Of a stretch of DNA of 53,013 nucleotides, positions 1 through 53,013 are shown piece by piece. The stretch spans positions 1-53,013 of the forward strand of contig JAGCUR010000019.1 in assembly GCA_017962745.1 (NCBI GenBank), written 5' to 3'. The translations under genes and the position numbers were made by a program. Positions within the stretch are counted from its first letter, which is position 1; every line of letters begins with the position of its first letter. The DNA comes from Bacilli bacterium (GTDB lineage: Bacteria > Bacillota_I > Bacilli_A > ML615J-28 > CAG-698). The notes under the pieces were generated by a model, which was given only the letters and a program-made list of their open reading frames with translations, was not told the origin of the DNA and did no database searches.

Positions 1-49
1 ATAAAGCAATAGATGATTATATTGCTTACTTTAATAATGAGAGGCTGGC

Positions 50-67
50 TTGTACCCTAGGGTACAA
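50..67. repeat. 18-bp perfect palindrome inside transposase tail
   Basis: TTGTACCCT is followed directly by its reverse complement AGGGTACAA. The palindrome lies in transposase codons (T-L-G-Y-K), so it may be coincidental to coding, but a perfect 18-bp dyad is notable. It lies next to the hairpin at 71-97. Confidence 0.6.
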
Positions 68-70
68 AAG

Positions 71-97
71 CCCCATTCAATATAGAACTGAATGGGG
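71..97. terminator. Hairpin between IS tail and mscL, possible bidirectional terminator
   Basis: The arms CCCCATTCA and TGAATGGGG are perfect complements around a 9-nt loop. On the minus strand the stem is followed by CTTTTG, downstream of mscL. On the plus strand it overlaps the last codons of the transposase. The U-tract is weak, so strong termination is uncertain. Confidence 0.45.
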
Positions 98-141
98 TTA
101 TTAATTGATCTTTTTGTGTCTACTTTTTCTTTACTATTTCA

Positions 142-795
142 TTATTCCTTGATTTCTTTTTCTTTTTCCTCATTAACAATATCTCTAATTTCATCTTCTT
201 CGGCGTTAGATACACCATACACTCTTTCTAAATTTTCATTTAGTCTAAGTAATAATTCATTGTTAATTTCTTGAGGAGATAATTCTCTTTTTTCTTTTGC
301 TTTCTTCGCTTCAATTTCTTGAGCAATTTCTGTCTTAAAATATTCAGGATGATTCTTCTTTAGTTTTTCATATAATAAAGTGCCCGGTTCATCTTCTTCA
401 TCAAACAATTCAGGATGCTTTGCTTTTAATTTCTTAATATATTTTATTTCACTACGAATATAGCCTTGTTTAATAAATTTAATTGTTTTAACCGCTACAT
501 AAATCGCAACTGCAATAATAAAGAAATTGACTACGTTTTGAATAAAGGCACCATAATTTAGCGTAATTGCTTTAGTGATGATTTCGCCTTCTTCATCTAG
601 TACTTCATCTCTTAAAATTACTTTTGCTGTCGTTAGATCAAAATTAATTAATCTACTGATTAGTGGCATTACAATATCATTAACTAGTGAATTAACAATA
701 GCCGTAAAAGCTGTACCGATAATAATACCAGCAGCTAAGTCAATTACATTACCTTTGTTAATGAATTTCTTGAAGTCTGTTACTACATCTTTCAT
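142..795 (-). CDS. mscL: Large-conductance mechanosensitive channel MscL with long C-terminal extension
   Basis: The N-terminus matches MscL: a short amphipathic helix (FKKFINKGNVIDLAAG), TM1 at about residues 15-45 with GIIIGTAFTAIVNSLVNDIV, and TM2 at about 85-108 with YGAFIQNVVNFFIIAVAIY. MscL opens under membrane tension to release solutes during osmotic downshock. Typical family members are 130-150 residues; this one is 217. The extra part is a highly charged, probably helical and coiled-coil cytoplasmic tail with two similar segments (KHPELF and NHPEYF). The start codon shares one base with the stop of the upstream gene (TAATG), so the two genes are translationally coupled. The channel core is certain; the role of the tail is unknown. 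Confidence 0.93.
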   Translation of the reverse strand: MKDVVTDFKKFINKGNVIDLAAGIIIGTAFTAIVNSLVNDIVMPLISRLINFDLTTAKVILRDEVLDEEGEIITKAITLNYGAFIQNVVNFFIIAVAIYVAVKTIKFIKQGYIRSEIKYIKKLKAKHPELFDEEDEPGTLLYEKLKKNHPEYFKTEIAQEIEAKKAKEKRELSPQEINNELLLRLNENLERVYGVSNAEEDEIRDIVNEEKEKEIKE

Positions 796-1391
796 TAGTC
801 AATTAATCCTTCTAATTCTTCATTAACATCAAGGTTTGCATCATTACATAGCTTAACTAGCATCTCAATAATCTCAGTAACATTATCTTTAATAACACCA
901 TTAACATCTAAATCGTAATGTACAAATATGATTTCTTTAAATACACCTACTGTATATCTTGCTACTTCAAAATTATCTTTCACTACATTAAATAGATATC
1001 GATAAAATATCATATGATCTGCATTATCAAATAAACTATTATAAGCAAAGTATTGAATTTGTGATGTATAAATAGTTGGTGATTTAGATAAGATTAACCC
1101 ATATATTTCACATAACAATTCATTAGCATGATTAATCTTTTCTAAAGTATATTCATCCATATCTCCTGATGGCATATATACTTCGTCCACATTCTTCTTA
1201 ACTTCTAAAAAGTCTAAAAATAATGCTTTAGCTTCAACTTCATTAGTTACTTCTTTCATAATACGTTTAAAACGTCTATGAATATCTTCGATATAATGAT
1301 CAATGCTAACAACTTTAATTCCTCTAGAATTTGATTCTAGACTAATCTTACTTTTTAATTCTTCTTCTTTTCCTAAAAATGCTTCACTCAT
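795..1391 (-). CDS. Hypothetical soluble protein, coupled to mscL
   Basis: I do not recognise this 198-residue protein. It has no signal peptide or membrane segment, is acidic, and looks mainly helical. It overlaps the mscL start by one base and shares its promoter (1411-1439), so it is probably made with the channel, perhaps as a partner of the long MscL tail; that link is inference from position only. The start is ATG with GAGG upstream (GAGGTAAATAATA before ATG). No catalytic motif is evident. Confidence 0.75.
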   Translation of the reverse strand: MSEAFLGKEEELKSKISLESNSRGIKVVSIDHYIEDIHRRFKRIMKEVTNEVEAKALFLDFLEVKKNVDEVYMPSGDMDEYTLEKINHANELLCEIYGLILSKSPTIYTSQIQYFAYNSLFDNADHMIFYRYLFNVVKDNFEVARYTVGVFKEIIFVHYDLDVNGVIKDNVTEIIEMLVKLCNDANLDVNEELEGLID

Positions 1392-1410
1392 TATTATTTA
1401 CCTCATTTAG

Positions 1411-1439
1411 ATTATATCAAAAATATGTATTAATGCAAA
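1411..1439 (-). promoter_or_regulatory. Sigma-A promoter of the 198-aa gene and mscL
   Basis: On the minus strand the sequence reads TTTGCA, 17 bp, TATAAT (-35 at 1434-1439, -10 at 1411-1416). The -10 is perfect, the spacing ideal, and it lies about 20 bp upstream of the start codon. Confidence 0.75.
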
Positions 1440-1452
1440 GTTTGTACATAAC

Positions 1453-1482
1453 AAAAAAAAGCGCAAGTAACTTGCGCTTTTT
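1453..1482 (-). terminator. Rho-independent terminator after NERD gene
   Basis: The stem GCGCAAG / CTTGCGC is extended by A/T pairs, with a TTA loop on the minus strand, and is followed by eight T residues. It directly follows the stop of the NERD-domain gene. Confidence 0.9.
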
Positions 1483-2227
1483 AATATCTACTATCTCTAA
1501 TGTTTCTGATATGCTCTTTAGTTGATTGTGATGTAGTGTTTTTACAATTCATTATTTTTGCATATATCTTATTTAATTCATATAGCGAATACTTTGAATC
1601 ATTATGAACTCTCACTAGATACTGCTTTAGCGAACGAACGCTATATACCCCTCTACAAAATGTTTGCATATTATCTTGCGTCAATACAACGCATGAATAA
1701 ATATACTTTTTATCCACAAGTAAATTCTTAAGATTATTTACATGGGTTTCGTTTTGTTTTATTGGATTATAAAATCTTTTTTTAGTTCTTCCGTAATTTA
1801 ATACTTGTGTCCACTCGTAATCATATTCGGAGCCATAAATTCTACCCGAATAATTTTTAGTCTCGATTACCCATATACCGCTACCAGTTAGTAAGATGTG
1901 GTCGATTTGTGAAGTCTTAGTATTTTCTCCAGGTATGATAATATCATTAATTACAAAACCGCCATAGTGATCAGTATACCAGTTAAGCATACGTGCAACA
2001 CTTTTCTCGCCCTTTTTGCCTTTATGCCTAGCACTAGACATATATATTATAAGAATTGCAAGACCAATTAAAACGATAAATGAAATTACAACAGTGACAC
2101 CGACTCTTTTATCTTCTGGGACACCAATTGCGTTATAGATTGGTTTTAATAATATATACATCACTACTGCAAGTGCGATAAATAAAATAAAAATTGGTAC
2201 ACCGCTTTTATTATTTTTTCTACTCAT
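1481..2227 (-). CDS. Membrane-anchored NERD-domain (nuclease-related) protein
   Basis: Two hydrophobic segments lie near the N-terminus (about residues 10-30 and 43-63). The NERD domain follows at about 73-190: KGEKSVARML, then GGFVINDIIIP, SQIDHILLTGSGIWVIETKN and YSGRIYG. The D-H...E-T-K pattern corresponds to the predicted endonuclease-like active site of NERD proteins (D-ExK type). The family's cellular role is not established; membrane attachment suggests DNA or RNA processing at the membrane, but this is inference. The gene is monocistronic or cotranscribed with the HIT gene 32 bp upstream, and ends at a strong terminator. Confidence 0.85.
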   Translation of the reverse strand: MSRKNNKSGVPIFILFIALAVVMYILLKPIYNAIGVPEDKRVGVTVVISFIVLIGLAILIIYMSSARHKGKKGEKSVARMLNWYTDHYGGFVINDIIIPGENTKTSQIDHILLTGSGIWVIETKNYSGRIYGSEYDYEWTQVLNYGRTKKRFYNPIKQNETHVNNLKNLLVDKKYIYSCVVLTQDNMQTFCRGVYSVRSLKQYLVRVHNDSKYSLYELNKIYAKIMNCKNTTSQSTKEHIRNIRDSRY

Positions 2228-2259
2228 AAAATGTCCTCAACAGCAAGGTTTTATATCTA

Positions 2260-2670
2260 TTATTTATCTAACATTTCTTTAAGTTTTTTATATGTAGCTT
2301 CTACGCCTGTGCCACCAGGTAGCTTTGGCCATGCGCTGATACCATCATTATTCTTCTTTGGAATAATATGGAAATGTAAGTGAAATACAGTTTGGCCTGC
2401 ACACTCACCACTTGCATTTAAAACATTAACGCCATCGTATCCACATTTCTCTACTAATAAATTAGATATTAATTTGGTAGTATCAGCTACATGGTGAAGT
2501 GTAGCATTATCACAATCTAAAACATTAGTTACATGTTTTTTAGGTATAACTAAAATATGGCCATCAATATCATTAGCTATATCCATAAATGCATATGTAT
2601 ATTCATCTTCATATAATTTATATGAAGGAATATCCCCCTTAATTATTTTACAAAAAATACAGTTATCCAT
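2260..2670 (-). CDS. HIT-family hydrolase (HinT-like)
   Basis: This is a 136-residue protein with the full HIT signature: the N-terminal CIFC zinc half-site, GHILVIPKKH in the middle and the catalytic triad motif HLHFHII near residues 97-103. HIT proteins of this group hydrolyse nucleoside phosphoramidates or aminoacyl-adenylates. The length and motifs match bacterial HinT/Hit. It lies 27 bp downstream of the MATE gene and is probably cotranscribed with it. The exact substrate cannot be read from sequence. Confidence 0.93.
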   Translation of the reverse strand: MDNCIFCKIIKGDIPSYKLYEDEYTYAFMDIANDIDGHILVIPKKHVTNVLDCDNATLHHVADTTKLISNLLVEKCGYDGVNVLNASGECAGQTVFHLHFHIIPKKNNDGISAWPKLPGGTGVEATYKKLKEMLDK

Positions 2671-2697
2671 AATTTATCCTCCCATCTAAATTATACA

Positions 2698-4056
2698 TTA
2701 TTCTATAACGTTTAAAATCATTTTCTTTTTAATTTCAATTATTAAAGCAATTAGAATATAAATGCCAAATATTAACCAAATTACTGGTTCGGTTAAGCAT
2801 ACACCAATAAATCCAACTTTAGGTATCACTACGTATGTTGCGATAATTTTAATTATCAGTTCCCCAACGCTACTAGATACAGGAATAATCTTATGGCCTA
2901 GTGCTTGCATACCATTTCTAACGCAGAATAGTATAGCAAGTGGCGGATACATTACAAAGTGACAAATAATACTAATATATCCATTTTCTAATATATCTTC
3001 ATCAGTAGTTCCACTAATTAGATAAATTGCATCTTTTCCAAATAAAAAGCCTAAACCAATAAATATAAAGCTGGCAATTACTTCAATGATAATAATCCAT
3101 TTAAAGGCATATTTAATTCTATCAATTTTTCTAGCCCCATAGTTTTGTGATGTAAAGGTAGCAAGCGCTGCTGCTAAACACGATAGAGGCTGCATTAAAG
3201 CGCCAATTGCTTTACGTGATGCCGACCAGGCAGTTATCATCTTATCACCTAGTGAGTTTATGGCACTTTGGAAAAAGACACTTCCTAAAGTCACAACACA
3301 GTTTAGCGCCATATATGAAAGGCCTAGCGTGATCATATCGTATGTTAATTTCTTATCAAAACAGAAATGTTCTTTTTTGGGAATAAATTCTTTATATTTA
3401 ATAAAGAAATATATCGATACTGTAATAGCAGAAATTGTTTGCGCAATCGCAGTGGCAAAAGCTAAACCCTCAACTCCTGCCCCAAATACTTTAACTAAAA
3501 TAATATCGCTAGCTAAATTGATGATACAAGATATTATTAGAAAATATAGCGGTACTCTACTATTACCTAAAGCTCTTAAAATTGAAGCAAACATATTATA
3601 AATAATAGTTGCTAACATGAATGCAATAATGATTACGATATATTTATATGAATCATTAAAGATATTATCCGGTACATTAATCATTCTAAGCAATGGTTTT
3701 AGTATTAACAATGATACAATTGTTAATACAATACCTAAGGCAATATTAAATACAAACGAAAAAGCAATTTTACGTTTTAATAAATTATCATCTTTGGCCC
3801 CAAATGCTCTACTCATTAATACAGAGTAACCGGTATTTAGTCCTAGCGCTAAATTAACAATTAGCGCATACAGTGAACTAGTTGAACCAATCGCTGATAT
3901 GGCTTCATCTCCGATTAGGTGCCCTGCTATCATTGTATCAACTACATTATAGACTTGTTGGAAAAGGGCACCAATGAGTAGTGGAACCGCAAATAGTAGT
4001 ATTATCTTAATTGGATGACCCAAACTCATGTCAGTCGTCTTGTAGTCTTTGTTCAT
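2698..4056 (-). CDS. MATE-family multidrug/cation antiporter
   Basis: A polytopic membrane protein of 452 residues with about 12 hydrophobic helices in two MatE halves. The first half contains PLLIGALFQQVYNVVDTMI and GDEAISAIGS, typical of the NorM/DinF-like MATE family, which export cationic drugs against Na+ or H+. The start is the ATG at 4056 (MNKDYKTTDMSLG): AAGG lies 8 nt upstream, whereas the in-frame TTG at 4071 lies upstream of that site and lacks one of its own. The substrate is unknown. Downstream it leads into the HIT gene. Confidence 0.92.
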   Translation of the reverse strand: MNKDYKTTDMSLGHPIKIILLFAVPLLIGALFQQVYNVVDTMIAGHLIGDEAISAIGSTSSLYALIVNLALGLNTGYSVLMSRAFGAKDDNLLKRKIAFSFVFNIALGIVLTIVSLLILKPLLRMINVPDNIFNDSYKYIVIIIAFMLATIIYNMFASILRALGNSRVPLYFLIISCIINLASDIILVKVFGAGVEGLAFATAIAQTISAITVSIYFFIKYKEFIPKKEHFCFDKKLTYDMITLGLSYMALNCVVTLGSVFFQSAINSLGDKMITAWSASRKAIGALMQPLSCLAAALATFTSQNYGARKIDRIKYAFKWIIIIEVIASFIFIGLGFLFGKDAIYLISGTTDEDILENGYISIICHFVMYPPLAILFCVRNGMQALGHKIIPVSSSVGELIIKIIATYVVIPKVGFIGVCLTEPVIWLIFGIYILIALIIEIKKKMILNVIE

Positions 4057-4097
4057 AATTAATACCTTCAATAAATTAATTATATATTTAAGATGTA

Positions 4098-4128
4098 AAA
4101 AACACTAATAAAATTTATTAGTGTTTTT
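4098..4128 (-). terminator. Terminator after GNAT gene
   Basis: Near-perfect 15-nt arms (AAAAACACTAATAAA and its complement) flank a single central base. On the minus strand a run of T residues follows. It lies just after the stop at 4134. Confidence 0.8.
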
Positions 4129-4133
4129 AACTT

Positions 4134-4964
4134 CTATAATTTTTTATAACCAAACCAATAATTAATATATGTCTTATAGCCTAGCTTTGAATACCATCTT
4201 TCTAAATCAGTATAGTGGATATGGCTAATTGTACATTTACGCTTCTTTAATTCGTTTGTAGCATAAGCGACCATGGCTAGGCCAATACCACCTTTTCTTG
4301 CGCTTGGGATTACCCCAACGCAACCAACGTTTCCAACCTTTTCACCTTCGGCACTAACTAGTGTCGGATCATTAAATGATGTATTACAAAAACCTACTAC
4401 TTTGCCTTTCTTCTCTGCGATAAAGCAATGTCTATCTTCGTGGAAGAATTTAACCCAATTAGGTTGAACTTTAGCTACAGCGCTTAATACTTCTTCAAAT
4501 GCATGATCATTATATTTGAATACTACATTATCTAATTGATAATTAATTGGTTGATTATTTACATCATACTCATCTAATCTCATCATCATTTCATAACATG
4601 TACGTTTGCCAATGTATCCACGATGGCTAAAAAAATTATCATCTATTGCTTTACCTCTTAAAGGACAAGCTAAAAAGAATCCTCCGCCTAGATTAATCTT
4701 ATTAAAACCATTGTCTAAAACTTTCTTTTCAGCTTCTTTTAATAAGCTAGTTCCATATCCTTTATTTTGATAAACTGGATCTACACATAAACAACATAAA
4801 TTATCATCACGAACAATTGCAAAACCAATTAGCTTATTTTTATCATATCTAGTTAGATATGTATTTTTACCCCAAGATAATTTATCTTTAAATGTATCAT
4901 AACTTAAATCAAATTCGCTAAATGCTTTTCTAAAACATTCATACATTAATTTTAATTCTTCCAT
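4134..4964 (-). CDS. Tandem GNAT-domain N-acetyltransferase
   Basis: This 276-residue protein contains two GNAT folds. The first has the acetyl-CoA loop QNKGYGTSLLKEAE (about residues 86-99). The second has VGVIPSARKGGIGLAMVAYA (about residues 217-236). GNAT enzymes transfer acetyl groups from acetyl-CoA to amines; duplicated GNAT proteins often have one catalytic and one structural half. The acceptor is unknown. It is a single gene between two terminators, with an A-rich, weak ribosome site. Confidence 0.85.
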   Translation of the reverse strand: MEELKLMYECFRKAFSEFDLSYDTFKDKLSWGKNTYLTRYDKNKLIGFAIVRDDNLCCLCVDPVYQNKGYGTSLLKEAEKKVLDNGFNKINLGGGFFLACPLRGKAIDDNFFSHRGYIGKRTCYEMMMRLDEYDVNNQPINYQLDNVVFKYNDHAFEEVLSAVAKVQPNWVKFFHEDRHCFIAEKKGKVVGFCNTSFNDPTLVSAEGEKVGNVGCVGVIPSARKGGIGLAMVAYATNELKKRKCTISHIHYTDLERWYSKLGYKTYINYWFGYKKL

Positions 4965-5018
4965 ATTTATACCTACCTATATAATCATTATAGATTATTT
5001 ACTATTTAAAATCAATTT

Positions 5019-5046
5019 AAAAGCCCGCATCAATTGATGCGGACTT
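5019..5046 (-). terminator. Terminator after PFOR gene
   Basis: The stem CCGCATCA/TGATGCGG with an AT centre, extended by AAAG/CTTTT pairs, is followed on the minus strand by a short T-run. It lies directly downstream of the PFOR stop codon. Confidence 0.85.
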
Positions 5047-5052
5047 TATTAA

Positions 5053-8000
5053 TTATTCTTCTAATGAATAATCCATAGCTGCATAACGTTTGTACATCTT
5101 ATATCTTCTTTGAGCTTCAGCTTTATTTAATGTTAATAATTCTTCAGCTCTAGCAGGGTTGAACATAGAAAGTTGTGCATATCTATTTTCAGTCATTAGA
5201 TGATCTCTGTATAAATCCCAATTAGGTTCTTTAGAATCTATTTGCATTGGGTTCTTGCCTTGTTCAGCTAGTCTTGGGTCATATCTAAATGTTACCCAGT
5301 ATCCACAATCTACAGCAAGTTTTGCTTGTTCTTGAGCTTTGCCCATACCACGTTTTAGACCATGGTTGATACATGGAGCATAAGCGATGATAATACTTGG
5401 TCCATGATAGCTTTCTGCTTCTTTAATAGCTTTAAGCATTTGTGCTTGACTAGCTCCATGTGAAATAGCAGCTACGTATACATGGCCATAACTCATAGCA
5501 ATAGCAGCTAAGTCTTTCTTCTTACCAGTCTTACCTGAAGCCGTGAACTTAGCAATTGATGCTGTAGGGCTTGATTTAGAAGATTGACCACCTGTATTAG
5601 AATATACTTCAGTATCTACTACTAAAATATTAACATCTTCATTATTAGCGATTACATGGTCAAGTCCACCGTAACCAATATCGTATGCCCAGCCGTCCCC
5701 ACCAAAGATCCATTGGCTAGTCTTAACGATATAATCTTTATTTTCTAATAATTCTTTAGCGCAATCACAAGTCATGCCTTCTGCGATTGGAACGATTTCT
5801 TTAGCGATACGTTTAGTGATTTCACCATCATATCTATTATCTAACCATTCTTGTGCTAACTCTTTAGCTTTAGCAGGTGCTTTTTCGCATTCTAACATTT
5901 GAGTGAATGCGTGAGCAACTTTGTTACGCATAACTTCGTTTGCTACTTTCATACCAAAACCGAATTCTGCGTTATCTTCAAATAATGAGTTAGCCCATGC
6001 TGGACCAAATCCTTCTTTATTTGTAGTGAATGGACTAGATGGGAAGCTACCGCTATAAATTGAAGAACAACCTGTAGCATTAGCTACAACCATTCTATCA
6101 CCAAATAATTGAGTGATTAACTTAATGTATGGAGTTTCACCGCAGCCTCCACAAGCGCCACTGAATTCAAATAATGGTTGAGCGAATTGTGAATTCTTTG
6201 GATTAGCCATCTTGTCAACTAAATTATCCTTATAAGAAACTTCATTGAAGAAGTATTCACTTAATTTATCAGTCTTATTAGCGATTAATTCGTTAATGTT
6301 AACCATCTTTAATGCTTTAACTTTTTCACCAGTCTTCTTATCGATTCTACCTGGACAAGTGTTAACACAAACTTCACATCCTGTACAATCATCAACTGAG
6401 ATTTGCATTGTATATTTTAAGCCTTCTAAGCCTTTGCCCATTGCATCTAAATATTTAGCTTTCTTAGGAGCGTTAGCTACTTCATCTTCTGTTAATAAGA
6501 ATGGTCTAATAACTGCATGAGGACATGCGAATGAACATTGATTACATTGGATACAGTTTTTAGGATCCCAAACTGGTACGAATGTAGAGATAGCTCTCTT
6601 TTCGAATGCAGCAGTACCTGCAATCATTGTACCATCTTCGAAACCATCAAATGCGCTTACTGGTAAATCATAACCTTTAACAGCGTTAATAGGTTTTGCA
6701 ATACGATTAATGAATTCAGGTAAGTTTTTATCAACTTTAGCTTTCTTAGCTTTTAAGTTAGCCCATGCTGGATCAACTTTAACTTCGCGAAGTCCATCAG
6801 CACCAGAATCGATTGCTTGATAGTTCATGTTAACAACATTTTCGCCTTTCTTAATGTAAGACTTATATGCTGCTTTCTTCATTAATTCTTTTGCATGTTC
6901 ATATGGCATAATTTGTTCATTTAATTTGAAGAATGCAGATTGTAAAATTGTATTAGTTCTTCCGCCTAAACCAATCTTACGAGCAAGGCTAACTGCATCG
7001 ATCATATAGAACTTAGCATGCTTTTGAGCAAGTTGTGCTTTTACACCATCAGGGATAATCTTAATTAATTCTTCTTCAGATAAAGTAGTATTGATTAAGA
7101 ATGTACCATGATCTTTTAAGTTAGAGATCATATCATATTTTTCAATATATACATCCATACTACAACTGATGAAGTCAGCTTCAGTTACTAAATATGTAGA
7201 TCTAATAGGGTTTGGAGAGAAACGTAAATGGCTTCTAGTAACTCCACCAGACTTCTTAGAGTCATATGCGAAATATGCTTGAGCATAGTTATCAGTGTTA
7301 TCACCAATAATCTTGATTGAGTTCTTGTTAGCACCAACTGTACCATCTGAACCTAAACCGTAGAATATTAATTGAGTAGCACCATCACCAGCTGTGTTAA
7401 CTTCCTTCTTAACTGGTAAGCTTAAATGAGTTACATCATCATTGATACCAATAGTGAAGTGTTCTAAGGCTTTCTTGCCTTTAGCTAAGTTATCATATAC
7501 GGCAATGATTTGACCAGGTGTTGTATCTTTACTAGACAAGCCATATCTACCACCAATAATCATTGGGGCATTCTTAACACCATAGAATGCTGCTCTAACA
7601 TCTAAGAATAATGGTTCGCCTAGAGCACCTTGTTCTTTAGTACGATCAAGTACAGCAATTCTTTTAACGCTAGCAGGCAATACATCCATTAAATACTTAA
7701 CTGAGAATGGACGATATAGATGGACATTGATTGCACCTACATGACGGCCTTCTTTTTCATTTAAGTAATCAACTACTTCTTTAATACATTCATTAACTGA
7801 TCCCATTGCAATGATAATATCAGTAGCTTCTTTATCGCCATAATAAGTAAATGGAGCATAATCTCTACCTGTTACTTTAGAGATTTCAGCCATATACTTA
7901 GCAACAATATCAGGAACAGCATCATAATATTTGTTTTGAGCTTCTCTAGCTTGGAAGTAAACGTCATCGTTTTGAGCAGTACCACGAGTTACAGGGTGGT

Positions 8001-8634
8001 TAGGATTTAAGCATCTAGCTTTGAATTCTTTTACTTTTTCCCAATTTAGTAAATTCTTATATACTTCATAATCCATTACTTCAACTTTTTGGATTTCATG
8101 TGATGTTCTAAAACCATCAAAGAAATGCATGAATGGAACGCTTGCTTCGATTGCTGCAAGGTGAGCAACACCTGCTAAGTCCATAACTTCTTGAACGCTT
8201 GATGTAACCAACATTGCAAAACCAGTTTGACGACATGCCATAACGTCTTGATGATCGCCAAAGATTGATAATGCTTGAACAGCTAAAGCACGTGCTGATA
8301 CATGCATAACACCTGGAAGTAATTCACCAGCGATTTTATACATGTTAGGAATCTTTAATAAAAGTCCTTGGCTAGCTGTGAATGTAGTAGTTAAAGCACC
8401 AGCTTGAAGTGAACCGTGTACAGTTCCAGCAGCACCAGCTTCTGATTGCATTTCTACAACCTTAACTGGATTTCCAAATAAGTTTAGTTTTCCTTTACTT
8501 GCCCAATCATCAATGTTTTCAGGCATTGGAGTAGAAGGAGTAATAGGATAAATACCAGCTACTTCAGTAAATGCATAAGCAGCCCATGCGGCAGCTTGGT
8601 TACCATCCATAGATTGAAAAACTTTGTTTGCCAT
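5053..8634 (-). CDS. nifJ: Pyruvate:ferredoxin (flavodoxin) oxidoreductase
   Basis: At 1193 residues this is the normal length for single-chain PFOR. It oxidises pyruvate with CoA to acetyl-CoA and CO2 and reduces ferredoxin. Visible parts in order: the N-terminal pyruvate-binding domain (YPITPSTPMPE; DHQDVMACRQTGFAML), the transketolase C-like domain, the gamma/EKR region, two ferredoxin clusters (CIQCNQCSFACP and CTGCEVCVNTCPG, about residues 680-750), and the TPP domain (GGCGETPYIKL, NATGCSS, GDGWAYDIGYGGLDHV) with the Cys of the proximal cluster. The start is ATG after GGGGGAAAAATTA. The gene is monocistronic with its own promoter and terminator. It is the central source of reduced ferredoxin for the hydrogenase and Rnf operons in this window. 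Confidence 0.98.
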   Translation of the reverse strand: MANKVFQSMDGNQAAAWAAYAFTEVAGIYPITPSTPMPENIDDWASKGKLNLFGNPVKVVEMQSEAGAAGTVHGSLQAGALTTTFTASQGLLLKIPNMYKIAGELLPGVMHVSARALAVQALSIFGDHQDVMACRQTGFAMLVTSSVQEVMDLAGVAHLAAIEASVPFMHFFDGFRTSHEIQKVEVMDYEVYKNLLNWEKVKEFKARCLNPNHPVTRGTAQNDDVYFQAREAQNKYYDAVPDIVAKYMAEISKVTGRDYAPFTYYGDKEATDIIIAMGSVNECIKEVVDYLNEKEGRHVGAINVHLYRPFSVKYLMDVLPASVKRIAVLDRTKEQGALGEPLFLDVRAAFYGVKNAPMIIGGRYGLSSKDTTPGQIIAVYDNLAKGKKALEHFTIGINDDVTHLSLPVKKEVNTAGDGATQLIFYGLGSDGTVGANKNSIKIIGDNTDNYAQAYFAYDSKKSGGVTRSHLRFSPNPIRSTYLVTEADFISCSMDVYIEKYDMISNLKDHGTFLINTTLSEEELIKIIPDGVKAQLAQKHAKFYMIDAVSLARKIGLGGRTNTILQSAFFKLNEQIMPYEHAKELMKKAAYKSYIKKGENVVNMNYQAIDSGADGLREVKVDPAWANLKAKKAKVDKNLPEFINRIAKPINAVKGYDLPVSAFDGFEDGTMIAGTAAFEKRAISTFVPVWDPKNCIQCNQCSFACPHAVIRPFLLTEDEVANAPKKAKYLDAMGKGLEGLKYTMQISVDDCTGCEVCVNTCPGRIDKKTGEKVKALKMVNINELIANKTDKLSEYFFNEVSYKDNLVDKMANPKNSQFAQPLFEFSGACGGCGETPYIKLITQLFGDRMVVANATGCSSIYSGSFPSSPFTTNKEGFGPAWANSLFEDNAEFGFGMKVANEVMRNKVAHAFTQMLECEKAPAKAKELAQEWLDNRYDGEITKRIAKEIVPIAEGMTCDCAKELLENKDYIVKTSQWIFGGDGWAYDIGYGGLDHVIANNEDVNILVVDTEVYSNTGGQSSKSSPTASIAKFTASGKTGKKKDLAAIAMSYGHVYVAAISHGASQAQMLKAIKEAESYHGPSIIIAYAPCINHGLKRGMGKAQEQAKLAVDCGYWVTFRYDPRLAEQGKNPMQIDSKEPNWDLYRDHLMTENRYAQLSMFNPARAEELLTLNKAEAQRRYKMYKRYAAMDYSLEE

Positions 8635-8669
8635 TTAATTTTTCCCCCATTAATAATAATTAATAAATT

Positions 8670-8684
8670 TATTGATAATCAATA
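8670..8684. promoter_or_regulatory. Palindromic operator candidate in PFOR leader
   Basis: TATTGAT-A-ATCAATA is a perfect 7+1+7 palindrome about 8-22 bp downstream of the expected transcription start. Its position suits a repressor site. No binding protein is identified; AT-rich palindromes can also arise by chance. Confidence 0.4.
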
Positions 8685-8698
8685 TAATTACCATATCG

Positions 8699-8727
8699 AT
8701 TATATCACACGTATATATAATTGTTAA
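8699..8727 (-). promoter_or_regulatory. Sigma-A promoter of PFOR
   Basis: The minus strand reads TTAACA, 17 bp, TATAAT (-35 at 8722-8727, -10 at 8699-8704). The leader to the start codon is about 58 nt and includes the palindrome at 8670-8684. Confidence 0.75.
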
Positions 8728-8728
8728 G

Positions 8729-8764
8729 AAAAAATAGTTAGCACGATTGTGCTAACTATTTTCT
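8729..8764 (-). terminator. Terminator after AbiEii gene
   Basis: A perfect 14-bp stem AAAATAGTTAGCAC / GTGCTAACTATTTT with a 4-nt loop is followed by T residues on the minus strand. It starts just past the toxin gene stop. Confidence 0.92.
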
Positions 8765-8765
8765 A

Positions 8766-9617
8766 TTAATATTCTAGCGAATCTACTGAATTCATAAAAG
8801 TTTCCAGTGTCATCGCATCTAATATATGTTTATCATTGACAAACGGTTTAATGTCTCTTCTTACTGATTCAAAATCAGTGGATTTAAATTTATCTCTTAA
8901 CATTTCCTTGATGTAATCTAAAGAAATATTATTTATTTTTCCGCCTAATGATTTTTCTAATTTGTTTTTAAAATATACGATGTTTAATTTAGCTTTATTA
9001 TTTAGATAGAACATATAATCATAAAAGTCTCTACCTTTAACACGATGTGCCCAGCCTCTCGTTAACAAAGCACATAATTTGCCAGCAAACAACGAATTGA
9101 AATCGTAACATAATACGCTTGCAAAATTAGGAGAGACTAGTGTTTTAACATCATAGCTGGCACCATGTGTATATTGCATACTAACTTCTAACTTAACTGA
9201 AAGTGATTGTTCTTTATTCATTTGGACATCGCCTAAATATTCTTTCGCTAATTCGTAATAACGTACCTTTATAATTCTGCGCCTTATTTCTCCATCATCA
9301 TAGCCTTCTTTTTTATGAATTGTAGTGCTTAATCCAAATGATTCTATTGCATCTTTACAACTCCCAATATAATCATCCCAGTTAAATTCCACATTATCTT
9401 TTATGACATTAAAATCTAAATCTTCAGAGAAACGACCTAGGCGATAAAATATTCTCAAACATGTTCCACCATAAAAAGCAACTTTGTTAAATAATCCCTT
9501 TCTAGCCAATGCGCACAATGATATTTCTTGAATAAGTTCTCTTAAAACATTTTCCAATTCTTCAATATTACTCACTTTATTAATATTAAGTGATTGTAAA
9601 ATATAATTATTAATCAT
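8766..9617 (-). CDS. AbiEii-type nucleotidyltransferase toxin
   Basis: This 283-residue protein carries the AbiEii/AbiGii (DUF1814) nucleotidyltransferase signature: YGGTCLRIFYRLGRFSEDLDF at about residues 48-68 gives the GG-T-x-R and S-E-D-x-D metal-binding motif. KGRDFYDYMFYL near residue 205 is the conserved C-terminal motif. Members pair with AbiEi antitoxins in type IV toxin-antitoxin and phage abortive-infection systems; related toxins modify tRNA ends. The gene overlaps the upstream antitoxin gene by 8 bp, as expected for a coupled pair. All key residues appear present, so it is probably functional. Confidence 0.9.
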   Translation of the reverse strand: MINNYILQSLNINKVSNIEELENVLRELIQEISLCALARKGLFNKVAFYGGTCLRIFYRLGRFSEDLDFNVIKDNVEFNWDDYIGSCKDAIESFGLSTTIHKKEGYDDGEIRRRIIKVRYYELAKEYLGDVQMNKEQSLSVKLEVSMQYTHGASYDVKTLVSPNFASVLCYDFNSLFAGKLCALLTRGWAHRVKGRDFYDYMFYLNNKAKLNIVYFKNKLEKSLGGKINNISLDYIKEMLRDKFKSTDFESVRRDIKPFVNDKHILDAMTLETFMNSVDSLEY

Positions 9618-10197
9618 TCTTTACTCCTAAAAAATTCCTAAGGTTTTTTACAGTCTTACTTTTATAATGATACGACAATTCAATTAACTTTTCCTTGTCC
9701 AAATTATCGAATTCGATTTCATCAATTCGCAAATCATCGAATAACAGTTCTTCCATTGTTTCTTCGTTTTCATCTATGTTTATTTTTGAAAGTGTATCAA
9801 GCAATGCTTTTTCACGGGAAGCTATCATTATCGAATAACCTTCGAGCTGGATAACATCAACTCCATATGGATAGGCATCTTCGTTTATATCTTCATAATA
9901 GAAATCACCAAAATCATTTATAAATTCTTTTGTCTTGTTCTTTCTAAAAGTAGCTGACATTGTTAGATATACTCTTTCAGGAATCATATCATAATACGAC
10001 AATGCACTTTCAAACGATATATACGATGGATAAACAATCACATTTGCTAATGCAAACTTATTAGCTGATTTATTTGTTTCATATATTCCTCTTTGCACAC
10101 AAAACAAATTACCACTATTTACTTCTCTTTTAATTTTTTCGTAAATATTATTATAATTACGATATTCATACTTTAATGTATCAATTGTCTTAATCAT
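9610..10197 (-). CDS. AbiEi-type antitoxin / transcriptional autorepressor
   Basis: This 195-residue protein lies immediately before the AbiEii gene. Its N-terminus (residues 1-45) resembles the winged helix of AbiEi antitoxins, with the GNLFCVQRGIYETN wing pattern. The rest contains the SFESALSYY and REKALLDTL motifs common in AbiEi. The start chosen is ATG at 10197 because GGAGG sits 7 nt upstream; a longer frame to 10263 would run through the promoter. AbiEi proteins neutralise the toxin and repress their own promoter by binding inverted repeats; such a repeat overlaps the -10 here. Confidence 0.85.
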   Translation of the reverse strand: MIKTIDTLKYEYRNYNNIYEKIKREVNSGNLFCVQRGIYETNKSANKFALANVIVYPSYISFESALSYYDMIPERVYLTMSATFRKNKTKEFINDFGDFYYEDINEDAYPYGVDVIQLEGYSIMIASREKALLDTLSKINIDENEETMEELLFDDLRIDEIEFDNLDKEKLIELSYHYKSKTVKNLRNFLGVKND

Positions 10198-10213
10198 AAT
10201 TATTCCTCCACAT

Positions 10214-10248
10214 ACTCCAATTATAATGGAGTTATTGGAGAATGTCAA
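10214..10248 (-). promoter_or_regulatory. Perfect sigma-A promoter with overlapping operator of the AbiE operon
   Basis: The minus strand reads TTGACA, 17 bp, TATAAT, the full consensus (-35 at 10243-10248, -10 at 10220-10225). The inverted repeat ACTCCA-7 nt-TGGAGT at 10214-10232 covers the -10. Two further half-site-like copies flank it: GGAG at 10237-10240 and CTCCA at 10206-10210, the latter inside the ribosome binding site. This fits tight autorepression by AbiEi. Confidence 0.8.
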
Positions 10249-10253
10249 GCACA

Positions 10254-10274
10254 ATAAAAACACCCTAGGGGTGC
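10254..10274 (-). terminator. Terminator after PHP phosphatase gene
   Basis: A short GC stem CACCC/GGGTG with a CTA loop is followed on the minus strand by TTTTTATT. It overlaps the end of the PHP gene and lies just before the AbiE promoter. Confidence 0.65.
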
Positions 10275-11063
10275 TTATAATTCATAATGATGCTCGCATC
10301 TATCAACAAAGTAACATAGATACTTAAAACCAGCATCTTTGATCATCGCTATATATTTATCAAAATTAAGGCGATAATTTTCAACTTTATGCGCATCGCT
10401 TGATAAAGTTAATTTTCTACCACCTAAACTATAATATAGATTAAGAATATACTTTAAGTATTCATCATCATTAATTGTATTTTGAACTTTAGAATTAATT
10501 TCTAATGCTTTATTATCATTAATCAACTTATTAAATATCTTGATCAACTTATCTTCATATAATTTAATATCTTCGCTAGGATTTACCATCCTAGCTGTTT
10601 TAAAGCCATAATCAAAATGGCTTAAAACATCAAAGTCACTAAAATTAGATATCGCTTTAAATACTTGATCAAAGTAACTACATAAATCATTATAAGTATC
10701 CATAAATGATTCTTTTAAATAATAATCATGTATTCCATCATCATGAGCACTCAATTGCACTAAATCAAATTTATGATACCTTAGCATATTTATCATATCT
10801 AAATAGTGATCTTCTCTATAACCTAATTCTATTCCATATAAAAAAGTTATATTTGGATATAGCGGTATTAAAGTTTTACATTCTTTTCGTAAAGCATCAA
10901 AATCAGCGATCCAACTTTTTTTAAAAGTTGGTGGATCGTAATCCACATGTTCACAAGTCATAAAGTATTTTATACCTTGTCTATTTGCTATATCTAAATA
11001 TGCTTTTAAATTTTCATTAGAATCTTCCGAGTAATGTGAATGCATATGTTGATCATGTAACAT
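10275..11063 (-). CDS. PHP-domain phosphatase, HisK-type histidinol-phosphatase family
   Basis: This 262-residue PHP-fold metal phosphoesterase has the N-terminal HMHSHYSEDS (HxH), TCEHVDY, DVLSHFDYG and the C-terminal LSSDAH metal-binding motifs. Architecture and length match HisK-type histidinol-phosphatases. No other histidine biosynthesis gene is in the window, so the true substrate may differ. Start ATG has AGGAGG 5 nt upstream. It sits between terminators on both sides and is monocistronic. Confidence 0.85.
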   Translation of the reverse strand: MLHDQHMHSHYSEDSNENLKAYLDIANRQGIKYFMTCEHVDYDPPTFKKSWIADFDALRKECKTLIPLYPNITFLYGIELGYREDHYLDMINMLRYHKFDLVQLSAHDDGIHDYYLKESFMDTYNDLCSYFDQVFKAISNFSDFDVLSHFDYGFKTARMVNPSEDIKLYEDKLIKIFNKLINDNKALEINSKVQNTINDDEYLKYILNLYYSLGGRKLTLSSDAHKVENYRLNFDKYIAMIKDAGFKYLCYFVDRCEHHYEL

Positions 11064-11074
11064 AAATACCTCCT

Positions 11075-11103
11075 AAAAAAGTCTTTCCGAAGAAAGACTT
11101 TTT
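11075..11103 (-). terminator. Terminator of the tmk-holB-ricT-trmN6-terB operon
   Basis: The stem AAAGTCTTTC / GAAAGACTTT with a 4-nt loop is followed by TTTT on the minus strand, just past the stop at 11111. Confidence 0.88.
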
Positions 11104-11110
11104 AATACTT

Positions 11111-11515
11111 TTATTCAGAAATTAATCGTTTTGCATTTTCACGCAAATCACGTTCTGCGTAAACTAGTTTCATTAGTTCTTTCTTTTTCTTTTCACTAAT
11201 TCCAAATGCTTCTTGAATCTTTTCGATTAATAAATGTTCTTCTACTGAATATAATTCATCATTTAATGTAAGAGCAACAACATTCATATAAACAAGGCGT
11301 TTTGTGGAATCATTTTTCTTAGCGAAATAATTGATCAATTTATCAATTGATAAAGTAGATAATTTATAACTATTAAAACTTTCACCTAATTCATATTTTA
11401 AACGATTAAAAATCTTTTGTTCTGTTTCAGTTGCTTTTCCATCAACTAAAACAACACGATTTAATAAATCGATAAAGTATTTCTTTTCTTCTCTTGTTAA
11501 TAAACTTAGTAACAT
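11111..11515 (-). CDS. TerB-like helical protein of unknown function
   Basis: A 134-residue all-helical protein. The layout, a first half with VDGKATETEQKIF and a second half with ALTLNDELYSVEEHLLIEKI, resembles the TerB/DjlA metal-binding helical fold, in which acidic residues after each helix bind metal. The assignment is by pattern only. It is the last gene of the tmk operon, 28 bp after trmN6. A TATAAT at 11538-11543 overlapping the end of trmN6 may give it an additional promoter. Confidence 0.6.
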   Translation of the reverse strand: MLLSLLTREEKKYFIDLLNRVVLVDGKATETEQKIFNRLKYELGESFNSYKLSTLSIDKLINYFAKKNDSTKRLVYMNVVALTLNDELYSVEEHLLIEKIQEAFGISEKKKKELMKLVYAERDLRENAKRLISE

Positions 11516-11543
11516 AACATTACCTCCATCTAATTAGATTATA

Positions 11544-12275
11544 TCATACTTTTTTATAATTAAAAATACTTAATACTTCGTTTGTATAAATATTTTTACT
11601 ATTATCTAAATAAATATAAAGTGGTTCCTCAACTTTCACATCATCGGCTTTATTCTTTTTAGCTTCAACTAAAACAAGTAAGGCGTTATCACCTATTTTA
11701 GGATAAACAAATCGCATTCTTTTAACCCCAAAATTATTTTGTTTTAATAAGGTTAATATTTCTTGGATTCTTTCGCATCGATGAATGAAATAAAAGCTGC
11801 CCCCATCTACAAGTAATCTACTTGCTTCCTTTACGATATCTAAAAAGTTACATTTTAGTTCGTGACGAGCAATACTTAAATAATCATTTTTATTTAAGTG
11901 TGAATCCTCACTTACTTTGAAGTAAGGCGGATTACAACTAACAATATCAAATTTATCATTGCCAACTACTTTATAAATATTTATTAAATTAGCATTGATG
12001 ATTTCAATATTTTTAATAATATTTATTTCTACACTTTTCTTAGCAAGACTAGCTATATATTCTTGAATCTCAATACCAATAATATTCGCATCACTTTTTA
12101 GTGTTAAAAATAAAGGAATGGGCGCATTACCTGTGCATAAATCAATTATACTTTTTGCATTATTAGTATTAATAAATGAAGCAAGTAGTAAGCTATCAAT
12201 AGAAAAGCTAAAAGCATCACTATCTTGATATATCTTTAGCCCATCATAACCTAATAAATCATGGATTACTTCCAT
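11544..12275 (-). CDS. trmN6: tRNA1(Val) (adenine37-N6)-methyltransferase family (TrmN6/YabB)
   Basis: This 243-residue class I SAM methyltransferase has IIDLCTGNAPIPLFL as SAM motif I and SCNPPYFKV as the NPPY catalytic motif of N6-adenine methyltransferases. It follows ricT as yabB follows yaaT and yabA in Bacillus, supporting the YabB/TrmN6 identity. The start codon shares a base with the ricT stop (TAATG coupling). The target adenine is inferred from the family. Confidence 0.9.
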   Translation of the reverse strand: MEVIHDLLGYDGLKIYQDSDAFSFSIDSLLLASFINTNNAKSIIDLCTGNAPIPLFLTLKSDANIIGIEIQEYIASLAKKSVEINIIKNIEIINANLINIYKVVGNDKFDIVSCNPPYFKVSEDSHLNKNDYLSIARHELKCNFLDIVKEASRLLVDGGSFYFIHRCERIQEILTLLKQNNFGVKRMRFVYPKIGDNALLVLVEAKKNKADDVKVEEPLYIYLDNSKNIYTNEVLSIFNYKKV

Positions 12276-13138
12276 TATTCTAAATCCTTTAATTCATCAC
12301 TAATTACATCATTATTTTTATCTCTTTTCTTACTCTTAGAAATAACATTTTTAATGTCACTAGCTGGACATTTTTCAATATTATCATCTTTCTTAACTGA
12401 TATTATTTCTCTTAAGAAATCAACATTTACAACTTCGCAACCTTTGCAAGATGGAGTATCTACGATATCACCAATATCAGGTAATCTCTTTCTAGCTTCT
12501 GCGTATACGCCCTCTTCATAACCAATGCAGCACATTAGTTTTCCACAAAGCCCTGTAATCTTACTAGCCGTTAAGCTCATGTTTTGATCTTTAGCCATTT
12601 TCATCGTTACTAAATCAAATTCTCTTAAATGTTTAGCGCAGCATAGCTCTCTTCCGCAGATACCAATGCCACCCATCATTTTAGCACCTTCACGTTGGCC
12701 AATTTGACGTAACTCGATTCTAACTCTCATTACAGCTGCTAAGCTTTTAACTAGCTCTCTAAAGTCAACTCTACCTTCCGCGTTATAATAAATAAGTAGT
12801 TTTGTACCATCTAGAGTATATTCTATACCAACTACTTTCATATCAAGTTTATGTTCTTCAATAATATTTTTAATAATTGGTAAATCTTCTTCCGCTTTAG
12901 CTTCATTAGCAATAAAGTTACGGATATCTTTTTCGGTAGCTGGTCTAACTACATCTTTTAATTCTTTTTCTAATTTTTCATCTTCTATTTCTTGAATTGG
13001 TTTTACGACTTTACCTAGTTCTAATCCCCTAACAGTTTCTACTACTACCATTGATCCTACTTTTAATTTAAAAGGATCGGGATTAAACCAATATATTTTA
13101 CCGCCGTCTTTAAAACCAACGCCTACAACTTTTTTCAA
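12275..13138 (-). CDS. ricT: RicT/YaaT, PSP1-domain iron-sulfur protein of the RNase Y-specificity complex
   Basis: This PSP1 C-terminal domain protein has the two cysteine groups CGRELCCAKHL and CGKLMCCIGYE (about residues 165-215), ligands of the Fe-S cluster in Bacillus YaaT. In Bacillus the RicAFT complex (YmcA-YlbF-YaaT) directs RNase Y mRNA processing. Position holB-yaaT-yabB is conserved. The preferred start is TTG at 13138 because AGAGGTG lies 6 nt upstream and the product begins KKVVGVGF as in homologues; a GTG at 13147 lies within that site. Confidence 0.9.
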   Translation of the reverse strand: MKKVVGVGFKDGGKIYWFNPDPFKLKVGSMVVVETVRGLELGKVVKPIQEIEDEKLEKELKDVVRPATEKDIRNFIANEAKAEEDLPIIKNIIEEHKLDMKVVGIEYTLDGTKLLIYYNAEGRVDFRELVKSLAAVMRVRIELRQIGQREGAKMMGGIGICGRELCCAKHLREFDLVTMKMAKDQNMSLTASKITGLCGKLMCCIGYEEGVYAEARKRLPDIGDIVDTPSCKGCEVVNVDFLREIISVKKDDNIEKCPASDIKNVISKSKKRDKNNDVISDELKDLE

Positions 13139-13140
13139 GA

Positions 13141-14118
13141 TTAACACCTCTTAATTTCTGTAAACAACTGTGCATATAATAAATCTTTATTCACATTATA
13201 TGTAAGTCTTTCTTTAAACTCTAATAATAACTCTAAAATAGCAATTTCTTGCTCTATCTTTAGACTAGGTCTATTCTTAGCTAACGTTTCGCAAAATACT
13301 AATTTATCAAGATCAACATCTTGATTAATTAATATTTTAATTTTATCGTTTTGCGCTGCCGTTAACATATCAAAAAACATCATATGATAACTCTTTAGCG
13401 TTTCCTCAATTAAGAATTTACCTTTTGTAAACATAATAAGAATACCATTATGATCTCTTGCTTCAAATGATAAAGTTACATCAATGGCAAGCTCTATCAT
13501 TTTAGTAATCATATTATCATTAGTCATCTTACGCGCTTCTTCTATATTATAAGTAAGAGACGCAATAATATGACTGGCTTCAGTATTTATACCTCTATCT
13601 TCTAAATCCCCTAATATTTCTAATCTATTAATCGGTGCAAAGTTAATAACTTGGCATCTTGATTTAACAGTCGATAATATACGGTTCGCATTTTCGGTAA
13701 TTAATACTCCATAAGTGTTTTCATTCATTTCTTCTAAAAACTTTAAAAGCGAATTAGCTGAACTTGAAGTAAGTTTATCTGCTTCATAGATAATAAATAT
13801 CTTTTTAGTTTCACTAGTTAAGCCAAAATCATTTTGTAAATCAATGATTTGTTCTTTCTTAATATATTCACCAGCTGGTTTAATAATAGTTAAGTTGGGA
13901 TTTGTACCATTAGCTACTTTTAAGCATTGGTTGCACTGCCCACAAGCCCCACTTATTTCGCAAAGTATTAAGCTAGCTAAATATCTAGCCGCATCTTTTT
14001 TAAAAGTACCTCTAGGCCCCGCAAATAAATAGATTGGTACGAGCCTATCTTTTTTAAAACTATTATCAAGCAGTTTTACAACCGCTGGTTGATATTTCTT
14101 TAAATCTTCAAAACTCAT
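13141..14118 (-). CDS. holB: DNA polymerase III delta' subunit
   Basis: This 325-residue AAA+ clamp-loader subunit shows YLFAGPRGTFKKDAARYLA (P-loop region), the zinc module CEISGACGQCNQC, and LLKFLEEMNENTYGVLITE with SRCQVINF (sensor 1 / SRC motif). It acts in loading the sliding clamp at the fork. It lies 7 bp after tmk, the conserved Bacillota order. The P-loop is degenerate (GPRGTFKK), as expected for a non-hydrolysing delta' subunit. Confidence 0.93.
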   Translation of the reverse strand: MSFEDLKKYQPAVVKLLDNSFKKDRLVPIYLFAGPRGTFKKDAARYLASLILCEISGACGQCNQCLKVANGTNPNLTIIKPAGEYIKKEQIIDLQNDFGLTSETKKIFIIYEADKLTSSSANSLLKFLEEMNENTYGVLITENANRILSTVKSRCQVINFAPINRLEILGDLEDRGINTEASHIIASLTYNIEEARKMTNDNMITKMIELAIDVTLSFEARDHNGILIMFTKGKFLIEETLKSYHMMFFDMLTAAQNDKIKILINQDVDLDKLVFCETLAKNRPSLKIEQEIAILELLLEFKERLTYNVNKDLLYAQLFTEIKRC

Positions 14119-14125
14119 AATATAC

Positions 14126-14749
14126 CTACTTAATTAAATCATTGATGATTTTCATACAATCATCTAGGACTAGTTCGCGATCTTTATTGCCATCAATACT
14201 TATAAAGCGATCTGGAAACATATCGCATAACTTCTTATAGCCATCATATACCATCTTATGAAAATTCATCTTTTCTAAATCTAATCTATTTTGATTGCGG
14301 TTATTATCTTTAATACGGGCAAGTCCAACTTCAGGTGTCACATCCACAAATATTGTTTTATCAGGTAACAAGCCGTCTGTAGCAAAGAGGTTAACATTTA
14401 ATACTTCCTCAATCCCAATTTCTCTAGCATATCCTTGATAAGCTAGACTTGAGTCAATATATCTGTCACATAGTACAATATAACCTTCTTCAAGTTTTGG
14501 TATAACTACTTCAATTAAATGTTGTCTTCTGCTAGCTGCATATAAGAGAGCTTCAGTTCTTTTATCCATTTTCGTATTATTGACATTTAAAATAACACTT
14601 CTAATTTGTTCAGCTATTTCAACCCCACCAGGTTCTCTAGTCTTATATACTTTTTTGCCACTAGCTAATAACTTATCATATACTTTATTAATTAAAGTAG
14701 TCTTTCCACTACCTTCGCCACCTTCAAATGTGATAAACAAACCTTTCAT
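14126..14749 (-). CDS. tmk: Thymidylate kinase
   Basis: It phosphorylates dTMP to dTDP. Visible motifs: the P-loop [17 protein letters not shown], the [15 protein letters not shown] motif and a LID region near 140-155. The start chosen is ATG at 14749, giving the canonical [18 protein letters not shown] lies upstream. An in-frame ATG at 14761 adds four residues and cannot be excluded. It heads the operon tmk-holB-ricT-trmN6-terB. Confidence 0.95.
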
Positions 14750-14786
14750 AATAGCCACCATTCTTTTAATATATTTCTATATTTGC

Positions 14787-14815
14787 ATTATCGCATAAAT
14801 TAGCAAATTTCTCAA
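14787..14815 (-). promoter_or_regulatory. Promoter of the tmk operon
   Basis: The minus strand reads TTGAGA, 17 bp, GATAAT with a TG extension before the -10 (TGCGATAAT). -35 at 14810-14815, -10 at 14787-14792. Confidence 0.7.
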
Positions 14816-14822
14816 TACTTTT

Positions 14823-14852
14823 AAAAAAGAGACAATTAAATTGTCTCTTTTA
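14823..14852 (-). terminator. Terminator of the decayed sigma/anti-sigma operon
   Basis: The perfect stem AAAAGAGACAAT / ATTGTCTCTTTT has a 3-nt loop and a T-run on the minus strand. It follows the broken secreted-protein gene. Confidence 0.88.
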
Positions 14853-14892
14853 TATTAATAATTATCTATTTTATAATCATCTTTTCGCTTTA

Positions 14893-15079
14893 CTATGCAA
14901 GGAATAAATGTATTACTTCACTAATAGATTGGTCTAGAATAACCACTACGCAATCATCATCAAAATCGCCATCAATGTTTGTGTTAAGTGTTGTATGCTC
15001 ACTGTATGATGCGGCATTGCTATTAATTATCAAAGCGCTAAATAAAAACATAAATTACAATTAAAACTTTAATTTTCAT
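14893..15079 (-). pseudogene. Broken secreted-protein gene (frameshifted and truncated N-terminus)
   Basis: An ATG at 15079 with GGAG 8-9 nt upstream starts a signal-peptide-like MKIKVLIVIYVFI and hits a stop. Removing one base from the T-run at about 15046-15050 restores a longer frame: a hydrophobic helix, then NSNAASYSEHTT and DGDFDDDCVVVIL, ending at TAG 14893. So the sequence holds an intact ribosome site, a signal peptide with one frameshift, about 35 mature residues, then loss of the rest, with the operon terminator still downstream. The mature start vaguely resembles the prodomain of secreted subtilisin-type peptidases; that is weak. A 52-codon frame from ATG 15051 could be translated instead. 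The rest of 14749-15100 (a stretch without an intact gene) holds only the tmk promoter and the terminator. Confidence 0.55.
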
Positions 15080-15100
15080 ATTAGTATTCTCCACATCAAG

Positions 15101-16246
15101 TTAATTTTTATTATGATATTCACTTATTAAAGTTAAATCCTCTTCCGTTACAAGCCCTTTTTCGTAAGCTTCACTTAATTTATAAAATATATTACCAGTC
15201 CATAAAAGTATTTCTCTATTGCTAAATAAATAATGAAATGTGACATTTCCTATAACGACATCTTTTGTCATCCCTGTATCACCATAATCTGCCAGTTTGA
15301 TTAGCACAACATCATATCCATTATAATTACCATAATATTTTTGTATTAAAACTCTTCCAGCAGGATAGTTGCCGCTTAGATAAGCATCTACATAACTTTG
15401 TTTGATATCATATTCTTTTTTAATATAATTATCTAGATAATCTATTTTTCCTTGAGATATCAATGAAATAAACAATGATTTCAATTCCACATCATAAACA
15501 TCAGTTCCATTTCTTTCTGTTATGCTTATTAAAACATATCCACTATCATATACTCGTATTTGTATTGTTCTTGAATCATCAACACTTTTTAGATAAAAAG
15601 TATATTCATTGTTATATTCTCCACTTAGAATATCTTTATACTCATTATGGAAAGAATCCGCTTTATCAATTATATTAATGTAAGGTAAATCAAATTTTAA
15701 TAACAAATCACTATAAAAAGCTTTATTAAACTCCCACATTACTGAACTAAATCTTCCTTTAATCATACGGATATCTGTTATTTCATTTATATTAAAAATC
15801 TTATCTAAGGATGTATAGTTATCATTATCATTTAAACAATCTTTCCATTCAACACTATTTTTTAAATTATTAATCGTAATATTGTTTGCATACGTTAACT
15901 TGTCTATATTTATCTTTTCTTGTTTATCAGCAGAAACATTTTGAATATCTTTTTCTATATTCATTATCGCTATCATTTTTTCTTCATCGTTATCAATATA
16001 TTCTAAATTATTAATAGCTTTATTTATTTTAGATATATCTATTGACTCTCTATTGATTAATAGCACTATACTTAAAATAGTAATGATAAAAAGTACTACA
16101 AAACTAGGTATATAATAAATACGTCTTGTCAATTTTTTATTATATTCTACATTTCTTGCTTTGCATGCTTCAAGCACTTTATCTTTATTGCCTTCAATAT
16201 TTGGAATATCAAGTTTTAATAATTCTTCTAATTCTTTATCTTCCAT
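15101..16246 (-). CDS. Membrane anti-sigma-factor-like protein
   Basis: About 45 cytoplasmic residues rich in charged residues precede one transmembrane helix (about residues 45-67, IPSFVVLFIITILSIVLLI), followed by a 310-residue extracellular part. Topology and position directly after an ECF sigma gene, with an 11-bp overlap, indicate an anti-sigma factor. The C-terminal region includes YYGNYNGYDVVLI and EAYEKGLVTEEDL, a motif style I recall from uncharacterised secreted Bacillota proteins. No zinc anti-sigma motif is seen in the N-terminus. Start ATG 16246 has AGGAG 7 nt upstream. With the sigma gene frameshifted, its function may be lost. Confidence 0.7.
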   Translation of the reverse strand: MEDKELEELLKLDIPNIEGNKDKVLEACKARNVEYNKKLTRRIYYIPSFVVLFIITILSIVLLINRESIDISKINKAINNLEYIDNDEEKMIAIMNIEKDIQNVSADKQEKINIDKLTYANNITINNLKNSVEWKDCLNDNDNYTSLDKIFNINEITDIRMIKGRFSSVMWEFNKAFYSDLLLKFDLPYINIIDKADSFHNEYKDILSGEYNNEYTFYLKSVDDSRTIQIRVYDSGYVLISITERNGTDVYDVELKSLFISLISQGKIDYLDNYIKKEYDIKQSYVDAYLSGNYPAGRVLIQKYYGNYNGYDVVLIKLADYGDTGMTKDVVIGNVTFHYLFSNREILLWTGNIFYKLSEAYEKGLVTEEDLTLISEYHNKN

Positions 16247-16740
16247 CACTTGCTCTCCTTTTAATAATAATTTCTTTTAACTTATTTTTTGCTCTATTAA
16301 GCCTTGTAGTAACGTTACTTTCGCTTATCTTTAAAATACTAGTTATCTCTTTAATGCTATAATTATCAAAATAATGAAGAATAATTATAGTTTTATAACT
16401 TTCACTTAGCAAATTAACACACTCATATATATCTTTGTTTTTATCGTCGTTTATATAAGTGTCCGGAAGACTATCAATGTATTCGCTATTTGTAAGTATA
16501 TTTGTATTTTTCTTCTTGCGCAAAAAAATCTAGTGATTTATTAATAGTTATGCGAATTAACCAATATTTTTCACTATTATCGCTAAAAGTTTTATGAGCT
16601 CGATAAAACTTGATAAATACTTCTTGCACGATGTCTTCAGCTTCAAAACTATCATGCGTATAGCCATATGCTATATTGAATAATTCTTTAAAGTATTGAT
16701 CAAAAACGCGCGTAAATTCTGAATCAGTCAATTGCTTCAT
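16236..16740 (-). pseudogene. ECF-type RNA polymerase sigma factor, split by a homopolymer frameshift
   Basis: Two overlapping frames together give one sigma factor. The first (16740-16486) has region 2: FDQYFKELFNIAYGYTHD, AEDIVQEVFIKFYR and WLIRITINKSLDFF. The second (up to stop 16236) has region 4: LLSESYKTIIILHYFDNYS followed by the helix-turn-helix IKEITSILKISESNVTTRL. They switch frame at seven consecutive T residues (A run 16522-16528 on the plus strand). With six T residues the protein reads INKSLDFLRKKKN, the usual linker start of ECF factors. The second frame has only a TTG and no ribosome site. This is a recent inactivation, a phase-variable tract, slippage, or a sequencing error. 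ATG 16740 follows AAGGAGG. Confidence 0.85.
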
Positions 16741-16758
16741 ATGACCTCCTTACCAAAT

Positions 16759-16804
16759 ACATTTTAGCCCTTCACATATAAAACGATTTGAAGGGCCAAA
16801 ATGT
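16759..16804. repeat. 16-bp inverted repeat upstream of the sigma gene
   Basis: The arms ACATTTTAGCCCTTCA and TGAAGGGCCAAAATGT are complementary except one position, with a 14-nt loop. It sits 19 bp before the sigma start, in the leader or promoter region. There is no T-run in the direction of the gene, so it is not a terminator for it. A regulatory hairpin or operator is possible. Confidence 0.6.
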
Positions 16805-16835
16805 CACACTTTTTTAAAAATATTTTAATTATTTT

Positions 16836-16866
16836 AAAACAAGTCTATTTCTAGACTTGCTTTTTT
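16836..16866 (-). terminator. Terminator after the 604-aa exported protein gene
   Basis: The stem CAAGTCTA / TAGACTTG, extended by A/T pairs, has a 4-nt loop and a T-run on the minus strand, just past the stop at 16871. Confidence 0.88.
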
Positions 16867-16870
16867 AATC

Positions 16871-18685
16871 TTATTTACCAAATAGTGAATCATATAGATT
16901 TAATAAATCATCAGATATCATACTATCTTCAATTGAATTAAATATTACTTCTTTATTACCATCTGATAAGCCTTGAATTGCTTCAATTAAGTTGGCTGTA
17001 TCTTCTTCAGTAATATTACCAGCGCTAATAGCATCTCCTGAAGCAGCAATTTGGGCTAATACTTCATTAACTGCTGCTTCTTCGGCCGGATCAGCCGTAT
17101 CAAAATCAGCTGCAGATAAGCCGCTTGATTCTAAGAAATCACTTACCGCATGTGATACGATGTCAAGGCTAGCCGTAATTAGTGGATTAGTAATAGTTAC
17201 ATAGACATCTAAGCTATCTTCAGTTAAGCATAGTCTATTTACTTGCATAGGTAAGATTCCGCCACCTTCAACTTCTAACATTTCGTTAAAGTTATCACCA
17301 CTAATTATTAAGCTATTTGTTGCTTCATCATATTCCATCATTTCGATTTCGCTAATCTTTTCAGCTAGTATTTCTTTAATAAAGTCGCTAGATGCTAAAA
17401 TATATGATTTAGTGGCTTCACTTAATCCTTCACCAATCTTAATTGTATCGTCTAAAGTAATTGATATTTGATTAGTATTATTACCACTAACATTTCCACC
17501 TAAAGTAATTAGTGTTTTTAGACCGTTTAAATCCAAAATAACATCAATTAATACGCGATCAGCATTTAAATCTACATCAATACCAGTTATGGCAAGTCTA
17601 ATTGAAGCATCAGTGTTTGGAATTTCAAATTCAGCCATGAAATTAGCATAGCCATTAGACTTTGCAAATATCATCGCATTAAAATCGGTTTCGGAAATAT
17701 TAATCTTTGGATCAGTAGATGCAATATTAGAAATAGCTAAGTTTTGTGTAACTGTAGTGATGTATAAAGGTTCATTAAATTCGCTATATTCAGGATTTAA
17801 TATTAATTGACTATCATCCACATCCGCTTTAGCTAAGTCACATCTTACGCCAAAACGATTTACAAATACTCCTAAATCTAAAATATCGTTTTCCTTACTA
17901 GTGATCATATCAGCTAGTGATACTAATGTTGCTCTTGTAGTTTCTCGTGATTCAATATTATCTGTAATTACTTTAGTTAAGAATGCTGATAAGCTATCTT
18001 TAGTAACGCCAATCTTTAAATTTTGTAAATCCACATCAACTTTTAATTCATCAGTTGATAGTTTTGCTTCTAAATCTGTTTCTTTTAGTCCCATTTTAGT
18101 AGCTAAAGAAAGAACCTTCTTCGATCCTTTACCAGCATAATTGATTTTACCAACCTTTAAAGTATCAATTTTTAAGAAGAATGCATCATCACTTTCTTCA
18201 AACGATACATATAGTTCAATACAAGATGCTTTTTTACCAATTAATGCTGGCATATAAAGTTTTAACTGTCCATCGCTAATCTTTGCATATAAGCTTTTAA
18301 TAATTATTCCTTTGCCACCAACTAGCGGAACGCTCGAATCTAAGGTAGATGCCCATATATAATTCTTAGAATCAGTATAATCAGCTGTATCGCTTGCTAC
18401 TGGTAAGTAGTTTTCGTTAAGTTTTTCTCTAATAATACAGAAAATTAAGACATTTAATTCTTCTTCATTAAGTGTTATATCGATATAGTTCTTTGTGTGA
18501 AGGTCAAAACCTTCTGATAAGACAGTCGATATGACTTCAGACTTATCAGCATCAGCCTTATATAGGCCAATTGGTGTGTCATCTGTATCGTTTCCAAGGC
18601 TTACATAAACCCCAATTACGATACCTCCTGCAATAAGAATGATTACTAATATGAATATAAGAAGAAATTTTAGTAGTTTTTTCAT
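16871..18685 (-). CDS. Large exported, membrane-anchored protein of unknown function
   Basis: This 604-residue protein has an uncleaved-looking N-terminal helix (residues 3-30) and an acidic extracellular region. A short motif recurs at each module start: ITLNEEELNVLI (about 70), NISETDFNAMIF (about 320) and LIISGDNFNEML (about 460). This suggests two or three repeats of a beta-rich domain resembling YpmS/DUF2140-like exported proteins; the match is by eye and weak. The last 90 residues are Ala/Asp/Glu rich and helical. It has a strong promoter and AGGAGG 6 nt before ATG. It stands alone between a terminator and the non-coding region. The function is not known. Confidence 0.8.
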   Translation of the reverse strand: MKKLLKFLLIFILVIILIAGGIVIGVYVSLGNDTDDTPIGLYKADADKSEVISTVLSEGFDLHTKNYIDITLNEEELNVLIFCIIREKLNENYLPVASDTADYTDSKNYIWASTLDSSVPLVGGKGIIIKSLYAKISDGQLKLYMPALIGKKASCIELYVSFEESDDAFFLKIDTLKVGKINYAGKGSKKVLSLATKMGLKETDLEAKLSTDELKVDVDLQNLKIGVTKDSLSAFLTKVITDNIESRETTRATLVSLADMITSKENDILDLGVFVNRFGVRCDLAKADVDDSQLILNPEYSEFNEPLYITTVTQNLAISNIASTDPKINISETDFNAMIFAKSNGYANFMAEFEIPNTDASIRLAITGIDVDLNADRVLIDVILDLNGLKTLITLGGNVSGNNTNQISITLDDTIKIGEGLSEATKSYILASSDFIKEILAEKISEIEMMEYDEATNSLIISGDNFNEMLEVEGGGILPMQVNRLCLTEDSLDVYVTITNPLITASLDIVSHAVSDFLESSGLSAADFDTADPAEEAAVNEVLAQIAASGDAISAGNITEEDTANLIEAIQGLSDGNKEVIFNSIEDSMISDDLLNLYDSLFGK

Positions 18686-18730
18686 TAATTACCCTCCTAA
18701 ATGCTTAAATTATGTTTTTTATCCACCAAG

Positions 18731-18759
18731 ATTATAGCACATTTTTTAGCCATTAACAA
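18731..18759 (-). promoter_or_regulatory. Promoter of the 604-aa exported protein
   Basis: The minus strand reads TTGTTA, 17 bp, TATAAT with an extended TG (TGCTATAAT). -35 at 18754-18759, -10 at 18731-18736. The leader is about 40 nt. Confidence 0.8.
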
Positions 18760-19335
18760 AAAAATGTACGCGTTTATTTTATCATTAAAAATTAATACTA
18801 GTGAAAACACCAAATGTTTAACTCCTATTAAGTTTAATTATCTAAAAACGATATGTTTTTAAAGGGGTGATGTGGATAAGTTTTGGATTTGGGGAAACTA
18901 TCCTTTTAGGCCCTTAAAAATACCCCTAAATTTGGGGGTATAAAAATAGCATTAAAAACTAAGCCCCAAAAGCTCCTAAAAAAGGCTTATTTTTTATAAA
19001 TAATATCAATATATTAAAAACGCTCAAAAAGGCACTTTTTCGAATGACATCCTTTTTATAAAATCTATCTTTTAAAAAATAACCCTTATCTTTAAAAGTG
19101 CTATTTTTTATCCCCGAAAAGCGCAAATTTTTGTTTTTAAATCGTTTTTTCGATTTTTTTCAAATAAGTTTTAAGATTGACGGTTTTTGAGAACCTAGCG
19201 CAAATTTTGGGTTTTTGGCCATTTTTAGGATTTTTCACAAAAATGGCTAAATTTTAGTCCAATTTTTAGCCTATTTTTAGTTATCTAAAAATGGGCCTAT
19301 TTTTCGACCCCCTAAAAGCTCCTTTTAAGGAGTTT
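18760..19335. other. Hairpin-rich non-coding region of about 580 bp
   Basis: No gene-like open frame was found on either strand. The DNA is unusual: long A and T runs interrupted by C/G clusters, with many short inverted repeats. Examples are ATACCCC/GGGGTAT (about 18919-18940), GCCATTTTT/AAAAATGGC (about 19218-19247) and TTTTTAG-TTAT-CTAAAAA (about 19275-19292). A direct repeat GCGCAAATTTT...GTTTTT occurs near 19121 and 19199. A DnaA-box-like TGTGGATAA lies at 18871-18879. The region is downstream of the truA terminator and upstream of the 604-aa gene promoter. It could be decayed sequence, a structured RNA or a chromosomal structural site; I cannot decide. Confidence 0.6.
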
Positions 19336-19362
19336 AAAAAAGCTCCTTTGTAAAGGAGCTAA
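19336..19362 (-). terminator. Terminator after truA
   Basis: The stem AGCTCCTTT / AAAGGAGCT with a short loop is followed by TTTTTT on the minus strand. A second, weaker GGAG/CTCC hairpin with a TTTT lies just beyond at 19315-19335. Confidence 0.9.
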
Positions 19363-19364
19363 AA

Positions 19365-20090
19365 TTAGTACTCAATATCCATTAAATATAGGCCATTTGC
19401 AGGGGCAGTTTTGGGGGCCTTCTTACGATCCAGTGATTTTAGGACGTTTTCAAGATCTAAAATTGTGATTTTACCCCTAGCAACATCGACCATCATCGCT
19501 ACCATTATCCTTACTTGGTTGTGCAAGAAGCCGTTACCTCTAAATTTTATCTTAAGTAAGGTCCCAACTTGCTCAAAATCGATCGAATATATGGTTCTAG
19601 TAGTGTTTTCTAACTTATGATTTTTGGTAATTGCCTTAAAATTATGGGTACCTACGAACACTTTAGATGCCTCTTTAAGCAAATCCACATTTAATTTATA
19701 TTTATAATACCATCTATAGTTAACTTTTAGGGGGTCAGTCTCCCCAAAATCCAGCAAATATTCATAAGTTTTAGCTAAAGCTTTGAATCTGGCATGAAAC
19801 CCCTCATCCACATGCTCTACTTTTAAGATATGAATATCTTTTGGTAAGCGCGAATTAAGCGCATTTTTCATAAAATCGGGCTTCATCACTACATCGAAGT
19901 CGAAATGGAAGACTTGACCGTAGGCATGTACGCCTGCATCAGTCCTTCCCGCCCCGTAAATCTTAGTCTTCTTTTTAGTTATTACTAATAGAACCGCTTC
20001 GATTTCGCTTTGAACGCATCTTAAATCATTTTGCACCTGAAAACCGTGAAAATTTGTTCCATCATATGCTACAGTGCACTTATATCTCAT
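19365..20090 (-). CDS. truA: tRNA pseudouridine(38-40) synthase
   Basis: This 241-residue protein has the catalytic motif GAGRTDAGVHAYGQV (Asp about 52), FHARFKALAKTYEY and FLHNQVRIMVAMM, diagnostic of TruA. It modifies uridines 38-40 in tRNA anticodon stems. It overlaps the ecfT stop by 4 bp and ends the ecfA1-ecfA2-ecfT-truA operon, a classic Bacillota order. In many relatives rplM and rpsI follow; here a terminator and the non-coding region follow instead. Confidence 0.97.
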   Translation of the reverse strand: MRYKCTVAYDGTNFHGFQVQNDLRCVQSEIEAVLLVITKKKTKIYGAGRTDAGVHAYGQVFHFDFDVVMKPDFMKNALNSRLPKDIHILKVEHVDEGFHARFKALAKTYEYLLDFGETDPLKVNYRWYYKYKLNVDLLKEASKVFVGTHNFKAITKNHKLENTTRTIYSIDFEQVGTLLKIKFRGNGFLHNQVRIMVAMMVDVARGKITILDLENVLKSLDRKKAPKTAPANGLYLMDIEY

Positions 20091-21055
20091 AAAACAAACC
20101 TCACTACGATCATCCCGGCAAGTAATAATAAGCTAAATACATATACAATATAGTCCCTAGCTTTATATTTTAATAAGTATAGGCTAGTTCTATCGTGCCC
20201 TGGAATATAGCTTCTAGCTTCCATAGCTAGCGCTAGGTCAGCTGCCTTTTTATAAGCTATTACAAACATTGGCACTAGTAAAGATACCATTTGACGTATT
20301 TTTTTGATTAATCCGCCCTGGCTAAACTCTACTCCTCTACTTGCTTGGGCTCTTAAAATCCTAAAAGCTTCATTAATTAGGGTTGGAATAAATCTTAATG
20401 CAATCGAAATCATCATTGTAAAGATTGATGTATCTAAATGTAGCTTTTTAAGAGGCGCAAACATCTTATCTAGACCTAGTGTAATATCAGTTGGCTTAGT
20501 ACATAGTGTTAAGCAACTAGACATACATACTAAAATTAATACTCTAACTAAAATAATACCGCTATTTATTAAGCTTGCATCGTGGATAGTTATGCTATAT
20601 GGCGTAATTACATCTCCATATACCCAAAACATCTGCAAACTAAAAGCACCCGCAAGAGTAGCCAAAAACTGAAGTAGCCTTAATTTTTTGACTAATCTTC
20701 CCAAAACAAAGAATAATACTAAAAGTAAAATGCCCGCTGCTAAGTTAAAATAAGTCAAAGTAAAATTAAAAGTATATAATTCGTTACCTGTTTTATTAAA
20801 TAATACTTGAAATACAAAAGTAAATATAAGTAAGGTTGCTATCATTTTAATACTCTTTAAGTATTTAATGATTGGCACTTTACTACTAATTACTAAAATA
20901 ATTGCTAAAGCGAAGAGTAAAGCTAATACATCTAACCTTCTAATGAAGAAGACCCCGATCATTAACATAAACATACTAACTAGTTTACATCTTGGATCTA
21001 GGCGATGTAACCACGAATTAGCGTGGTAATATTGACCAAATACTACGCTATTCAT
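20087..21055 (-). CDS. ecfT: ECF transporter transmembrane component T
   Basis: A membrane protein of 322 residues with 6-8 hydrophobic helices. Conserved motifs are HRLDPRCKLVSMF near the N-terminus and LRAQASRGVEF near residue 230 (the Ala-Arg-Gly coupling motif that contacts the ATPases). It scaffolds EcfA1/A2 and exchangeable vitamin-binding S components. It is longer than usual (about 265) because of an insertion with extra helices around residues 85-160. The start is ATG 21055, with GGAGG 5 nt upstream at 21061-21065; an in-frame TTG at 21067 lies before that site. Confidence 0.95.
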   Translation of the reverse strand: MNSVVFGQYYHANSWLHRLDPRCKLVSMFMLMIGVFFIRRLDVLALLFALAIILVISSKVPIIKYLKSIKMIATLLIFTFVFQVLFNKTGNELYTFNFTLTYFNLAAGILLLVLFFVLGRLVKKLRLLQFLATLAGAFSLQMFWVYGDVITPYSITIHDASLINSGIILVRVLILVCMSSCLTLCTKPTDITLGLDKMFAPLKKLHLDTSIFTMMISIALRFIPTLINEAFRILRAQASRGVEFSQGGLIKKIRQMVSLLVPMFVIAYKKAADLALAMEARSYIPGHDRTSLYLLKYKARDYIVYVFSLLLLAGMIVVRFVL

Positions 21056-21911
21056 GTTTACCTCCAATTAGTGCTTTTTCTAATTCGCTAAAAGCACTAG
21101 CTGCATCATATTTATATGGATCGATATCTAAATTATATTTTTTCTTTAACTCAATCATTATTTTAGTTAAATGTGGATAATCTAGATGAGCATCTTCTAC
21201 TAACTTTTCATCTCTAAATAACTCTAGGCTATCCCCATCATATAAAATATTACCTTTTTTAAGGACAATAGCGCGCCTACAATATTTAGTTACTACTTCC
21301 ATATCATGAGTAATTAAAACAATGGATATATGTTTTACTTCATTTAAATACTTTAAGAATTCTAATAACTCTTCTTTAGAAGCACTATCTAGACCAACAG
21401 TAGGTTCATCTAAAACTAAAATATCAGGTTTACTAGCAAGAATCCCCGCAATAGCGACTTTACGCATTTGCCCACCGCTTAAAGTAAATGGGTTACGATC
21501 CTTTAAGTCAGCAATACCTAATGTTTCCATCGCTTCGATTGCTAAAGTCTCTGGGTTATCTAGTTTAAAGTTCTTCGGACCAAAAGATACATCTTTTAAA
21601 ACAGTATCTTCAAATATCTGATATTCTGGAAATTGGAAAACTAATCCTACTTTTTTTCTAATTGGTAATAATTTAGTTCTTTTAGTTACTTCTTTTTCAT
21701 CAACGACTAGTTTTCCTTTTTGAGGAATAAGTAATCTATTTAATAAATGAGTTAAAGTTGACTTACCAGATCCTGTATGACCAACTATTGCGATAAATTC
21801 GTTAGTATCTTTAATGTTTAAGTTATCAACTTTTAAGTAGTATTCACCACTTAACCTAGCTTTCCTTGATGTATCATACGAAAAAATTACCTGTGAAAGA
21901 TTAACTGACAT
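21048..21911 (-). CDS. ecfA2: ECF transporter ATPase EcfA2
   Basis: This 287-residue ABC ATPase has Walker A GHTGSGKST, Q-loop VFQFPEYQIFEDTV (the EcfA2-typical FPE.Q.FE motif), signature LSGGQMRKVAIAG, Walker B ILVLDEPTVGLD and the H-loop ITHDM. It energises vitamin uptake with EcfA1 and EcfT. It overlaps both neighbours (25 bp with ecfA1, 8 bp with ecfT), implying coupled translation. GGAGG lies 7 nt before ATG. Confidence 0.97.
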   Translation of the reverse strand: MSVNLSQVIFSYDTSRKARLSGEYYLKVDNLNIKDTNEFIAIVGHTGSGKSTLTHLLNRLLIPQKGKLVVDEKEVTKRTKLLPIRKKVGLVFQFPEYQIFEDTVLKDVSFGPKNFKLDNPETLAIEAMETLGIADLKDRNPFTLSGGQMRKVAIAGILASKPDILVLDEPTVGLDSASKEELLEFLKYLNEVKHISIVLITHDMEVVTKYCRRAIVLKKGNILYDGDSLELFRDEKLVEDAHLDYPHLTKIMIELKKKYNLDIDPYKYDAASAFSELEKALIGGKHE

Positions 21912-22699
21912 ACTTCATCCTCCACATCTTCACTAATTTTAGAATCTCTGATCATATTAAGTAACTTAATCGTATCAGGAATTACTAAATTAGCTTCTTT
22001 TAATAACTCTTCGTTTTCTAATATTGTCTTAACATCACCGCTAGCTGTTATTAAGCCTTCATTCATAACGATTACTTTATCGGCTAAAACCATTTCGTTT
22101 AAGTTATGAGTGATATTAATAATAGTTTTTTTATGTTTTAAGTTAGAAATAACACTTAATACTTCTCTAACCCCTTTTGGATCTAACATACTTGTTGCTT
22201 CATCTAAGATAATAATATCAGTATCACAAGCAAGGATACCCGCAATCGCAACGCGTTGCTTTTCACCACCAGATAAAGATTCCGGACTACGATCTAAAAA
22301 CTTATCCATACCAACTAGCCTAGAATACTCATCAATGCGCTTAATTATTTCATTGCGTTCAATTTGTCTATTTTCTAAACCAAAAGCAATATCATCTTTG
22401 ACCGTTACACCAACAAATTGGTTATCGGGGTTTTGGAAAACAATTCCGATACGTCTACGCAACATATCGTTTTCTTCGTTTTCTAGTTCAGCTTTTAATT
22501 CGCAACCATCAATATAGATATGTCCACTCGTTGGGACAAGTAAGCCGCATAAAAGTTTAGCAAGTGTTGATTTACCAGAGCCGTTATGGCCAACAATACA
22601 AACAAACTCGCCTTCTTCAATTTCTAAAGATACGCCACCTATGGCATTCTTTATATCTTGGTATTCAAATTTCAAATCTTGCACTTTGATAATTGCCAT
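21887..22699 (-). CDS. ecfA1: ECF transporter ATPase EcfA1
   Basis: This 270-residue ABC ATPase has Walker A GHNGSGKST, Q-loop VFQNPDNQFVGVTV (typical of EcfA1), signature LSGGEKQRVAIAG, Walker B IIILDEATSMLD and ITHNL. It is the first gene of the ECF operon with its own promoter (22723-22751). The module probably serves the RibU-like S component at 27697-28464 and others elsewhere. Confidence 0.97.
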   Translation of the reverse strand: MAIIKVQDLKFEYQDIKNAIGGVSLEIEEGEFVCIVGHNGSGKSTLAKLLCGLLVPTSGHIYIDGCELKAELENEENDMLRRRIGIVFQNPDNQFVGVTVKDDIAFGLENRQIERNEIIKRIDEYSRLVGMDKFLDRSPESLSGGEKQRVAIAGILACDTDIIILDEATSMLDPKGVREVLSVISNLKHKKTIINITHNLNEMVLADKVIVMNEGLITASGDVKTILENEELLKEANLVIPDTIKLLNMIRDSKISEDVEDEVCQLIFHR

Positions 22700-22722
22700 A
22701 TAGCATACCTCCTAACCAGTAA

Positions 22723-22751
22723 ATTTTAACATAATAACCCTTATATTTCAA
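22723..22751 (-). promoter_or_regulatory. Promoter of the ecfA1-ecfA2-ecfT-truA operon
   Basis: The minus strand reads TTGAAA, 17 bp, TAAAAT (-35 at 22746-22751, -10 at 22723-22728), about 24 bp upstream of ATG. Confidence 0.7.
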
Positions 22752-22775
22752 GGTAAGCGGATTACCTCGCTTACC
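22752..22775. repeat. GC hairpin immediately upstream of the ecf promoter
   Basis: The arms GGTAAGCG / CGCTTACC are perfect around an 8-nt loop, abutting the -35. On the plus strand CTTTTTT follows, so it would look like a terminator for plus transcripts, but no plus gene is present. It could be an operator or an antisense stop. Confidence 0.5.
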
Positions 22776-22865
22776 CTTTTTTAATGATTTTTAAATATAA
22801 ATAATTGATATGGAAAAATTAGGCGTTTTACAGAGCCATTTATTTTTAAGCAAATATTTCCTACA

Positions 22866-22892
22866 TACAAAAATAGACTAATTTTTAGTCTA
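22866..22892 (-). terminator. Terminator after the HEPN-like gene
   Basis: The stem AATAGACTAA / TTAGTCTATT with a short loop is followed by TTTTTG on the minus strand, immediately past the stop codon at 22893. Confidence 0.8.
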
Positions 22893-23321
22893 TTAGTGTC
22901 TACCATATTCCTTTTCTGCTTTTAGTCTTGTATCGTTTACTATCTTATAATATTCTTTTAGCTTATCGTGATCTTCTTTTAATCTGGAAGCTTCCCTTTC
23001 ATATTCAGGAGTAGCTGGAAAGTTATCAAGGTATATGAATTTAATATAGCCGCTATGGGCCCAGTGATTTCTAATACCGGTAATTTGGAGTAAATATTCA
23101 TATTCTTCTTCCGTAAAGAAATGATCATTATCGCTAAAGTCAAGTTCTTGTAAGTTTTTAATTGCTTGGCCTAAAGTGATCTTTTCTTTTAAAAGATTAT
23201 AAAAGTTTGCTTTGTAATCCCCATTTAACATTGAAGCATAGATATGCTTAATATCGTTTTCGATTACTTGGCAATACATTATAACTTCCCCTACATAATA
23301 AATAAAATCTCTAAAACTCAT
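22893..23321 (-). CDS. Small helical protein with HEPN-like RNxxxH motif
   Basis: This 142-residue, probably all-helical protein contains GIRNHWAHSGYI near residue 84. R-N-H-W-A-H fits the R-x4-H motif of HEPN-superfamily RNases. Many HEPN proteins act as toxins or RNA processing enzymes; others are inactive. No nucleotidyltransferase or antitoxin partner lies adjacent, so a toxin-antitoxin role is not supported here. ATG 23321 follows AGGTGA. A TATAAT at 23338-23343 gives a separate promoter. Confidence 0.6.
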   Translation of the reverse strand: MSFRDFIYYVGEVIMYCQVIENDIKHIYASMLNGDYKANFYNLLKEKITLGQAIKNLQELDFSDNDHFFTEEEYEYLLQITGIRNHWAHSGYIKFIYLDNFPATPEYEREASRLKEDHDKLKEYYKIVNDTRLKAEKEYGRH

Positions 23322-23357
23322 ATTATCACCTAAATAGATTATATCATATTTATATAA

Positions 23358-23388
23358 GAAAAACTGACTAATAAATTAGTCAGTTTAT
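23358..23388 (-). terminator. Terminator of the oxaloacetate decarboxylase operon
   Basis: The stem AAACTGACTAA / TTAGTCAGTTT with a 3-5 nt loop is followed by a T-run on the minus strand. It lies 6 bp after the oadB stop. Confidence 0.9.
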
Positions 23389-23393
23389 AATTA

Positions 23394-24620
23394 TCAACCA
23401 AACATAGAAAGTAATATACCAGCGGCAATTGCACTTCCAATAACGCCAGCAACGTTAGGTCCCATGGCATGCATTAATAAGAAGTTTGTAGGGTCTTCTC
23501 TTTGACCTTCTTTTTGGACTACACGCGCTGCCATTGGTACAGCTGATACACCAGCAGCACCAATCATTGGATTTACTTTTCCACGTGTTAGCTTGCACAT
23601 TAACTTTCCACCTAAAACGCCTGAAGCTGTAGCTACGGCGAATGCTAAAATACCTAAACCGAAGATCATTAATGTTTGTAATCTTAAGAAGTTTTGGCCA
23701 TCAGCTGTAGCACCAACGCAAACACCTAGCAGGATAGTTACGATATATAATAGTGCATTTCCCGCAGTATCTACTAAATGAGGAACTACACCACTTTCTT
23801 TAAATAAGTTACCAAGCATTAAGCAGCCAATTAATGGTGCGCATGATGGAACAAGTAGGATAGCTACTGTAGATACAACGATTGGGAATAAAATCTTTTC
23901 AATCTTTGATACAGGGCGTAATTGTTGCATCTTGATTGCACGTTCTCTTTTAGTTGTTAATAATCTAATAATTGGTGGTTGAATGGCAGGAACAAGTGCC
24001 ATATAACTATATGCAGCAACTGAAATTGCAGGTAGTAAGTGGTCAGCAAGTTTTGTAGTAACTAAAATTGCTGTAGGACCATCAGCTCCACCAATGATAC
24101 CAATTGATGATGCTTCTTCAGCGTTAAAGCCTAGAAGAATTGCACCAAAAAATGTAATGAAAATTCCGATTTGTGCAGCAGCACCAAGTAGCATGCTCTT
24201 TGGATTAGCGATTAGTGGACCAAAGTCAGTTGTAGCACCAATTCCTAAGAAGATTAAACATGGATAAATACCAGTCTTAACACCTAAGTATAAATAACCC
24301 AGCAATCCTCCGAAATAGTGACCATTATACTTGATAAATCCACCTGCCGCATCTACTCCGTTTGCTAAATCATATTCTGCACTATCTACATACACGAATA
24401 TCTTATCAGCGACATTTGCGATTGGTAAGTTAACAAGTAACATACCAAAAGCAATAGGTATTAATAAATATGGTTCGAATGATCTAAATATTGCTAAATA
24501 CAAAAGTACAAAAGCAACTATTAGCATCACCGCATTTTGCCAACCATAATTAGCATTTGTAAAGAATTGTACAATACCAGAATCGCCTAAGAATTTTTGA
24601 ATTATTTCTCCGATTCCCAT
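23394..24620 (-). CDS. oadB: Sodium-pumping decarboxylase beta subunit (oxaloacetate decarboxylase)
   Basis: This 408-residue membrane protein has the family motifs FLGIGATTDFGPLIANPKS, IGIIGGADGPTAIL, and GAAGVSAVPMAARVVQKEGQ near the C-terminus. The Asp in TTDF and GGADGPT are the conserved Na+ and carboxybiotin site residues. The subunit decarboxylates carboxybiotin and exports Na+. Length is as usual, with an N-terminal hydrophobic stretch. It is the last gene of the operon, 6 bp after the biotin carrier. Confidence 0.96.
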   Translation of the reverse strand: MGIGEIIQKFLGDSGIVQFFTNANYGWQNAVMLIVAFVLLYLAIFRSFEPYLLIPIAFGMLLVNLPIANVADKIFVYVDSAEYDLANGVDAAGGFIKYNGHYFGGLLGYLYLGVKTGIYPCLIFLGIGATTDFGPLIANPKSMLLGAAAQIGIFITFFGAILLGFNAEEASSIGIIGGADGPTAILVTTKLADHLLPAISVAAYSYMALVPAIQPPIIRLLTTKRERAIKMQQLRPVSKIEKILFPIVVSTVAILLVPSCAPLIGCLMLGNLFKESGVVPHLVDTAGNALLYIVTILLGVCVGATADGQNFLRLQTLMIFGLGILAFAVATASGVLGGKLMCKLTRGKVNPMIGAAGVSAVPMAARVVQKEGQREDPTNFLLMHAMGPNVAGVIGSAIAAGILLSMFG

Positions 24621-24626
24621 ATATGT

Positions 24627-24968
24627 TTATCCAATGATTAATAACTTTTCGCCGTTATTAACTTTTTGTCCTTTGCTAACTAATACATTCTTAACAACTC
24701 CATCAAATGGAGATACAACTTCGTTTTCTAATTTCATAGCTTCTAAAATTGCTACTACTTGACCTTTCTTAACAGCATCGCCTGCTTTAACCTTAACATC
24801 AAGAATAGTTCCTTGCATAGGAGCAACAACTTCTTGACCTTCACCACTTGCAACTGGTGCAGCTGCAGCTGGTGCTGGGTTAGCTGCGATTGATCCAGCT
24901 TGTTCGCTTACTGCTTCTAATTCTACTTCGTAAACTTTACCATTAACTTTTACTTTATAAACTTTCAT
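24627..24968 (-). CDS. Biotin carboxyl carrier protein of the decarboxylase
   Basis: A 113-residue protein with an N-terminal VYKVKVNGKVYEVELEAV strand, an Ala/Pro-rich linker (about 28-45) and a biotinyl-lipoyl domain with the biotinylation motif LEAMKLENEV (lysine about 80). It carries CO2 from the alpha subunit to the membrane beta subunit. The usual AMKM reads AMKL here, a tolerated variant. It is a separate gene rather than fused to OadA, as in several Bacillota. Confidence 0.95.
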   Translation of the reverse strand: MKVYKVKVNGKVYEVELEAVSEQAGSIAANPAPAAAAPVASGEGQEVVAPMQGTILDVKVKAGDAVKKGQVVAILEAMKLENEVVSPFDGVVKNVLVSKGQKVNNGEKLLIIG

Positions 24969-24979
24969 TTTTATTCTCC

Positions 24980-25294
24980 TTAATTAATTTGTTTAACACT
25001 AACGCAACGTACGTTTTGTTTTGTTTCGTTATAAAAATCAATTGAAGCAACAAGCACTGCTGCCATCATATCATCATCAGCTTCTACTAAAGCTGGGTTA
25101 ACACTATTTGCTACTGGTGCACTTGTTTGAGCAGGTTCTGCCTTTTTATTTTTAGGAGTACCATCATCATTAAATTTTATTAAAGATAAAATATTAACGC
25201 ATAATACAATAATTAATAAAATTAAGAATACACCAGCAATCGCTACTATTGAATATAATAATGATTGACCAATTGTAATATCAGTTAAAAACAT
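24980..25294 (-). CDS. oadG: Oxaloacetate decarboxylase gamma-like subunit
   Basis: One N-terminal transmembrane helix (about residues 10-37) is followed by a linker and a short C-terminal region (DDDMMAAVLVASIDFYNETK). Size, topology and position between oadA and the biotin carrier match OadG-like subunits, which hold alpha and beta together. The sequence is poorly conserved in this family, so the call rests largely on context. Confidence 0.8.
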   Translation of the reverse strand: MFLTDITIGQSLLYSIVAIAGVFLILLIIVLCVNILSLIKFNDDGTPKNKKAEPAQTSAPVANSVNPALVEADDDMMAAVLVASIDFYNETKQNVRCVSVKQIN

Positions 25295-25304
25295 ATCTTC
25301 ACCT

Positions 25305-26696
25305 CTATAAAGTTAGACTGAATTCGATTACTTCGTCTTCTTCTTTTGCCTCTTGCTTTGGAGCATATTTTTCAGTTAAGAATTTAACTGCTTTTTGTTT
25401 AAACAATGCACAAGTTAAGACATCTTCATCGCTTCTAACTAAATCTTTATATTTTTCTTTATACATTTCAAATTGAGGTTCAATCTTATCAGCAGGACGA
25501 TAAGTAATTACTTCATCATCACCGATTACTAACTTTCTAATTTCAGGATCAACTGGTGCAGGAGCTGCACCATATAAGCCATGTAAGTAATCTTTGATTT
25601 CTTTAGGTACCATCTTATATCTAACACCAGTCATAACATTCATTACTGATTGAGTACCAACCATTTGTGAAAGTGGTGTTACTAGTGGAGGATAACCTAA
25701 TTCTTTTCTTACGCGTGGTACTTCATTTAGTACTGCTTCGTATTTATCCATTGCATCTTGTTCTTTAAGTTGGCTCATTAAGTTAGATAACATACCACCA
25801 GGAACTTGATATTTTAAAATACTTGGGTTACAAGTTAGTGCTTTAGGATTAAGTCTTCCGCTCTTTAAGTATGCATCTTTAAACTTAGTTAATGTATCAG
25901 CAGCTCTCTTTAAGCATGCGATATCAAGTTTAGGATCATATTTAGTACCTTGAAGAGCATAACAGAATGATTCAGTCGATGGTTGACTTGTTCCACCACT
26001 AAATGGTGATAAAGCTGTATCGATGATATCTACACCAGCTTCGATTGCTTTCGCATAAGTCATTTCGCAAATACCACCAGTACAATGTGAATGTAGTTCA
26101 ATCGGTAGCTTTGTGCTCTTCTTTAATCTAGAAATTAATTCATAAGCTGCTTCTGGTAAAAGTACACCAGCCATATCTTTAATACATAAAGAATCAGCAC
26201 CCATCTTTTCAATTTCTAAAGCTAAATTAACATAATAATCTACAGTATGAACTGGACTAGTTGTATAGCTTACAGCTATTTGACAATGTCCACCATATTT
26301 TTTTGTGGAATCAACTGCACACTTTAAGTTTCTAATATCATTTAAAGCATCAAATACTCTAATGATATCGATACCATTTTCTAATGATTTCTTAACAAAC
26401 ATATCTACTACATCATCTGCATAATGATGATAACCTAAGATATTTTGTCCACGGAATAACATTTGTAATTTTGTGTTTTTACATCTTGCTTTAATAAGGC
26501 GTAATCTTTCCCATGGATCTTCATTTAAAAAGCTAATACAAGCATCAAATGTTGCTCCACCCCATACTTCTAATGCATGATATCCAGCCTTGTCCATATC
26601 ATCAACTAAAGCTAAAATTTCATCAGTAGTCATACGAGTAGCAATTAAAGATTGATGGCCATCACGTAAAGCAGTGTCAACGATTTTTACACCCAT
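25305..26696 (-). CDS. oadA: Oxaloacetate decarboxylase alpha subunit (carboxyltransferase)
   Basis: This 463-residue protein has the HMGL-like TIM barrel with VDTALRDGHQSLIATRM, RVFDALND, DSLCIKDMAGVL and ELHSHCTGG (metal and carboxyltransferase residues including the catalytic Lys of IKDM), followed by the PYC/OADA conserved domain. It transfers the carboxyl group of oxaloacetate to biotin. It has no C-terminal biotin domain; that is the separate gene at 24627. GGAGG lies upstream of ATG. Confidence 0.96.
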   Translation of the reverse strand: MGVKIVDTALRDGHQSLIATRMTTDEILALVDDMDKAGYHALEVWGGATFDACISFLNEDPWERLRLIKARCKNTKLQMLFRGQNILGYHHYADDVVDMFVKKSLENGIDIIRVFDALNDIRNLKCAVDSTKKYGGHCQIAVSYTTSPVHTVDYYVNLALEIEKMGADSLCIKDMAGVLLPEAAYELISRLKKSTKLPIELHSHCTGGICEMTYAKAIEAGVDIIDTALSPFSGGTSQPSTESFCYALQGTKYDPKLDIACLKRAADTLTKFKDAYLKSGRLNPKALTCNPSILKYQVPGGMLSNLMSQLKEQDAMDKYEAVLNEVPRVRKELGYPPLVTPLSQMVGTQSVMNVMTGVRYKMVPKEIKDYLHGLYGAAPAPVDPEIRKLVIGDDEVITYRPADKIEPQFEMYKEKYKDLVRSDEDVLTCALFKQKAVKFLTEKYAPKQEAKEEDEVIEFSLTL

Positions 26697-26769
26697 AAAT
26701 ATGCCTCCTTAGTACTAATATATAAGTATAATAATTAACACTCTGGAAAAATCCCAAAATATTCAATTC

Positions 26770-26798
26770 ATTATATATCTAAATCTCATTTTTTTCAA
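26770..26798 (-). promoter_or_regulatory. Promoter of the oxaloacetate decarboxylase operon
   Basis: The minus strand reads TTGAAA, 17 bp, TATAAT (-35 at 26793-26798, -10 at 26770-26775). The leader is about 65 nt without clear structure. Confidence 0.75.
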
Positions 26799-26872
26799 TA
26801 TTTGCACATATGAAAACGCTACTTAATTTATTATATTTTTTTTATCAGATATATAAATTTAATTATAATTGC

Positions 26873-26905
26873 ATAAAAAAATGTGTAGCAAGGCTACACA
26901 TTTTC
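26873..26905 (-). terminator. Terminator after rpsD
   Basis: The perfect stem AATGTGTAGC / GCTACACATT with a 3-nt loop has seven T residues on the minus strand and overlaps the end of the gene. Confidence 0.93.
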
Positions 26906-26908
26906 TTT

Positions 26909-27529
26909 TTAACGGTTGTAGAATTCTACAATCAAGTTTTCTTTAATTTCTGGTAATACTTCGCTTCTTTCAGGAAGACGAACGAATTTGCCTTCTAATT
27001 TTTCGTTATCAACTGATACGTATTCTTTTCTAGCAAAGTTTTGATCGATTGCTTCATGAATGAATGCGATACCTTTTGATGATTCTTTAACAGCAATAGT
27101 TTGACCAGGTTTAACTAAATATGATGGAATATCACATTTCTTGCCATCAACTAAAATATGTTGGTGGTTAACTAATTGACGAGCTTGTCTACGAGTTGAA
27201 GCAAATCCCATTCTATAAACTAGATTATCTAATCTTGTTTCTAATAGAATTAAGAAATTGTCACCATGTTTACCAGTCATCTTACCAGCTTTGTCGAATA
27301 AGTTTCTGAATTGTTTTTCGCTTAGACCATAAGTGAAACGTACTTTTTGTTTTTCTTGTAATTGAATACCATATTCAGATAACTTAGCTCTTCTTTGACC
27401 ATGTTGGCCTGGTGCATAACGTCTACGTTCTTTACCATTTTTGCCTAAAGCAAATTCTTTTTCACTCTCTAATGTAGAGTATTTTAATCTTCTAGAAACC
27501 TTCCATGCAGGTCCTGTGTAACGTGCCAT
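26909..27529 (-). CDS. rpsD: 30S ribosomal protein S4
   Basis: 206 residues, standard S4 length: [18 protein letters not shown] start, [19 protein letters not shown], the S4 RNA-binding domain with [20 protein letters not shown] at about 105-124 and LPERSEV near the end. It is a primary 16S rRNA binder and translational autoregulator in Bacillus. Here it is monocistronic with a long leader, a promoter and a terminator, as B. subtilis rpsD is. Confidence 0.98.
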
Positions 27530-27687
27530 ATTTTTCTCCTCCTTATATAAATATTTAGTAAGGACTTAAATCAAACATAGTTAAGATCATTAATCATTTG
27601 TTTTCACGCGATAGCTAGCGCTACTCACATCCACCTTTGGTAAGTCTTAATCATATATTCATTTAAGTGCTGTCTTACTAGCACACT
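27530..27687 (-). promoter_or_regulatory. Structured rpsD 5' leader, putative S4-binding autoregulatory element
   Basis: About 158 nt separate the predicted transcription start from rpsD. On the minus strand GTGCT...AGCAC forms a local hairpin, and AGTAAG with ACTTAAAT near the 5' end can pair with ATTTAAGT and CTTACT near the 3' end, closing the leader into one domain. Bacillota rpsD mRNAs are known to carry an S4-binding leader. I cannot confirm the known pseudoknot by eye. Confidence 0.5.
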
Positions 27688-27693
27688 ATAACG

Positions 27694-27722
27694 ATTTTAC
27701 TCCTTTTCGCTTGAATTGTCAA
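27694..27722 (-). promoter_or_regulatory. Strong sigma-A promoter of rpsD
   Basis: The minus strand reads TTGACA, 17 bp, TAAAAT (-35 at 27717-27722, -10 at 27694-27699). It overlaps the last codons of the S-component gene. Confidence 0.85.
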
Positions 27723-28464
27723 GGTTTTCTTCGCTTCGTTTATTATCAGTAGCAATATTACGATATAGTTTAGAAATACTCTTATAAACGATAAATGTAA
27801 TAACTGAACACGCTACTGTCACTATTAGATTAAACGGGATTACACCAATTAATACATACATTAACATATAGTTTTCTTCGTTGATTGATGAGACACTGCT
27901 AGATAGCATTGATACAAATCCAGCTAAATTATCATTAAACATTAATTTAATATAGAAAGGAAGTAACAATACAATATTAGCAACTACTGCAGTAATTAGC
28001 CACGCAACGCTCGAAAAAACTAACGATATTGCAGCTCCACCTTTTGTTCTATGTTTTAAATATATAACACTTGAAGTCAGTGTTGCAGTAAGGCCAATAA
28101 ATAAGTCAGCAAGTTCACCAACGCACATATTTTTTGTAAATGGTATACAAATAGCAGTTCTAATTAGTATTACTAGTGCACCGCTTGTTGGGCCGAGTAA
28201 AAAACCAATAATGTATGCTGGCACAATCGAGAATTGAATTTTCAGGAAAGTGAAAATTGGAAATGGAATTTTTGCGAAAAGGTATAAAGGAACACTTAAA
28301 CCTGAAAAAATCGCAATCGCCACATATTTCTTTATTTTTTCTGATCTAGTCTTTGCGCCTTCTAATTTTTTGGCTATGAATATAGCTACAAATATTAGTA
28401 CAACTATTAGCACAACAAATAATATTTTTACAAGTGTTAAATGGTTTCTTAAAAATTCACCCAT
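27697..28464 (-). CDS. ECF transporter S component, RibU/FolT-like
   Basis: A 255-residue membrane protein. After an N-terminal helix (about 10-30) comes the S-component core of about six helices: FTFLKIQFSIVPAYIIGFLLGPTSG resembles the RibU signature (substrate loop plus GP.aG), and ELADLFIG continues it (split here: FTFLKIQFSIVPAYII, then GFLLGPTSG). Such proteins bind a vitamin (riboflavin most likely; folate or others possible) and dock on EcfT. No FMN riboswitch is visible in the short leader. It has its own promoter at 28488-28516. Confidence 0.75.
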   Translation of the reverse strand: MGEFLRNHLTLVKILFVVLIVVLIFVAIFIAKKLEGAKTRSEKIKKYVAIAIFSGLSVPLYLFAKIPFPIFTFLKIQFSIVPAYIIGFLLGPTSGALVILIRTAICIPFTKNMCVGELADLFIGLTATLTSSVIYLKHRTKGGAAISLVFSSVAWLITAVVANIVLLLPFYIKLMFNDNLAGFVSMLSSSVSSINEENYMLMYVLIGVIPFNLIVTVACSVITFIVYKSISKLYRNIATDNKRSEENLDNSSEKE

Positions 28465-28487
28465 AAAATTAACTCCAATACTGTATC

Positions 28488-28516
28488 ATTTTACCAAATA
28501 GTTTTATCTTAATCAA
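28488..28516 (-). promoter_or_regulatory. Promoter of the RibU-like S component
   Basis: The minus strand reads TTGATT, 17 bp, TAAAAT (-35 at 28511-28516, -10 at 28488-28493). The leader is about 17 nt and leaves no room for a riboswitch. Confidence 0.7.
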
Positions 28517-28535
28517 TCAATAACTTTCAAAACTA

Positions 28536-28566
28536 AAAAAGTGCGAGTAAACTCGCAACTTTTTTA
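28536..28566 (-). terminator. Terminator of the pgk-tpiA operon
   Basis: A stem of GCGAGT / ACTCGC extended by A/T and one mismatch has a T-run on the minus strand and immediately follows the tpiA stop. Confidence 0.88.
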
Positions 28567-28568
28567 TC

Positions 28569-29324
28569 TTATTTTACAGCAACATTTACTAACTTTAAGA
28601 AATCTTCAGGGATTAAGCTAGCACCACCGATTAAAGCACCATCAATATCTTCTTGAGCCATTAATTCATCAACGTTAGAAACTTTTACGCTTCCGCCATA
28701 TTGAATTCTAACAGCTTTAGCTGTCTTCTTATCGAATAACTTAGCAACCTTTTCACGGATGAAATGACAAGTTTCTTGAGCTTGAGCAGATGTAGCAGTT
28801 TTGCCTGTTCCAATTGCCCAAATAGGTTCATAGGCAATAACAAGTTTTGCAACTTGTTCTTTAGTTAAACCTTCTAAATCTTTTTCGATTTGACCGCCAA
28901 CTACTTCTTCAGTTAAGCCATTTTCTCTTTGTTCTAAAGATTCACCGCAGCACATAATAGGAGTTAGGCCTTTTTCAAATGCTACTTTTACTTTTTTGTT
29001 AACTGTTTCATCAGTTTCATTGAACATTGCTCTTCTTTCACTATGACCAATGATTACATATGTAACACCAATATTTGTTAACATATCAGCGCTTACTTCA
29101 CCAGTGAAAGCACCTTTTTCTTCAAAATGCATATTTTGAGCACCAATTCGTAAATTTCTACCTTGATATTTTACAGCATATCCTAAGTCAACAAATGGAG
29201 CACAGATAACACTATCAACTAATTTCTTTGATGGAAGTTTGCTCGCAACTTCTAAAACGAATGCTTTAGCTTCGTCGCGATTCTTATACATTTTCCAGTT
29301 TCCAGCAATAATAGGTTTTCTCAT
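28569..29324 (-). CDS. tpiA: Triosephosphate isomerase
   Basis: A 251-residue TIM barrel that interconverts dihydroxyacetone phosphate and glyceraldehyde 3-phosphate. Visible: GNWKMYKN (Lys 12), [14 protein letters not shown] (His 95), the catalytic glutamate in [15 protein letters not shown] and [11 protein letters not shown] plus GGASL phosphate loop. Eleven bp downstream of pgk, cotranscribed. Confidence 0.98.
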
Positions 29325-29335
29325 TTTATTACCTC

Positions 29336-30583
29336 TTATTTACCGCAGCCACAGCAGCATTTATCGTTAATTGCAGCAACACCTGGTAATTCTTTACCTT
29401 CTAAATATTCTAAGCTTGCGCCACCACCTGTAGAGATGTGAGTGAATTTAGCTTCATAACCCATATTAATAGCAGCAGATGCACTATCACCACCACCGAT
29501 GATTGTAGTAGCACCTTGTAGGTGAGCTAGAGTTTCGCAAATAGCTTTTGTGCCAACTGCGAATTTTTCAACTTCGAATACACCAGCAGGACCATTCCAT
29601 ACAACTGTCTTAGCACCTTCTAATTCTTTTGCAAATGCTTTAATAGTTTCAGGACCGCAATCTAATCCTTGCCAATCGGCAGGAATTTCAGTTGCTTTAA
29701 CAACTTTAGTTTCCGCTTCTGCGATAGCACCAAAGAAATCTTCAGCAACTTTTGCATCATCTGGTTTAGCAATTACAACATCAACTGGTAAAACAATTTT
29801 ACCATTAGCTTTATCAAGTAAGCCTTTAGCAAATTCAACGAAATCTGGTTCGCATTTAGATTTACCAACTTCATATCCTAATGCTTTATAGAATGTATAT
29901 GCCATAGCTCCACAGATTAAAATCTTATCAGCTTTTTTAAGTAAGTTTTCAATTACAGAAATCTTATCAGATACTTTAGCACCACCAAGTATTGCTACAA
30001 ATGGTCTAACAGGGTTATCTACAGCTTCACCAATGAATTTAATTTCTTTTTCCATTAAGAAACCAGCTACAGCAGGACCTGCGATGTTTGTAGAAATACC
30101 AACGTTAGATGCATGAGCTCTATGAGCAGTACCGAATGCATCGTTTACGAATACTTCACCTAAAGACGCCCAATATGCACCAAGTTCTGGATTGTTCTTA
30201 GATTCTTTCTTACCATCTAAATCTTCAAAACGAGTGTTTTGGAACATTAATACTTCTTTAGGTTGTAATGCTTTGATAGCATCTTCTAATTCTTTGCCTC
30301 TGGTTTGAGGAACGAATTTAACGCTTTGGCCTAATAATTCTTCTAATCTCTTAGCAACTGGAGCTAAATCATTTTTAGCTTTGTCAGCTTCTTCAGCTAC
30401 TCTTCCTAAGTGTGAGAATAATACAACTTTTGCATTGTGATCAATTGCATACTTAATAGTAGGTAATGCTTGAACAATACGATTATCGTTTGTAATCACA
30501 CCATTTTTCATTGGAACGTTAAAATCAACTCTGATTAAAACGACCTTTCCATTTAATTCAACATCTCTAATTGTTTTTTTCAT
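29336..30583 (-). CDS. pgk: Phosphoglycerate kinase with cysteine-rich C-terminal tail
   Basis: 415 residues; produces ATP from 1,3-bisphosphoglycerate. Motifs: [53 protein letters not shown] and GGGDSASA. The start is ATG 30583 with GGAGG at 30589-30593; an in-frame TTG at 30595 precedes that site. The protein ends in KCCCGCGK, an extra cysteine cluster (four Cys in five residues) beyond the normal C-terminus. It could bind metal or be a redox or attachment tail; unknown. A TATAAT at 30624-30629 marks the promoter. Confidence 0.97.
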
Positions 30584-30659
30584 ATTTACCTCCAATAGAT
30601 ACCTGAATTTATTTTACATATGCATTATACAATAAATATTTAAAAAAGTATATTAAAAG

Positions 30660-30692
30660 CATTAAAAAAGCAAACACGTAAGTGCTTGCTTT
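30660..30692 (-). terminator. Terminator after the sugar-ABC ATPase gene
   Basis: AAGCAAGCAC / GTGTTTGCTT stem (one G-U) with a 4-nt loop, followed by TTTTTT on the minus strand, 16 bp past the stop. Confidence 0.85.
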
Positions 30693-30707
30693 AAGATAAC
30701 TATAATA

Positions 30708-31835
30708 TTAGTTATATTTTCTAATTCTCTTTCCTTCTTCATCTGCAACAAAGAAATGACATTTTTCCATGTTGAATGCAAGTTCAATTGTATCGCCCAT
30801 AGAAATATCAGTTCTAGCAGAAATCTTAGCAACGATTGGTTGACCTGAAAGTTGTGCATAAACTAATGATTCATAACCTAATAATTCGCATACATCAATC
30901 TTATATTCTAATTTTAATTCATCATATGCATCAAATTTAGCATGTTCATCATGAATATCTTCTGGTCTAATACCTAAGATAATTGGTTTTTCGATTTGAT
31001 TTTGTTCTTTTAATACTTCGAACATCTTTTCAGGAACTTTAATCTTATGCATACCTAACTTATGATCACCAACGAAGAATTCGCCAGTTTCTAATACTTT
31101 ACCTTCAATGAAGTTCATAGCTGGAGAGCCAATGAATCCGGCAACGAATCTGTTTTCAGGGAAGTCATAAATTTCTTTAGGTGCACCGATTTGTTGAATG
31201 TAACCATCTTTCATAACAACGATTCTTGATGCCATTGTCATGGCTTCAGTTTGGTCATGTGTTACATAGATTGTAGTGATACCTAATCTTTGAGTAATCT
31301 TAGTGATTTCAGTTCTCATTTGTACACGTAGTTTAGCATCTAGGTTAGATAATGGTTCGTCCATTAAGAATACTTTAGCATCACGAACGATAGCTCTACC
31401 TAAAGCAACACGTTGTCTTTGACCACCTGATAAGGCTTTAGGACGTCTTTGAAGTAATGGTTTAAGTCCTAAAATTTCAGCTGCTTCATTAACACGACGT
31501 TCAATTTCTTCTCTTGAAACTTTACGAAGTTTTAAACCGAATGCCATATTATCATATACTGTCATATGTGGATACAAAGCGTAGCTTTGGAATACCATGG
31601 CGATGTTACGATCTTTTGGAGCAACATCATTTACTACATCATCATCAATTCTTAATTCGCCTGATGTGATTTCTTCTAGACCAGCGATCATACGAAGTGT
31701 AGTAGTCTTTCCACAGCCAGAAGGTCCAACGAATACGATAAATTCTCTATCTTTAATGTTTAAGTTAAAGTCAACAACAGCATGTACTCCGCCATCATAT
31801 ACTTTATTAATGTTTTTAAGTGTTACAGTTGCCAT
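30708..31835 (-). CDS. Carbohydrate ABC transporter ATP-binding protein (MsmX/UgpC/MalK type)
   Basis: 375 residues: Walker A GPSGCGKTTT, Q-loop VFQSYALYPHMTV, signature LSGGQRQRVALGRA, Walker B VFLMDEPLSNLD, then a regulatory TOBE-like C-terminal domain (GIRPEDI, GDTIELAF). Such stand-alone ATPases energise several sugar importers whose permeases lie elsewhere. No permease or binding protein gene is adjacent, fitting an MsmX-like shared ATPase. A palindromic operator candidate lies 69 bp upstream. Confidence 0.93.
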   Translation of the reverse strand: MATVTLKNINKVYDGGVHAVVDFNLNIKDREFIVFVGPSGCGKTTTLRMIAGLEEITSGELRIDDDVVNDVAPKDRNIAMVFQSYALYPHMTVYDNMAFGLKLRKVSREEIERRVNEAAEILGLKPLLQRRPKALSGGQRQRVALGRAIVRDAKVFLMDEPLSNLDAKLRVQMRTEITKITQRLGITTIYVTHDQTEAMTMASRIVVMKDGYIQQIGAPKEIYDFPENRFVAGFIGSPAMNFIEGKVLETGEFFVGDHKLGMHKIKVPEKMFEVLKEQNQIEKPIILGIRPEDIHDEHAKFDAYDELKLEYKIDVCELLGYESLVYAQLSGQPIVAKISARTDISMGDTIELAFNMEKCHFFVADEEGKRIRKYN

Positions 31836-31903
31836 AAATTTCCTCCTACCGACAAAATAACTTCTTACAATAGCATTGTATCAAATATGAAAGAATAAGC
31901 ATA

Positions 31904-31918
31904 TGTGCAAAGTGCACA
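31904..31918. promoter_or_regulatory. Palindromic operator candidate upstream of the sugar-ABC ATPase
   Basis: TGTGCA-AAG-TGCACA is a perfect 6+3+6 palindrome about 30 bp upstream of a TACAAT -10-like box on the minus strand. The PucR/CdaR-type regulator gene lies directly upstream, so it is a candidate binder, though unproven. Confidence 0.5.
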
Positions 31919-31939
31919 AAAGTGAACTGTGCGTTAAAA

Positions 31940-31972
31940 TTAAAATTCCTTGAACAAAGTCCAAGGAATTTT
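31940..31972 (-). terminator. Terminator after the PucR/CdaR-type regulator gene
   Basis: AAAATTCCTTG / CAAGGAATTTT stem with a roughly 10-nt loop and a weak TTTTAA tract on the minus strand. Confidence 0.75.
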
Positions 31973-31974
31973 AT

Positions 31975-32598
31975 TTAAATATTCTTCAAAAATTCATACA
32001 TTATGACTGCATCTTTAAAGCGTCTAATGTCTAAACCAGTTTCATCTTTAATTTGTTCTAATTTATAATTTACAGTGTTACGATGCATATAAGTATTCTT
32101 AGCAGTTGTACTAATATTTAAATCATTTTCAAACATTGTATTAATTAACATTAATAAGCTTTCATCTTTTAATACCTTGTTTAATAATACTGGTGCTAAT
32201 TCTTTTGCTTGTTCTTTAGAACTAGTTAGATATGCCAAGATATTTTTATTAGATGTATATGTATATTTATTAAGACCTGCTTTATTATATATATCTAATA
32301 ATTTATGAAATTCAGTTGCATCACCAAATTGAATTTTTCCACTTTCGAATAAATGAGCATCTGTATAGAAGTCATCATTAATTGTTTTAATTAGACTCTT
32401 AAAGTCGAAGTCAATCTTATTAAAATAGAAGATAACGCTATATTCTTCATAGCTTACAACTTCAACTTCACCGATGACATCTTTTAGGATATCAATTATT
32501 TCATATGTATATTTAGATGTATTCAAAATAAAGAATTTATAATAAGGATAATTAGGTTTAACCTTATTAGTTAAGTACTTTTGCATTACATTAATCAT
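31975..32598 (-). CDS. PucR/CdaR-type transcriptional regulator
   Basis: 207 residues. The C-terminus (about 150-205) is the PucR-family helix-turn-helix: NDLNISTTAKNTYMHRNTV and NYKLEQIKDETGLDIRRF match the ..A...L.iHrnTv.YRL..i...tG.d. pattern. The N-terminal part is a degenerate sensor domain without a recognisable ligand site. The start chosen is ATG 32598, with AGGTGAG 5 nt upstream; the in-frame GTG at 32607 is part of that site. An extended -10 (TGGTATAAT) lies at 32617-32622. The regulator likely controls sugar or carbon genes, perhaps the ATPase gene downstream. Confidence 0.8.
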   Translation of the reverse strand: MINVMQKYLTNKVKPNYPYYKFFILNTSKYTYEIIDILKDVIGEVEVVSYEEYSVIFYFNKIDFDFKSLIKTINDDFYTDAHLFESGKIQFGDATEFHKLLDIYNKAGLNKYTYTSNKNILAYLTSSKEQAKELAPVLLNKVLKDESLLMLINTMFENDLNISTTAKNTYMHRNTVNYKLEQIKDETGLDIRRFKDAVIMYEFLKNI

Positions 32599-32627
32599 AT
32601 TACTCACCTAATAAAGATTATACCATA

Positions 32628-32664
32628 TCAAAAAAATAGAACCAATATTTTTGGTTCTATTTTA
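32628..32664 (-). terminator. Terminator downstream of the gene remnant
   Basis: AAATAGAACCAA / TTGGTTCTATTT stem with a 4-nt loop and seven T residues on the minus strand. Confidence 0.9.
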
Positions 32665-32709
32665 TATTTATTTTACATATTCGTAATTTTGCTTTAACGA
32701 TTGTTTTAA

Positions 32710-32946
32710 TCATTCGATTGTTTCTTGGTAGCTTTCATATGGATATAAATAATTTGTATCAATATTTATACTACCTTCTACAACTCTAGCCCACTCATTT
32801 GTTTGAGCAGTTTTAATATTAAAGTATGTTTTTAGATAATCCATACACCATTTATCTTTATTTATGCAATCATTTACCCATAAAGTTTTAGAATCATCTG
32901 AAGACAAAGTAATATTTGCTTGATAACTTGCTTCATAGTTTTTATT
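32710..32946 (-). pseudogene. Remnant of an unidentified gene (about 78 codons)
   Basis: The frame runs from an in-frame stop at 32947-32949 to TGA at 32710, with no ATG and no ribosome site at the only alternative start (TTG 32907). The peptide includes DDSKTLWVNDCINKDKW and ends YPYESYQETIE. It is followed by an intact terminator, so it looks like the 3' end of a lost gene. I recognise no family. Confidence 0.4.
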
Positions 32947-32982
32947 TTATTTTTTGAAAAGCGTTATATAAGGAATGCAAAG

Positions 32983-33636
32983 TCATTGTTTTCCACAAAA
33001 GCTAAGATATATGATATTATTTCCTTTGTGAATAATTTTGCAATAACAACTATTATGGTCCACCGCGGTCACATATTCTTGCAAAGTTATTTCGCCATAA
33101 TTATCAAATGTACCATATATTTCTTCTATTCTTTTAACATATTCATCTACTTCATCATCTCTTAAATGTATGCTAAGTTTAATTTCGTACAAATTATCAT
33201 GATCTTCTTCTTCATAATAATAAAAGTATTCTACATTATAGTTTTCTAGCGATTCTAAATGTGGAAAAAACGAATAATCAGCCTTACAGTTCTCATCAAT
33301 AATCAAATAATTATCAAAGTCGTATGTCCTACTGCACGATGAATTAATTGTTCTCGTTAAAAATAGCATCATCAAAAAAGCCATAAGAATAATCGCTGAA
33401 ACAATAATAACGCAAACTTTTTCTATCCATTTTCCTTTTTTAAGAACAAGGCCAACTAAAAAAACAGCTGTTCCGTATATGATTATAATTGCAGATAGAT
33501 CAATAATAATTTGCCTAGCACTGAGAGTAGGATATAAATATCTTCGACAATCAATCATATTACAAATAAAATATATCGCAATAATAATTAAGAACAACAA
33601 TACGCCACATGCAATTTTTTTAATAGAAAAATTCAC
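32983..33636 (-). CDS. Hypothetical membrane protein with three N-terminal helices
   Basis: 217 residues: hydrophobic helices at about 8-25, 45-65 and 72-94, then a roughly 120-residue acidic extracytoplasmic domain rich in Asp, Glu and Tyr with several cysteines. GTG start with GGAGG 5 nt upstream. No family recognised. A gene remnant follows; a 157-bp gap without features other than the hydrogenase terminator precedes it. Confidence 0.65.
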   Translation of the reverse strand: MNFSIKKIACGVLLFLIIIAIYFICNMIDCRRYLYPTLSARQIIIDLSAIIIIYGTAVFLVGLVLKKGKWIEKVCVIIVSAIILMAFLMMLFLTRTINSSCSRTYDFDNYLIIDENCKADYSFFPHLESLENYNVEYFYYYEEEDHDNLYEIKLSIHLRDDEVDEYVKRIEEIYGTFDNYGEITLQEYVTAVDHNSCYCKIIHKGNNIIYLSFCGKQ

Positions 33637-33755
33637 AAAATCCTCCTAAGTTATATCAGATCCACTTTTAATTCTTTTAGTAATATTACCACTACCATCG
33701 TATTTTATTCTTGTAGTTAAATTATATAATCACAATATAATTTATGCAAATATAG

Positions 33756-33785
33756 AAAAGCAACGACTTATAAAGTCGTTGCTTA
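33756..33785 (-). terminator. Terminator of the hydrogenase operon
   Basis: AAGCAACGACTT / AAGTCGTTGCTT stem with a short loop, then TTTTCT on the minus strand, just past the HydA stop. Confidence 0.88.
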
Positions 33786-33793
33786 TATTTTAA

Positions 33794-35566
33794 TTATTCT
33801 TCATATTTTCCTTTTGGAGAATATGTAGTGTGTAGTAATTCATGTGCTAAGTGACCATTAGGTTCTTTTAAGAATTCTTCATATAATGCTTTAACAGCAG
33901 GGTTATCATGAGATTTTCTAAATTTAGCATCATTATCAATTGTATATAATGCTTTAGCACGTTCAGCTCTTACATCTACTTGTTCTTGAACGCTAGCGCT
34001 AACTACTGGTTGACCACCACCGTTTACGCATCCGCCTGTACAACCCATAAATTCGATAAATGCATATTTACCAGGATTTGCTTTAATCTTTTCAAAGATT
34101 TCAGGGAAGTTAACAGCACCGTGTACTACAGCTACTGTTAATTCTTTACCAGCAATAGTTAATGTAGCTTCTTTAACGTTTTCTGTTCCTCTAACTGGAG
34201 TGATATCTACATCTTTATAATCTTTAGCTTCTAAGATATCTCTAACAGTTCTTAAGGCAGCTTCCATTACACCACCAGTAGCACCGAAGATTACGCCAGC
34301 ACCAGTGTATTGTGCTAAAGGACTAGTAAGTTTAGCATCTTCTAAGCTATTGAAATCGATACCTTCACGCTTAATGAAACGAGCAAGTTCACGAGTAGTT
34401 AATACTAAATCTACATCACGTAAGCCATTAGTTTCCATTTCAGGACGTTTTGCTTCATATTTCTTAGCAATACATGGCATAAATGAGATTACTCTAACTT
34501 TTGCAGGATCTACGCCAAGTTTATTTGCATAGTAATGCTTAATTAGTGCACCTTGAATTTGTTGAGGAGACTTAGTTGTTGATAAGTTAGGTAAGAATTC
34601 TGGATAATAAGTTTCGATATATCTAATCCATCCAGGAGAGCAAGATGTAAACATAGGAAGAACAGCATCTTCACCCTTTAAATGTTTTTCAATACGACCT
34701 AATAATTCAGTTCCTTCTTCCATGATTGTAACGTCTGCTGCAAAGTTAGTATCTGTTACATCATCGAATCCTAATTTTTGAAGGGCAGCATAAATCTTTC
34801 CTTCTACATTAGTACCCATCTTATAACCAAATTCTTCACCAAGTGCTGCTCTTACAGATGGCGCGATTTGGGCAACTGTATAGATTTCTGGATTATTAAT
34901 CATATCAATTGCTTGATCAATATCATCTTTTTCTTTAATAGCGCCAACTGGACAAGCTTGAATACACTTACCGCAGAAAATACATCCTGTTGTATCCATA
35001 TTATGATTTAGAGCTGGACCAACATATGTCTTAAATCCACGATTATTGTAATCAAGAATTCCAGTACCTGCTAATTTTTGACAAGCAGCGATACATCTTC
35101 CACAAAGTACGCACTTAGACGAATCGATTTCTAATGCATCTGTGATGTTAACGATTTGTGGTTTCTTAGAGAATGTATCATCTTCACCCATTACGTTAGG
35201 GATATTATATCTACGTAGTAATGCTAAGAATTCGCAGTTATGTTCACGAGGACATTTCCAGCATTCAAATCTGTGGCTAGCTGCAAGTAGTTGTAAGTTT
35301 TTAGTTACAGACATTTTAACTCTTGGAGTATTAGTGTTAACGATCATTCCATCGCTAACTTGTACTGTACAAGAGTTTTTCATCATTACACGGCCACGAT
35401 CATTGATTTCTACTACGCATAAACGGCAAGCAGAATTTTCATTGATGCCTTTTAAGAAGCATAAACGAGGGATATTAACACCAGCTAAAGTAGCTGCTTC
35501 TAAGACTGTCGCTGTATTTTCAACTTCTACAACTTTTCCATTGATTGTTACATTTACTTTACTCAT
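33794..35566 (-). CDS. hydA: [FeFe] hydrogenase catalytic subunit (HydA/HndD type, group A3)
   Basis: 590 residues. In order: an N-terminal [2Fe-2S] domain (LCFLKGIN, CRLCVVEI), a His-Cys3 cluster (HRFECWKCPREHNCE, about 97-111), two [4Fe-4S] (CVLCGRCIAACQ and CIFCGKCIQACPVGAI), and the H-cluster domain with the three signatures TSCSPGW, MPCIAKKYEA and EFMGCTGGCVNGGGQP, ending in the small-subunit segment. All H-cluster cysteines are present, so it should produce or oxidise H2. With HydB and HndA it forms the NAD(P)-linked, probably electron-bifurcating enzyme. Maturases HydEFG are not in the window. Confidence 0.97.
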   Translation of the reverse strand: MSKVNVTINGKVVEVENTATVLEAATLAGVNIPRLCFLKGINENSACRLCVVEINDRGRVMMKNSCTVQVSDGMIVNTNTPRVKMSVTKNLQLLAASHRFECWKCPREHNCEFLALLRRYNIPNVMGEDDTFSKKPQIVNITDALEIDSSKCVLCGRCIAACQKLAGTGILDYNNRGFKTYVGPALNHNMDTTGCIFCGKCIQACPVGAIKEKDDIDQAIDMINNPEIYTVAQIAPSVRAALGEEFGYKMGTNVEGKIYAALQKLGFDDVTDTNFAADVTIMEEGTELLGRIEKHLKGEDAVLPMFTSCSPGWIRYIETYYPEFLPNLSTTKSPQQIQGALIKHYYANKLGVDPAKVRVISFMPCIAKKYEAKRPEMETNGLRDVDLVLTTRELARFIKREGIDFNSLEDAKLTSPLAQYTGAGVIFGATGGVMEAALRTVRDILEAKDYKDVDITPVRGTENVKEATLTIAGKELTVAVVHGAVNFPEIFEKIKANPGKYAFIEFMGCTGGCVNGGGQPVVSASVQEQVDVRAERAKALYTIDNDAKFRKSHDNPAVKALYEEFLKEPNGHLAHELLHTTYSPKGKYEE

Positions 35567-35576
35567 GGTATCCTCC

Positions 35577-37370
35577 TTACTTCGTAATTATTGCACCAAC
35601 TGGGCAGTTAGTCTTACATGCACCGCACTTAATACAAATAGATGTATTAATTTCGTGTTTAGCTTTAAGTTCGCCAGTAATTGCGCTTGCTGGACAGTTT
35701 CTCTTACATTTACCGCAACCGATACATTTATCAGTTACATAGTATTTAATTAAGTTCTTACATACGCCAGCAGGGCATTTCTTATCTACTACGTGAGCAA
35801 CATACTCATCGTAGAAATTATTTAATGTTGATAAAACTGGGTTTGGAGCAGTTTGACCAAGACCGCATAAAGAACTACCTTTAATGAATTCAGCTAAATC
35901 TTTTAATTCAGTAAGGTCTTTCATTTCGCCCTTGCCATCAACGATCTTATTTAGAATTTCAAGCATTCTTCTTGTACCTTCACGGCATGGAGTACATTTT
36001 CCGCAAGATTCATCAACTGTAAATTCTAAGAAGAACTTAGCTACATCAACCATACAGTTATCTTCATCCATTACGATCATACCACCAGAACCCATGATTG
36101 ATCCAAGTGCTGCTAAGTTATCGTAATCGATTGGTGTATCTAAGTGAGCAGCTGTTAAGCATCCACCACTTGGGCCACCAGTTTGAACAGCTTTGAATTG
36201 TTTTCCTTTAGGAATACCACCACCGATATCGTAAATTACTTCACGAAGAGTAGTTCCCATAGGAACTTCAAGTAAACCAGTGTTGTTAATCTTTCCACCT
36301 AAAGCGAATACTTTAGTACCTTTAGATTTTTCAGTACCGATTGTATTAAACCATTCAGCACCTCTTAAGATAATTTGTGGAACGTTAGCAAGTGTTTCTA
36401 CGTTATTAATAATAGTTGGTCTTTGCCATAAACCTTTTACAGCTGGGAATGGTGGTTTATTACGAGGCATACCTCTTTCGCCTTCGATAGATGCCATTAA
36501 GGCAGTTTCTTCACCACAAACGAAAGCACCTGCACCAAGTCTTGCTTCTAAGTTGAAGCTAAAGCCAGTGCCGAAGATATCATCGCCAAGCAAGCCATAT
36601 TCGTATGCTTGTTTAATTGCGTGATTTAATCTTTCAACTGCTAGAGGGTATTCAGCTCTAACATATACATAACCTTGGTTAGCACCAATTGCATAACCTG
36701 CAATTGCCATTGCTTCGATTACTACATGTGGGTCACCTTCTAAAACAGCACGGTCCATAAATGCACCTGGATCACCTTCATCGGCGTTACAGATTACATA
36801 TCTAGGACCATTATCAGAATGGTCAACTAAACTCCATTTTCTACCAGTAGGGAATCCTGCTCCACCTCTACCACGTAATCCTGATTTTAAGATTTCATCG
36901 ATTACTTCTTGAGGTGTCATACTAGTTAATACTTTTCCTAATGCTTCGTAACCACTTCTACCAATATATTCATCGATATCCATTGGGTTAATAATACCGC
37001 AGTTACGTAAAGCTATACGTTCTTGACGAGCATAGAAGTTCATTTCTCTGAAGACTTTAATTTTAGCTTTTTCTTCGGCAGTCATTTCGCTATAAACTAA
37101 TTTTTCAACAACTCTACCTTTTAAGATATGTTCTTTACAAATAGTTTCTACATCACTTACCTTAACATGTGCATAAAAAGTATCATCAGGATATACAACT
37201 ACAACTGGACCTCTTTCGCATAAACCAAAGCAGCCACTGTTAAATACAACGACTTCATTTTCAAGACCTAATTCTTTAATGCATTCTTCAAATTTTTCTT
37301 TAATTTCTTTTGAATGTGATGACATACATCCTGTACCACCACAAACAACAACTTGGGTTCTAATTGCCAT
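35577..37370 (-). CDS. hydB: Hydrogenase NADH/FMN subunit (HydB/HndC, NuoF-like)
   Basis: 597 residues. An N-terminal thioredoxin-like [2Fe-2S] segment (CGGTGCMSS, SGCFGLCERGP), the FMN and NADH domain (GRGGAGFPTGRKW, NADEGDPGAFMDR, CGEETALMASIEG), the NuoF cluster (SCGKCTPCREGTRRM) and two C-terminal [4Fe-4S] (CIGCGKCKRNCPASAI, CIKCGACKTNCPVGAI). It is the site of NADH oxidation and electron confurcation. Ten bp upstream of hydA. Confidence 0.97.
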   Translation of the reverse strand: MAIRTQVVVCGGTGCMSSHSKEIKEKFEECIKELGLENEVVVFNSGCFGLCERGPVVVVYPDDTFYAHVKVSDVETICKEHILKGRVVEKLVYSEMTAEEKAKIKVFREMNFYARQERIALRNCGIINPMDIDEYIGRSGYEALGKVLTSMTPQEVIDEILKSGLRGRGGAGFPTGRKWSLVDHSDNGPRYVICNADEGDPGAFMDRAVLEGDPHVVIEAMAIAGYAIGANQGYVYVRAEYPLAVERLNHAIKQAYEYGLLGDDIFGTGFSFNLEARLGAGAFVCGEETALMASIEGERGMPRNKPPFPAVKGLWQRPTIINNVETLANVPQIILRGAEWFNTIGTEKSKGTKVFALGGKINNTGLLEVPMGTTLREVIYDIGGGIPKGKQFKAVQTGGPSGGCLTAAHLDTPIDYDNLAALGSIMGSGGMIVMDEDNCMVDVAKFFLEFTVDESCGKCTPCREGTRRMLEILNKIVDGKGEMKDLTELKDLAEFIKGSSLCGLGQTAPNPVLSTLNNFYDEYVAHVVDKKCPAGVCKNLIKYYVTDKCIGCGKCKRNCPASAITGELKAKHEINTSICIKCGACKTNCPVGAIITK

Positions 37371-37379
37371 ATTATCCTC

Positions 37380-37748
37380 CTACTTTTTAAACTTTTCGAT
37401 TAAATATTCTTCAACAACTTTGCCGCCAATAACGTGTTGTTCAACAATCTTTTCAGCTTTCTTTGGATCAACTAAACAATATGTACTTCTATTTCCTTGT
37501 GGATCATATACTTCTACAATTGGTTCTAAGGCACATTCACCAATGCAACCAACTTGAGTAACAGTAACATTATTTAAATCTTTTTCTGCCACTAATTCTA
37601 CAATCCTATTTAGTACTGGTCTAGCACCAGCTGTTATTCCACAAGTAGCCATACCAACAACAACTCGATATCCGTTCTTTTCATCACGAATCGACATTTT
37701 CTTAGCAGCTTGTTCTCTAATTTTCTTTAAATCTTCTAAAGACTTCAT
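37380..37748 (-). CDS. hndB: Hydrogenase-associated [2Fe-2S] ferredoxin-like subunit (HndB)
   Basis: 122 residues with a thioredoxin-like [2Fe-2S] fold: GMATCGITAGARPVLN and QVGCIGECALEPIVEV provide the four Cys. Start ATG 37748 follows AGGAGG; a longer frame to 37778 lacks a better site. HndB proteins occur in four-subunit NADP-reducing or bifurcating hydrogenases. Nine bp before hydB. Confidence 0.92.
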   Translation of the reverse strand: MKSLEDLKKIREQAAKKMSIRDEKNGYRVVVGMATCGITAGARPVLNRIVELVAEKDLNNVTVTQVGCIGECALEPIVEVYDPQGNRSTYCLVDPKKAEKIVEQHVIGGKVVEEYLIEKFKK

Positions 37749-37764
37749 ATTTCCTCCTATGTTT

Positions 37765-38322
37765 TTAAATGGCATCAATTTCTTCTAGCCCATTTTTGAT
37801 GTAATCCTTTGCCCATTGCATCAAGCTAAAATCTTTAATTGACATACCATCAAGTATATTTTTTATTTCAATAGTATCAAAAACAAATTCTTTTGTTTCG
37901 TTATTCTTTATAACTTTATGGGTATATTTGATATCTACATCCTCATCATTTATTACTAAAATATAAAATGTATCTACCCAATTACCAAATGGTGGAAGAT
38001 CGATATTATTTAATCTAAATGTTGCGGTTAGGGTAGTACCAACACCAACTTTCGATTCAATTTTAAACGATCCTTCACACAGTTCTGAAAGCTCCTTAAA
38101 TAAAGGTAGGCCTAAACCAACTTTACGAGTAGTTCTAGTTGTATAAAAAGGGCTCAATACTTTACTTAATACTTCTTCGCTCATCCCACAGCCATTATCT
38201 ACAATCTTAATCGTTAACTTATCTTCATCAATATTTTTAATGATATCTAAATTAATAAGTGTAGCTTTAGCTTTGATTGAGTTTTGCATAATATCTAATA
38301 AATATAATGATAACTCATTCAT
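37765..38322 (-). CDS. Stand-alone GHKL/histidine-kinase-type ATPase in the hydrogenase operon
   Basis: 185 residues. The HATPase_c fold fills the first 105: N-box LLDIMQNSIKAKAT, G1 VDNGCGM, G2 KVGLGLPLFKEL, and GTTLTATF. The remaining 80 residues form an unknown domain with no similarity I can see. There is no histidine phosphoacceptor domain, no sensor and no response regulator nearby, so it is not a normal two-component kinase. It is placed between the PHP gene and hndB. Confidence 0.85.
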   Translation of the reverse strand: MNELSLYLLDIMQNSIKAKATLINLDIIKNIDEDKLTIKIVDNGCGMSEEVLSKVLSPFYTTRTTRKVGLGLPLFKELSELCEGSFKIESKVGVGTTLTATFRLNNIDLPPFGNWVDTFYILVINDEDVDIKYTHKVIKNNETKEFVFDTIEIKNILDGMSIKDFSLMQWAKDYIKNGLEEIDAI

Positions 38323-38323
38323 A

Positions 38324-39037
38324 CTATTTCTTACCTTTTAAAAGCGCTCTTTTGAATCCTTCAAAACTAACTTCATCTAATTCAATAAAATTGATCGCTT
38401 CGTTGATATCTACAACTGAATGCGCATCCGAATCAAATAGATGAACATAGTCTTTAATTTCTGGATATTTTTCTTCTAAATCTTTTTCATTTTCACGACC
38501 CATTATTTCGATTGCATCGATATCGTATTTTTTAAATTCTTGGTAATATGTTAAGTAGCCAGTTGAACCGGGTCTATTGATATGTGCTAAGACTACTAGA
38601 CCATTATATTTTCTAACTAGTTTAATATATTCTACTAAATCTAAATCAATACTTTGGTGCAAACTATATGGAATGATTTCTGATACTTCATCAAATTCAT
38701 CGCATATTTGGGCTGTCCCAAATTTTTCTTTTACGTTATGGTCAAGATGGGTCTCTAATTCACCATCAAATTTCATAACATCTTTGAATTTACCAAAATA
38801 ACTTAATACGTGAAAACCTTCCTTAACTTGAGTTTCTATTCCGTACATCAAATAATAATCATAACTCTCAATTAACTGTTCTAAAGTCGGATATTGCTTA
38901 CAAGAATTATGATCAGTAATTGATATCATACCTAATTCTTTAAGCATTACCATATTTAAAATATTATTTGGTGTTTGGCTATCATCAGCACAACTAGATA
39001 GGACGCTATGAATGTGTAAATCGTAACTAACCTTCAT
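38324..39037 (-). CDS. PHP-domain phosphoesterase in the hydrogenase operon
   Basis: 237 residues with the full PHP metal set: SYDLHIHSVLSSCADD (HxH), SITDHNSC, LAHINRPGSTG and HLFDSDAHSV. Fold and length resemble TrpH/YciV-like phosphoesterases. Start ATG 39037 overlaps the previous gene by 11 bp; the in-frame TTG at 39064 is less likely. The substrate, whether a nucleotide, a phosphoprotein or other, is unknown. Conservation of all metal ligands suggests an active enzyme. Confidence 0.87.
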   Translation of the reverse strand: MKVSYDLHIHSVLSSCADDSQTPNNILNMVMLKELGMISITDHNSCKQYPTLEQLIESYDYYLMYGIETQVKEGFHVLSYFGKFKDVMKFDGELETHLDHNVKEKFGTAQICDEFDEVSEIIPYSLHQSIDLDLVEYIKLVRKYNGLVVLAHINRPGSTGYLTYYQEFKKYDIDAIEIMGRENEKDLEEKYPEIKDYVHLFDSDAHSVVDINEAINFIELDEVSFEGFKRALLKGKK

Positions 39038-39362
39038 GTTTAATAATTTCCCTTGCGGTAGCAATAGATGAAGCAGGGCTTACAAGTATTGCAATGCCTT
39101 CTTCATTTGCTTTCGCAATTATATCATCAGTTGGTATTACGCCTTCACAAAAGATAATAGCGCTCATATCAAGTAAGGTAGCAACCGCAACCGCATTAAT
39201 TGTATTAAGGACCGTAAGTAAAGCTACTTTTTCTTGATGAACGTGGCCCATTACCCAGCTTAATAAATCCGATGTATATAAATCTTTAATTTCGTTATCT
39301 AATGTAGCATCATCTGATAATACTTTTAAAAACGAAATATCAGCTAAATCCTTAACTTGCAT
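39027..39362 (-). CDS. DRTGG-like protein, paralogue of the gene at 39784
   Basis: 111 residues. Its core (DLYTSDLLSWVM, LLTVLNTINAVAVATLLDMS, GVIPTDDIIAKANEEGIAIL) aligns by eye with the protein at 39784-40155, pointing to tandem duplication and to the DRTGG fold seen in phosphotransacetylase-like regulatory domains. It overlaps the genes on both sides by 11 bp. A ligand-sensing role is plausible but unproven. Confidence 0.72.
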   Translation of the reverse strand: MQVKDLADISFLKVLSDDATLDNEIKDLYTSDLLSWVMGHVHQEKVALLTVLNTINAVAVATLLDMSAIIFCEGVIPTDDIIAKANEEGIAILVSPASSIATAREIIKHEG

Positions 39363-39783
39363 GCTCCACCCCAGGATGAAGACTAAATATCATTAATACG
39401 CTTGTGCCATCAGGTGATGATTCGACGATCAACTGGTCAGCGGCTTTTTTCATGTTTGGAAAGCCCATTCCGGCCCCAAAACCATTTTCACGGTCTTGTT
39501 GACTAGCTGTTGACCAACCTTCTTTCATCGCATTTTCAATCGATGGAATACCAGGCCCACGGTCTAAAAACTCGATACGTAGTTCTTTATCATCATATTC
39601 TACGTTACATATACCACCATATGAATGGATAACGACATTTATTTCAGCCTCATACGAAGCAATCGCGACGCGTCTAATGATCTGTTTATCAATTCCCCAT
39701 TCATTGAGCATACGTTTTATTTTACTTGAAATATAACCAGCATTTTCTAAGCTAGTTGATATATCATATGTAAGTTTTGCCAT
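39352..39783 (-). CDS. RsbW/SpoIIAB-like anti-sigma-type GHKL ATPase
   Basis: 143 residues, one HATPase_c_2 domain: N-box IASYEAEINVVIHSYGG, G1 FLDRGPGIP, G2 GFGAGMGFPNMKKAADQL, G3 SPDGTSVLMIF. Similar to anti-sigma kinases, but no anti-anti-sigma (STAS) gene or sigma factor is nearby. It lies between the two DRTGG-like genes (1 bp after one stop, 11-bp overlap with the next). Confidence 0.87.
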   Translation of the reverse strand: MAKLTYDISTSLENAGYISSKIKRMLNEWGIDKQIIRRVAIASYEAEINVVIHSYGGICNVEYDDKELRIEFLDRGPGIPSIENAMKEGWSTASQQDRENGFGAGMGFPNMKKAADQLIVESSPDGTSVLMIFSLHPGVEHAS

Positions 39784-40155
39784 TTATTCAGCTTTACCAA
39801 GCACGCCATTAGCATATAGTTTTCCGCTTGCGGTAAACATTGAATCCTCAGTGCCAATGACTATAATTCCACTTTCTTGCGCCGCATCATATACATTATC
39901 GTTTGGAGTTTTACCTCTAACTAATATAACCACTTCAAAATCTAACATTTCAGCTGTTCTAATACTTTGTTTAGTAACTAGACCAGTAAGTAGTACACCA
40001 TGTTCGAAGAAACGGTCAGGTGCCGTACGAAGTAACATTAATGCATCGCTCATCATATCTGATCCGCATGCATATTTAACTTCTTTTTCACCATCGTATG
40101 TATCTGGTGTAAATATTTTGGCGTTTAATACTTCTACAATCTCTTTAAGCTTCAT
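39784..40155 (-). CDS. DRTGG-domain protein in the hydrogenase operon
   Basis: 123 residues with the DRTGG-domain pattern: VLNAKIFTPDTYDGEKEV at the start, YACGSDMMSDAL, GVLLTGLVTKQSIRTAEMLD and GIIVIGTEDSMFTASGKLY. DRTGG domains are found with CBS domains and in hydrogenase operons; they are thought to bind ligands. Two bp after the hndA stop, so cotranscribed. Confidence 0.85.
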   Translation of the reverse strand: MKLKEIVEVLNAKIFTPDTYDGEKEVKYACGSDMMSDALMLLRTAPDRFFEHGVLLTGLVTKQSIRTAEMLDFEVVILVRGKTPNDNVYDAAQESGIIVIGTEDSMFTASGKLYANGVLGKAE

Positions 40156-40157
40156 TT

Positions 40158-40643
40158 TTATTTTCCTTTGATTTCTTCTAAAGCTTTATGAGCAGTAGTT
40201 GGTGTTGATTTACCATATACGTGACCATCAACAGTAAATACTGGAGCAAGTCCACAAGCACCAATACAACGTGTTGCTTCTAAAGTATATTCACCATCTT
40301 CAGTAGTCTTACCAGGTGCAATTCCTAAAATCTTAGAGAATTCATCGATAACTAATTGTGATCCTCTTACATAACATGCAGTACCTAAGCATACGCTAAT
40401 AACATGTTTTCCTTTAGGTTCAATAGAGAAATGCGAGTAGAATGTTACTACGCCATTAATCTTAGCTACGCTTTCACCTAATTCTTTTGAGATGATTTTT
40501 TGCACTTCAATTGGAACACATCCAAAGATTCTTTGTGCATCGTGTAATGTTGGCATTAAAGGTCCAGGTTTTTTCTTGTTTTCTTTAATGCAATTTAGAA
40601 GTTCTTGTAATTGGTTTTCTTCAATTTTTAATTTAACTGCCAT
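40158..40643 (-). CDS. hndA: Hydrogenase [2Fe-2S] subunit (HndA/NuoE-like)
   Basis: 161 residues, NuoE fold: PTLHDAQRIFGCVPIEVQK helical start, VTFYSHFSIEPKGKH, then CLGTACYVRG and EATRCIGACGLAPVF, giving four [2Fe-2S] Cys. It passes electrons between HydB and the rest of the complex. Start ATG 40643 has AAGGAGT 7 nt upstream; a longer frame to 40694 would begin inside the promoter. First gene of the nine-gene operon. Confidence 0.95.
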   Translation of the reverse strand: MAVKLKIEENQLQELLNCIKENKKKPGPLMPTLHDAQRIFGCVPIEVQKIISKELGESVAKINGVVTFYSHFSIEPKGKHVISVCLGTACYVRGSQLVIDEFSKILGIAPGKTTEDGEYTLEATRCIGACGLAPVFTVDGHVYGKSTPTTAHKALEEIKGK

Positions 40644-40671
40644 ATTTTTTACTCCTTTTTCATCATTATGG

Positions 40672-40700
40672 ATTATAACATTTTTTTTGTCCAATTTGAA
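40672..40700 (-). promoter_or_regulatory. Promoter of the hydrogenase operon
   Basis: Extended -10 TGTTATAAT (TATAAT at 40672-40677) with a weak -35 TTCAAA at 40695-40700, spacing 17. The leader is about 20 nt. Confidence 0.7.
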
Positions 40701-40735
40701 TAGATTTTTATTAAATTATTACTAAATTGCGAAAA

Positions 40736-40759
40736 GAGTATAACTAAATAGTTATACTC
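40736..40759 (-). terminator. Terminator of the lipoprotein cluster
   Basis: Perfect GAGTATAACTA / TAGTTATACTC stem with a 2-nt centre, TTTT following on the minus strand. Confidence 0.8.
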
Positions 40760-40773
40760 ACAAATGACAACAA

Positions 40774-41790
40774 TCATTCAATACCATGTTCACTTTTGAA
40801 ATTATTAAACATTTCGTTCAAGTATATGTTGTTATATTCAAAAACACTTGCGAATTCATCATATGATACAAATCCATTAGGCAAAATATAATACCAGTCT
40901 TCATCATAATCATAAATGAATGACCCACTTTTTGTAATAAATATAGCTCTACTTTTATCTACTTTCACCTGATTAAAACACAGCCAATAAGAATCTATAT
41001 AAGGATAATTATCGCCACCCCTAAAATCATTATTATCGAGTCTGTGTTCATCGGCACCATAGGTATAATAGCTACAGCGAAGTAAATCATACTCGTTATC
41101 TAATAGATTGTATAAATATTCACTATAAATTTTAATTTTATATGCTTTTAAATACGCTTCGCTGGTATGTCCCGATTCGATAGCATCCTCATAATTCATT
41201 TCAAGCATCTTTTCATCATAATAATAATTATCCATTCTACCACGGTATCCATATTTGCTAGAATACTTTGTATATAAACCATTTGCTTTGTTTTCAACAA
41301 AGTTAATTGAATCTATTGCATAATTTGTTTTTTCAAATGTGGCAAACTTTTTGTAATCAACAGCATTTTCTTTTGTTTCATATAACTTGTTATCTTTTAA
41401 AATCAAAACTTTTCCGCTTTTATTAATGTATACTTTAAGACTGCTATTATTATGCCTTGATTCAATATAAACAACATCAAATTCGATATTTGATTCGATA
41501 TAAGCGATGGTATTTTGAGTACTAACTTCATTAACAATTTCGTAATTATATAATATTCGTAGGAAGCCTTGTAACGGCATATAGAGATTTGATTCAAAAC
41601 ATTTTTCTTTCTCGATACCATTATTAGTATCTTTATATGATACCTTAAAGAAAATATCTTCGCTGTAAAGATGGTCACCAATCAAAGTATACATCTTTAT
41701 TCCATCTATTGGTTTGGAAATAGTAGCTCCGCAATCACATAATAAGCACAATAACACTAATAATATTAACGAACTAACTGCTTTTTTCAT
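40774..41790 (-). CDS. Secreted protein or lipoprotein of unknown function (third of cluster)
   Basis: 338 residues with a signal peptide MKKAVSSLILLVLLCLLCDCG; two Cys at its end give possible lipobox positions. The mature part is rich in Tyr, Asn and Asp. The order of features (AYLKAYKIKIYSEYL segment, then FITKSGSFIYDY and FVSYDEFASVF) resembles the C-terminal halves of the neighbour at 41774 and of the anti-sigma-like protein at 15101, suggesting a shared extracellular domain. Start ATG 41790 follows AGGAG and overlaps the previous stop by 17 bp. Confidence 0.7.
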   Translation of the reverse strand: MKKAVSSLILLVLLCLLCDCGATISKPIDGIKMYTLIGDHLYSEDIFFKVSYKDTNNGIEKEKCFESNLYMPLQGFLRILYNYEIVNEVSTQNTIAYIESNIEFDVVYIESRHNNSSLKVYINKSGKVLILKDNKLYETKENAVDYKKFATFEKTNYAIDSINFVENKANGLYTKYSSKYGYRGRMDNYYYDEKMLEMNYEDAIESGHTSEAYLKAYKIKIYSEYLYNLLDNEYDLLRCSYYTYGADEHRLDNNDFRGGDNYPYIDSYWLCFNQVKVDKSRAIFITKSGSFIYDYDEDWYYILPNGFVSYDEFASVFEYNNIYLNEMFNNFKSEHGIE

Positions 41791-42802
41791 AATATTCTCC
41801 TGCTTTATAACGGATTCTCTGTATTTCACTAGCGATGTATGAATCGCTTTTATTTATGATTTTATTAATGATATCATATGAAATTAATTCACCGATTATA
41901 ATTAAAATTTTACCATCTTTTATGATAATCCAACTATCATTTGCGTATATAGCATTATATTTGTAGCAGCTAATTCTATCATATTCGTAAATGTCTAAAT
42001 TAAAACCCGGGCTCAAATAATAATTAGTTCTACCATCATATCCGAATGTTGATGTCGAAATATCCAAAATCTTTAATTCTTTATTTATAGATTTATTAAA
42101 CAAATCAACATAAAGAACATATTCATAAAGATATATGCAATGTTCGACAAATTGAACAGACCTTTGCTCAAAAATTTCATTGAATAATTCATCAATGGTT
42201 CCTTTTAAATAAGCATCAGTAATTTTTTTAAGCATTTCTTTGTTTATTTGATGCGTATCCCCTATGCTAAAACGCTGATTATTAAAAGATATCAATAGAT
42301 CATAATCCTCATTTTTATTATCATCTGAAAGGAGATTGATTTGTATATCCTCTATTTCGAAATTTTCACTTTCCTTTATAAGTTCATTATAATCTATAAT
42401 TCTCTCTTCGCTAATGTATACTTTTTCGTCATTTATAACGCTAATAATCTGCCCGTTGGTATTGATGTAAAACCATGCTTTTGTTGGAGTAAATGATTCA
42501 ATAATAAATGTTTGAGAAGTAGTATTTCTTTTCACAAACCTATTTATGTTTTTAACGCTTATCTGTTTTACATATTCGTCAATTTCTAATTTTCTAATAA
42601 AAGATGCTCCGATTGTTGAAAAAGAATTTTTCACTTGAACATATTTATTATTGATTTTTGCCGGATAATATACATTAATTCTATCATCAGCATATCTATC
42701 TCTAACTAATTCATACTGATGAATATATGAGACTGCTTCTTTACATGCGATTAAGAAGAGTGAATTTAACAATAATATAACAATAATAAGTTTTTTTTTC
42801 AT
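41774..42802 (-). CDS. Lipoprotein of unknown function (second of cluster)
   Basis: 342 residues beginning MKKKLIIVILLLNSLFLIAC, a clear lipoprotein signal peptide with Cys 20. The mature domain is beta-rich, with paired segments (KAWFYINTNGQIISVI; SWIIIKDGKILIII) reminiscent of the next gene. No known motif. Nine bp after the first gene of the cluster. Confidence 0.72.
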   Translation of the reverse strand: MKKKLIIVILLLNSLFLIACKEAVSYIHQYELVRDRYADDRINVYYPAKINNKYVQVKNSFSTIGASFIRKLEIDEYVKQISVKNINRFVKRNTTSQTFIIESFTPTKAWFYINTNGQIISVINDEKVYISEERIIDYNELIKESENFEIEDIQINLLSDDNKNEDYDLLISFNNQRFSIGDTHQINKEMLKKITDAYLKGTIDELFNEIFEQRSVQFVEHCIYLYEYVLYVDLFNKSINKELKILDISTSTFGYDGRTNYYLSPGFNLDIYEYDRISCYKYNAIYANDSWIIIKDGKILIIIGELISYDIINKIINKSDSYIASEIQRIRYKAGEYYEKSS

Positions 42803-42810
42803 AAAATCAC

Positions 42811-43839
42811 CTAATTCATTAAAACTACGTAATACATTTGTCCGTCAACAATGACAATTGGATAAGTGTTTAACAGTGGAATAGCTGGGTTGAAACCATC
42901 ATGTATAATAGGTATGAAATGAGCAAATTGATGACATAAATTGCATTTATAATATAAATCATTGATTTTTACATAATTATGAGATTCATATATTGAATAA
43001 TTACATGAAGAACAATACTTTCTATGTAAAGATTCATTATGCTTTGCATAACATATAGAATGTGATTCGCTTGTTGGATAATTACAATCGTTAAACATAC
43101 AATGAATTCCATGCTCAGTGTTGTTATAATTATTACTTTCAACAACTTTTAGATGAGGTAGTTTTGTTGTAATAAATGATGAGTACGAACTTGATGAAAA
43201 GCTAGTATGCTTGCCAATAGTAGAGTCATATCCTGTTAAAAGATTTGAATTATAGTATTTATAGTATTTAACATATGCGGCTTCTTCTGCGTAATACGAT
43301 TCATTTCCGTTATGATAATAAACAAAACCTACATCCCACTTTGAAATTACTTCTACCAAATTTGCATCACCAAGGTTTCCAAATGGTGTTCCATCATAAA
43401 CTTCGCAAACTCTTCCAGAGTGTATAATTTTGTCATCTTCATCATAATAAACTATTATTTCGGCGTTATATCTATCAGTTTCGATATATAGATTGTTTTC
43501 TATAAATTCTTCAGGCTGATAAAACCAATATAATTCACCATTAAGATTATTGCTATAAAAGCGCGAATTAACCGATACAAAAAAAGTAAAATAGTGGCAA
43601 TTATACTCTCTCAATCTTGTATTCAAATGAAATATAGGGTTATATTGATTAGTATTTGTGTTAAATGGATCATATACTGTATAACCATTTTCTACTGTCC
43701 CATCAAAATTACCATCATGATCAATTAAATCTACTGTAATATTCCCTTCAGAGTATTGAATATTTGATGCTTTGACAACAATTTTTAGACTACACAATAC
43801 AATTAATTCAAGTACTATTAAAATCATTAATTTTTTCAT
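42811..43839 (-). CDS. Secreted protein with a Cys/His-rich domain (first of cluster)
   Basis: 342 residues with an N-terminal signal helix (residues 3-24). About 200 residues of unknown beta-rich sequence are followed at about 235-305 by a Cys/His domain: HCMFNDCNY, HSICYAKHNESLHRKYCSSC, HNYVKINDLYYKCNLC. The spacing (C-x2-C and C-x4-C pairs with His) suggests zinc-ribbon-like repeats, unusual outside the cell. GGAGG 6 nt before ATG. Function unknown. Confidence 0.72.
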   Translation of the reverse strand: MKKLMILIVLELIVLCSLKIVVKASNIQYSEGNITVDLIDHDGNFDGTVENGYTVYDPFNTNTNQYNPIFHLNTRLREYNCHYFTFFVSVNSRFYSNNLNGELYWFYQPEEFIENNLYIETDRYNAEIIVYYDEDDKIIHSGRVCEVYDGTPFGNLGDANLVEVISKWDVGFVYYHNGNESYYAEEAAYVKYYKYYNSNLLTGYDSTIGKHTSFSSSSYSSFITTKLPHLKVVESNNYNNTEHGIHCMFNDCNYPTSESHSICYAKHNESLHRKYCSSCNYSIYESHNYVKINDLYYKCNLCHQFAHFIPIIHDGFNPAIPLLNTYPIVIVDGQMYYVVLMN

Positions 43840-43884
43840 AGAATTCCTCCAAATATTGCATCAATTAACAAAATCATAAGCATA

Positions 43885-43910
43885 ATTATAAGAAATTAGC
43901 GTTCTTATAA
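43885..43910 (-). promoter_or_regulatory. Promoter -10 overlapped by inverted repeat before the lipoprotein cluster
   Basis: TTATAAGAA-7 nt-TTCTTATAA (43886-43910) is a perfect 9-bp-arm inverted repeat; its left arm covers a TATAAT -10 (43885-43890) on the minus strand. No good -35. Could be a repressor site. Confidence 0.45.
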
Positions 43911-43938
43911 CTAATATATTTTTCACACGCACATTTGC

Positions 43939-44454
43939 CTATTCATTTTTAAAATCTTGATTAATTTTAATGTTCATTATTCTTTCGCATACAATACCAT
44001 TTAATATGCCAGTTATGATACTGGCTAGCATTACAAATGGTAAATATAAAAGAATCCCGCTAGTTTGTAATATTATTAAAGCTACAATAATTTGGCCAAT
44101 TGCGTGAAATGTAGCCCCAATTACGCTAATCACTAATGGTTTTAATTTATTAATATGCATAAACAAAAACATCACTAAAAAGGATAAAGCAGCTCCGCTT
44201 AAACTCATATAAAAAGCAATCGATAAAAATGTACCTTTCAGTAGATTAGCTAGAACTACTCTAAGTAAGTCAACCGTCAATGCTTCATATACTTTATATT
44301 TATATAAACATATAAGGATTACGATATTAGCTAGTCCTAGCTTTACCCCTGGTATACCAATTGATGGGATAAAACTTTCTAAGTAGTTTAATACTATTGC
44401 GATAGCTAATAATAAACTTAAAGTTACATATCTAAGTAGTCTAGTTTTTCTCAT
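43939..44454 (-). CDS. Gx transporter family protein (HepS component I-like)
   Basis: 171 residues, about five helices. LAIAIVLNYLESFIPSIGIP, GVKLGLANIVILICLYKY and LLRVVLANLLKGTF are signature motifs of the Gx/Hpre_diP_synt_I family, an S-component-like transporter commonly encoded with ApbE and NusG-domain-II proteins near Rnf genes. Overlaps the previous gene by 4 bp. The substrate is unknown, possibly a quinone or flavin precursor. Confidence 0.88.
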   Translation of the reverse strand: MRKTRLLRYVTLSLLLAIAIVLNYLESFIPSIGIPGVKLGLANIVILICLYKYKVYEALTVDLLRVVLANLLKGTFLSIAFYMSLSGAALSFLVMFLFMHINKLKPLVISVIGATFHAIGQIIVALIILQTSGILLYLPFVMLASIITGILNGIVCERIMNIKINQDFKNE

Positions 44455-44840
44455 CCGGCCACCACATCGATATCGCTATCGCTACTATTATTACTTATTA
44501 GTTTTATATATAACCCATGATATGCACATATTATGGGCTTGGCAGGAGATGATGAATAACCTTGTGCCATACAAAAACCTGATGGACAGTTATTTTCTAC
44601 CACTTTAATAGCACCTTTTTTAACCATTACTTTAATATTATCACTAATTGCTATTTCTTTTTCAGTAGTTTCTTTATCTAGATCAATGGTAAGTACTAAT
44701 TCACCTTTTAGATATATTTCAGCTTTAACGCTTTTTGTATTGGCTACTGATTCAATAATTATTAAGCTAATTAAAGCTAGAAATAGTAAACTACCGATAA
44801 TTATAAAGTCTAGTAAATGTGTTTTTAGATATGTTTTCAT
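44451..44840 (-). CDS. NusG domain II-containing membrane protein
   Basis: 129 residues: an N-terminal transmembrane helix (about 10-33), then the NusG_II beta domain (AEIYLKGELVLTIDL, IKVMVKKGAIKVVENNCPSG, CMAQGYSSSPAKPIICAYHG). NNCPSG...C and PxxIxCxxH are typical. Known to cluster with Gx transporter, ApbE and Rnf. Probably extracytoplasmic redox-associated; role not established. Confidence 0.9.
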   Translation of the reverse strand: MKTYLKTHLLDFIIIGSLLFLALISLIIIESVANTKSVKAEIYLKGELVLTIDLDKETTEKEIAISDNIKVMVKKGAIKVVENNCPSGFCMAQGYSSSPAKPIICAYHGLYIKLISNNSSDSDIDVVAG

Positions 44841-45853
44841 AAAGTTAATACTCCATTTAGTAACTTACCATCTTTGAAGAAATGAATATGATAATCATAG
44901 TCTAAATTAACTCCATCAAAAAAGCTTAAAGCGTTAGGATTTATCATAAAGAACGTTGATAACAAATCGGTTTTATCAAAGTTGTGCATTGGTGTTACTA
45001 CAACTACAGTATCATATGTATCAGTTGGATAACCTGTCCTTGGATCAATAATGTGATGATATGTTTTACCATTAATCGTAGTTTTTTGTTCTAAGATACT
45101 AGCTGTACCAATAAAACTATTTTTAACATTTTTTAAAACATAATTTGTACCACTTACCCCAACATTAAAGCCTTTACCATTTTCTTTTTCGCCGACTAAA
45201 ATAGTTGATTGACCTAAATCAATCATATATTTTTTGATATCTTTTTCTACTAAATAGTTATGAACGATTGTTGCTACATACCCTTTTGTGATAGCTCCTA
45301 AGTCAAATTGAACTTTAGAATTTTCCTCTACAGTTATTACGCTTGTTGTAGCGCTTGTTGTAGCGCTTGTTGTGACTTCATAATTATATTTGCCATCATT
45401 AATATCTTGCACAATTTGAGTAATTGTATCTTCATTTGGTAATTGTCTATTTTTAATTGCTTCTTTCCATATATTAGTTAATTCACCAATCCCCAACATT
45501 ACTACATCATTAGTCTTGATGTTATTATGGAAGAATGCATCAACATCTTTAGGAACGCGTAAAATTGATGCTAGATCATTACTAATTTCAATTTCTGTTT
45601 GTCCACTTTTGATACTATCGTTAATCGACTTTACATTAGTCATTCCTTCGTATGTATGATATGCATCAGTTAGTTTATGATAATAATTTAGTATATCTAC
45701 AATATCATCTACATTGGCTTCATCACCTTCATATAAGTTAATAGTTACGGTTGTATCAAAAACGAAAATTGTCTTTGTAAATCCTTTACTTTTTGCACAT
45801 CCAAAAAGTGAAAAAAACGATAAAAATAAGATAAATATTAAGACCTTTTTCAT
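44837..45853 (-). CDS. apbE: FAD:protein FMN transferase (ApbE), lipoprotein
   Basis: 338 residues with lipoprotein signal MKKVLIFILFLSFFSLFGC. ApbE motifs: VQFDLGAITKGYVA, MIDLGQSTILVG, YHHIIDPRTGYPTD and DLLSTFFM. It attaches FMN to threonines of RnfG and RnfD, both encoded upstream at 48.9-50.5 kb. A 12-bp tandem repeat adds TTSATTSATTS before the DLGA motif. First gene of apbE-nusG_II-Gx (4-bp overlaps). Confidence 0.95.
   Translation of the reverse strand: MKKVLIFILFLSFFSLFGCAKSKGFTKTIFVFDTTVTINLYEGDEANVDDIVDILNYYHKLTDAYHTYEGMTNVKSINDSIKSGQTEIEISNDLASILRVPKDVDAFFHNNIKTNDVVMLGIGELTNIWKEAIKNRQLPNEDTITQIVQDINDGKYNYEVTTSATTSATTSVITVEENSKVQFDLGAITKGYVATIVHNYLVEKDIKKYMIDLGQSTILVGEKENGKGFNVGVSGTNYVLKNVKNSFIGTASILEQKTTINGKTYHHIIDPRTGYPTDTYDTVVVVTPMHNFDKTDLLSTFFMINPNALSFFDGVNLDYDYHIHFFKDGKLLNGVLTL
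45341..45376 (-). repeat. 12-bp tandem repeat in apbE
   Basis: The unit GCTTGTTGTAGC is repeated exactly at 45341-45352 and 45353-45364, with a third imperfect copy to 45376. It keeps the reading frame and encodes Ala-Thr-Thr-Ser units in a surface loop. Copy number could vary. Confidence 0.85.
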
Positions 45854-45860
45854 ATGCCAC

Positions 45861-47042
45861 CTACATCACTTGAATGACAGCTACTTTTAGATAAAGAGCT
45901 TCATCCATATTTAGTAAACTAGCATGGTCTTTGCCTTGGAAGCTTAAATTAATTAGCTTTGCTTTTTTGTTGGCATGACTAATAGCCTCATTAATCATCT
46001 TTAAAAATAGCGGCATCGTTAGATGTTGAGAACAAGAACATGTAATCAAATATCCACCTTTGTTAACTAGTTTTAAACCTAACGTGTTGATATCTAAATA
46101 ACCTTTATATCCTTCTTTAACAGTATCAATTGATTTAGTAAAAGCAGGTGGATCTAGTATCACTACATCAAACTTATCGCCTTTTTCTTTATAATCTCTT
46201 AGGGCTTTAAAGACATCGATACATATCGGATTAATATTAGTAAAGTTATTAAGTTTAGCATTCTTTTTTACTTCTTCAATAGCGCGCTCTGATATATCTA
46301 AGCTATATATCTCTTTAGCGCCATATTTAGCTGCACAAAGTGAAAAGCCACCAACATTACAAAAACAATCTAAAACTACTTTATCCTTAGCATAATATTT
46401 AAGCATATCGCGGTTAGCTTGTTGATCTAGAAAATATCCAGTTTTTTGACCATTAATGATATCTACATTAATCAAAAGACCATTTTCTTTAATCGTAACA
46501 GCTTCAGGTACCACTCCATATAATAAGCCTTTAACTTCTTTTAAGCCTTCTTTAGCCCTTACAGATACATCGCTTCTTTCATAGATACCAGCAGGTTTAA
46601 AGATATCTACTAAGATATCTATAATCATATCTTTTCTTGCGTCCATTCCAAGTGTTAAAAATTGGCATGATAAGTAATTATCGTATTTATCGATAACTAA
46701 CCCTGGCAAGTTATCACTTTCCGAAAAGATTACGCGGTATGAATTAGAATAACCTAAAGATAATCTATTATCGTTAGCTTGTTTTATTAAAGAGTAAAAG
46801 TAATCATAGCCATAGTCGTCTTCGCATTTTTCTAGATTTGTAACTTCTAACATCCTAACAATAATCTTCGATGCATGATTAATATAACCATAGCCTATAA
46901 TATCGCCATTAAATGATAAAACTTTACAAATACTACCTTGCTTATCTTTACCAGTAATCTTGCTTACTTCGTTAGCATAGATCCAAGGATAGAATGCTTT
47001 TATTCTTTTTTCTTCATTTTGTTTTAGTATTACATTATACAT
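45861..47042 (-). CDS. rlmI: 23S rRNA (cytosine-C5) methyltransferase, RlmI family
   Basis: 393 residues: an N-terminal PUA domain (HASKIIVRML region), EARL-like fold, then a SAM methyltransferase with VLDCFCNVGGFSLCAAKYGA (motif I), YSLDIS, VVILDPPAFTKS and LITCSCSQHL. RlmI methylates C1962 of 23S rRNA; the Bacillota orthologue's target may differ. Extended -10 promoter TGTTATAAT upstream (47060-47065). It lies 7 bp before apbE and may drive the apbE operon. Confidence 0.92.
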   Translation of the reverse strand: MYNVILKQNEEKRIKAFYPWIYANEVSKITGKDKQGSICKVLSFNGDIIGYGYINHASKIIVRMLEVTNLEKCEDDYGYDYFYSLIKQANDNRLSLGYSNSYRVIFSESDNLPGLVIDKYDNYLSCQFLTLGMDARKDMIIDILVDIFKPAGIYERSDVSVRAKEGLKEVKGLLYGVVPEAVTIKENGLLINVDIINGQKTGYFLDQQANRDMLKYYAKDKVVLDCFCNVGGFSLCAAKYGAKEIYSLDISERAIEEVKKNAKLNNFTNINPICIDVFKALRDYKEKGDKFDVVILDPPAFTKSIDTVKEGYKGYLDINTLGLKLVNKGGYLITCSCSQHLTMPLFLKMINEAISHANKKAKLINLSFQGKDHASLLNMDEALYLKVAVIQVM

Positions 47043-47059
47043 ATTGCTACCTCGAATAA

Positions 47060-47065
47060 ATTATA
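47060..47065 (-). promoter_or_regulatory. Extended -10 promoter of rlmI-apbE operon
   Basis: TATAAT preceded by TG (TGTTATAAT) on the minus strand, about 18 bp before ATG. The -35 region falls in the rnfB terminator. Confidence 0.6.
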
Positions 47066-47068
47066 ACA

Positions 47069-47102
47069 TAAAAAAGTGCTGTAATAAATACAGCACTTTA
47101 TG
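47069..47102 (-). terminator. Terminator of the rnf operon
   Basis: AAAGTGCTGTA / TACAGCACTTT stem with a short loop and six T residues on the minus strand, 2 bp after the rnfB stop. Confidence 0.92.
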
Positions 47103-47103
47103 A

Positions 47104-47424
47104 TTATATTTTAATATTTACTGGAGTACCATCATCATTTGGATGATCTTTTAAGTATTCAAGGATTGGGTTATACGTAGTTTCTAATTTACCAGGACGG
47201 CATTTAGATAAGTTTCCAGCTTCTCCTTTTACAATAGCAGCCGCAAATCCTTTACATCCAGCATATCCACAGCTTCCGCAGTTCGCATTAGGAAGCATCT
47301 TTGCAACTTCTTCAATACGATTATCTTCTTTAACGTAAAATATTTTATTAGCGATAGCAAGTCCAAACCCAAATAATAAGCCAAGGCCAGCTAAAACGAT
47401 AAAAGCCCATAAAATTGGAAGCAT
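47104..47424 (-). CDS. rnfB: Shortened RnfB: membrane anchor and single Fe-S domain only
   Basis: 106 residues: a transmembrane helix (about 5-28), IEEVAKMLPNANCGSCGYAG as the RnfB Fe-S domain start, and cysteines spaced C-x2-C-x4-C-x17-C. Canonical RnfB continues with two or more ferredoxin-type [4Fe-4S] domains and is usually about 200-330 residues; here the protein stops about 30 residues after the last Cys, and a strong terminator follows, so the shortness is not a sequencing break inside the gene. The ferredoxin-facing domain must be absent or supplied by another protein. TAATG overlap with the 61-aa gene upstream. Confidence 0.88.
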   Translation of the reverse strand: MLPILWAFIVLAGLGLLFGFGLAIANKIFYVKEDNRIEEVAKMLPNANCGSCGYAGCKGFAAAIVKGEAGNLSKCRPGKLETTYNPILEYLKDHPNDDGTPVNIKI

Positions 47425-47609
47425 TATTTTTCCTCCTTTTTACGTAGTGTGCATGCCATATTTTGGCAAGCAGCACATTTTGATGCATCGATTTTTAATT
47501 CTTCGCATTCTTTAGGGATTGGGGTCTTTTTGTTTAAGATATAACTTACAAAAAACACCGCAATTAATAACCCGATAGCAACGATTGCTATGATTAATTC
47601 TTTTGTCAT
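47424..47609 (-). CDS. Small membrane cysteine protein of the rnf operon
   Basis: 61 residues: one transmembrane helix (about 4-25), then CEELKIDASKCAACQNMACT. The four cysteines are C-x9-C-x2-C-x4-C; the last three repeat the C-x2-C-x4-C spacing of RnfB, so a second [4Fe-4S] site is plausible. It overlaps rnfA by 4 bp (ATGA) and rnfB by 1 bp, so it is translated with the complex. Not a canonical Rnf subunit. It also resembles in architecture small FeoB-associated Cys-rich proteins, but no feoB is near. Confidence 0.8.
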   Translation of the reverse strand: MTKELIIAIVAIGLLIAVFFVSYILNKKTPIPKECEELKIDASKCAACQNMACTLRKKEEK

Positions 47610-48187
47610 TTAATTAATCCTGTAAACCCTACAAATGCTAAGCTCATTAAAGCCGCTGTAATTAAGGCAATTGGAATACCTTTTAAGCATTTAGGAACAT
47701 TACTTGCTTCTAAGCGAACACGAATGCAAGAGAATGCAAAGATTATAATTAAGAAGCCTACACTTGTACCAATTGCATTAGCCATACTCATGCCAAATGT
47801 TAAGTTGGTGTCAGTATTACCTTGTGCAACACCTAATACTGCACAGTTTGTAGTAATTAATGGTAGGTATACGCCCAGTGATGCATATAGTGAAGGGCTA
47901 TATTTCTTTAGAAACATTTCAATTAATTGAACTAATGATGCAATAACTAATATATATGTAATTGTATCCATAAAAGCGATATTTGCTGGTACTAAAATAT
48001 AGTGATATATTGGCCAACAAATTGCGCTAGCGATAACTATTACAAATATAACAGCTAGGCCCATTGATAAAGCTTCATTAGACTTTTTCGAGACACCTAA
48101 AAATGGACAAATACCATAGAAACGATATAAAACTACGTTTTGGATTAACATGGCATTAATGATTGCTAATATAAATGCTACGACCAT
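47606..48187 (-). CDS. rnfA: Rnf complex subunit A
   Basis: 193 residues, six transmembrane helices. AMLIQNVVLYRFYGICPFLG, TNCAVLGVA and MANAIGTSVGF are RnfA/NqrE motifs; CPFLG and TNCAVLG contain the cysteines that hold the intramembrane [2Fe-2S] cluster with RnfE. The start is ATG 48187, with AGGAGG 6 nt upstream; an in-frame TTG at 48214 is inside rnfE and before that site. Confidence 0.95.
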   Translation of the reverse strand: MVVAFILAIINAMLIQNVVLYRFYGICPFLGVSKKSNEALSMGLAVIFVIVIASAICWPIYHYILVPANIAFMDTITYILVIASLVQLIEMFLKKYSPSLYASLGVYLPLITTNCAVLGVAQGNTDTNLTFGMSMANAIGTSVGFLIIIFAFSCIRVRLEASNVPKCLKGIPIALITAALMSLAFVGFTGLIK

Positions 48188-48188
48188 T

Positions 48189-48893
48189 TTATGCCTCCTT
48201 TGCTTCGCTAGCAAGTTTTGCTAGTTTTTCTTTTTCTATTTTTGCTTTAACACGTTCTAAATTAGCTTTTTTATTGGCATGATATGCAAGTATTGCTAAG
48301 ATTACACCTAATACTAAGAATGCACCTGCTGGCATTGTGAAGATACTCATAGCAAATTTTTCAAGTGGCGTAAAGCTTACATATGGTAAGAATGTAAAGA
48401 TTTCCCCAAATGTTAAGCCACCGGTACCAAGTACTTCGCGGACAAAGGCCATAATAACTAAAGCTAAAGTATAACCAATTCCCATACCGATGCCATCTAG
48501 TAAGCTAGCTCCGACACTATTTTTAGATGCAAATGCTTCAGCTCTACCTAAAACTATACAGTTAACAACGATTAGGGAAATAAATACTCCTAAAGTTGAA
48601 TATAGTTCTGGTAAGAATGCTTCAGATAACATCTTAACAATCGTTACGAATGTAGCGATGATTACGATATAACAAGGAATCTTAATTTGTGATGGTATTA
48701 TTTTTCGAAGTAGTGATATAACTACATTTGATCCAATTAATACAAATGCGAATAGAAAGCCCATACCAATAGCACCTTCAAGTGAAGTAGTAGTAGCAAG
48801 TGAAGGACATGTACCAAGTAGTAATACAAATAGTGGGTTTTCTTTAATAATACCTTTAGTTAATTCATATAATTTACGAGGTTTATTTTCCAT
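48189..48893 (-). CDS. rnfE: Rnf complex subunit E
   Basis: 234 residues, six transmembrane helices. NPLFVLLLGTCPSLATTTSL and VNCIVLGRAEAFASKN are the RnfE/NqrD signatures with the two cluster cysteines. The C-terminal 30 residues are charged (KKANLERVKAKIEKEKLAKL) and cytoplasmic. TAATG overlap with rnfG. Confidence 0.95.
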   Translation of the reverse strand: MENKPRKLYELTKGIIKENPLFVLLLGTCPSLATTTSLEGAIGMGFLFAFVLIGSNVVISLLRKIIPSQIKIPCYIVIIATFVTIVKMLSEAFLPELYSTLGVFISLIVVNCIVLGRAEAFASKNSVGASLLDGIGMGIGYTLALVIMAFVREVLGTGGLTFGEIFTFLPYVSFTPLEKFAMSIFTMPAGAFLVLGVILAILAYHANKKANLERVKAKIEKEKLAKLASEAKEA

Positions 48894-49402
48894 TAGTTGG
48901 CTCCTCCTTTATAATCATTAACTGCAATTAATACTAATTCTTTAACTAGAGTTGCTCCAAATGTAGCACCGCACTTAACATCTACGTTATCCACATCAGC
49001 GGTAGCCCCATTATTATATGTAGACTTAACGTGATTTTTAACTTTAGATGCAAATGATTGCGTGTTTTCGGTTAATACTACTTTTTCAGCCGATCCATCT
49101 AAGTTGATACCAACTAGCAAGCTGATATTACCATATGAGTTTTTACCATTAAGTGAATAAATATATCCTTTAACAGTATCGCCATCTTTAGCAACCCATT
49201 TCTTTTCAATAGCGCTATCGGCGCCATTTAATTCTACTTCTTCATAAGTTAAGCCTGGATATATTTCACTACATGCTTTGTTCTGCGCTTCAATTTTATT
49301 CTTTTCAATAATTGGCGCTGTAAAGTAATTAATAAATGCGATTAATACCGCACATAGTCCGCAAATTATACATAACACGATAGCAGTTTTAAAATACTTC
49401 AT
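48893..49402 (-). CDS. rnfG: Rnf complex subunit G (covalent FMN)
   Basis: 169 residues: one transmembrane helix (about 7-28) and an extracytoplasmic FMN-binding domain. The flavinylation region reads VKCGATFGATLVKEL; the conserved GAT occurs twice, and the threonine in FGATL is the likely FMN site in place of the usual SGAT. VVLTENTQSFASKVKNH is also family-like. ApbE encoded at 44.8-45.9 kb would attach FMN. Confidence 0.93.
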   Translation of the reverse strand: MKYFKTAIVLCIICGLCAVLIAFINYFTAPIIEKNKIEAQNKACSEIYPGLTYEEVELNGADSAIEKKWVAKDGDTVKGYIYSLNGKNSYGNISLLVGINLDGSAEKVVLTENTQSFASKVKNHVKSTYNNGATADVDNVDVKCGATFGATLVKELVLIAVNDYKGGAN

Positions 49403-49412
49403 TTTAGACCTC

Positions 49413-50474
49413 CTAAAGTGCTAGTAGGATAATCACTACTATTGCTAGTAAGATTACACCTAATGCGATAAATTGTTTGTAATTATATTTAGGACTACTC
49501 CATTTATAATAATCAATTACGGGAACAAACATATTCATAATTAGAATAGCGAATGCTACGCCTTCAGGAAAGGCACCAAATAGTCTAACTAAAACAGCAA
49601 TGGAAGCAACTAATGCACCATATAAAATCCTACCAAACTTTGTAGTAGGACTAGTAACTGGATCAGTTACCATAAATACGGCACCAAAGATTAGTCCACC
49701 TGATAATAATTGATATAACATGATATTAATTGCGCTAGCGCTATCTACTTTTAAGCCAGCAATTAACATTAAGCCAGCAAATGTAATGATTGTAGATAAC
49801 ATTGCTCTAATATCAGCTGATTTACGAACTAATAAATACACGCCACCTACGATGATAGCGATTTTTCCGCCTTCACCCATAGCGCCTGGAACTGTACCGA
49901 TTAATAAATCTAACAATTTATAATTAGAAATATTTGCGATATTACCATTTACGTGAGCAAGTGGTGTTCCACCTGCTACGATATCTACAAATCTAGAACT
50001 CTTTGGTGTTAACTCAAAACAAATACTAGCCGCTACCCTTCCTAGGGCTGCTGGGTTAAAGATATTTGAACCTAAGCCACCAAATACTAATTTGCCAATA
50101 ACAATACCAAATAAAGCACCAACGATTACTACCCATACACTTGTTCCTGCTGGCATAATTAGTGAATAAATTATGGCACTAATTAATGGTGATAAGAAGT
50201 TATTAATTGTGTAGTGACTAAATGCCTCTTTTAGTTTTTCTTTAAATGTTAGTTTAGCACCATTGTATTCAGGTTTATTAGTTAAGAATACAAATACAGC
50301 TTCACTTGCAAGCATTATAGCAATTGATATTAATAATACATATATTGCACTCCATCCATACATTACACATGAAAATATAGTAATTGGACTTAGGGCAATA
50401 ACTACATCAAGCATCATGCGCTTGACGTCTGCTTTACGACGAATATAAGGAGCACTTTCTTTAATTAATTTCAT
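49413..50474 (-). CDS. rnfD: Rnf complex subunit D (covalent FMN)
   Basis: 353 residues, about nine transmembrane helices. FGGLGSNIFNPAALGRVAAS is the NQR2/RnfD signature. The flavinylation motif reads DIVAGGTPLAHVN, where the Thr of GGTPLA replaces the more common GATPL; the accepting threonine is kept. Also YQLLSGGLIFGAVFMVTDPV with TSPTTKFGR. Ten bp before rnfG. Confidence 0.95.
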   Translation of the reverse strand: MKLIKESAPYIRRKADVKRMMLDVVIALSPITIFSCVMYGWSAIYVLLISIAIMLASEAVFVFLTNKPEYNGAKLTFKEKLKEAFSHYTINNFLSPLISAIIYSLIMPAGTSVWVVIVGALFGIVIGKLVFGGLGSNIFNPAALGRVAASICFELTPKSSRFVDIVAGGTPLAHVNGNIANISNYKLLDLLIGTVPGAMGEGGKIAIIVGGVYLLVRKSADIRAMLSTIITFAGLMLIAGLKVDSASAINIMLYQLLSGGLIFGAVFMVTDPVTSPTTKFGRILYGALVASIAVLVRLFGAFPEGVAFAILIMNMFVPVIDYYKWSSPKYNYKQFIALGVILLAIVVIILLAL

Positions 50475-50477
50475 AGT

Positions 50478-51770
50478 TTACACCATTTTCTTTGCTTTCC
50501 TTACAAATTCTGTAACTGGTATTTTTGATGTACATGAATATGTGCATAATCCACATTCAATACATCTTTTAATATTCATACCTTTTAAGGCATCAGTATC
50601 TTTTGCTTTATATGCATTCATAATTTGGACTGGTTTTAAGCCAACTGGGCAGCTAAGTACGCAGCTTCCGCAACGTACGCATGGTTCTTCAACCCAGTTT
50701 TTGTGATTCATTACGATAACGCTAGTTACTGTTTTAGATATAACTGCATCATCTCTAACTAGGCTTGCCCCCATCATTGGTCCACCTAAAATAAAGATCT
50801 TATCGGAATCATCAGAATAACCATTACATTTTTCGATTAATTCTTGAATTGATGTACCAACTCTTACTCTAAAGTTTTGAGGGAATTTAATGCCGTCCCC
50901 AGTTAAAGTAAAGTTACGTTTAACAACTGGCATATTATATCTAACAGCTTTATATAAACCAACAATTGTACTAACGTTAAAATTCATAATACCGTATTTT
51001 GCAGGAAGTACTCCACTAGGTATTTGAATACCAGTAGCGCTCTTAATCATTGCTATTTCCCATCCTTGAGGATAGAAATTACCAACTCTTGCTACTTCTA
51101 TATTAAGCTGTGGATATCTTTTAGCTACTGCGCTTAATACTTCATAGATATCTTGATGCTTTTCTTTAACAGCAATTATTGCTTTTTTAGCATCGAATGC
51201 TTGTAATGCATAACCAATTCCGCGCATGATGCGATCAGGATATTCCATCATTAAACGGTAATCACTTGTAACGTATGGTTCACATTCGATACCATTAATA
51301 ATAATTGTATCGATTGGATCTTTAGTTTGAAATTTAATATATGTAGGGAAAGAACTACCACCTAAGCCGACAAGAGCGCAATCTTTAACGATTTTTGTAA
51401 AGTCTTCTCTAGTTAAAGCTTTAATTTCTTCTTCAGTTCTTTCGTGAATTGTATCGCAATATGTATCTAATTTATCGTTTTTAATTTTAATAAAATCGAC
51501 TAACTTTCCACTACGGTGGAATTTTTTAACGATACCTTCTACTTCACCTGAAACTGTAGAGTGGATTGGTTGTTCAAAAAATGGGCCATGTCTTAAGCCA
51601 ATTACTTGACCAAGTAATACTTTATCGCCAGCCTTAACATATACTTCACCAGTAGCACATCTCGCATTAGTAACTGATATATAAACATAATCTGGATCAG
51701 TATAGCGAACGCTTGGTAAGTACTTAGTTAATGTTTTGATATCTTCAATTTTTTTAGTTTTTCCAATCAT
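50478..51770 (-). CDS. rnfC: Rnf complex subunit C
   Basis: 430 residues. N-terminal barrel-sandwich with GDKVLLGQVIG, NuoF-like NADH/FMN-binding part (LVGLGGSSFPTYIKFQ, IINGIECEPYVTSDYRLM), and two [4Fe-4S]: PCVRCGSCVLSCPVGL and CIECGLCTYSCTSKIP. It links NADH to the complex. First gene of the rnf operon C-D-G-E-A-small-B. AAAGGA 7 nt before ATG. Confidence 0.97.
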   Translation of the reverse strand: MIGKTKKIEDIKTLTKYLPSVRYTDPDYVYISVTNARCATGEVYVKAGDKVLLGQVIGLRHGPFFEQPIHSTVSGEVEGIVKKFHRSGKLVDFIKIKNDKLDTYCDTIHERTEEEIKALTREDFTKIVKDCALVGLGGSSFPTYIKFQTKDPIDTIIINGIECEPYVTSDYRLMMEYPDRIMRGIGYALQAFDAKKAIIAVKEKHQDIYEVLSAVAKRYPQLNIEVARVGNFYPQGWEIAMIKSATGIQIPSGVLPAKYGIMNFNVSTIVGLYKAVRYNMPVVKRNFTLTGDGIKFPQNFRVRVGTSIQELIEKCNGYSDDSDKIFILGGPMMGASLVRDDAVISKTVTSVIVMNHKNWVEEPCVRCGSCVLSCPVGLKPVQIMNAYKAKDTDALKGMNIKRCIECGLCTYSCTSKIPVTEFVRKAKKMV

Positions 51771-51806
51771 TGCTTTTTCCTTTCTAAAAAAATCACTTCA
51801 AAATAG

Positions 51807-51835
51807 ATTTTATAATACTTTTACCCTTTTGTAAA
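51807..51835 (-). promoter_or_regulatory. Promoter of the rnf operon
   Basis: TTTACA, 17 bp, TAAAAT on the minus strand (-35 at 51830-51835, -10 at 51807-51812). Confidence 0.7.
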
Positions 51836-51844
51836 GAAACGAAA

Positions 51845-51874
51845 TAGATATCTAACGGATAGGTTTGATATCTA
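51845..51874. promoter_or_regulatory. Inverted repeat upstream of the rnf promoter
   Basis: TAGATATC-14 nt-GATATCTA, perfect 8-bp arms, starting 9 bp upstream of the -35. Position suits an activator or repressor dimer. It does not match the Rex consensus I know. Confidence 0.45.
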
Positions 51875-51881
51875 TATAAAT

Positions 51882-51912
51882 AAAAAATCCGTAGCATTTA
51901 CTACGGATTTAA
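51882..51912 (-). terminator. Terminator of the tRNA array
   Basis: AAATCCGTAG / CTACGGATTT stem with a short loop and TTTTTTA on the minus strand, just after tRNA-Ser. Confidence 0.92.
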
Positions 51913-51913
51913 A

Positions 51914-52002
51914 TGGCGGAGGTAGTAGGATTTGAACCCACGCGCGCTCTCACGCCTTGCGGTTTTCAAGACCGCCCCCTTCAGCCACTTGGGTATACCT
52001 CC
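51914..52002 (-). tRNA. tRNA-Ser (anticodon UGA)
   Basis: Class II tRNA with a long variable arm; acceptor GGAGGTA/TACCTCC, encoded CCA, anticodon loop CTTGAAA giving UGA. Last tRNA of the array. Confidence 0.95.
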
Positions 52003-52008
52003 AAAAAA

Positions 52009-52084
52009 TGGTGGTTCAGGGCGGGATCGAACCGCCGACACTTGGATTTTCAGTCCAATGCTCTACCTACTGAGCTACCGAACC
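52009..52084 (-). tRNA. tRNA-Phe (anticodon GAA)
   Basis: 76 nt with encoded CCA; acceptor GGTTCGG, D-stem GCTC/GAGC, anticodon loop CTGAAAA, T-loop TTCGATC. Confidence 0.95.
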
Positions 52085-52102
52085 ATATTTAATTTTAAAA
52101 AC

Positions 52103-52178
52103 TGGCGGTCTTGACGGGACTTGAACCCGCGATCTCCAGTGTGACAGACTGGCATGTTAACCACTACACCACAAGACC
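52103..52178 (-). tRNA. tRNA-Asp (anticodon GUC)
   Basis: 76 nt with encoded CCA; acceptor GGTCTTG/CAAGACC, anticodon loop CTGTCAC, T-loop TTCAAGT. Confidence 0.95.
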
Positions 52179-52181
52179 ATT

Positions 52182-52257
<76 letters not shown>

Positions 52258-52266
52258 ATATTATTC

Positions 52267-52343
52267 TGGTGGACCCACTAGGACTCGAACCTAGGACCGA
52301 CCGGTTATGAGCCGGGAGCTCTGACCAACTGAGCTATGGGTCC
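52267..52343 (-). tRNA. tRNA-Ile2 (anticodon CAU, lysidine type)
   Basis: 77 nt, acceptor GGACCCA/TGGGTCC, anticodon loop CTCATAA. Of three CAU tRNAs here it is neither initiator nor the elongator-like one; the sequence and its place between Met and fMet match the Bacillus Ile2 gene, whose C34 is changed to lysidine by TilS. This is assigned by similarity from memory. Confidence 0.8.
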
Positions 52344-52347
52344 GAAA

Positions 52348-52424
52348 TGGTAGCGGAGGGGGGATTCGAACCCTCGACCTCCCGGGTATGAACCGGACGC
52401 TCTAGCCAGCTAAGCTACTCCGCC
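52348..52424 (-). tRNA. tRNA-Met, elongator (anticodon CAU)
   Basis: 77 nt, acceptor GGCGGAG/CTCCGCT, anticodon loop TTCATAC, encoded CCA. Confidence 0.88.
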
Positions 52425-52449
52425 AGATTAAGTTATTTCTTTTTAAAAA

Positions 52450-52525
52450 TGGTGGATCCTGTCGGGATCGAACCGGCGACCTCCTGCGTGCAAAACAGGC
52501 GCTCTCCCAGCTGAGCTAAGGACCC
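52450..52525 (-). tRNA. tRNA-Ala (anticodon UGC)
   Basis: 76 nt, acceptor GGGTCCT/GGATCC region, anticodon loop TTTGCAC, encoded CCA. Confidence 0.95.
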
Positions 52526-52533
52526 ACTAAAAT

Positions 52534-52620
52534 TGGTGCTTAAGGTGGGAATCGAACCCACACGGTATTGCTACCACAGGATTTTAAGTCCTGCGCGTCT
52601 ACCTATTCCGCCACTCAAGC
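52534..52620 (-). tRNA. tRNA-Leu (anticodon UAA)
   Basis: 87-nt class II tRNA with a long variable arm, acceptor GCTTGAG, anticodon loop CTTAAAA, encoded CCA. Confidence 0.95.
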
Positions 52621-52638
52621 ATATATTTTCAAGGAGAA

Positions 52639-52714
52639 TGGTGTCTCCGAAGTGATTCGAACACTCGACCCACTGATTAAAAGTCAGTTGCTCTACCGGC
52701 TGAGCTACGGAGAC
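52639..52714 (-). tRNA. tRNA-Lys (anticodon UUU)
   Basis: 76 nt, acceptor GTCTCCG/CGGAGAC, anticodon loop CTTTTAA, encoded CCA. Confidence 0.95.
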
Positions 52715-52717
52715 AGA

Positions 52718-52794
<77 letters not shown>

Positions 52795-52797
52795 AAA

Positions 52798-52873
52798 TGG
52801 TGGGGAATGACGGGCTCGAACCGCCGACCCTCTGCTTGTAAGGCAGATGCTCTCCCAGCTGAGCTAATTCCCC
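52798..52873 (-). tRNA. tRNA-Val (anticodon UAC)
   Basis: 76 nt, acceptor GGGGAAT/ATTCCCC, anticodon loop CTTACAA, encoded CCA. First tRNA after 5S rRNA. Confidence 0.95.
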
Positions 52874-52885
52874 GTTAGAAATAAA

Positions 52886-52999
52886 GTTGGCAACTACCTA
52901 CTTTTGCAGGGTAAAGACCCAACTATCATCGGCGTAAAAGTGCTTAACTTCTGTGTTCGGGATGGGAACAGGTGTATCCACTTTGCTATCGTCACCACA
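52886..52999 (-). rRNA. rrf: 5S ribosomal RNA
   Basis: About 114 nt. The minus strand shows the conserved GGTGACGATAGC, CCCATCCCGAACACAGAAGT and GCGCCGAT-like (CGCCGATGATAGT) segments, and GTTGCCA at the end paired with the 5' end. It is followed by the tRNA array. 16S and 23S rRNA should lie beyond the right edge. Confidence 0.95.
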
Positions 53000-53013
53000 C
53001 TCTCTTTCAAAAT

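Follow-up and report, generated by a model that had tools for sequence, protein, structure and literature searches.

Why do five tightly packed genes, for two ATPases, two DRTGG-type proteins and a metallo-phosphoesterase, lie between two subunit genes of an electron-bifurcating [FeFe] hydrogenase? The set was studied in a window of 53,013 nucleotides, the whole stretch of DNA analyzed, where it is located on the minus strand between an hndA-like gene (NuoE) and hndB, in the order DRTGG1, RsbW/RsbT-like ATPase, DRTGG2, PHP and HAT2. The names DRTGG1, DRTGG2, HAT2 and HydX were coined in the present analysis. The features are as follows.

40161..40643, minus strand: NuoE/HndA-like [2Fe-2S] hydrogenase subunit, flanking the module (2Fe-2S_thioredx, 155.6 bits)
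39784..40155, minus strand: DRTGG1, 123 aa (DRTGG, 17.8 bits, sub-gathering; AF2 model of the relative L070 compared with 2ioj)
39352..39783, minus strand: RsbW/RsbT-like GHKL ATPase, 143 aa (HATPase_c_2, 42.8 bits, over the cut-off)
39027..39362, minus strand: DRTGG2, 111 aa (DRTGG, 20.8 bits, sub-gathering), with an 11-bp overlap with the RsbW-like gene
38324..39037, minus strand: PHP-family metallo-phosphoesterase, 237 aa from the ATG at 39037, with an 11-bp overlap with DRTGG2
37765..38322, minus strand: HAT2, a GHKL ATPase, 185 aa (HATPase_c, 65 bits, over the cut-off)
37380..37748, minus strand: HndB-like [2Fe-2S] subunit, directly downstream of HAT2
35577..37370, minus strand: HydB/HndC-like NADH/FMN flavoprotein, candidate target, of a type shared with RnfC
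33794..35566, minus strand: HydA, [FeFe] hydrogenase of group A6 (NF040763, 772.4 bits against a cut-off of 765)
47104..51770, minus strand: rnfC-D-G-E-A and a short rnfB, about 7 kb upstream of the hydrogenase operon

The earlier note described five genes between hndA and hndB that overlap or stand at most 2 bp apart, and the coordinates agree with this. The spacings are +2, 0, −11, −11 and +1 bp, which makes translational coupling likely. A promoter scan returned 35 promoter-like sites, with 34.5 expected by chance, a chance-level result that neither supports nor contradicts the earlier note's statement that no promoter interrupts the genes. No named family of Pfam or NCBIfam spans the whole five-gene set. 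With its score over the NF040763 cut-off, the HydA of the window belongs to the group A6 NADH-dependent [FeFe] hydrogenases.

Both DRTGG proteins stay below the Pfam PF07085 gathering score of 25.2. The fold of DRTGG1 is supported by the AF2 model of its relative L070, which matches the DRTGG structure 2ioj (TM 0.85, E 6.9e-7) as well as the C. perfringens CBS-DRTGG structures, and that of DRTGG2 by sequence profile only. Across 82 loci, D33, M35, S36, D37, G58, T67, R80 and K82 are invariant in DRTGG1, as are D32-L33-L34-S35 in DRTGG2, and an invariant D-x-x-S is common to both families. In the L070 model, the serine of this motif lies at the start of a helix, just past a strand, and T67, R80 and K82 (window numbering) are found within or close to the elements that follow the next strands. 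The module proteins share their DRTGG-type fold with the CBS-DRTGG pyrophosphatase and the N-terminal domain of HPr kinase, but they are stand-alone, single-domain proteins with the invariant D-x-x-S and an invariant R-x-K. Elsewhere, DRTGG domains are known as ligand-binding or dimerization modules and are not known as phosphoacceptors.

The RsbW-like protein has the N-box Glu and Asn and the ATP-binding G boxes of a GHKL kinase, as the alignment shows the N-box E45..N49, the G1 box DxGPGI and the lid GWSTA...GFGAGMG to be kept. E45, E47, N49 and H53 are invariant or nearly so in the 82 loci, and the best relative in the PDB is SpoIIAB (E 4e-11), with which, and with RsbW, the serine-kinase partner-switching protein RsbT is grouped. 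HAT2 combines a histidine-kinase-type ATP-binding domain, recognized by its HATPase_c match, with a C-terminal alpha/beta domain of about 70 residues; N14 and the D/E four residues ahead of it are invariant or nearly so (82 loci). When its AF2 model (pLDDT 89) was searched with Foldseek, HK CA folds were among the best matches of the core, and the best matches of the whole-length protein were N-terminal fragments of MutL/PMS2, a weak likeness (TM about 0.5) beyond which the C-terminal domain found no clear match in the PDB. A DHp domain with a phospho-accepting His is absent from HAT2, which begins at the N-box helix, and gene calls and Pfam gave no response regulator in the operon. As there is also no STAS protein or sigma factor there, the view of the earlier note that the operon is neither a standard two-component nor a sigma partner-switching one holds. 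The PHP protein scores 22.9 in the window, below the Pfam cut-off of 26.4, and 35 in the relative L065. Its metal motifs HIH, DHN, AH and SDAH are intact in the window, and HxH, DH, E, AH and DxH are kept in 96–100% of the 82 loci. Relatives of this protein include nucleases and nucleotide phosphatases (EndoQ, RNase AM, 3',5'-nucleoside bisphosphatases), and a natural PHP-HAT2 fusion occurs in L101 and L104.

The linkage to the hydrogenase was followed through samples of increasing breadth. Forty related genomes, searched with the RsbW-like protein, gave 11 strong loci, the window's own included, each with the gene order NuoE-DRTGG1-RsbW-DRTGG2-PHP-HAT2, except that DRTGG2 was undetected in L012, the sequence of which has masked stretches. 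The five-gene order recurs across the order, the class and other phyla. Chance or misassembly was rejected as the origin of the module, since the same order is found in tens of independent genomes. In a phylum sample of 295 genomes, DRTGG1 was found in 31, one of them with a decayed copy, and in 30 of these the same contig carries HydA at a distance of no more than about 8 kb; in the 31st (G267), the module sits at a contig edge, adjoined by HndB and a HydB fragment. Strong matches to DRTGG2 (>75 bits) and to HAT2 fell in an identical set of 33 genomes of this sample. The earlier note had made its reading depend beforehand on co-occurrence with hydrogenases, and this was found throughout, as in 33/33 genomes of the phylum sample the set adjoins HydA, or HydB where the contig ends. 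Among 39 hydrogenase loci with full HydA in a class sample, HndB is present in 25/25 with HAT2 and in 2/14 without (Fisher p 2e-8, uncorrected for kinship among the genomes, of which none of the co-occurrence counts takes account). Of the 83 genomes in the phylum sample with an over-cut-off A6 hydrogenase, about 50 are without the module, which is therefore dispensable for the enzyme.

A scan of named-species genomes with the DRTGG1 profile yielded at least 559 related loci. The named loci discussed here are the best 80 of these by similarity to one query, with a DLMSD-type pattern required, and the context frequencies are for this reason not unbiased; they come from Bacilli, Clostridia, Bacteroidota, UBP6 and Spirochaetales. 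All five genes are present at 61 of these best 80 of at least 559 loci, and at 54 of the 61 the neighbors include genes for hydrogenase, NuoE/HndB/HydB or Rnf. The neighbors are hydrogenase genes at 31 loci, only NuoE/HndB/HydB at 8, and hydrogenase-type (NuoE/HndB/HydB) genes together with Rnf at 2; at 13 loci the module stands directly upstream of Rnf. The remaining 7 show neither context within 4 kb, two being cut by contig ends and two having HydA 8–9 kb away. Action in cis is not a strict rule, since L121, L122 and L164 have the module but lack a complex of this kind in their vicinity. Rnf C, D, G, E, A and B of the named loci were confirmed by NCBIfam. In one Clostridia clade the module is located directly upstream of rnfCDGEAB, and two related Rnf-linked loci have a NuoE-HndB-HydB-FdhA set on the same contig, 7–9 kb off. 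On a FastTree tree of the five concatenated proteins, all Rnf-linked modules fall into one Clostridia group (22 rows, support 97), and the genomic context shifts only two or three times. Hydrogenase-specificity, our first conclusion from the phylum sample, was dropped after these Rnf contexts were seen; of the tie to the bifurcating hydrogenase put forward in the earlier note, the linkage is retained and the exclusiveness is lost. The common denominator of the contexts is a NuoF/RnfC-type NADH flavoprotein that exchanges electrons with ferredoxin, and this flavoprotein would be the target of the module.

Most of the named loci (among the best 80 of at least 559) hold an extra gene, HydX, between RsbW and DRTGG2. 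In its product, two ferredoxin-type clusters accompany a degenerate Fe-hydrogenase domain, and an FeS domain lies at the C-terminus. Sixteen cysteines are invariant in 69/69 HydX sequences, including all four at the [4Fe-4S]H-type positions expected of a sensory HydS-type hydrogenase. HydX has lost the residue that precedes the first H-cluster-type Cys, the Glu and the second Lys of the second motif, and the GGG of the third. A PAS domain was found in none of the relatives' HydX proteins, for which Pfam returned Fer4, a degenerate Fe_hyd_lg_C and the C-terminal FeS domain only. HydX is absent from the genome of the window, where the search matched HydA, HydB and generic ferredoxins only. As no root was inferred for the FastTree tree, gains and losses of HydX are indistinguishable.

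Partial losses divide the cassette further. G005 and G103 keep DRTGG2 and HAT2 alone. Within a single genus, G121 has the complete set; in G283, RsbW and HydX are gone and DRTGG1 and PHP are broken, next to intact DRTGG2 and HAT2; and G103 holds the bare DRTGG2-HAT2 pair. One half thus consists of HAT2 and DRTGG2, which always occur together, and the other of DRTGG1, the RsbT/RsbW-like ATPase and PHP (plus HydX), which is dispensable as a unit. These losses and the PHP-HAT2 fusion suggest to us that the cassette is built from two ATPase-DRTGG pairs, with PHP between them, a pairing that we infer from co-loss and co-occurrence. The five genes named in the earlier note were correct for the window, but the Fe-S, HydA-like HydX of the full form and the division into two halves had been missed.

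The cassette is thus real, syntenic, kept across phyla and two-halved. With moderate confidence, we regard it as a regulatory cassette that accompanies ferredoxin:NAD electron-exchange complexes and has a post-translational output, although gene neighborhood does not prove post-translational action. These complexes are the tetrameric bifurcating [FeFe] hydrogenases that contain HndB and, within a single clade of Clostridia, Rnf. Each ATPase may act as a kinase together with its own DRTGG protein, much as an anti-sigma kinase does with its STAS partner; the invariant D-x-x-S serine would be the likely phosphoacceptor, and the PHP enzyme, as the presumed phosphatase, would reverse or reset the DRTGG state. 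HydX, where present, could sense the ferredoxin/H2 redox state; because HydX is absent from the genome of the window, the input there would be the ATP/ADP ratio or the enzyme itself. The output might be to switch HydB or RnfC, the NADH-flavoprotein part, on or off, by which H2 formation would be tuned to the redox and energy state. A more specific version, a new type of partner switch with DRTGG as the phospho-switch of two GHKL kinases, PHP as the reset and HydX as the driver of the full form, acting on a bifurcating hydrogenase or Rnf and not on a sigma factor, is a tentative proposal that we consider less probable than not. Several points count against the regulatory reading as a whole: the lack of HydX, the sole obvious redox sensor, in the window's own genome, the roles of DRTGG domains elsewhere, the many A6 hydrogenases without the module, and the few loci that have the module with none of these complexes close by.

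The main rival to regulation is assembly or maturation, with the GHKL ATPases as Hsp90/MutL-like chaperones for the NuoE-HndB-HydB or RnfC flavoprotein and the DRTGG proteins as scaffolds; we judge this unlikely, though worth weighing. The weak whole-length likeness of HAT2 to MutL/PMS2 speaks for it, as do the position of HAT2 immediately upstream of HndB and its restriction to HndB-containing operons in the class sample (25/25 against 2/14). A. woodii has an operon-encoded HATPase, HydE, that is missing from the enzyme as purified and that "may be involved in assembly or signalling" (PMC3315566). HydABC of T. maritima produced in E. coli, however, carries iron and was more active than the native enzyme after artificial maturation (PMC7064455). 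Moreover, many A6 hydrogenases do without the module, HndB is missing from the Rnf-linked modules, and in an assembly set one would hardly expect a metallo-phosphoesterase or a protein resembling an Fe-S sensor.

Transcriptional partner switching, in which the RsbW-like protein would be an anti-sigma factor or be linked to a SpoIIE/STAS set and control expression, is improbable, although the SpoIIE and STAS genes elsewhere in the genome and a PAS-SpoIIE gene near the module in L101 and L104 speak for it. The module has much in common with SpoIIAB/RsbW, which is the closest to the RsbW-like protein among solved structures: an ATPase some 140 aa long whose N-box has the catalytic Glu and Asn, a small alpha/beta partner with an invariant Ser, and a phosphatase-type enzyme. 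In contrast to those systems, the module operon has no STAS protein, PP2C phosphatase or sigma factor; a DRTGG protein is the partner candidate, a PHP metalloenzyme replaces PP2C, and there are two ATPases. No cognate STAS antagonist or sigma factor was found between NuoE and HydA, nor was a sigma factor or STAS gene identified in the inspected module clusters. The earlier note's statement that sigma factor, STAS and response regulator are lacking therefore applies to the operon; for STAS it fails at the genome level, as two STAS genes, the only ones in the genome, cluster with two SpoIIE genes on contig C13. One of these SpoIIE genes (L188:3475-5502) has its own HATPase domain, a PAS-SpoIIE gene lies near the module at only 2/80 named loci (L101 and L104, among the best 80 of at least 559), and DRTGG1 is linked to the enzyme operon in 31/31 genomes of the phylum sample. 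About as improbable is nucleotide signaling or salvage, with PHP hydrolyzing a nucleotide, the DRTGG proteins binding one and the ATPases reading the adenylate charge: the PHP relatives and the C. perfringens CBS-DRTGG pyrophosphatase regulatory region, solved with ligands that we take to be AMP and Ap4A (3l2b/3l31), favor it, but the cassette has no nucleotide synthase, and the fusion of PHP to HAT2 in two genomes and its loss along with DRTGG1 suggest that PHP acts on the cassette's own proteins.

With regard to previous work on regulation, kinases, phosphatases or HydA-like genes have been described upstream of such hydrogenases and control by H2 or redox state has been proposed (PMC3492117, PMC3608648). 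As cited in PMC3492117, T. tengcongensis has kinases upstream of its NADH-dependent Fe hydrogenase, the activity of which falls at high H2. A. woodii hydE and the kinases of C. thermocellum, Thermoanaerobacter and T. tengcongensis resemble the present case in that a gene with an ATP-binding domain belongs to a bifurcating hydrogenase operon or precedes it, in some instances accompanied by a group D HydA-like gene, but these reports name single genes (PMC3315566, PMC3492117, PMC3608648). HfsABCD/HydS of T. saccharolyticum and R. albus likewise join a hydrogenase-linked sensor to a serine phosphatase. Genetics of the sensor-phosphatase genes hfsB/hfsC showed that an hfsB deletion reroutes fermentation, and hydrogenase-linked sensors can therefore do so (PMC5707799). 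HfsB and HydS contain PAS and have near-complete H-cluster sites, whereas HydX has a C-terminal FeS domain, shows no match to PAS and is missing in the genome of the window. In the searchable literature, which excludes most subscription journals, we found no published description of the cassette, and the only paper joining DRTGG with a hydrogenase concerns an unrelated AAA-DRTGG gene. The protein types, ATPases near such hydrogenases and ideas of signaling or assembly are already known; the defined cassette, the Rnf link, the two halves and the PHP-HAT2 fusion appear to be new.

Electron-bifurcating hydrogenases and Rnf set the ATP yield and the output of H2, ethanol or acetate, and how anaerobes throttle them is largely unexplained. 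A widespread, two-halved cassette of six genes is relevant to syntrophy, gut H2 metabolism and biofuel strains, and offers testable residues in DRTGG1 S36, DRTGG2 S35, RsbW E45 and the PHP metal ligands.

Two smaller observations concern the neighboring enzymes. The rnfC of the window scores 365.6 bits to RnfC, over the cut-off, and rnfD, G, E, A and the short rnfB were assigned by gene order and by reading their translations; a short RnfB is also found in relatives. The TSCSPGW motif of the window's HydA was considered as a lost ligand and rejected as such, since the motif also occurs in 7q4v_A, the closest enzyme of solved structure, and is therefore ordinary.

The RnfB encoded in the window is short.

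47104-47424 (-), short RnfB, 106 aa

Its translation contains one FeS motif and the membrane part, and ferredoxin domains are absent from these 106 aa, which is odd in a subunit meant to oxidise ferredoxin. A short RnfB is also present in almost every genome of the window's family, with open frames of about 100-133 aa, and in several genomes from another family of the order the protein reaches about 270-290 aa. Since the short form recurs across nearly all same-family genomes, it looks genuine.

Between Rnf on one side and the hydrogenase on the other lie three adjacent genes, whose identities were read from their translations only.

45853-44837 (-), ApbE-like protein
44840-44451 (-), NusG-II-like protein
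44454-43939 (-), Gx/Hepps-like transporter

This trio (43939-45853, minus strand) is reminiscent of Rnf-linked flavinylation clusters. Immediately upstream of the hydrogenase operon, further genes stand in tandem.

40774-43839 (-), three predicted secreted proteins/lipoproteins, ~340-350 aa each

In HydA itself (33794-35566, minus strand), H-cluster motif 1 (residues 307-313) reads TSCSPGW instead of TSCCPGW; this is ordinary, as 7q4v_A, the nearest solved bifurcating hydrogenase, carries the same motif.

Other genomes carry further NuoE-HndB-HydB sets.

L118, 13275-18273, and also L166: NuoE-HndB-HydB without HydA, rnfC directly after
L101, 302-4082: NuoE-HndB-HydB, then an FdhA-like protein

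In L118 and L166, the set is possibly an NADH module serving Rnf. The FdhA-like protein of L101 has Fer2 and molybdopterin domains, and the ATPase/DRTGG/PHP module lies 6 kb downstream of this set, followed by a PAS-SpoIIE gene; the arrangement in L104 is similar.

Within the window's own genome, a signalling locus lies apart from the window.

G000:C13:58000-71538, locus L188

Its products are a SpoIIE phosphatase that carries a HATPase domain of its own, a dCache-SpoIIE protein, one lone STAS protein and one STAS-APH kinase-like fusion.
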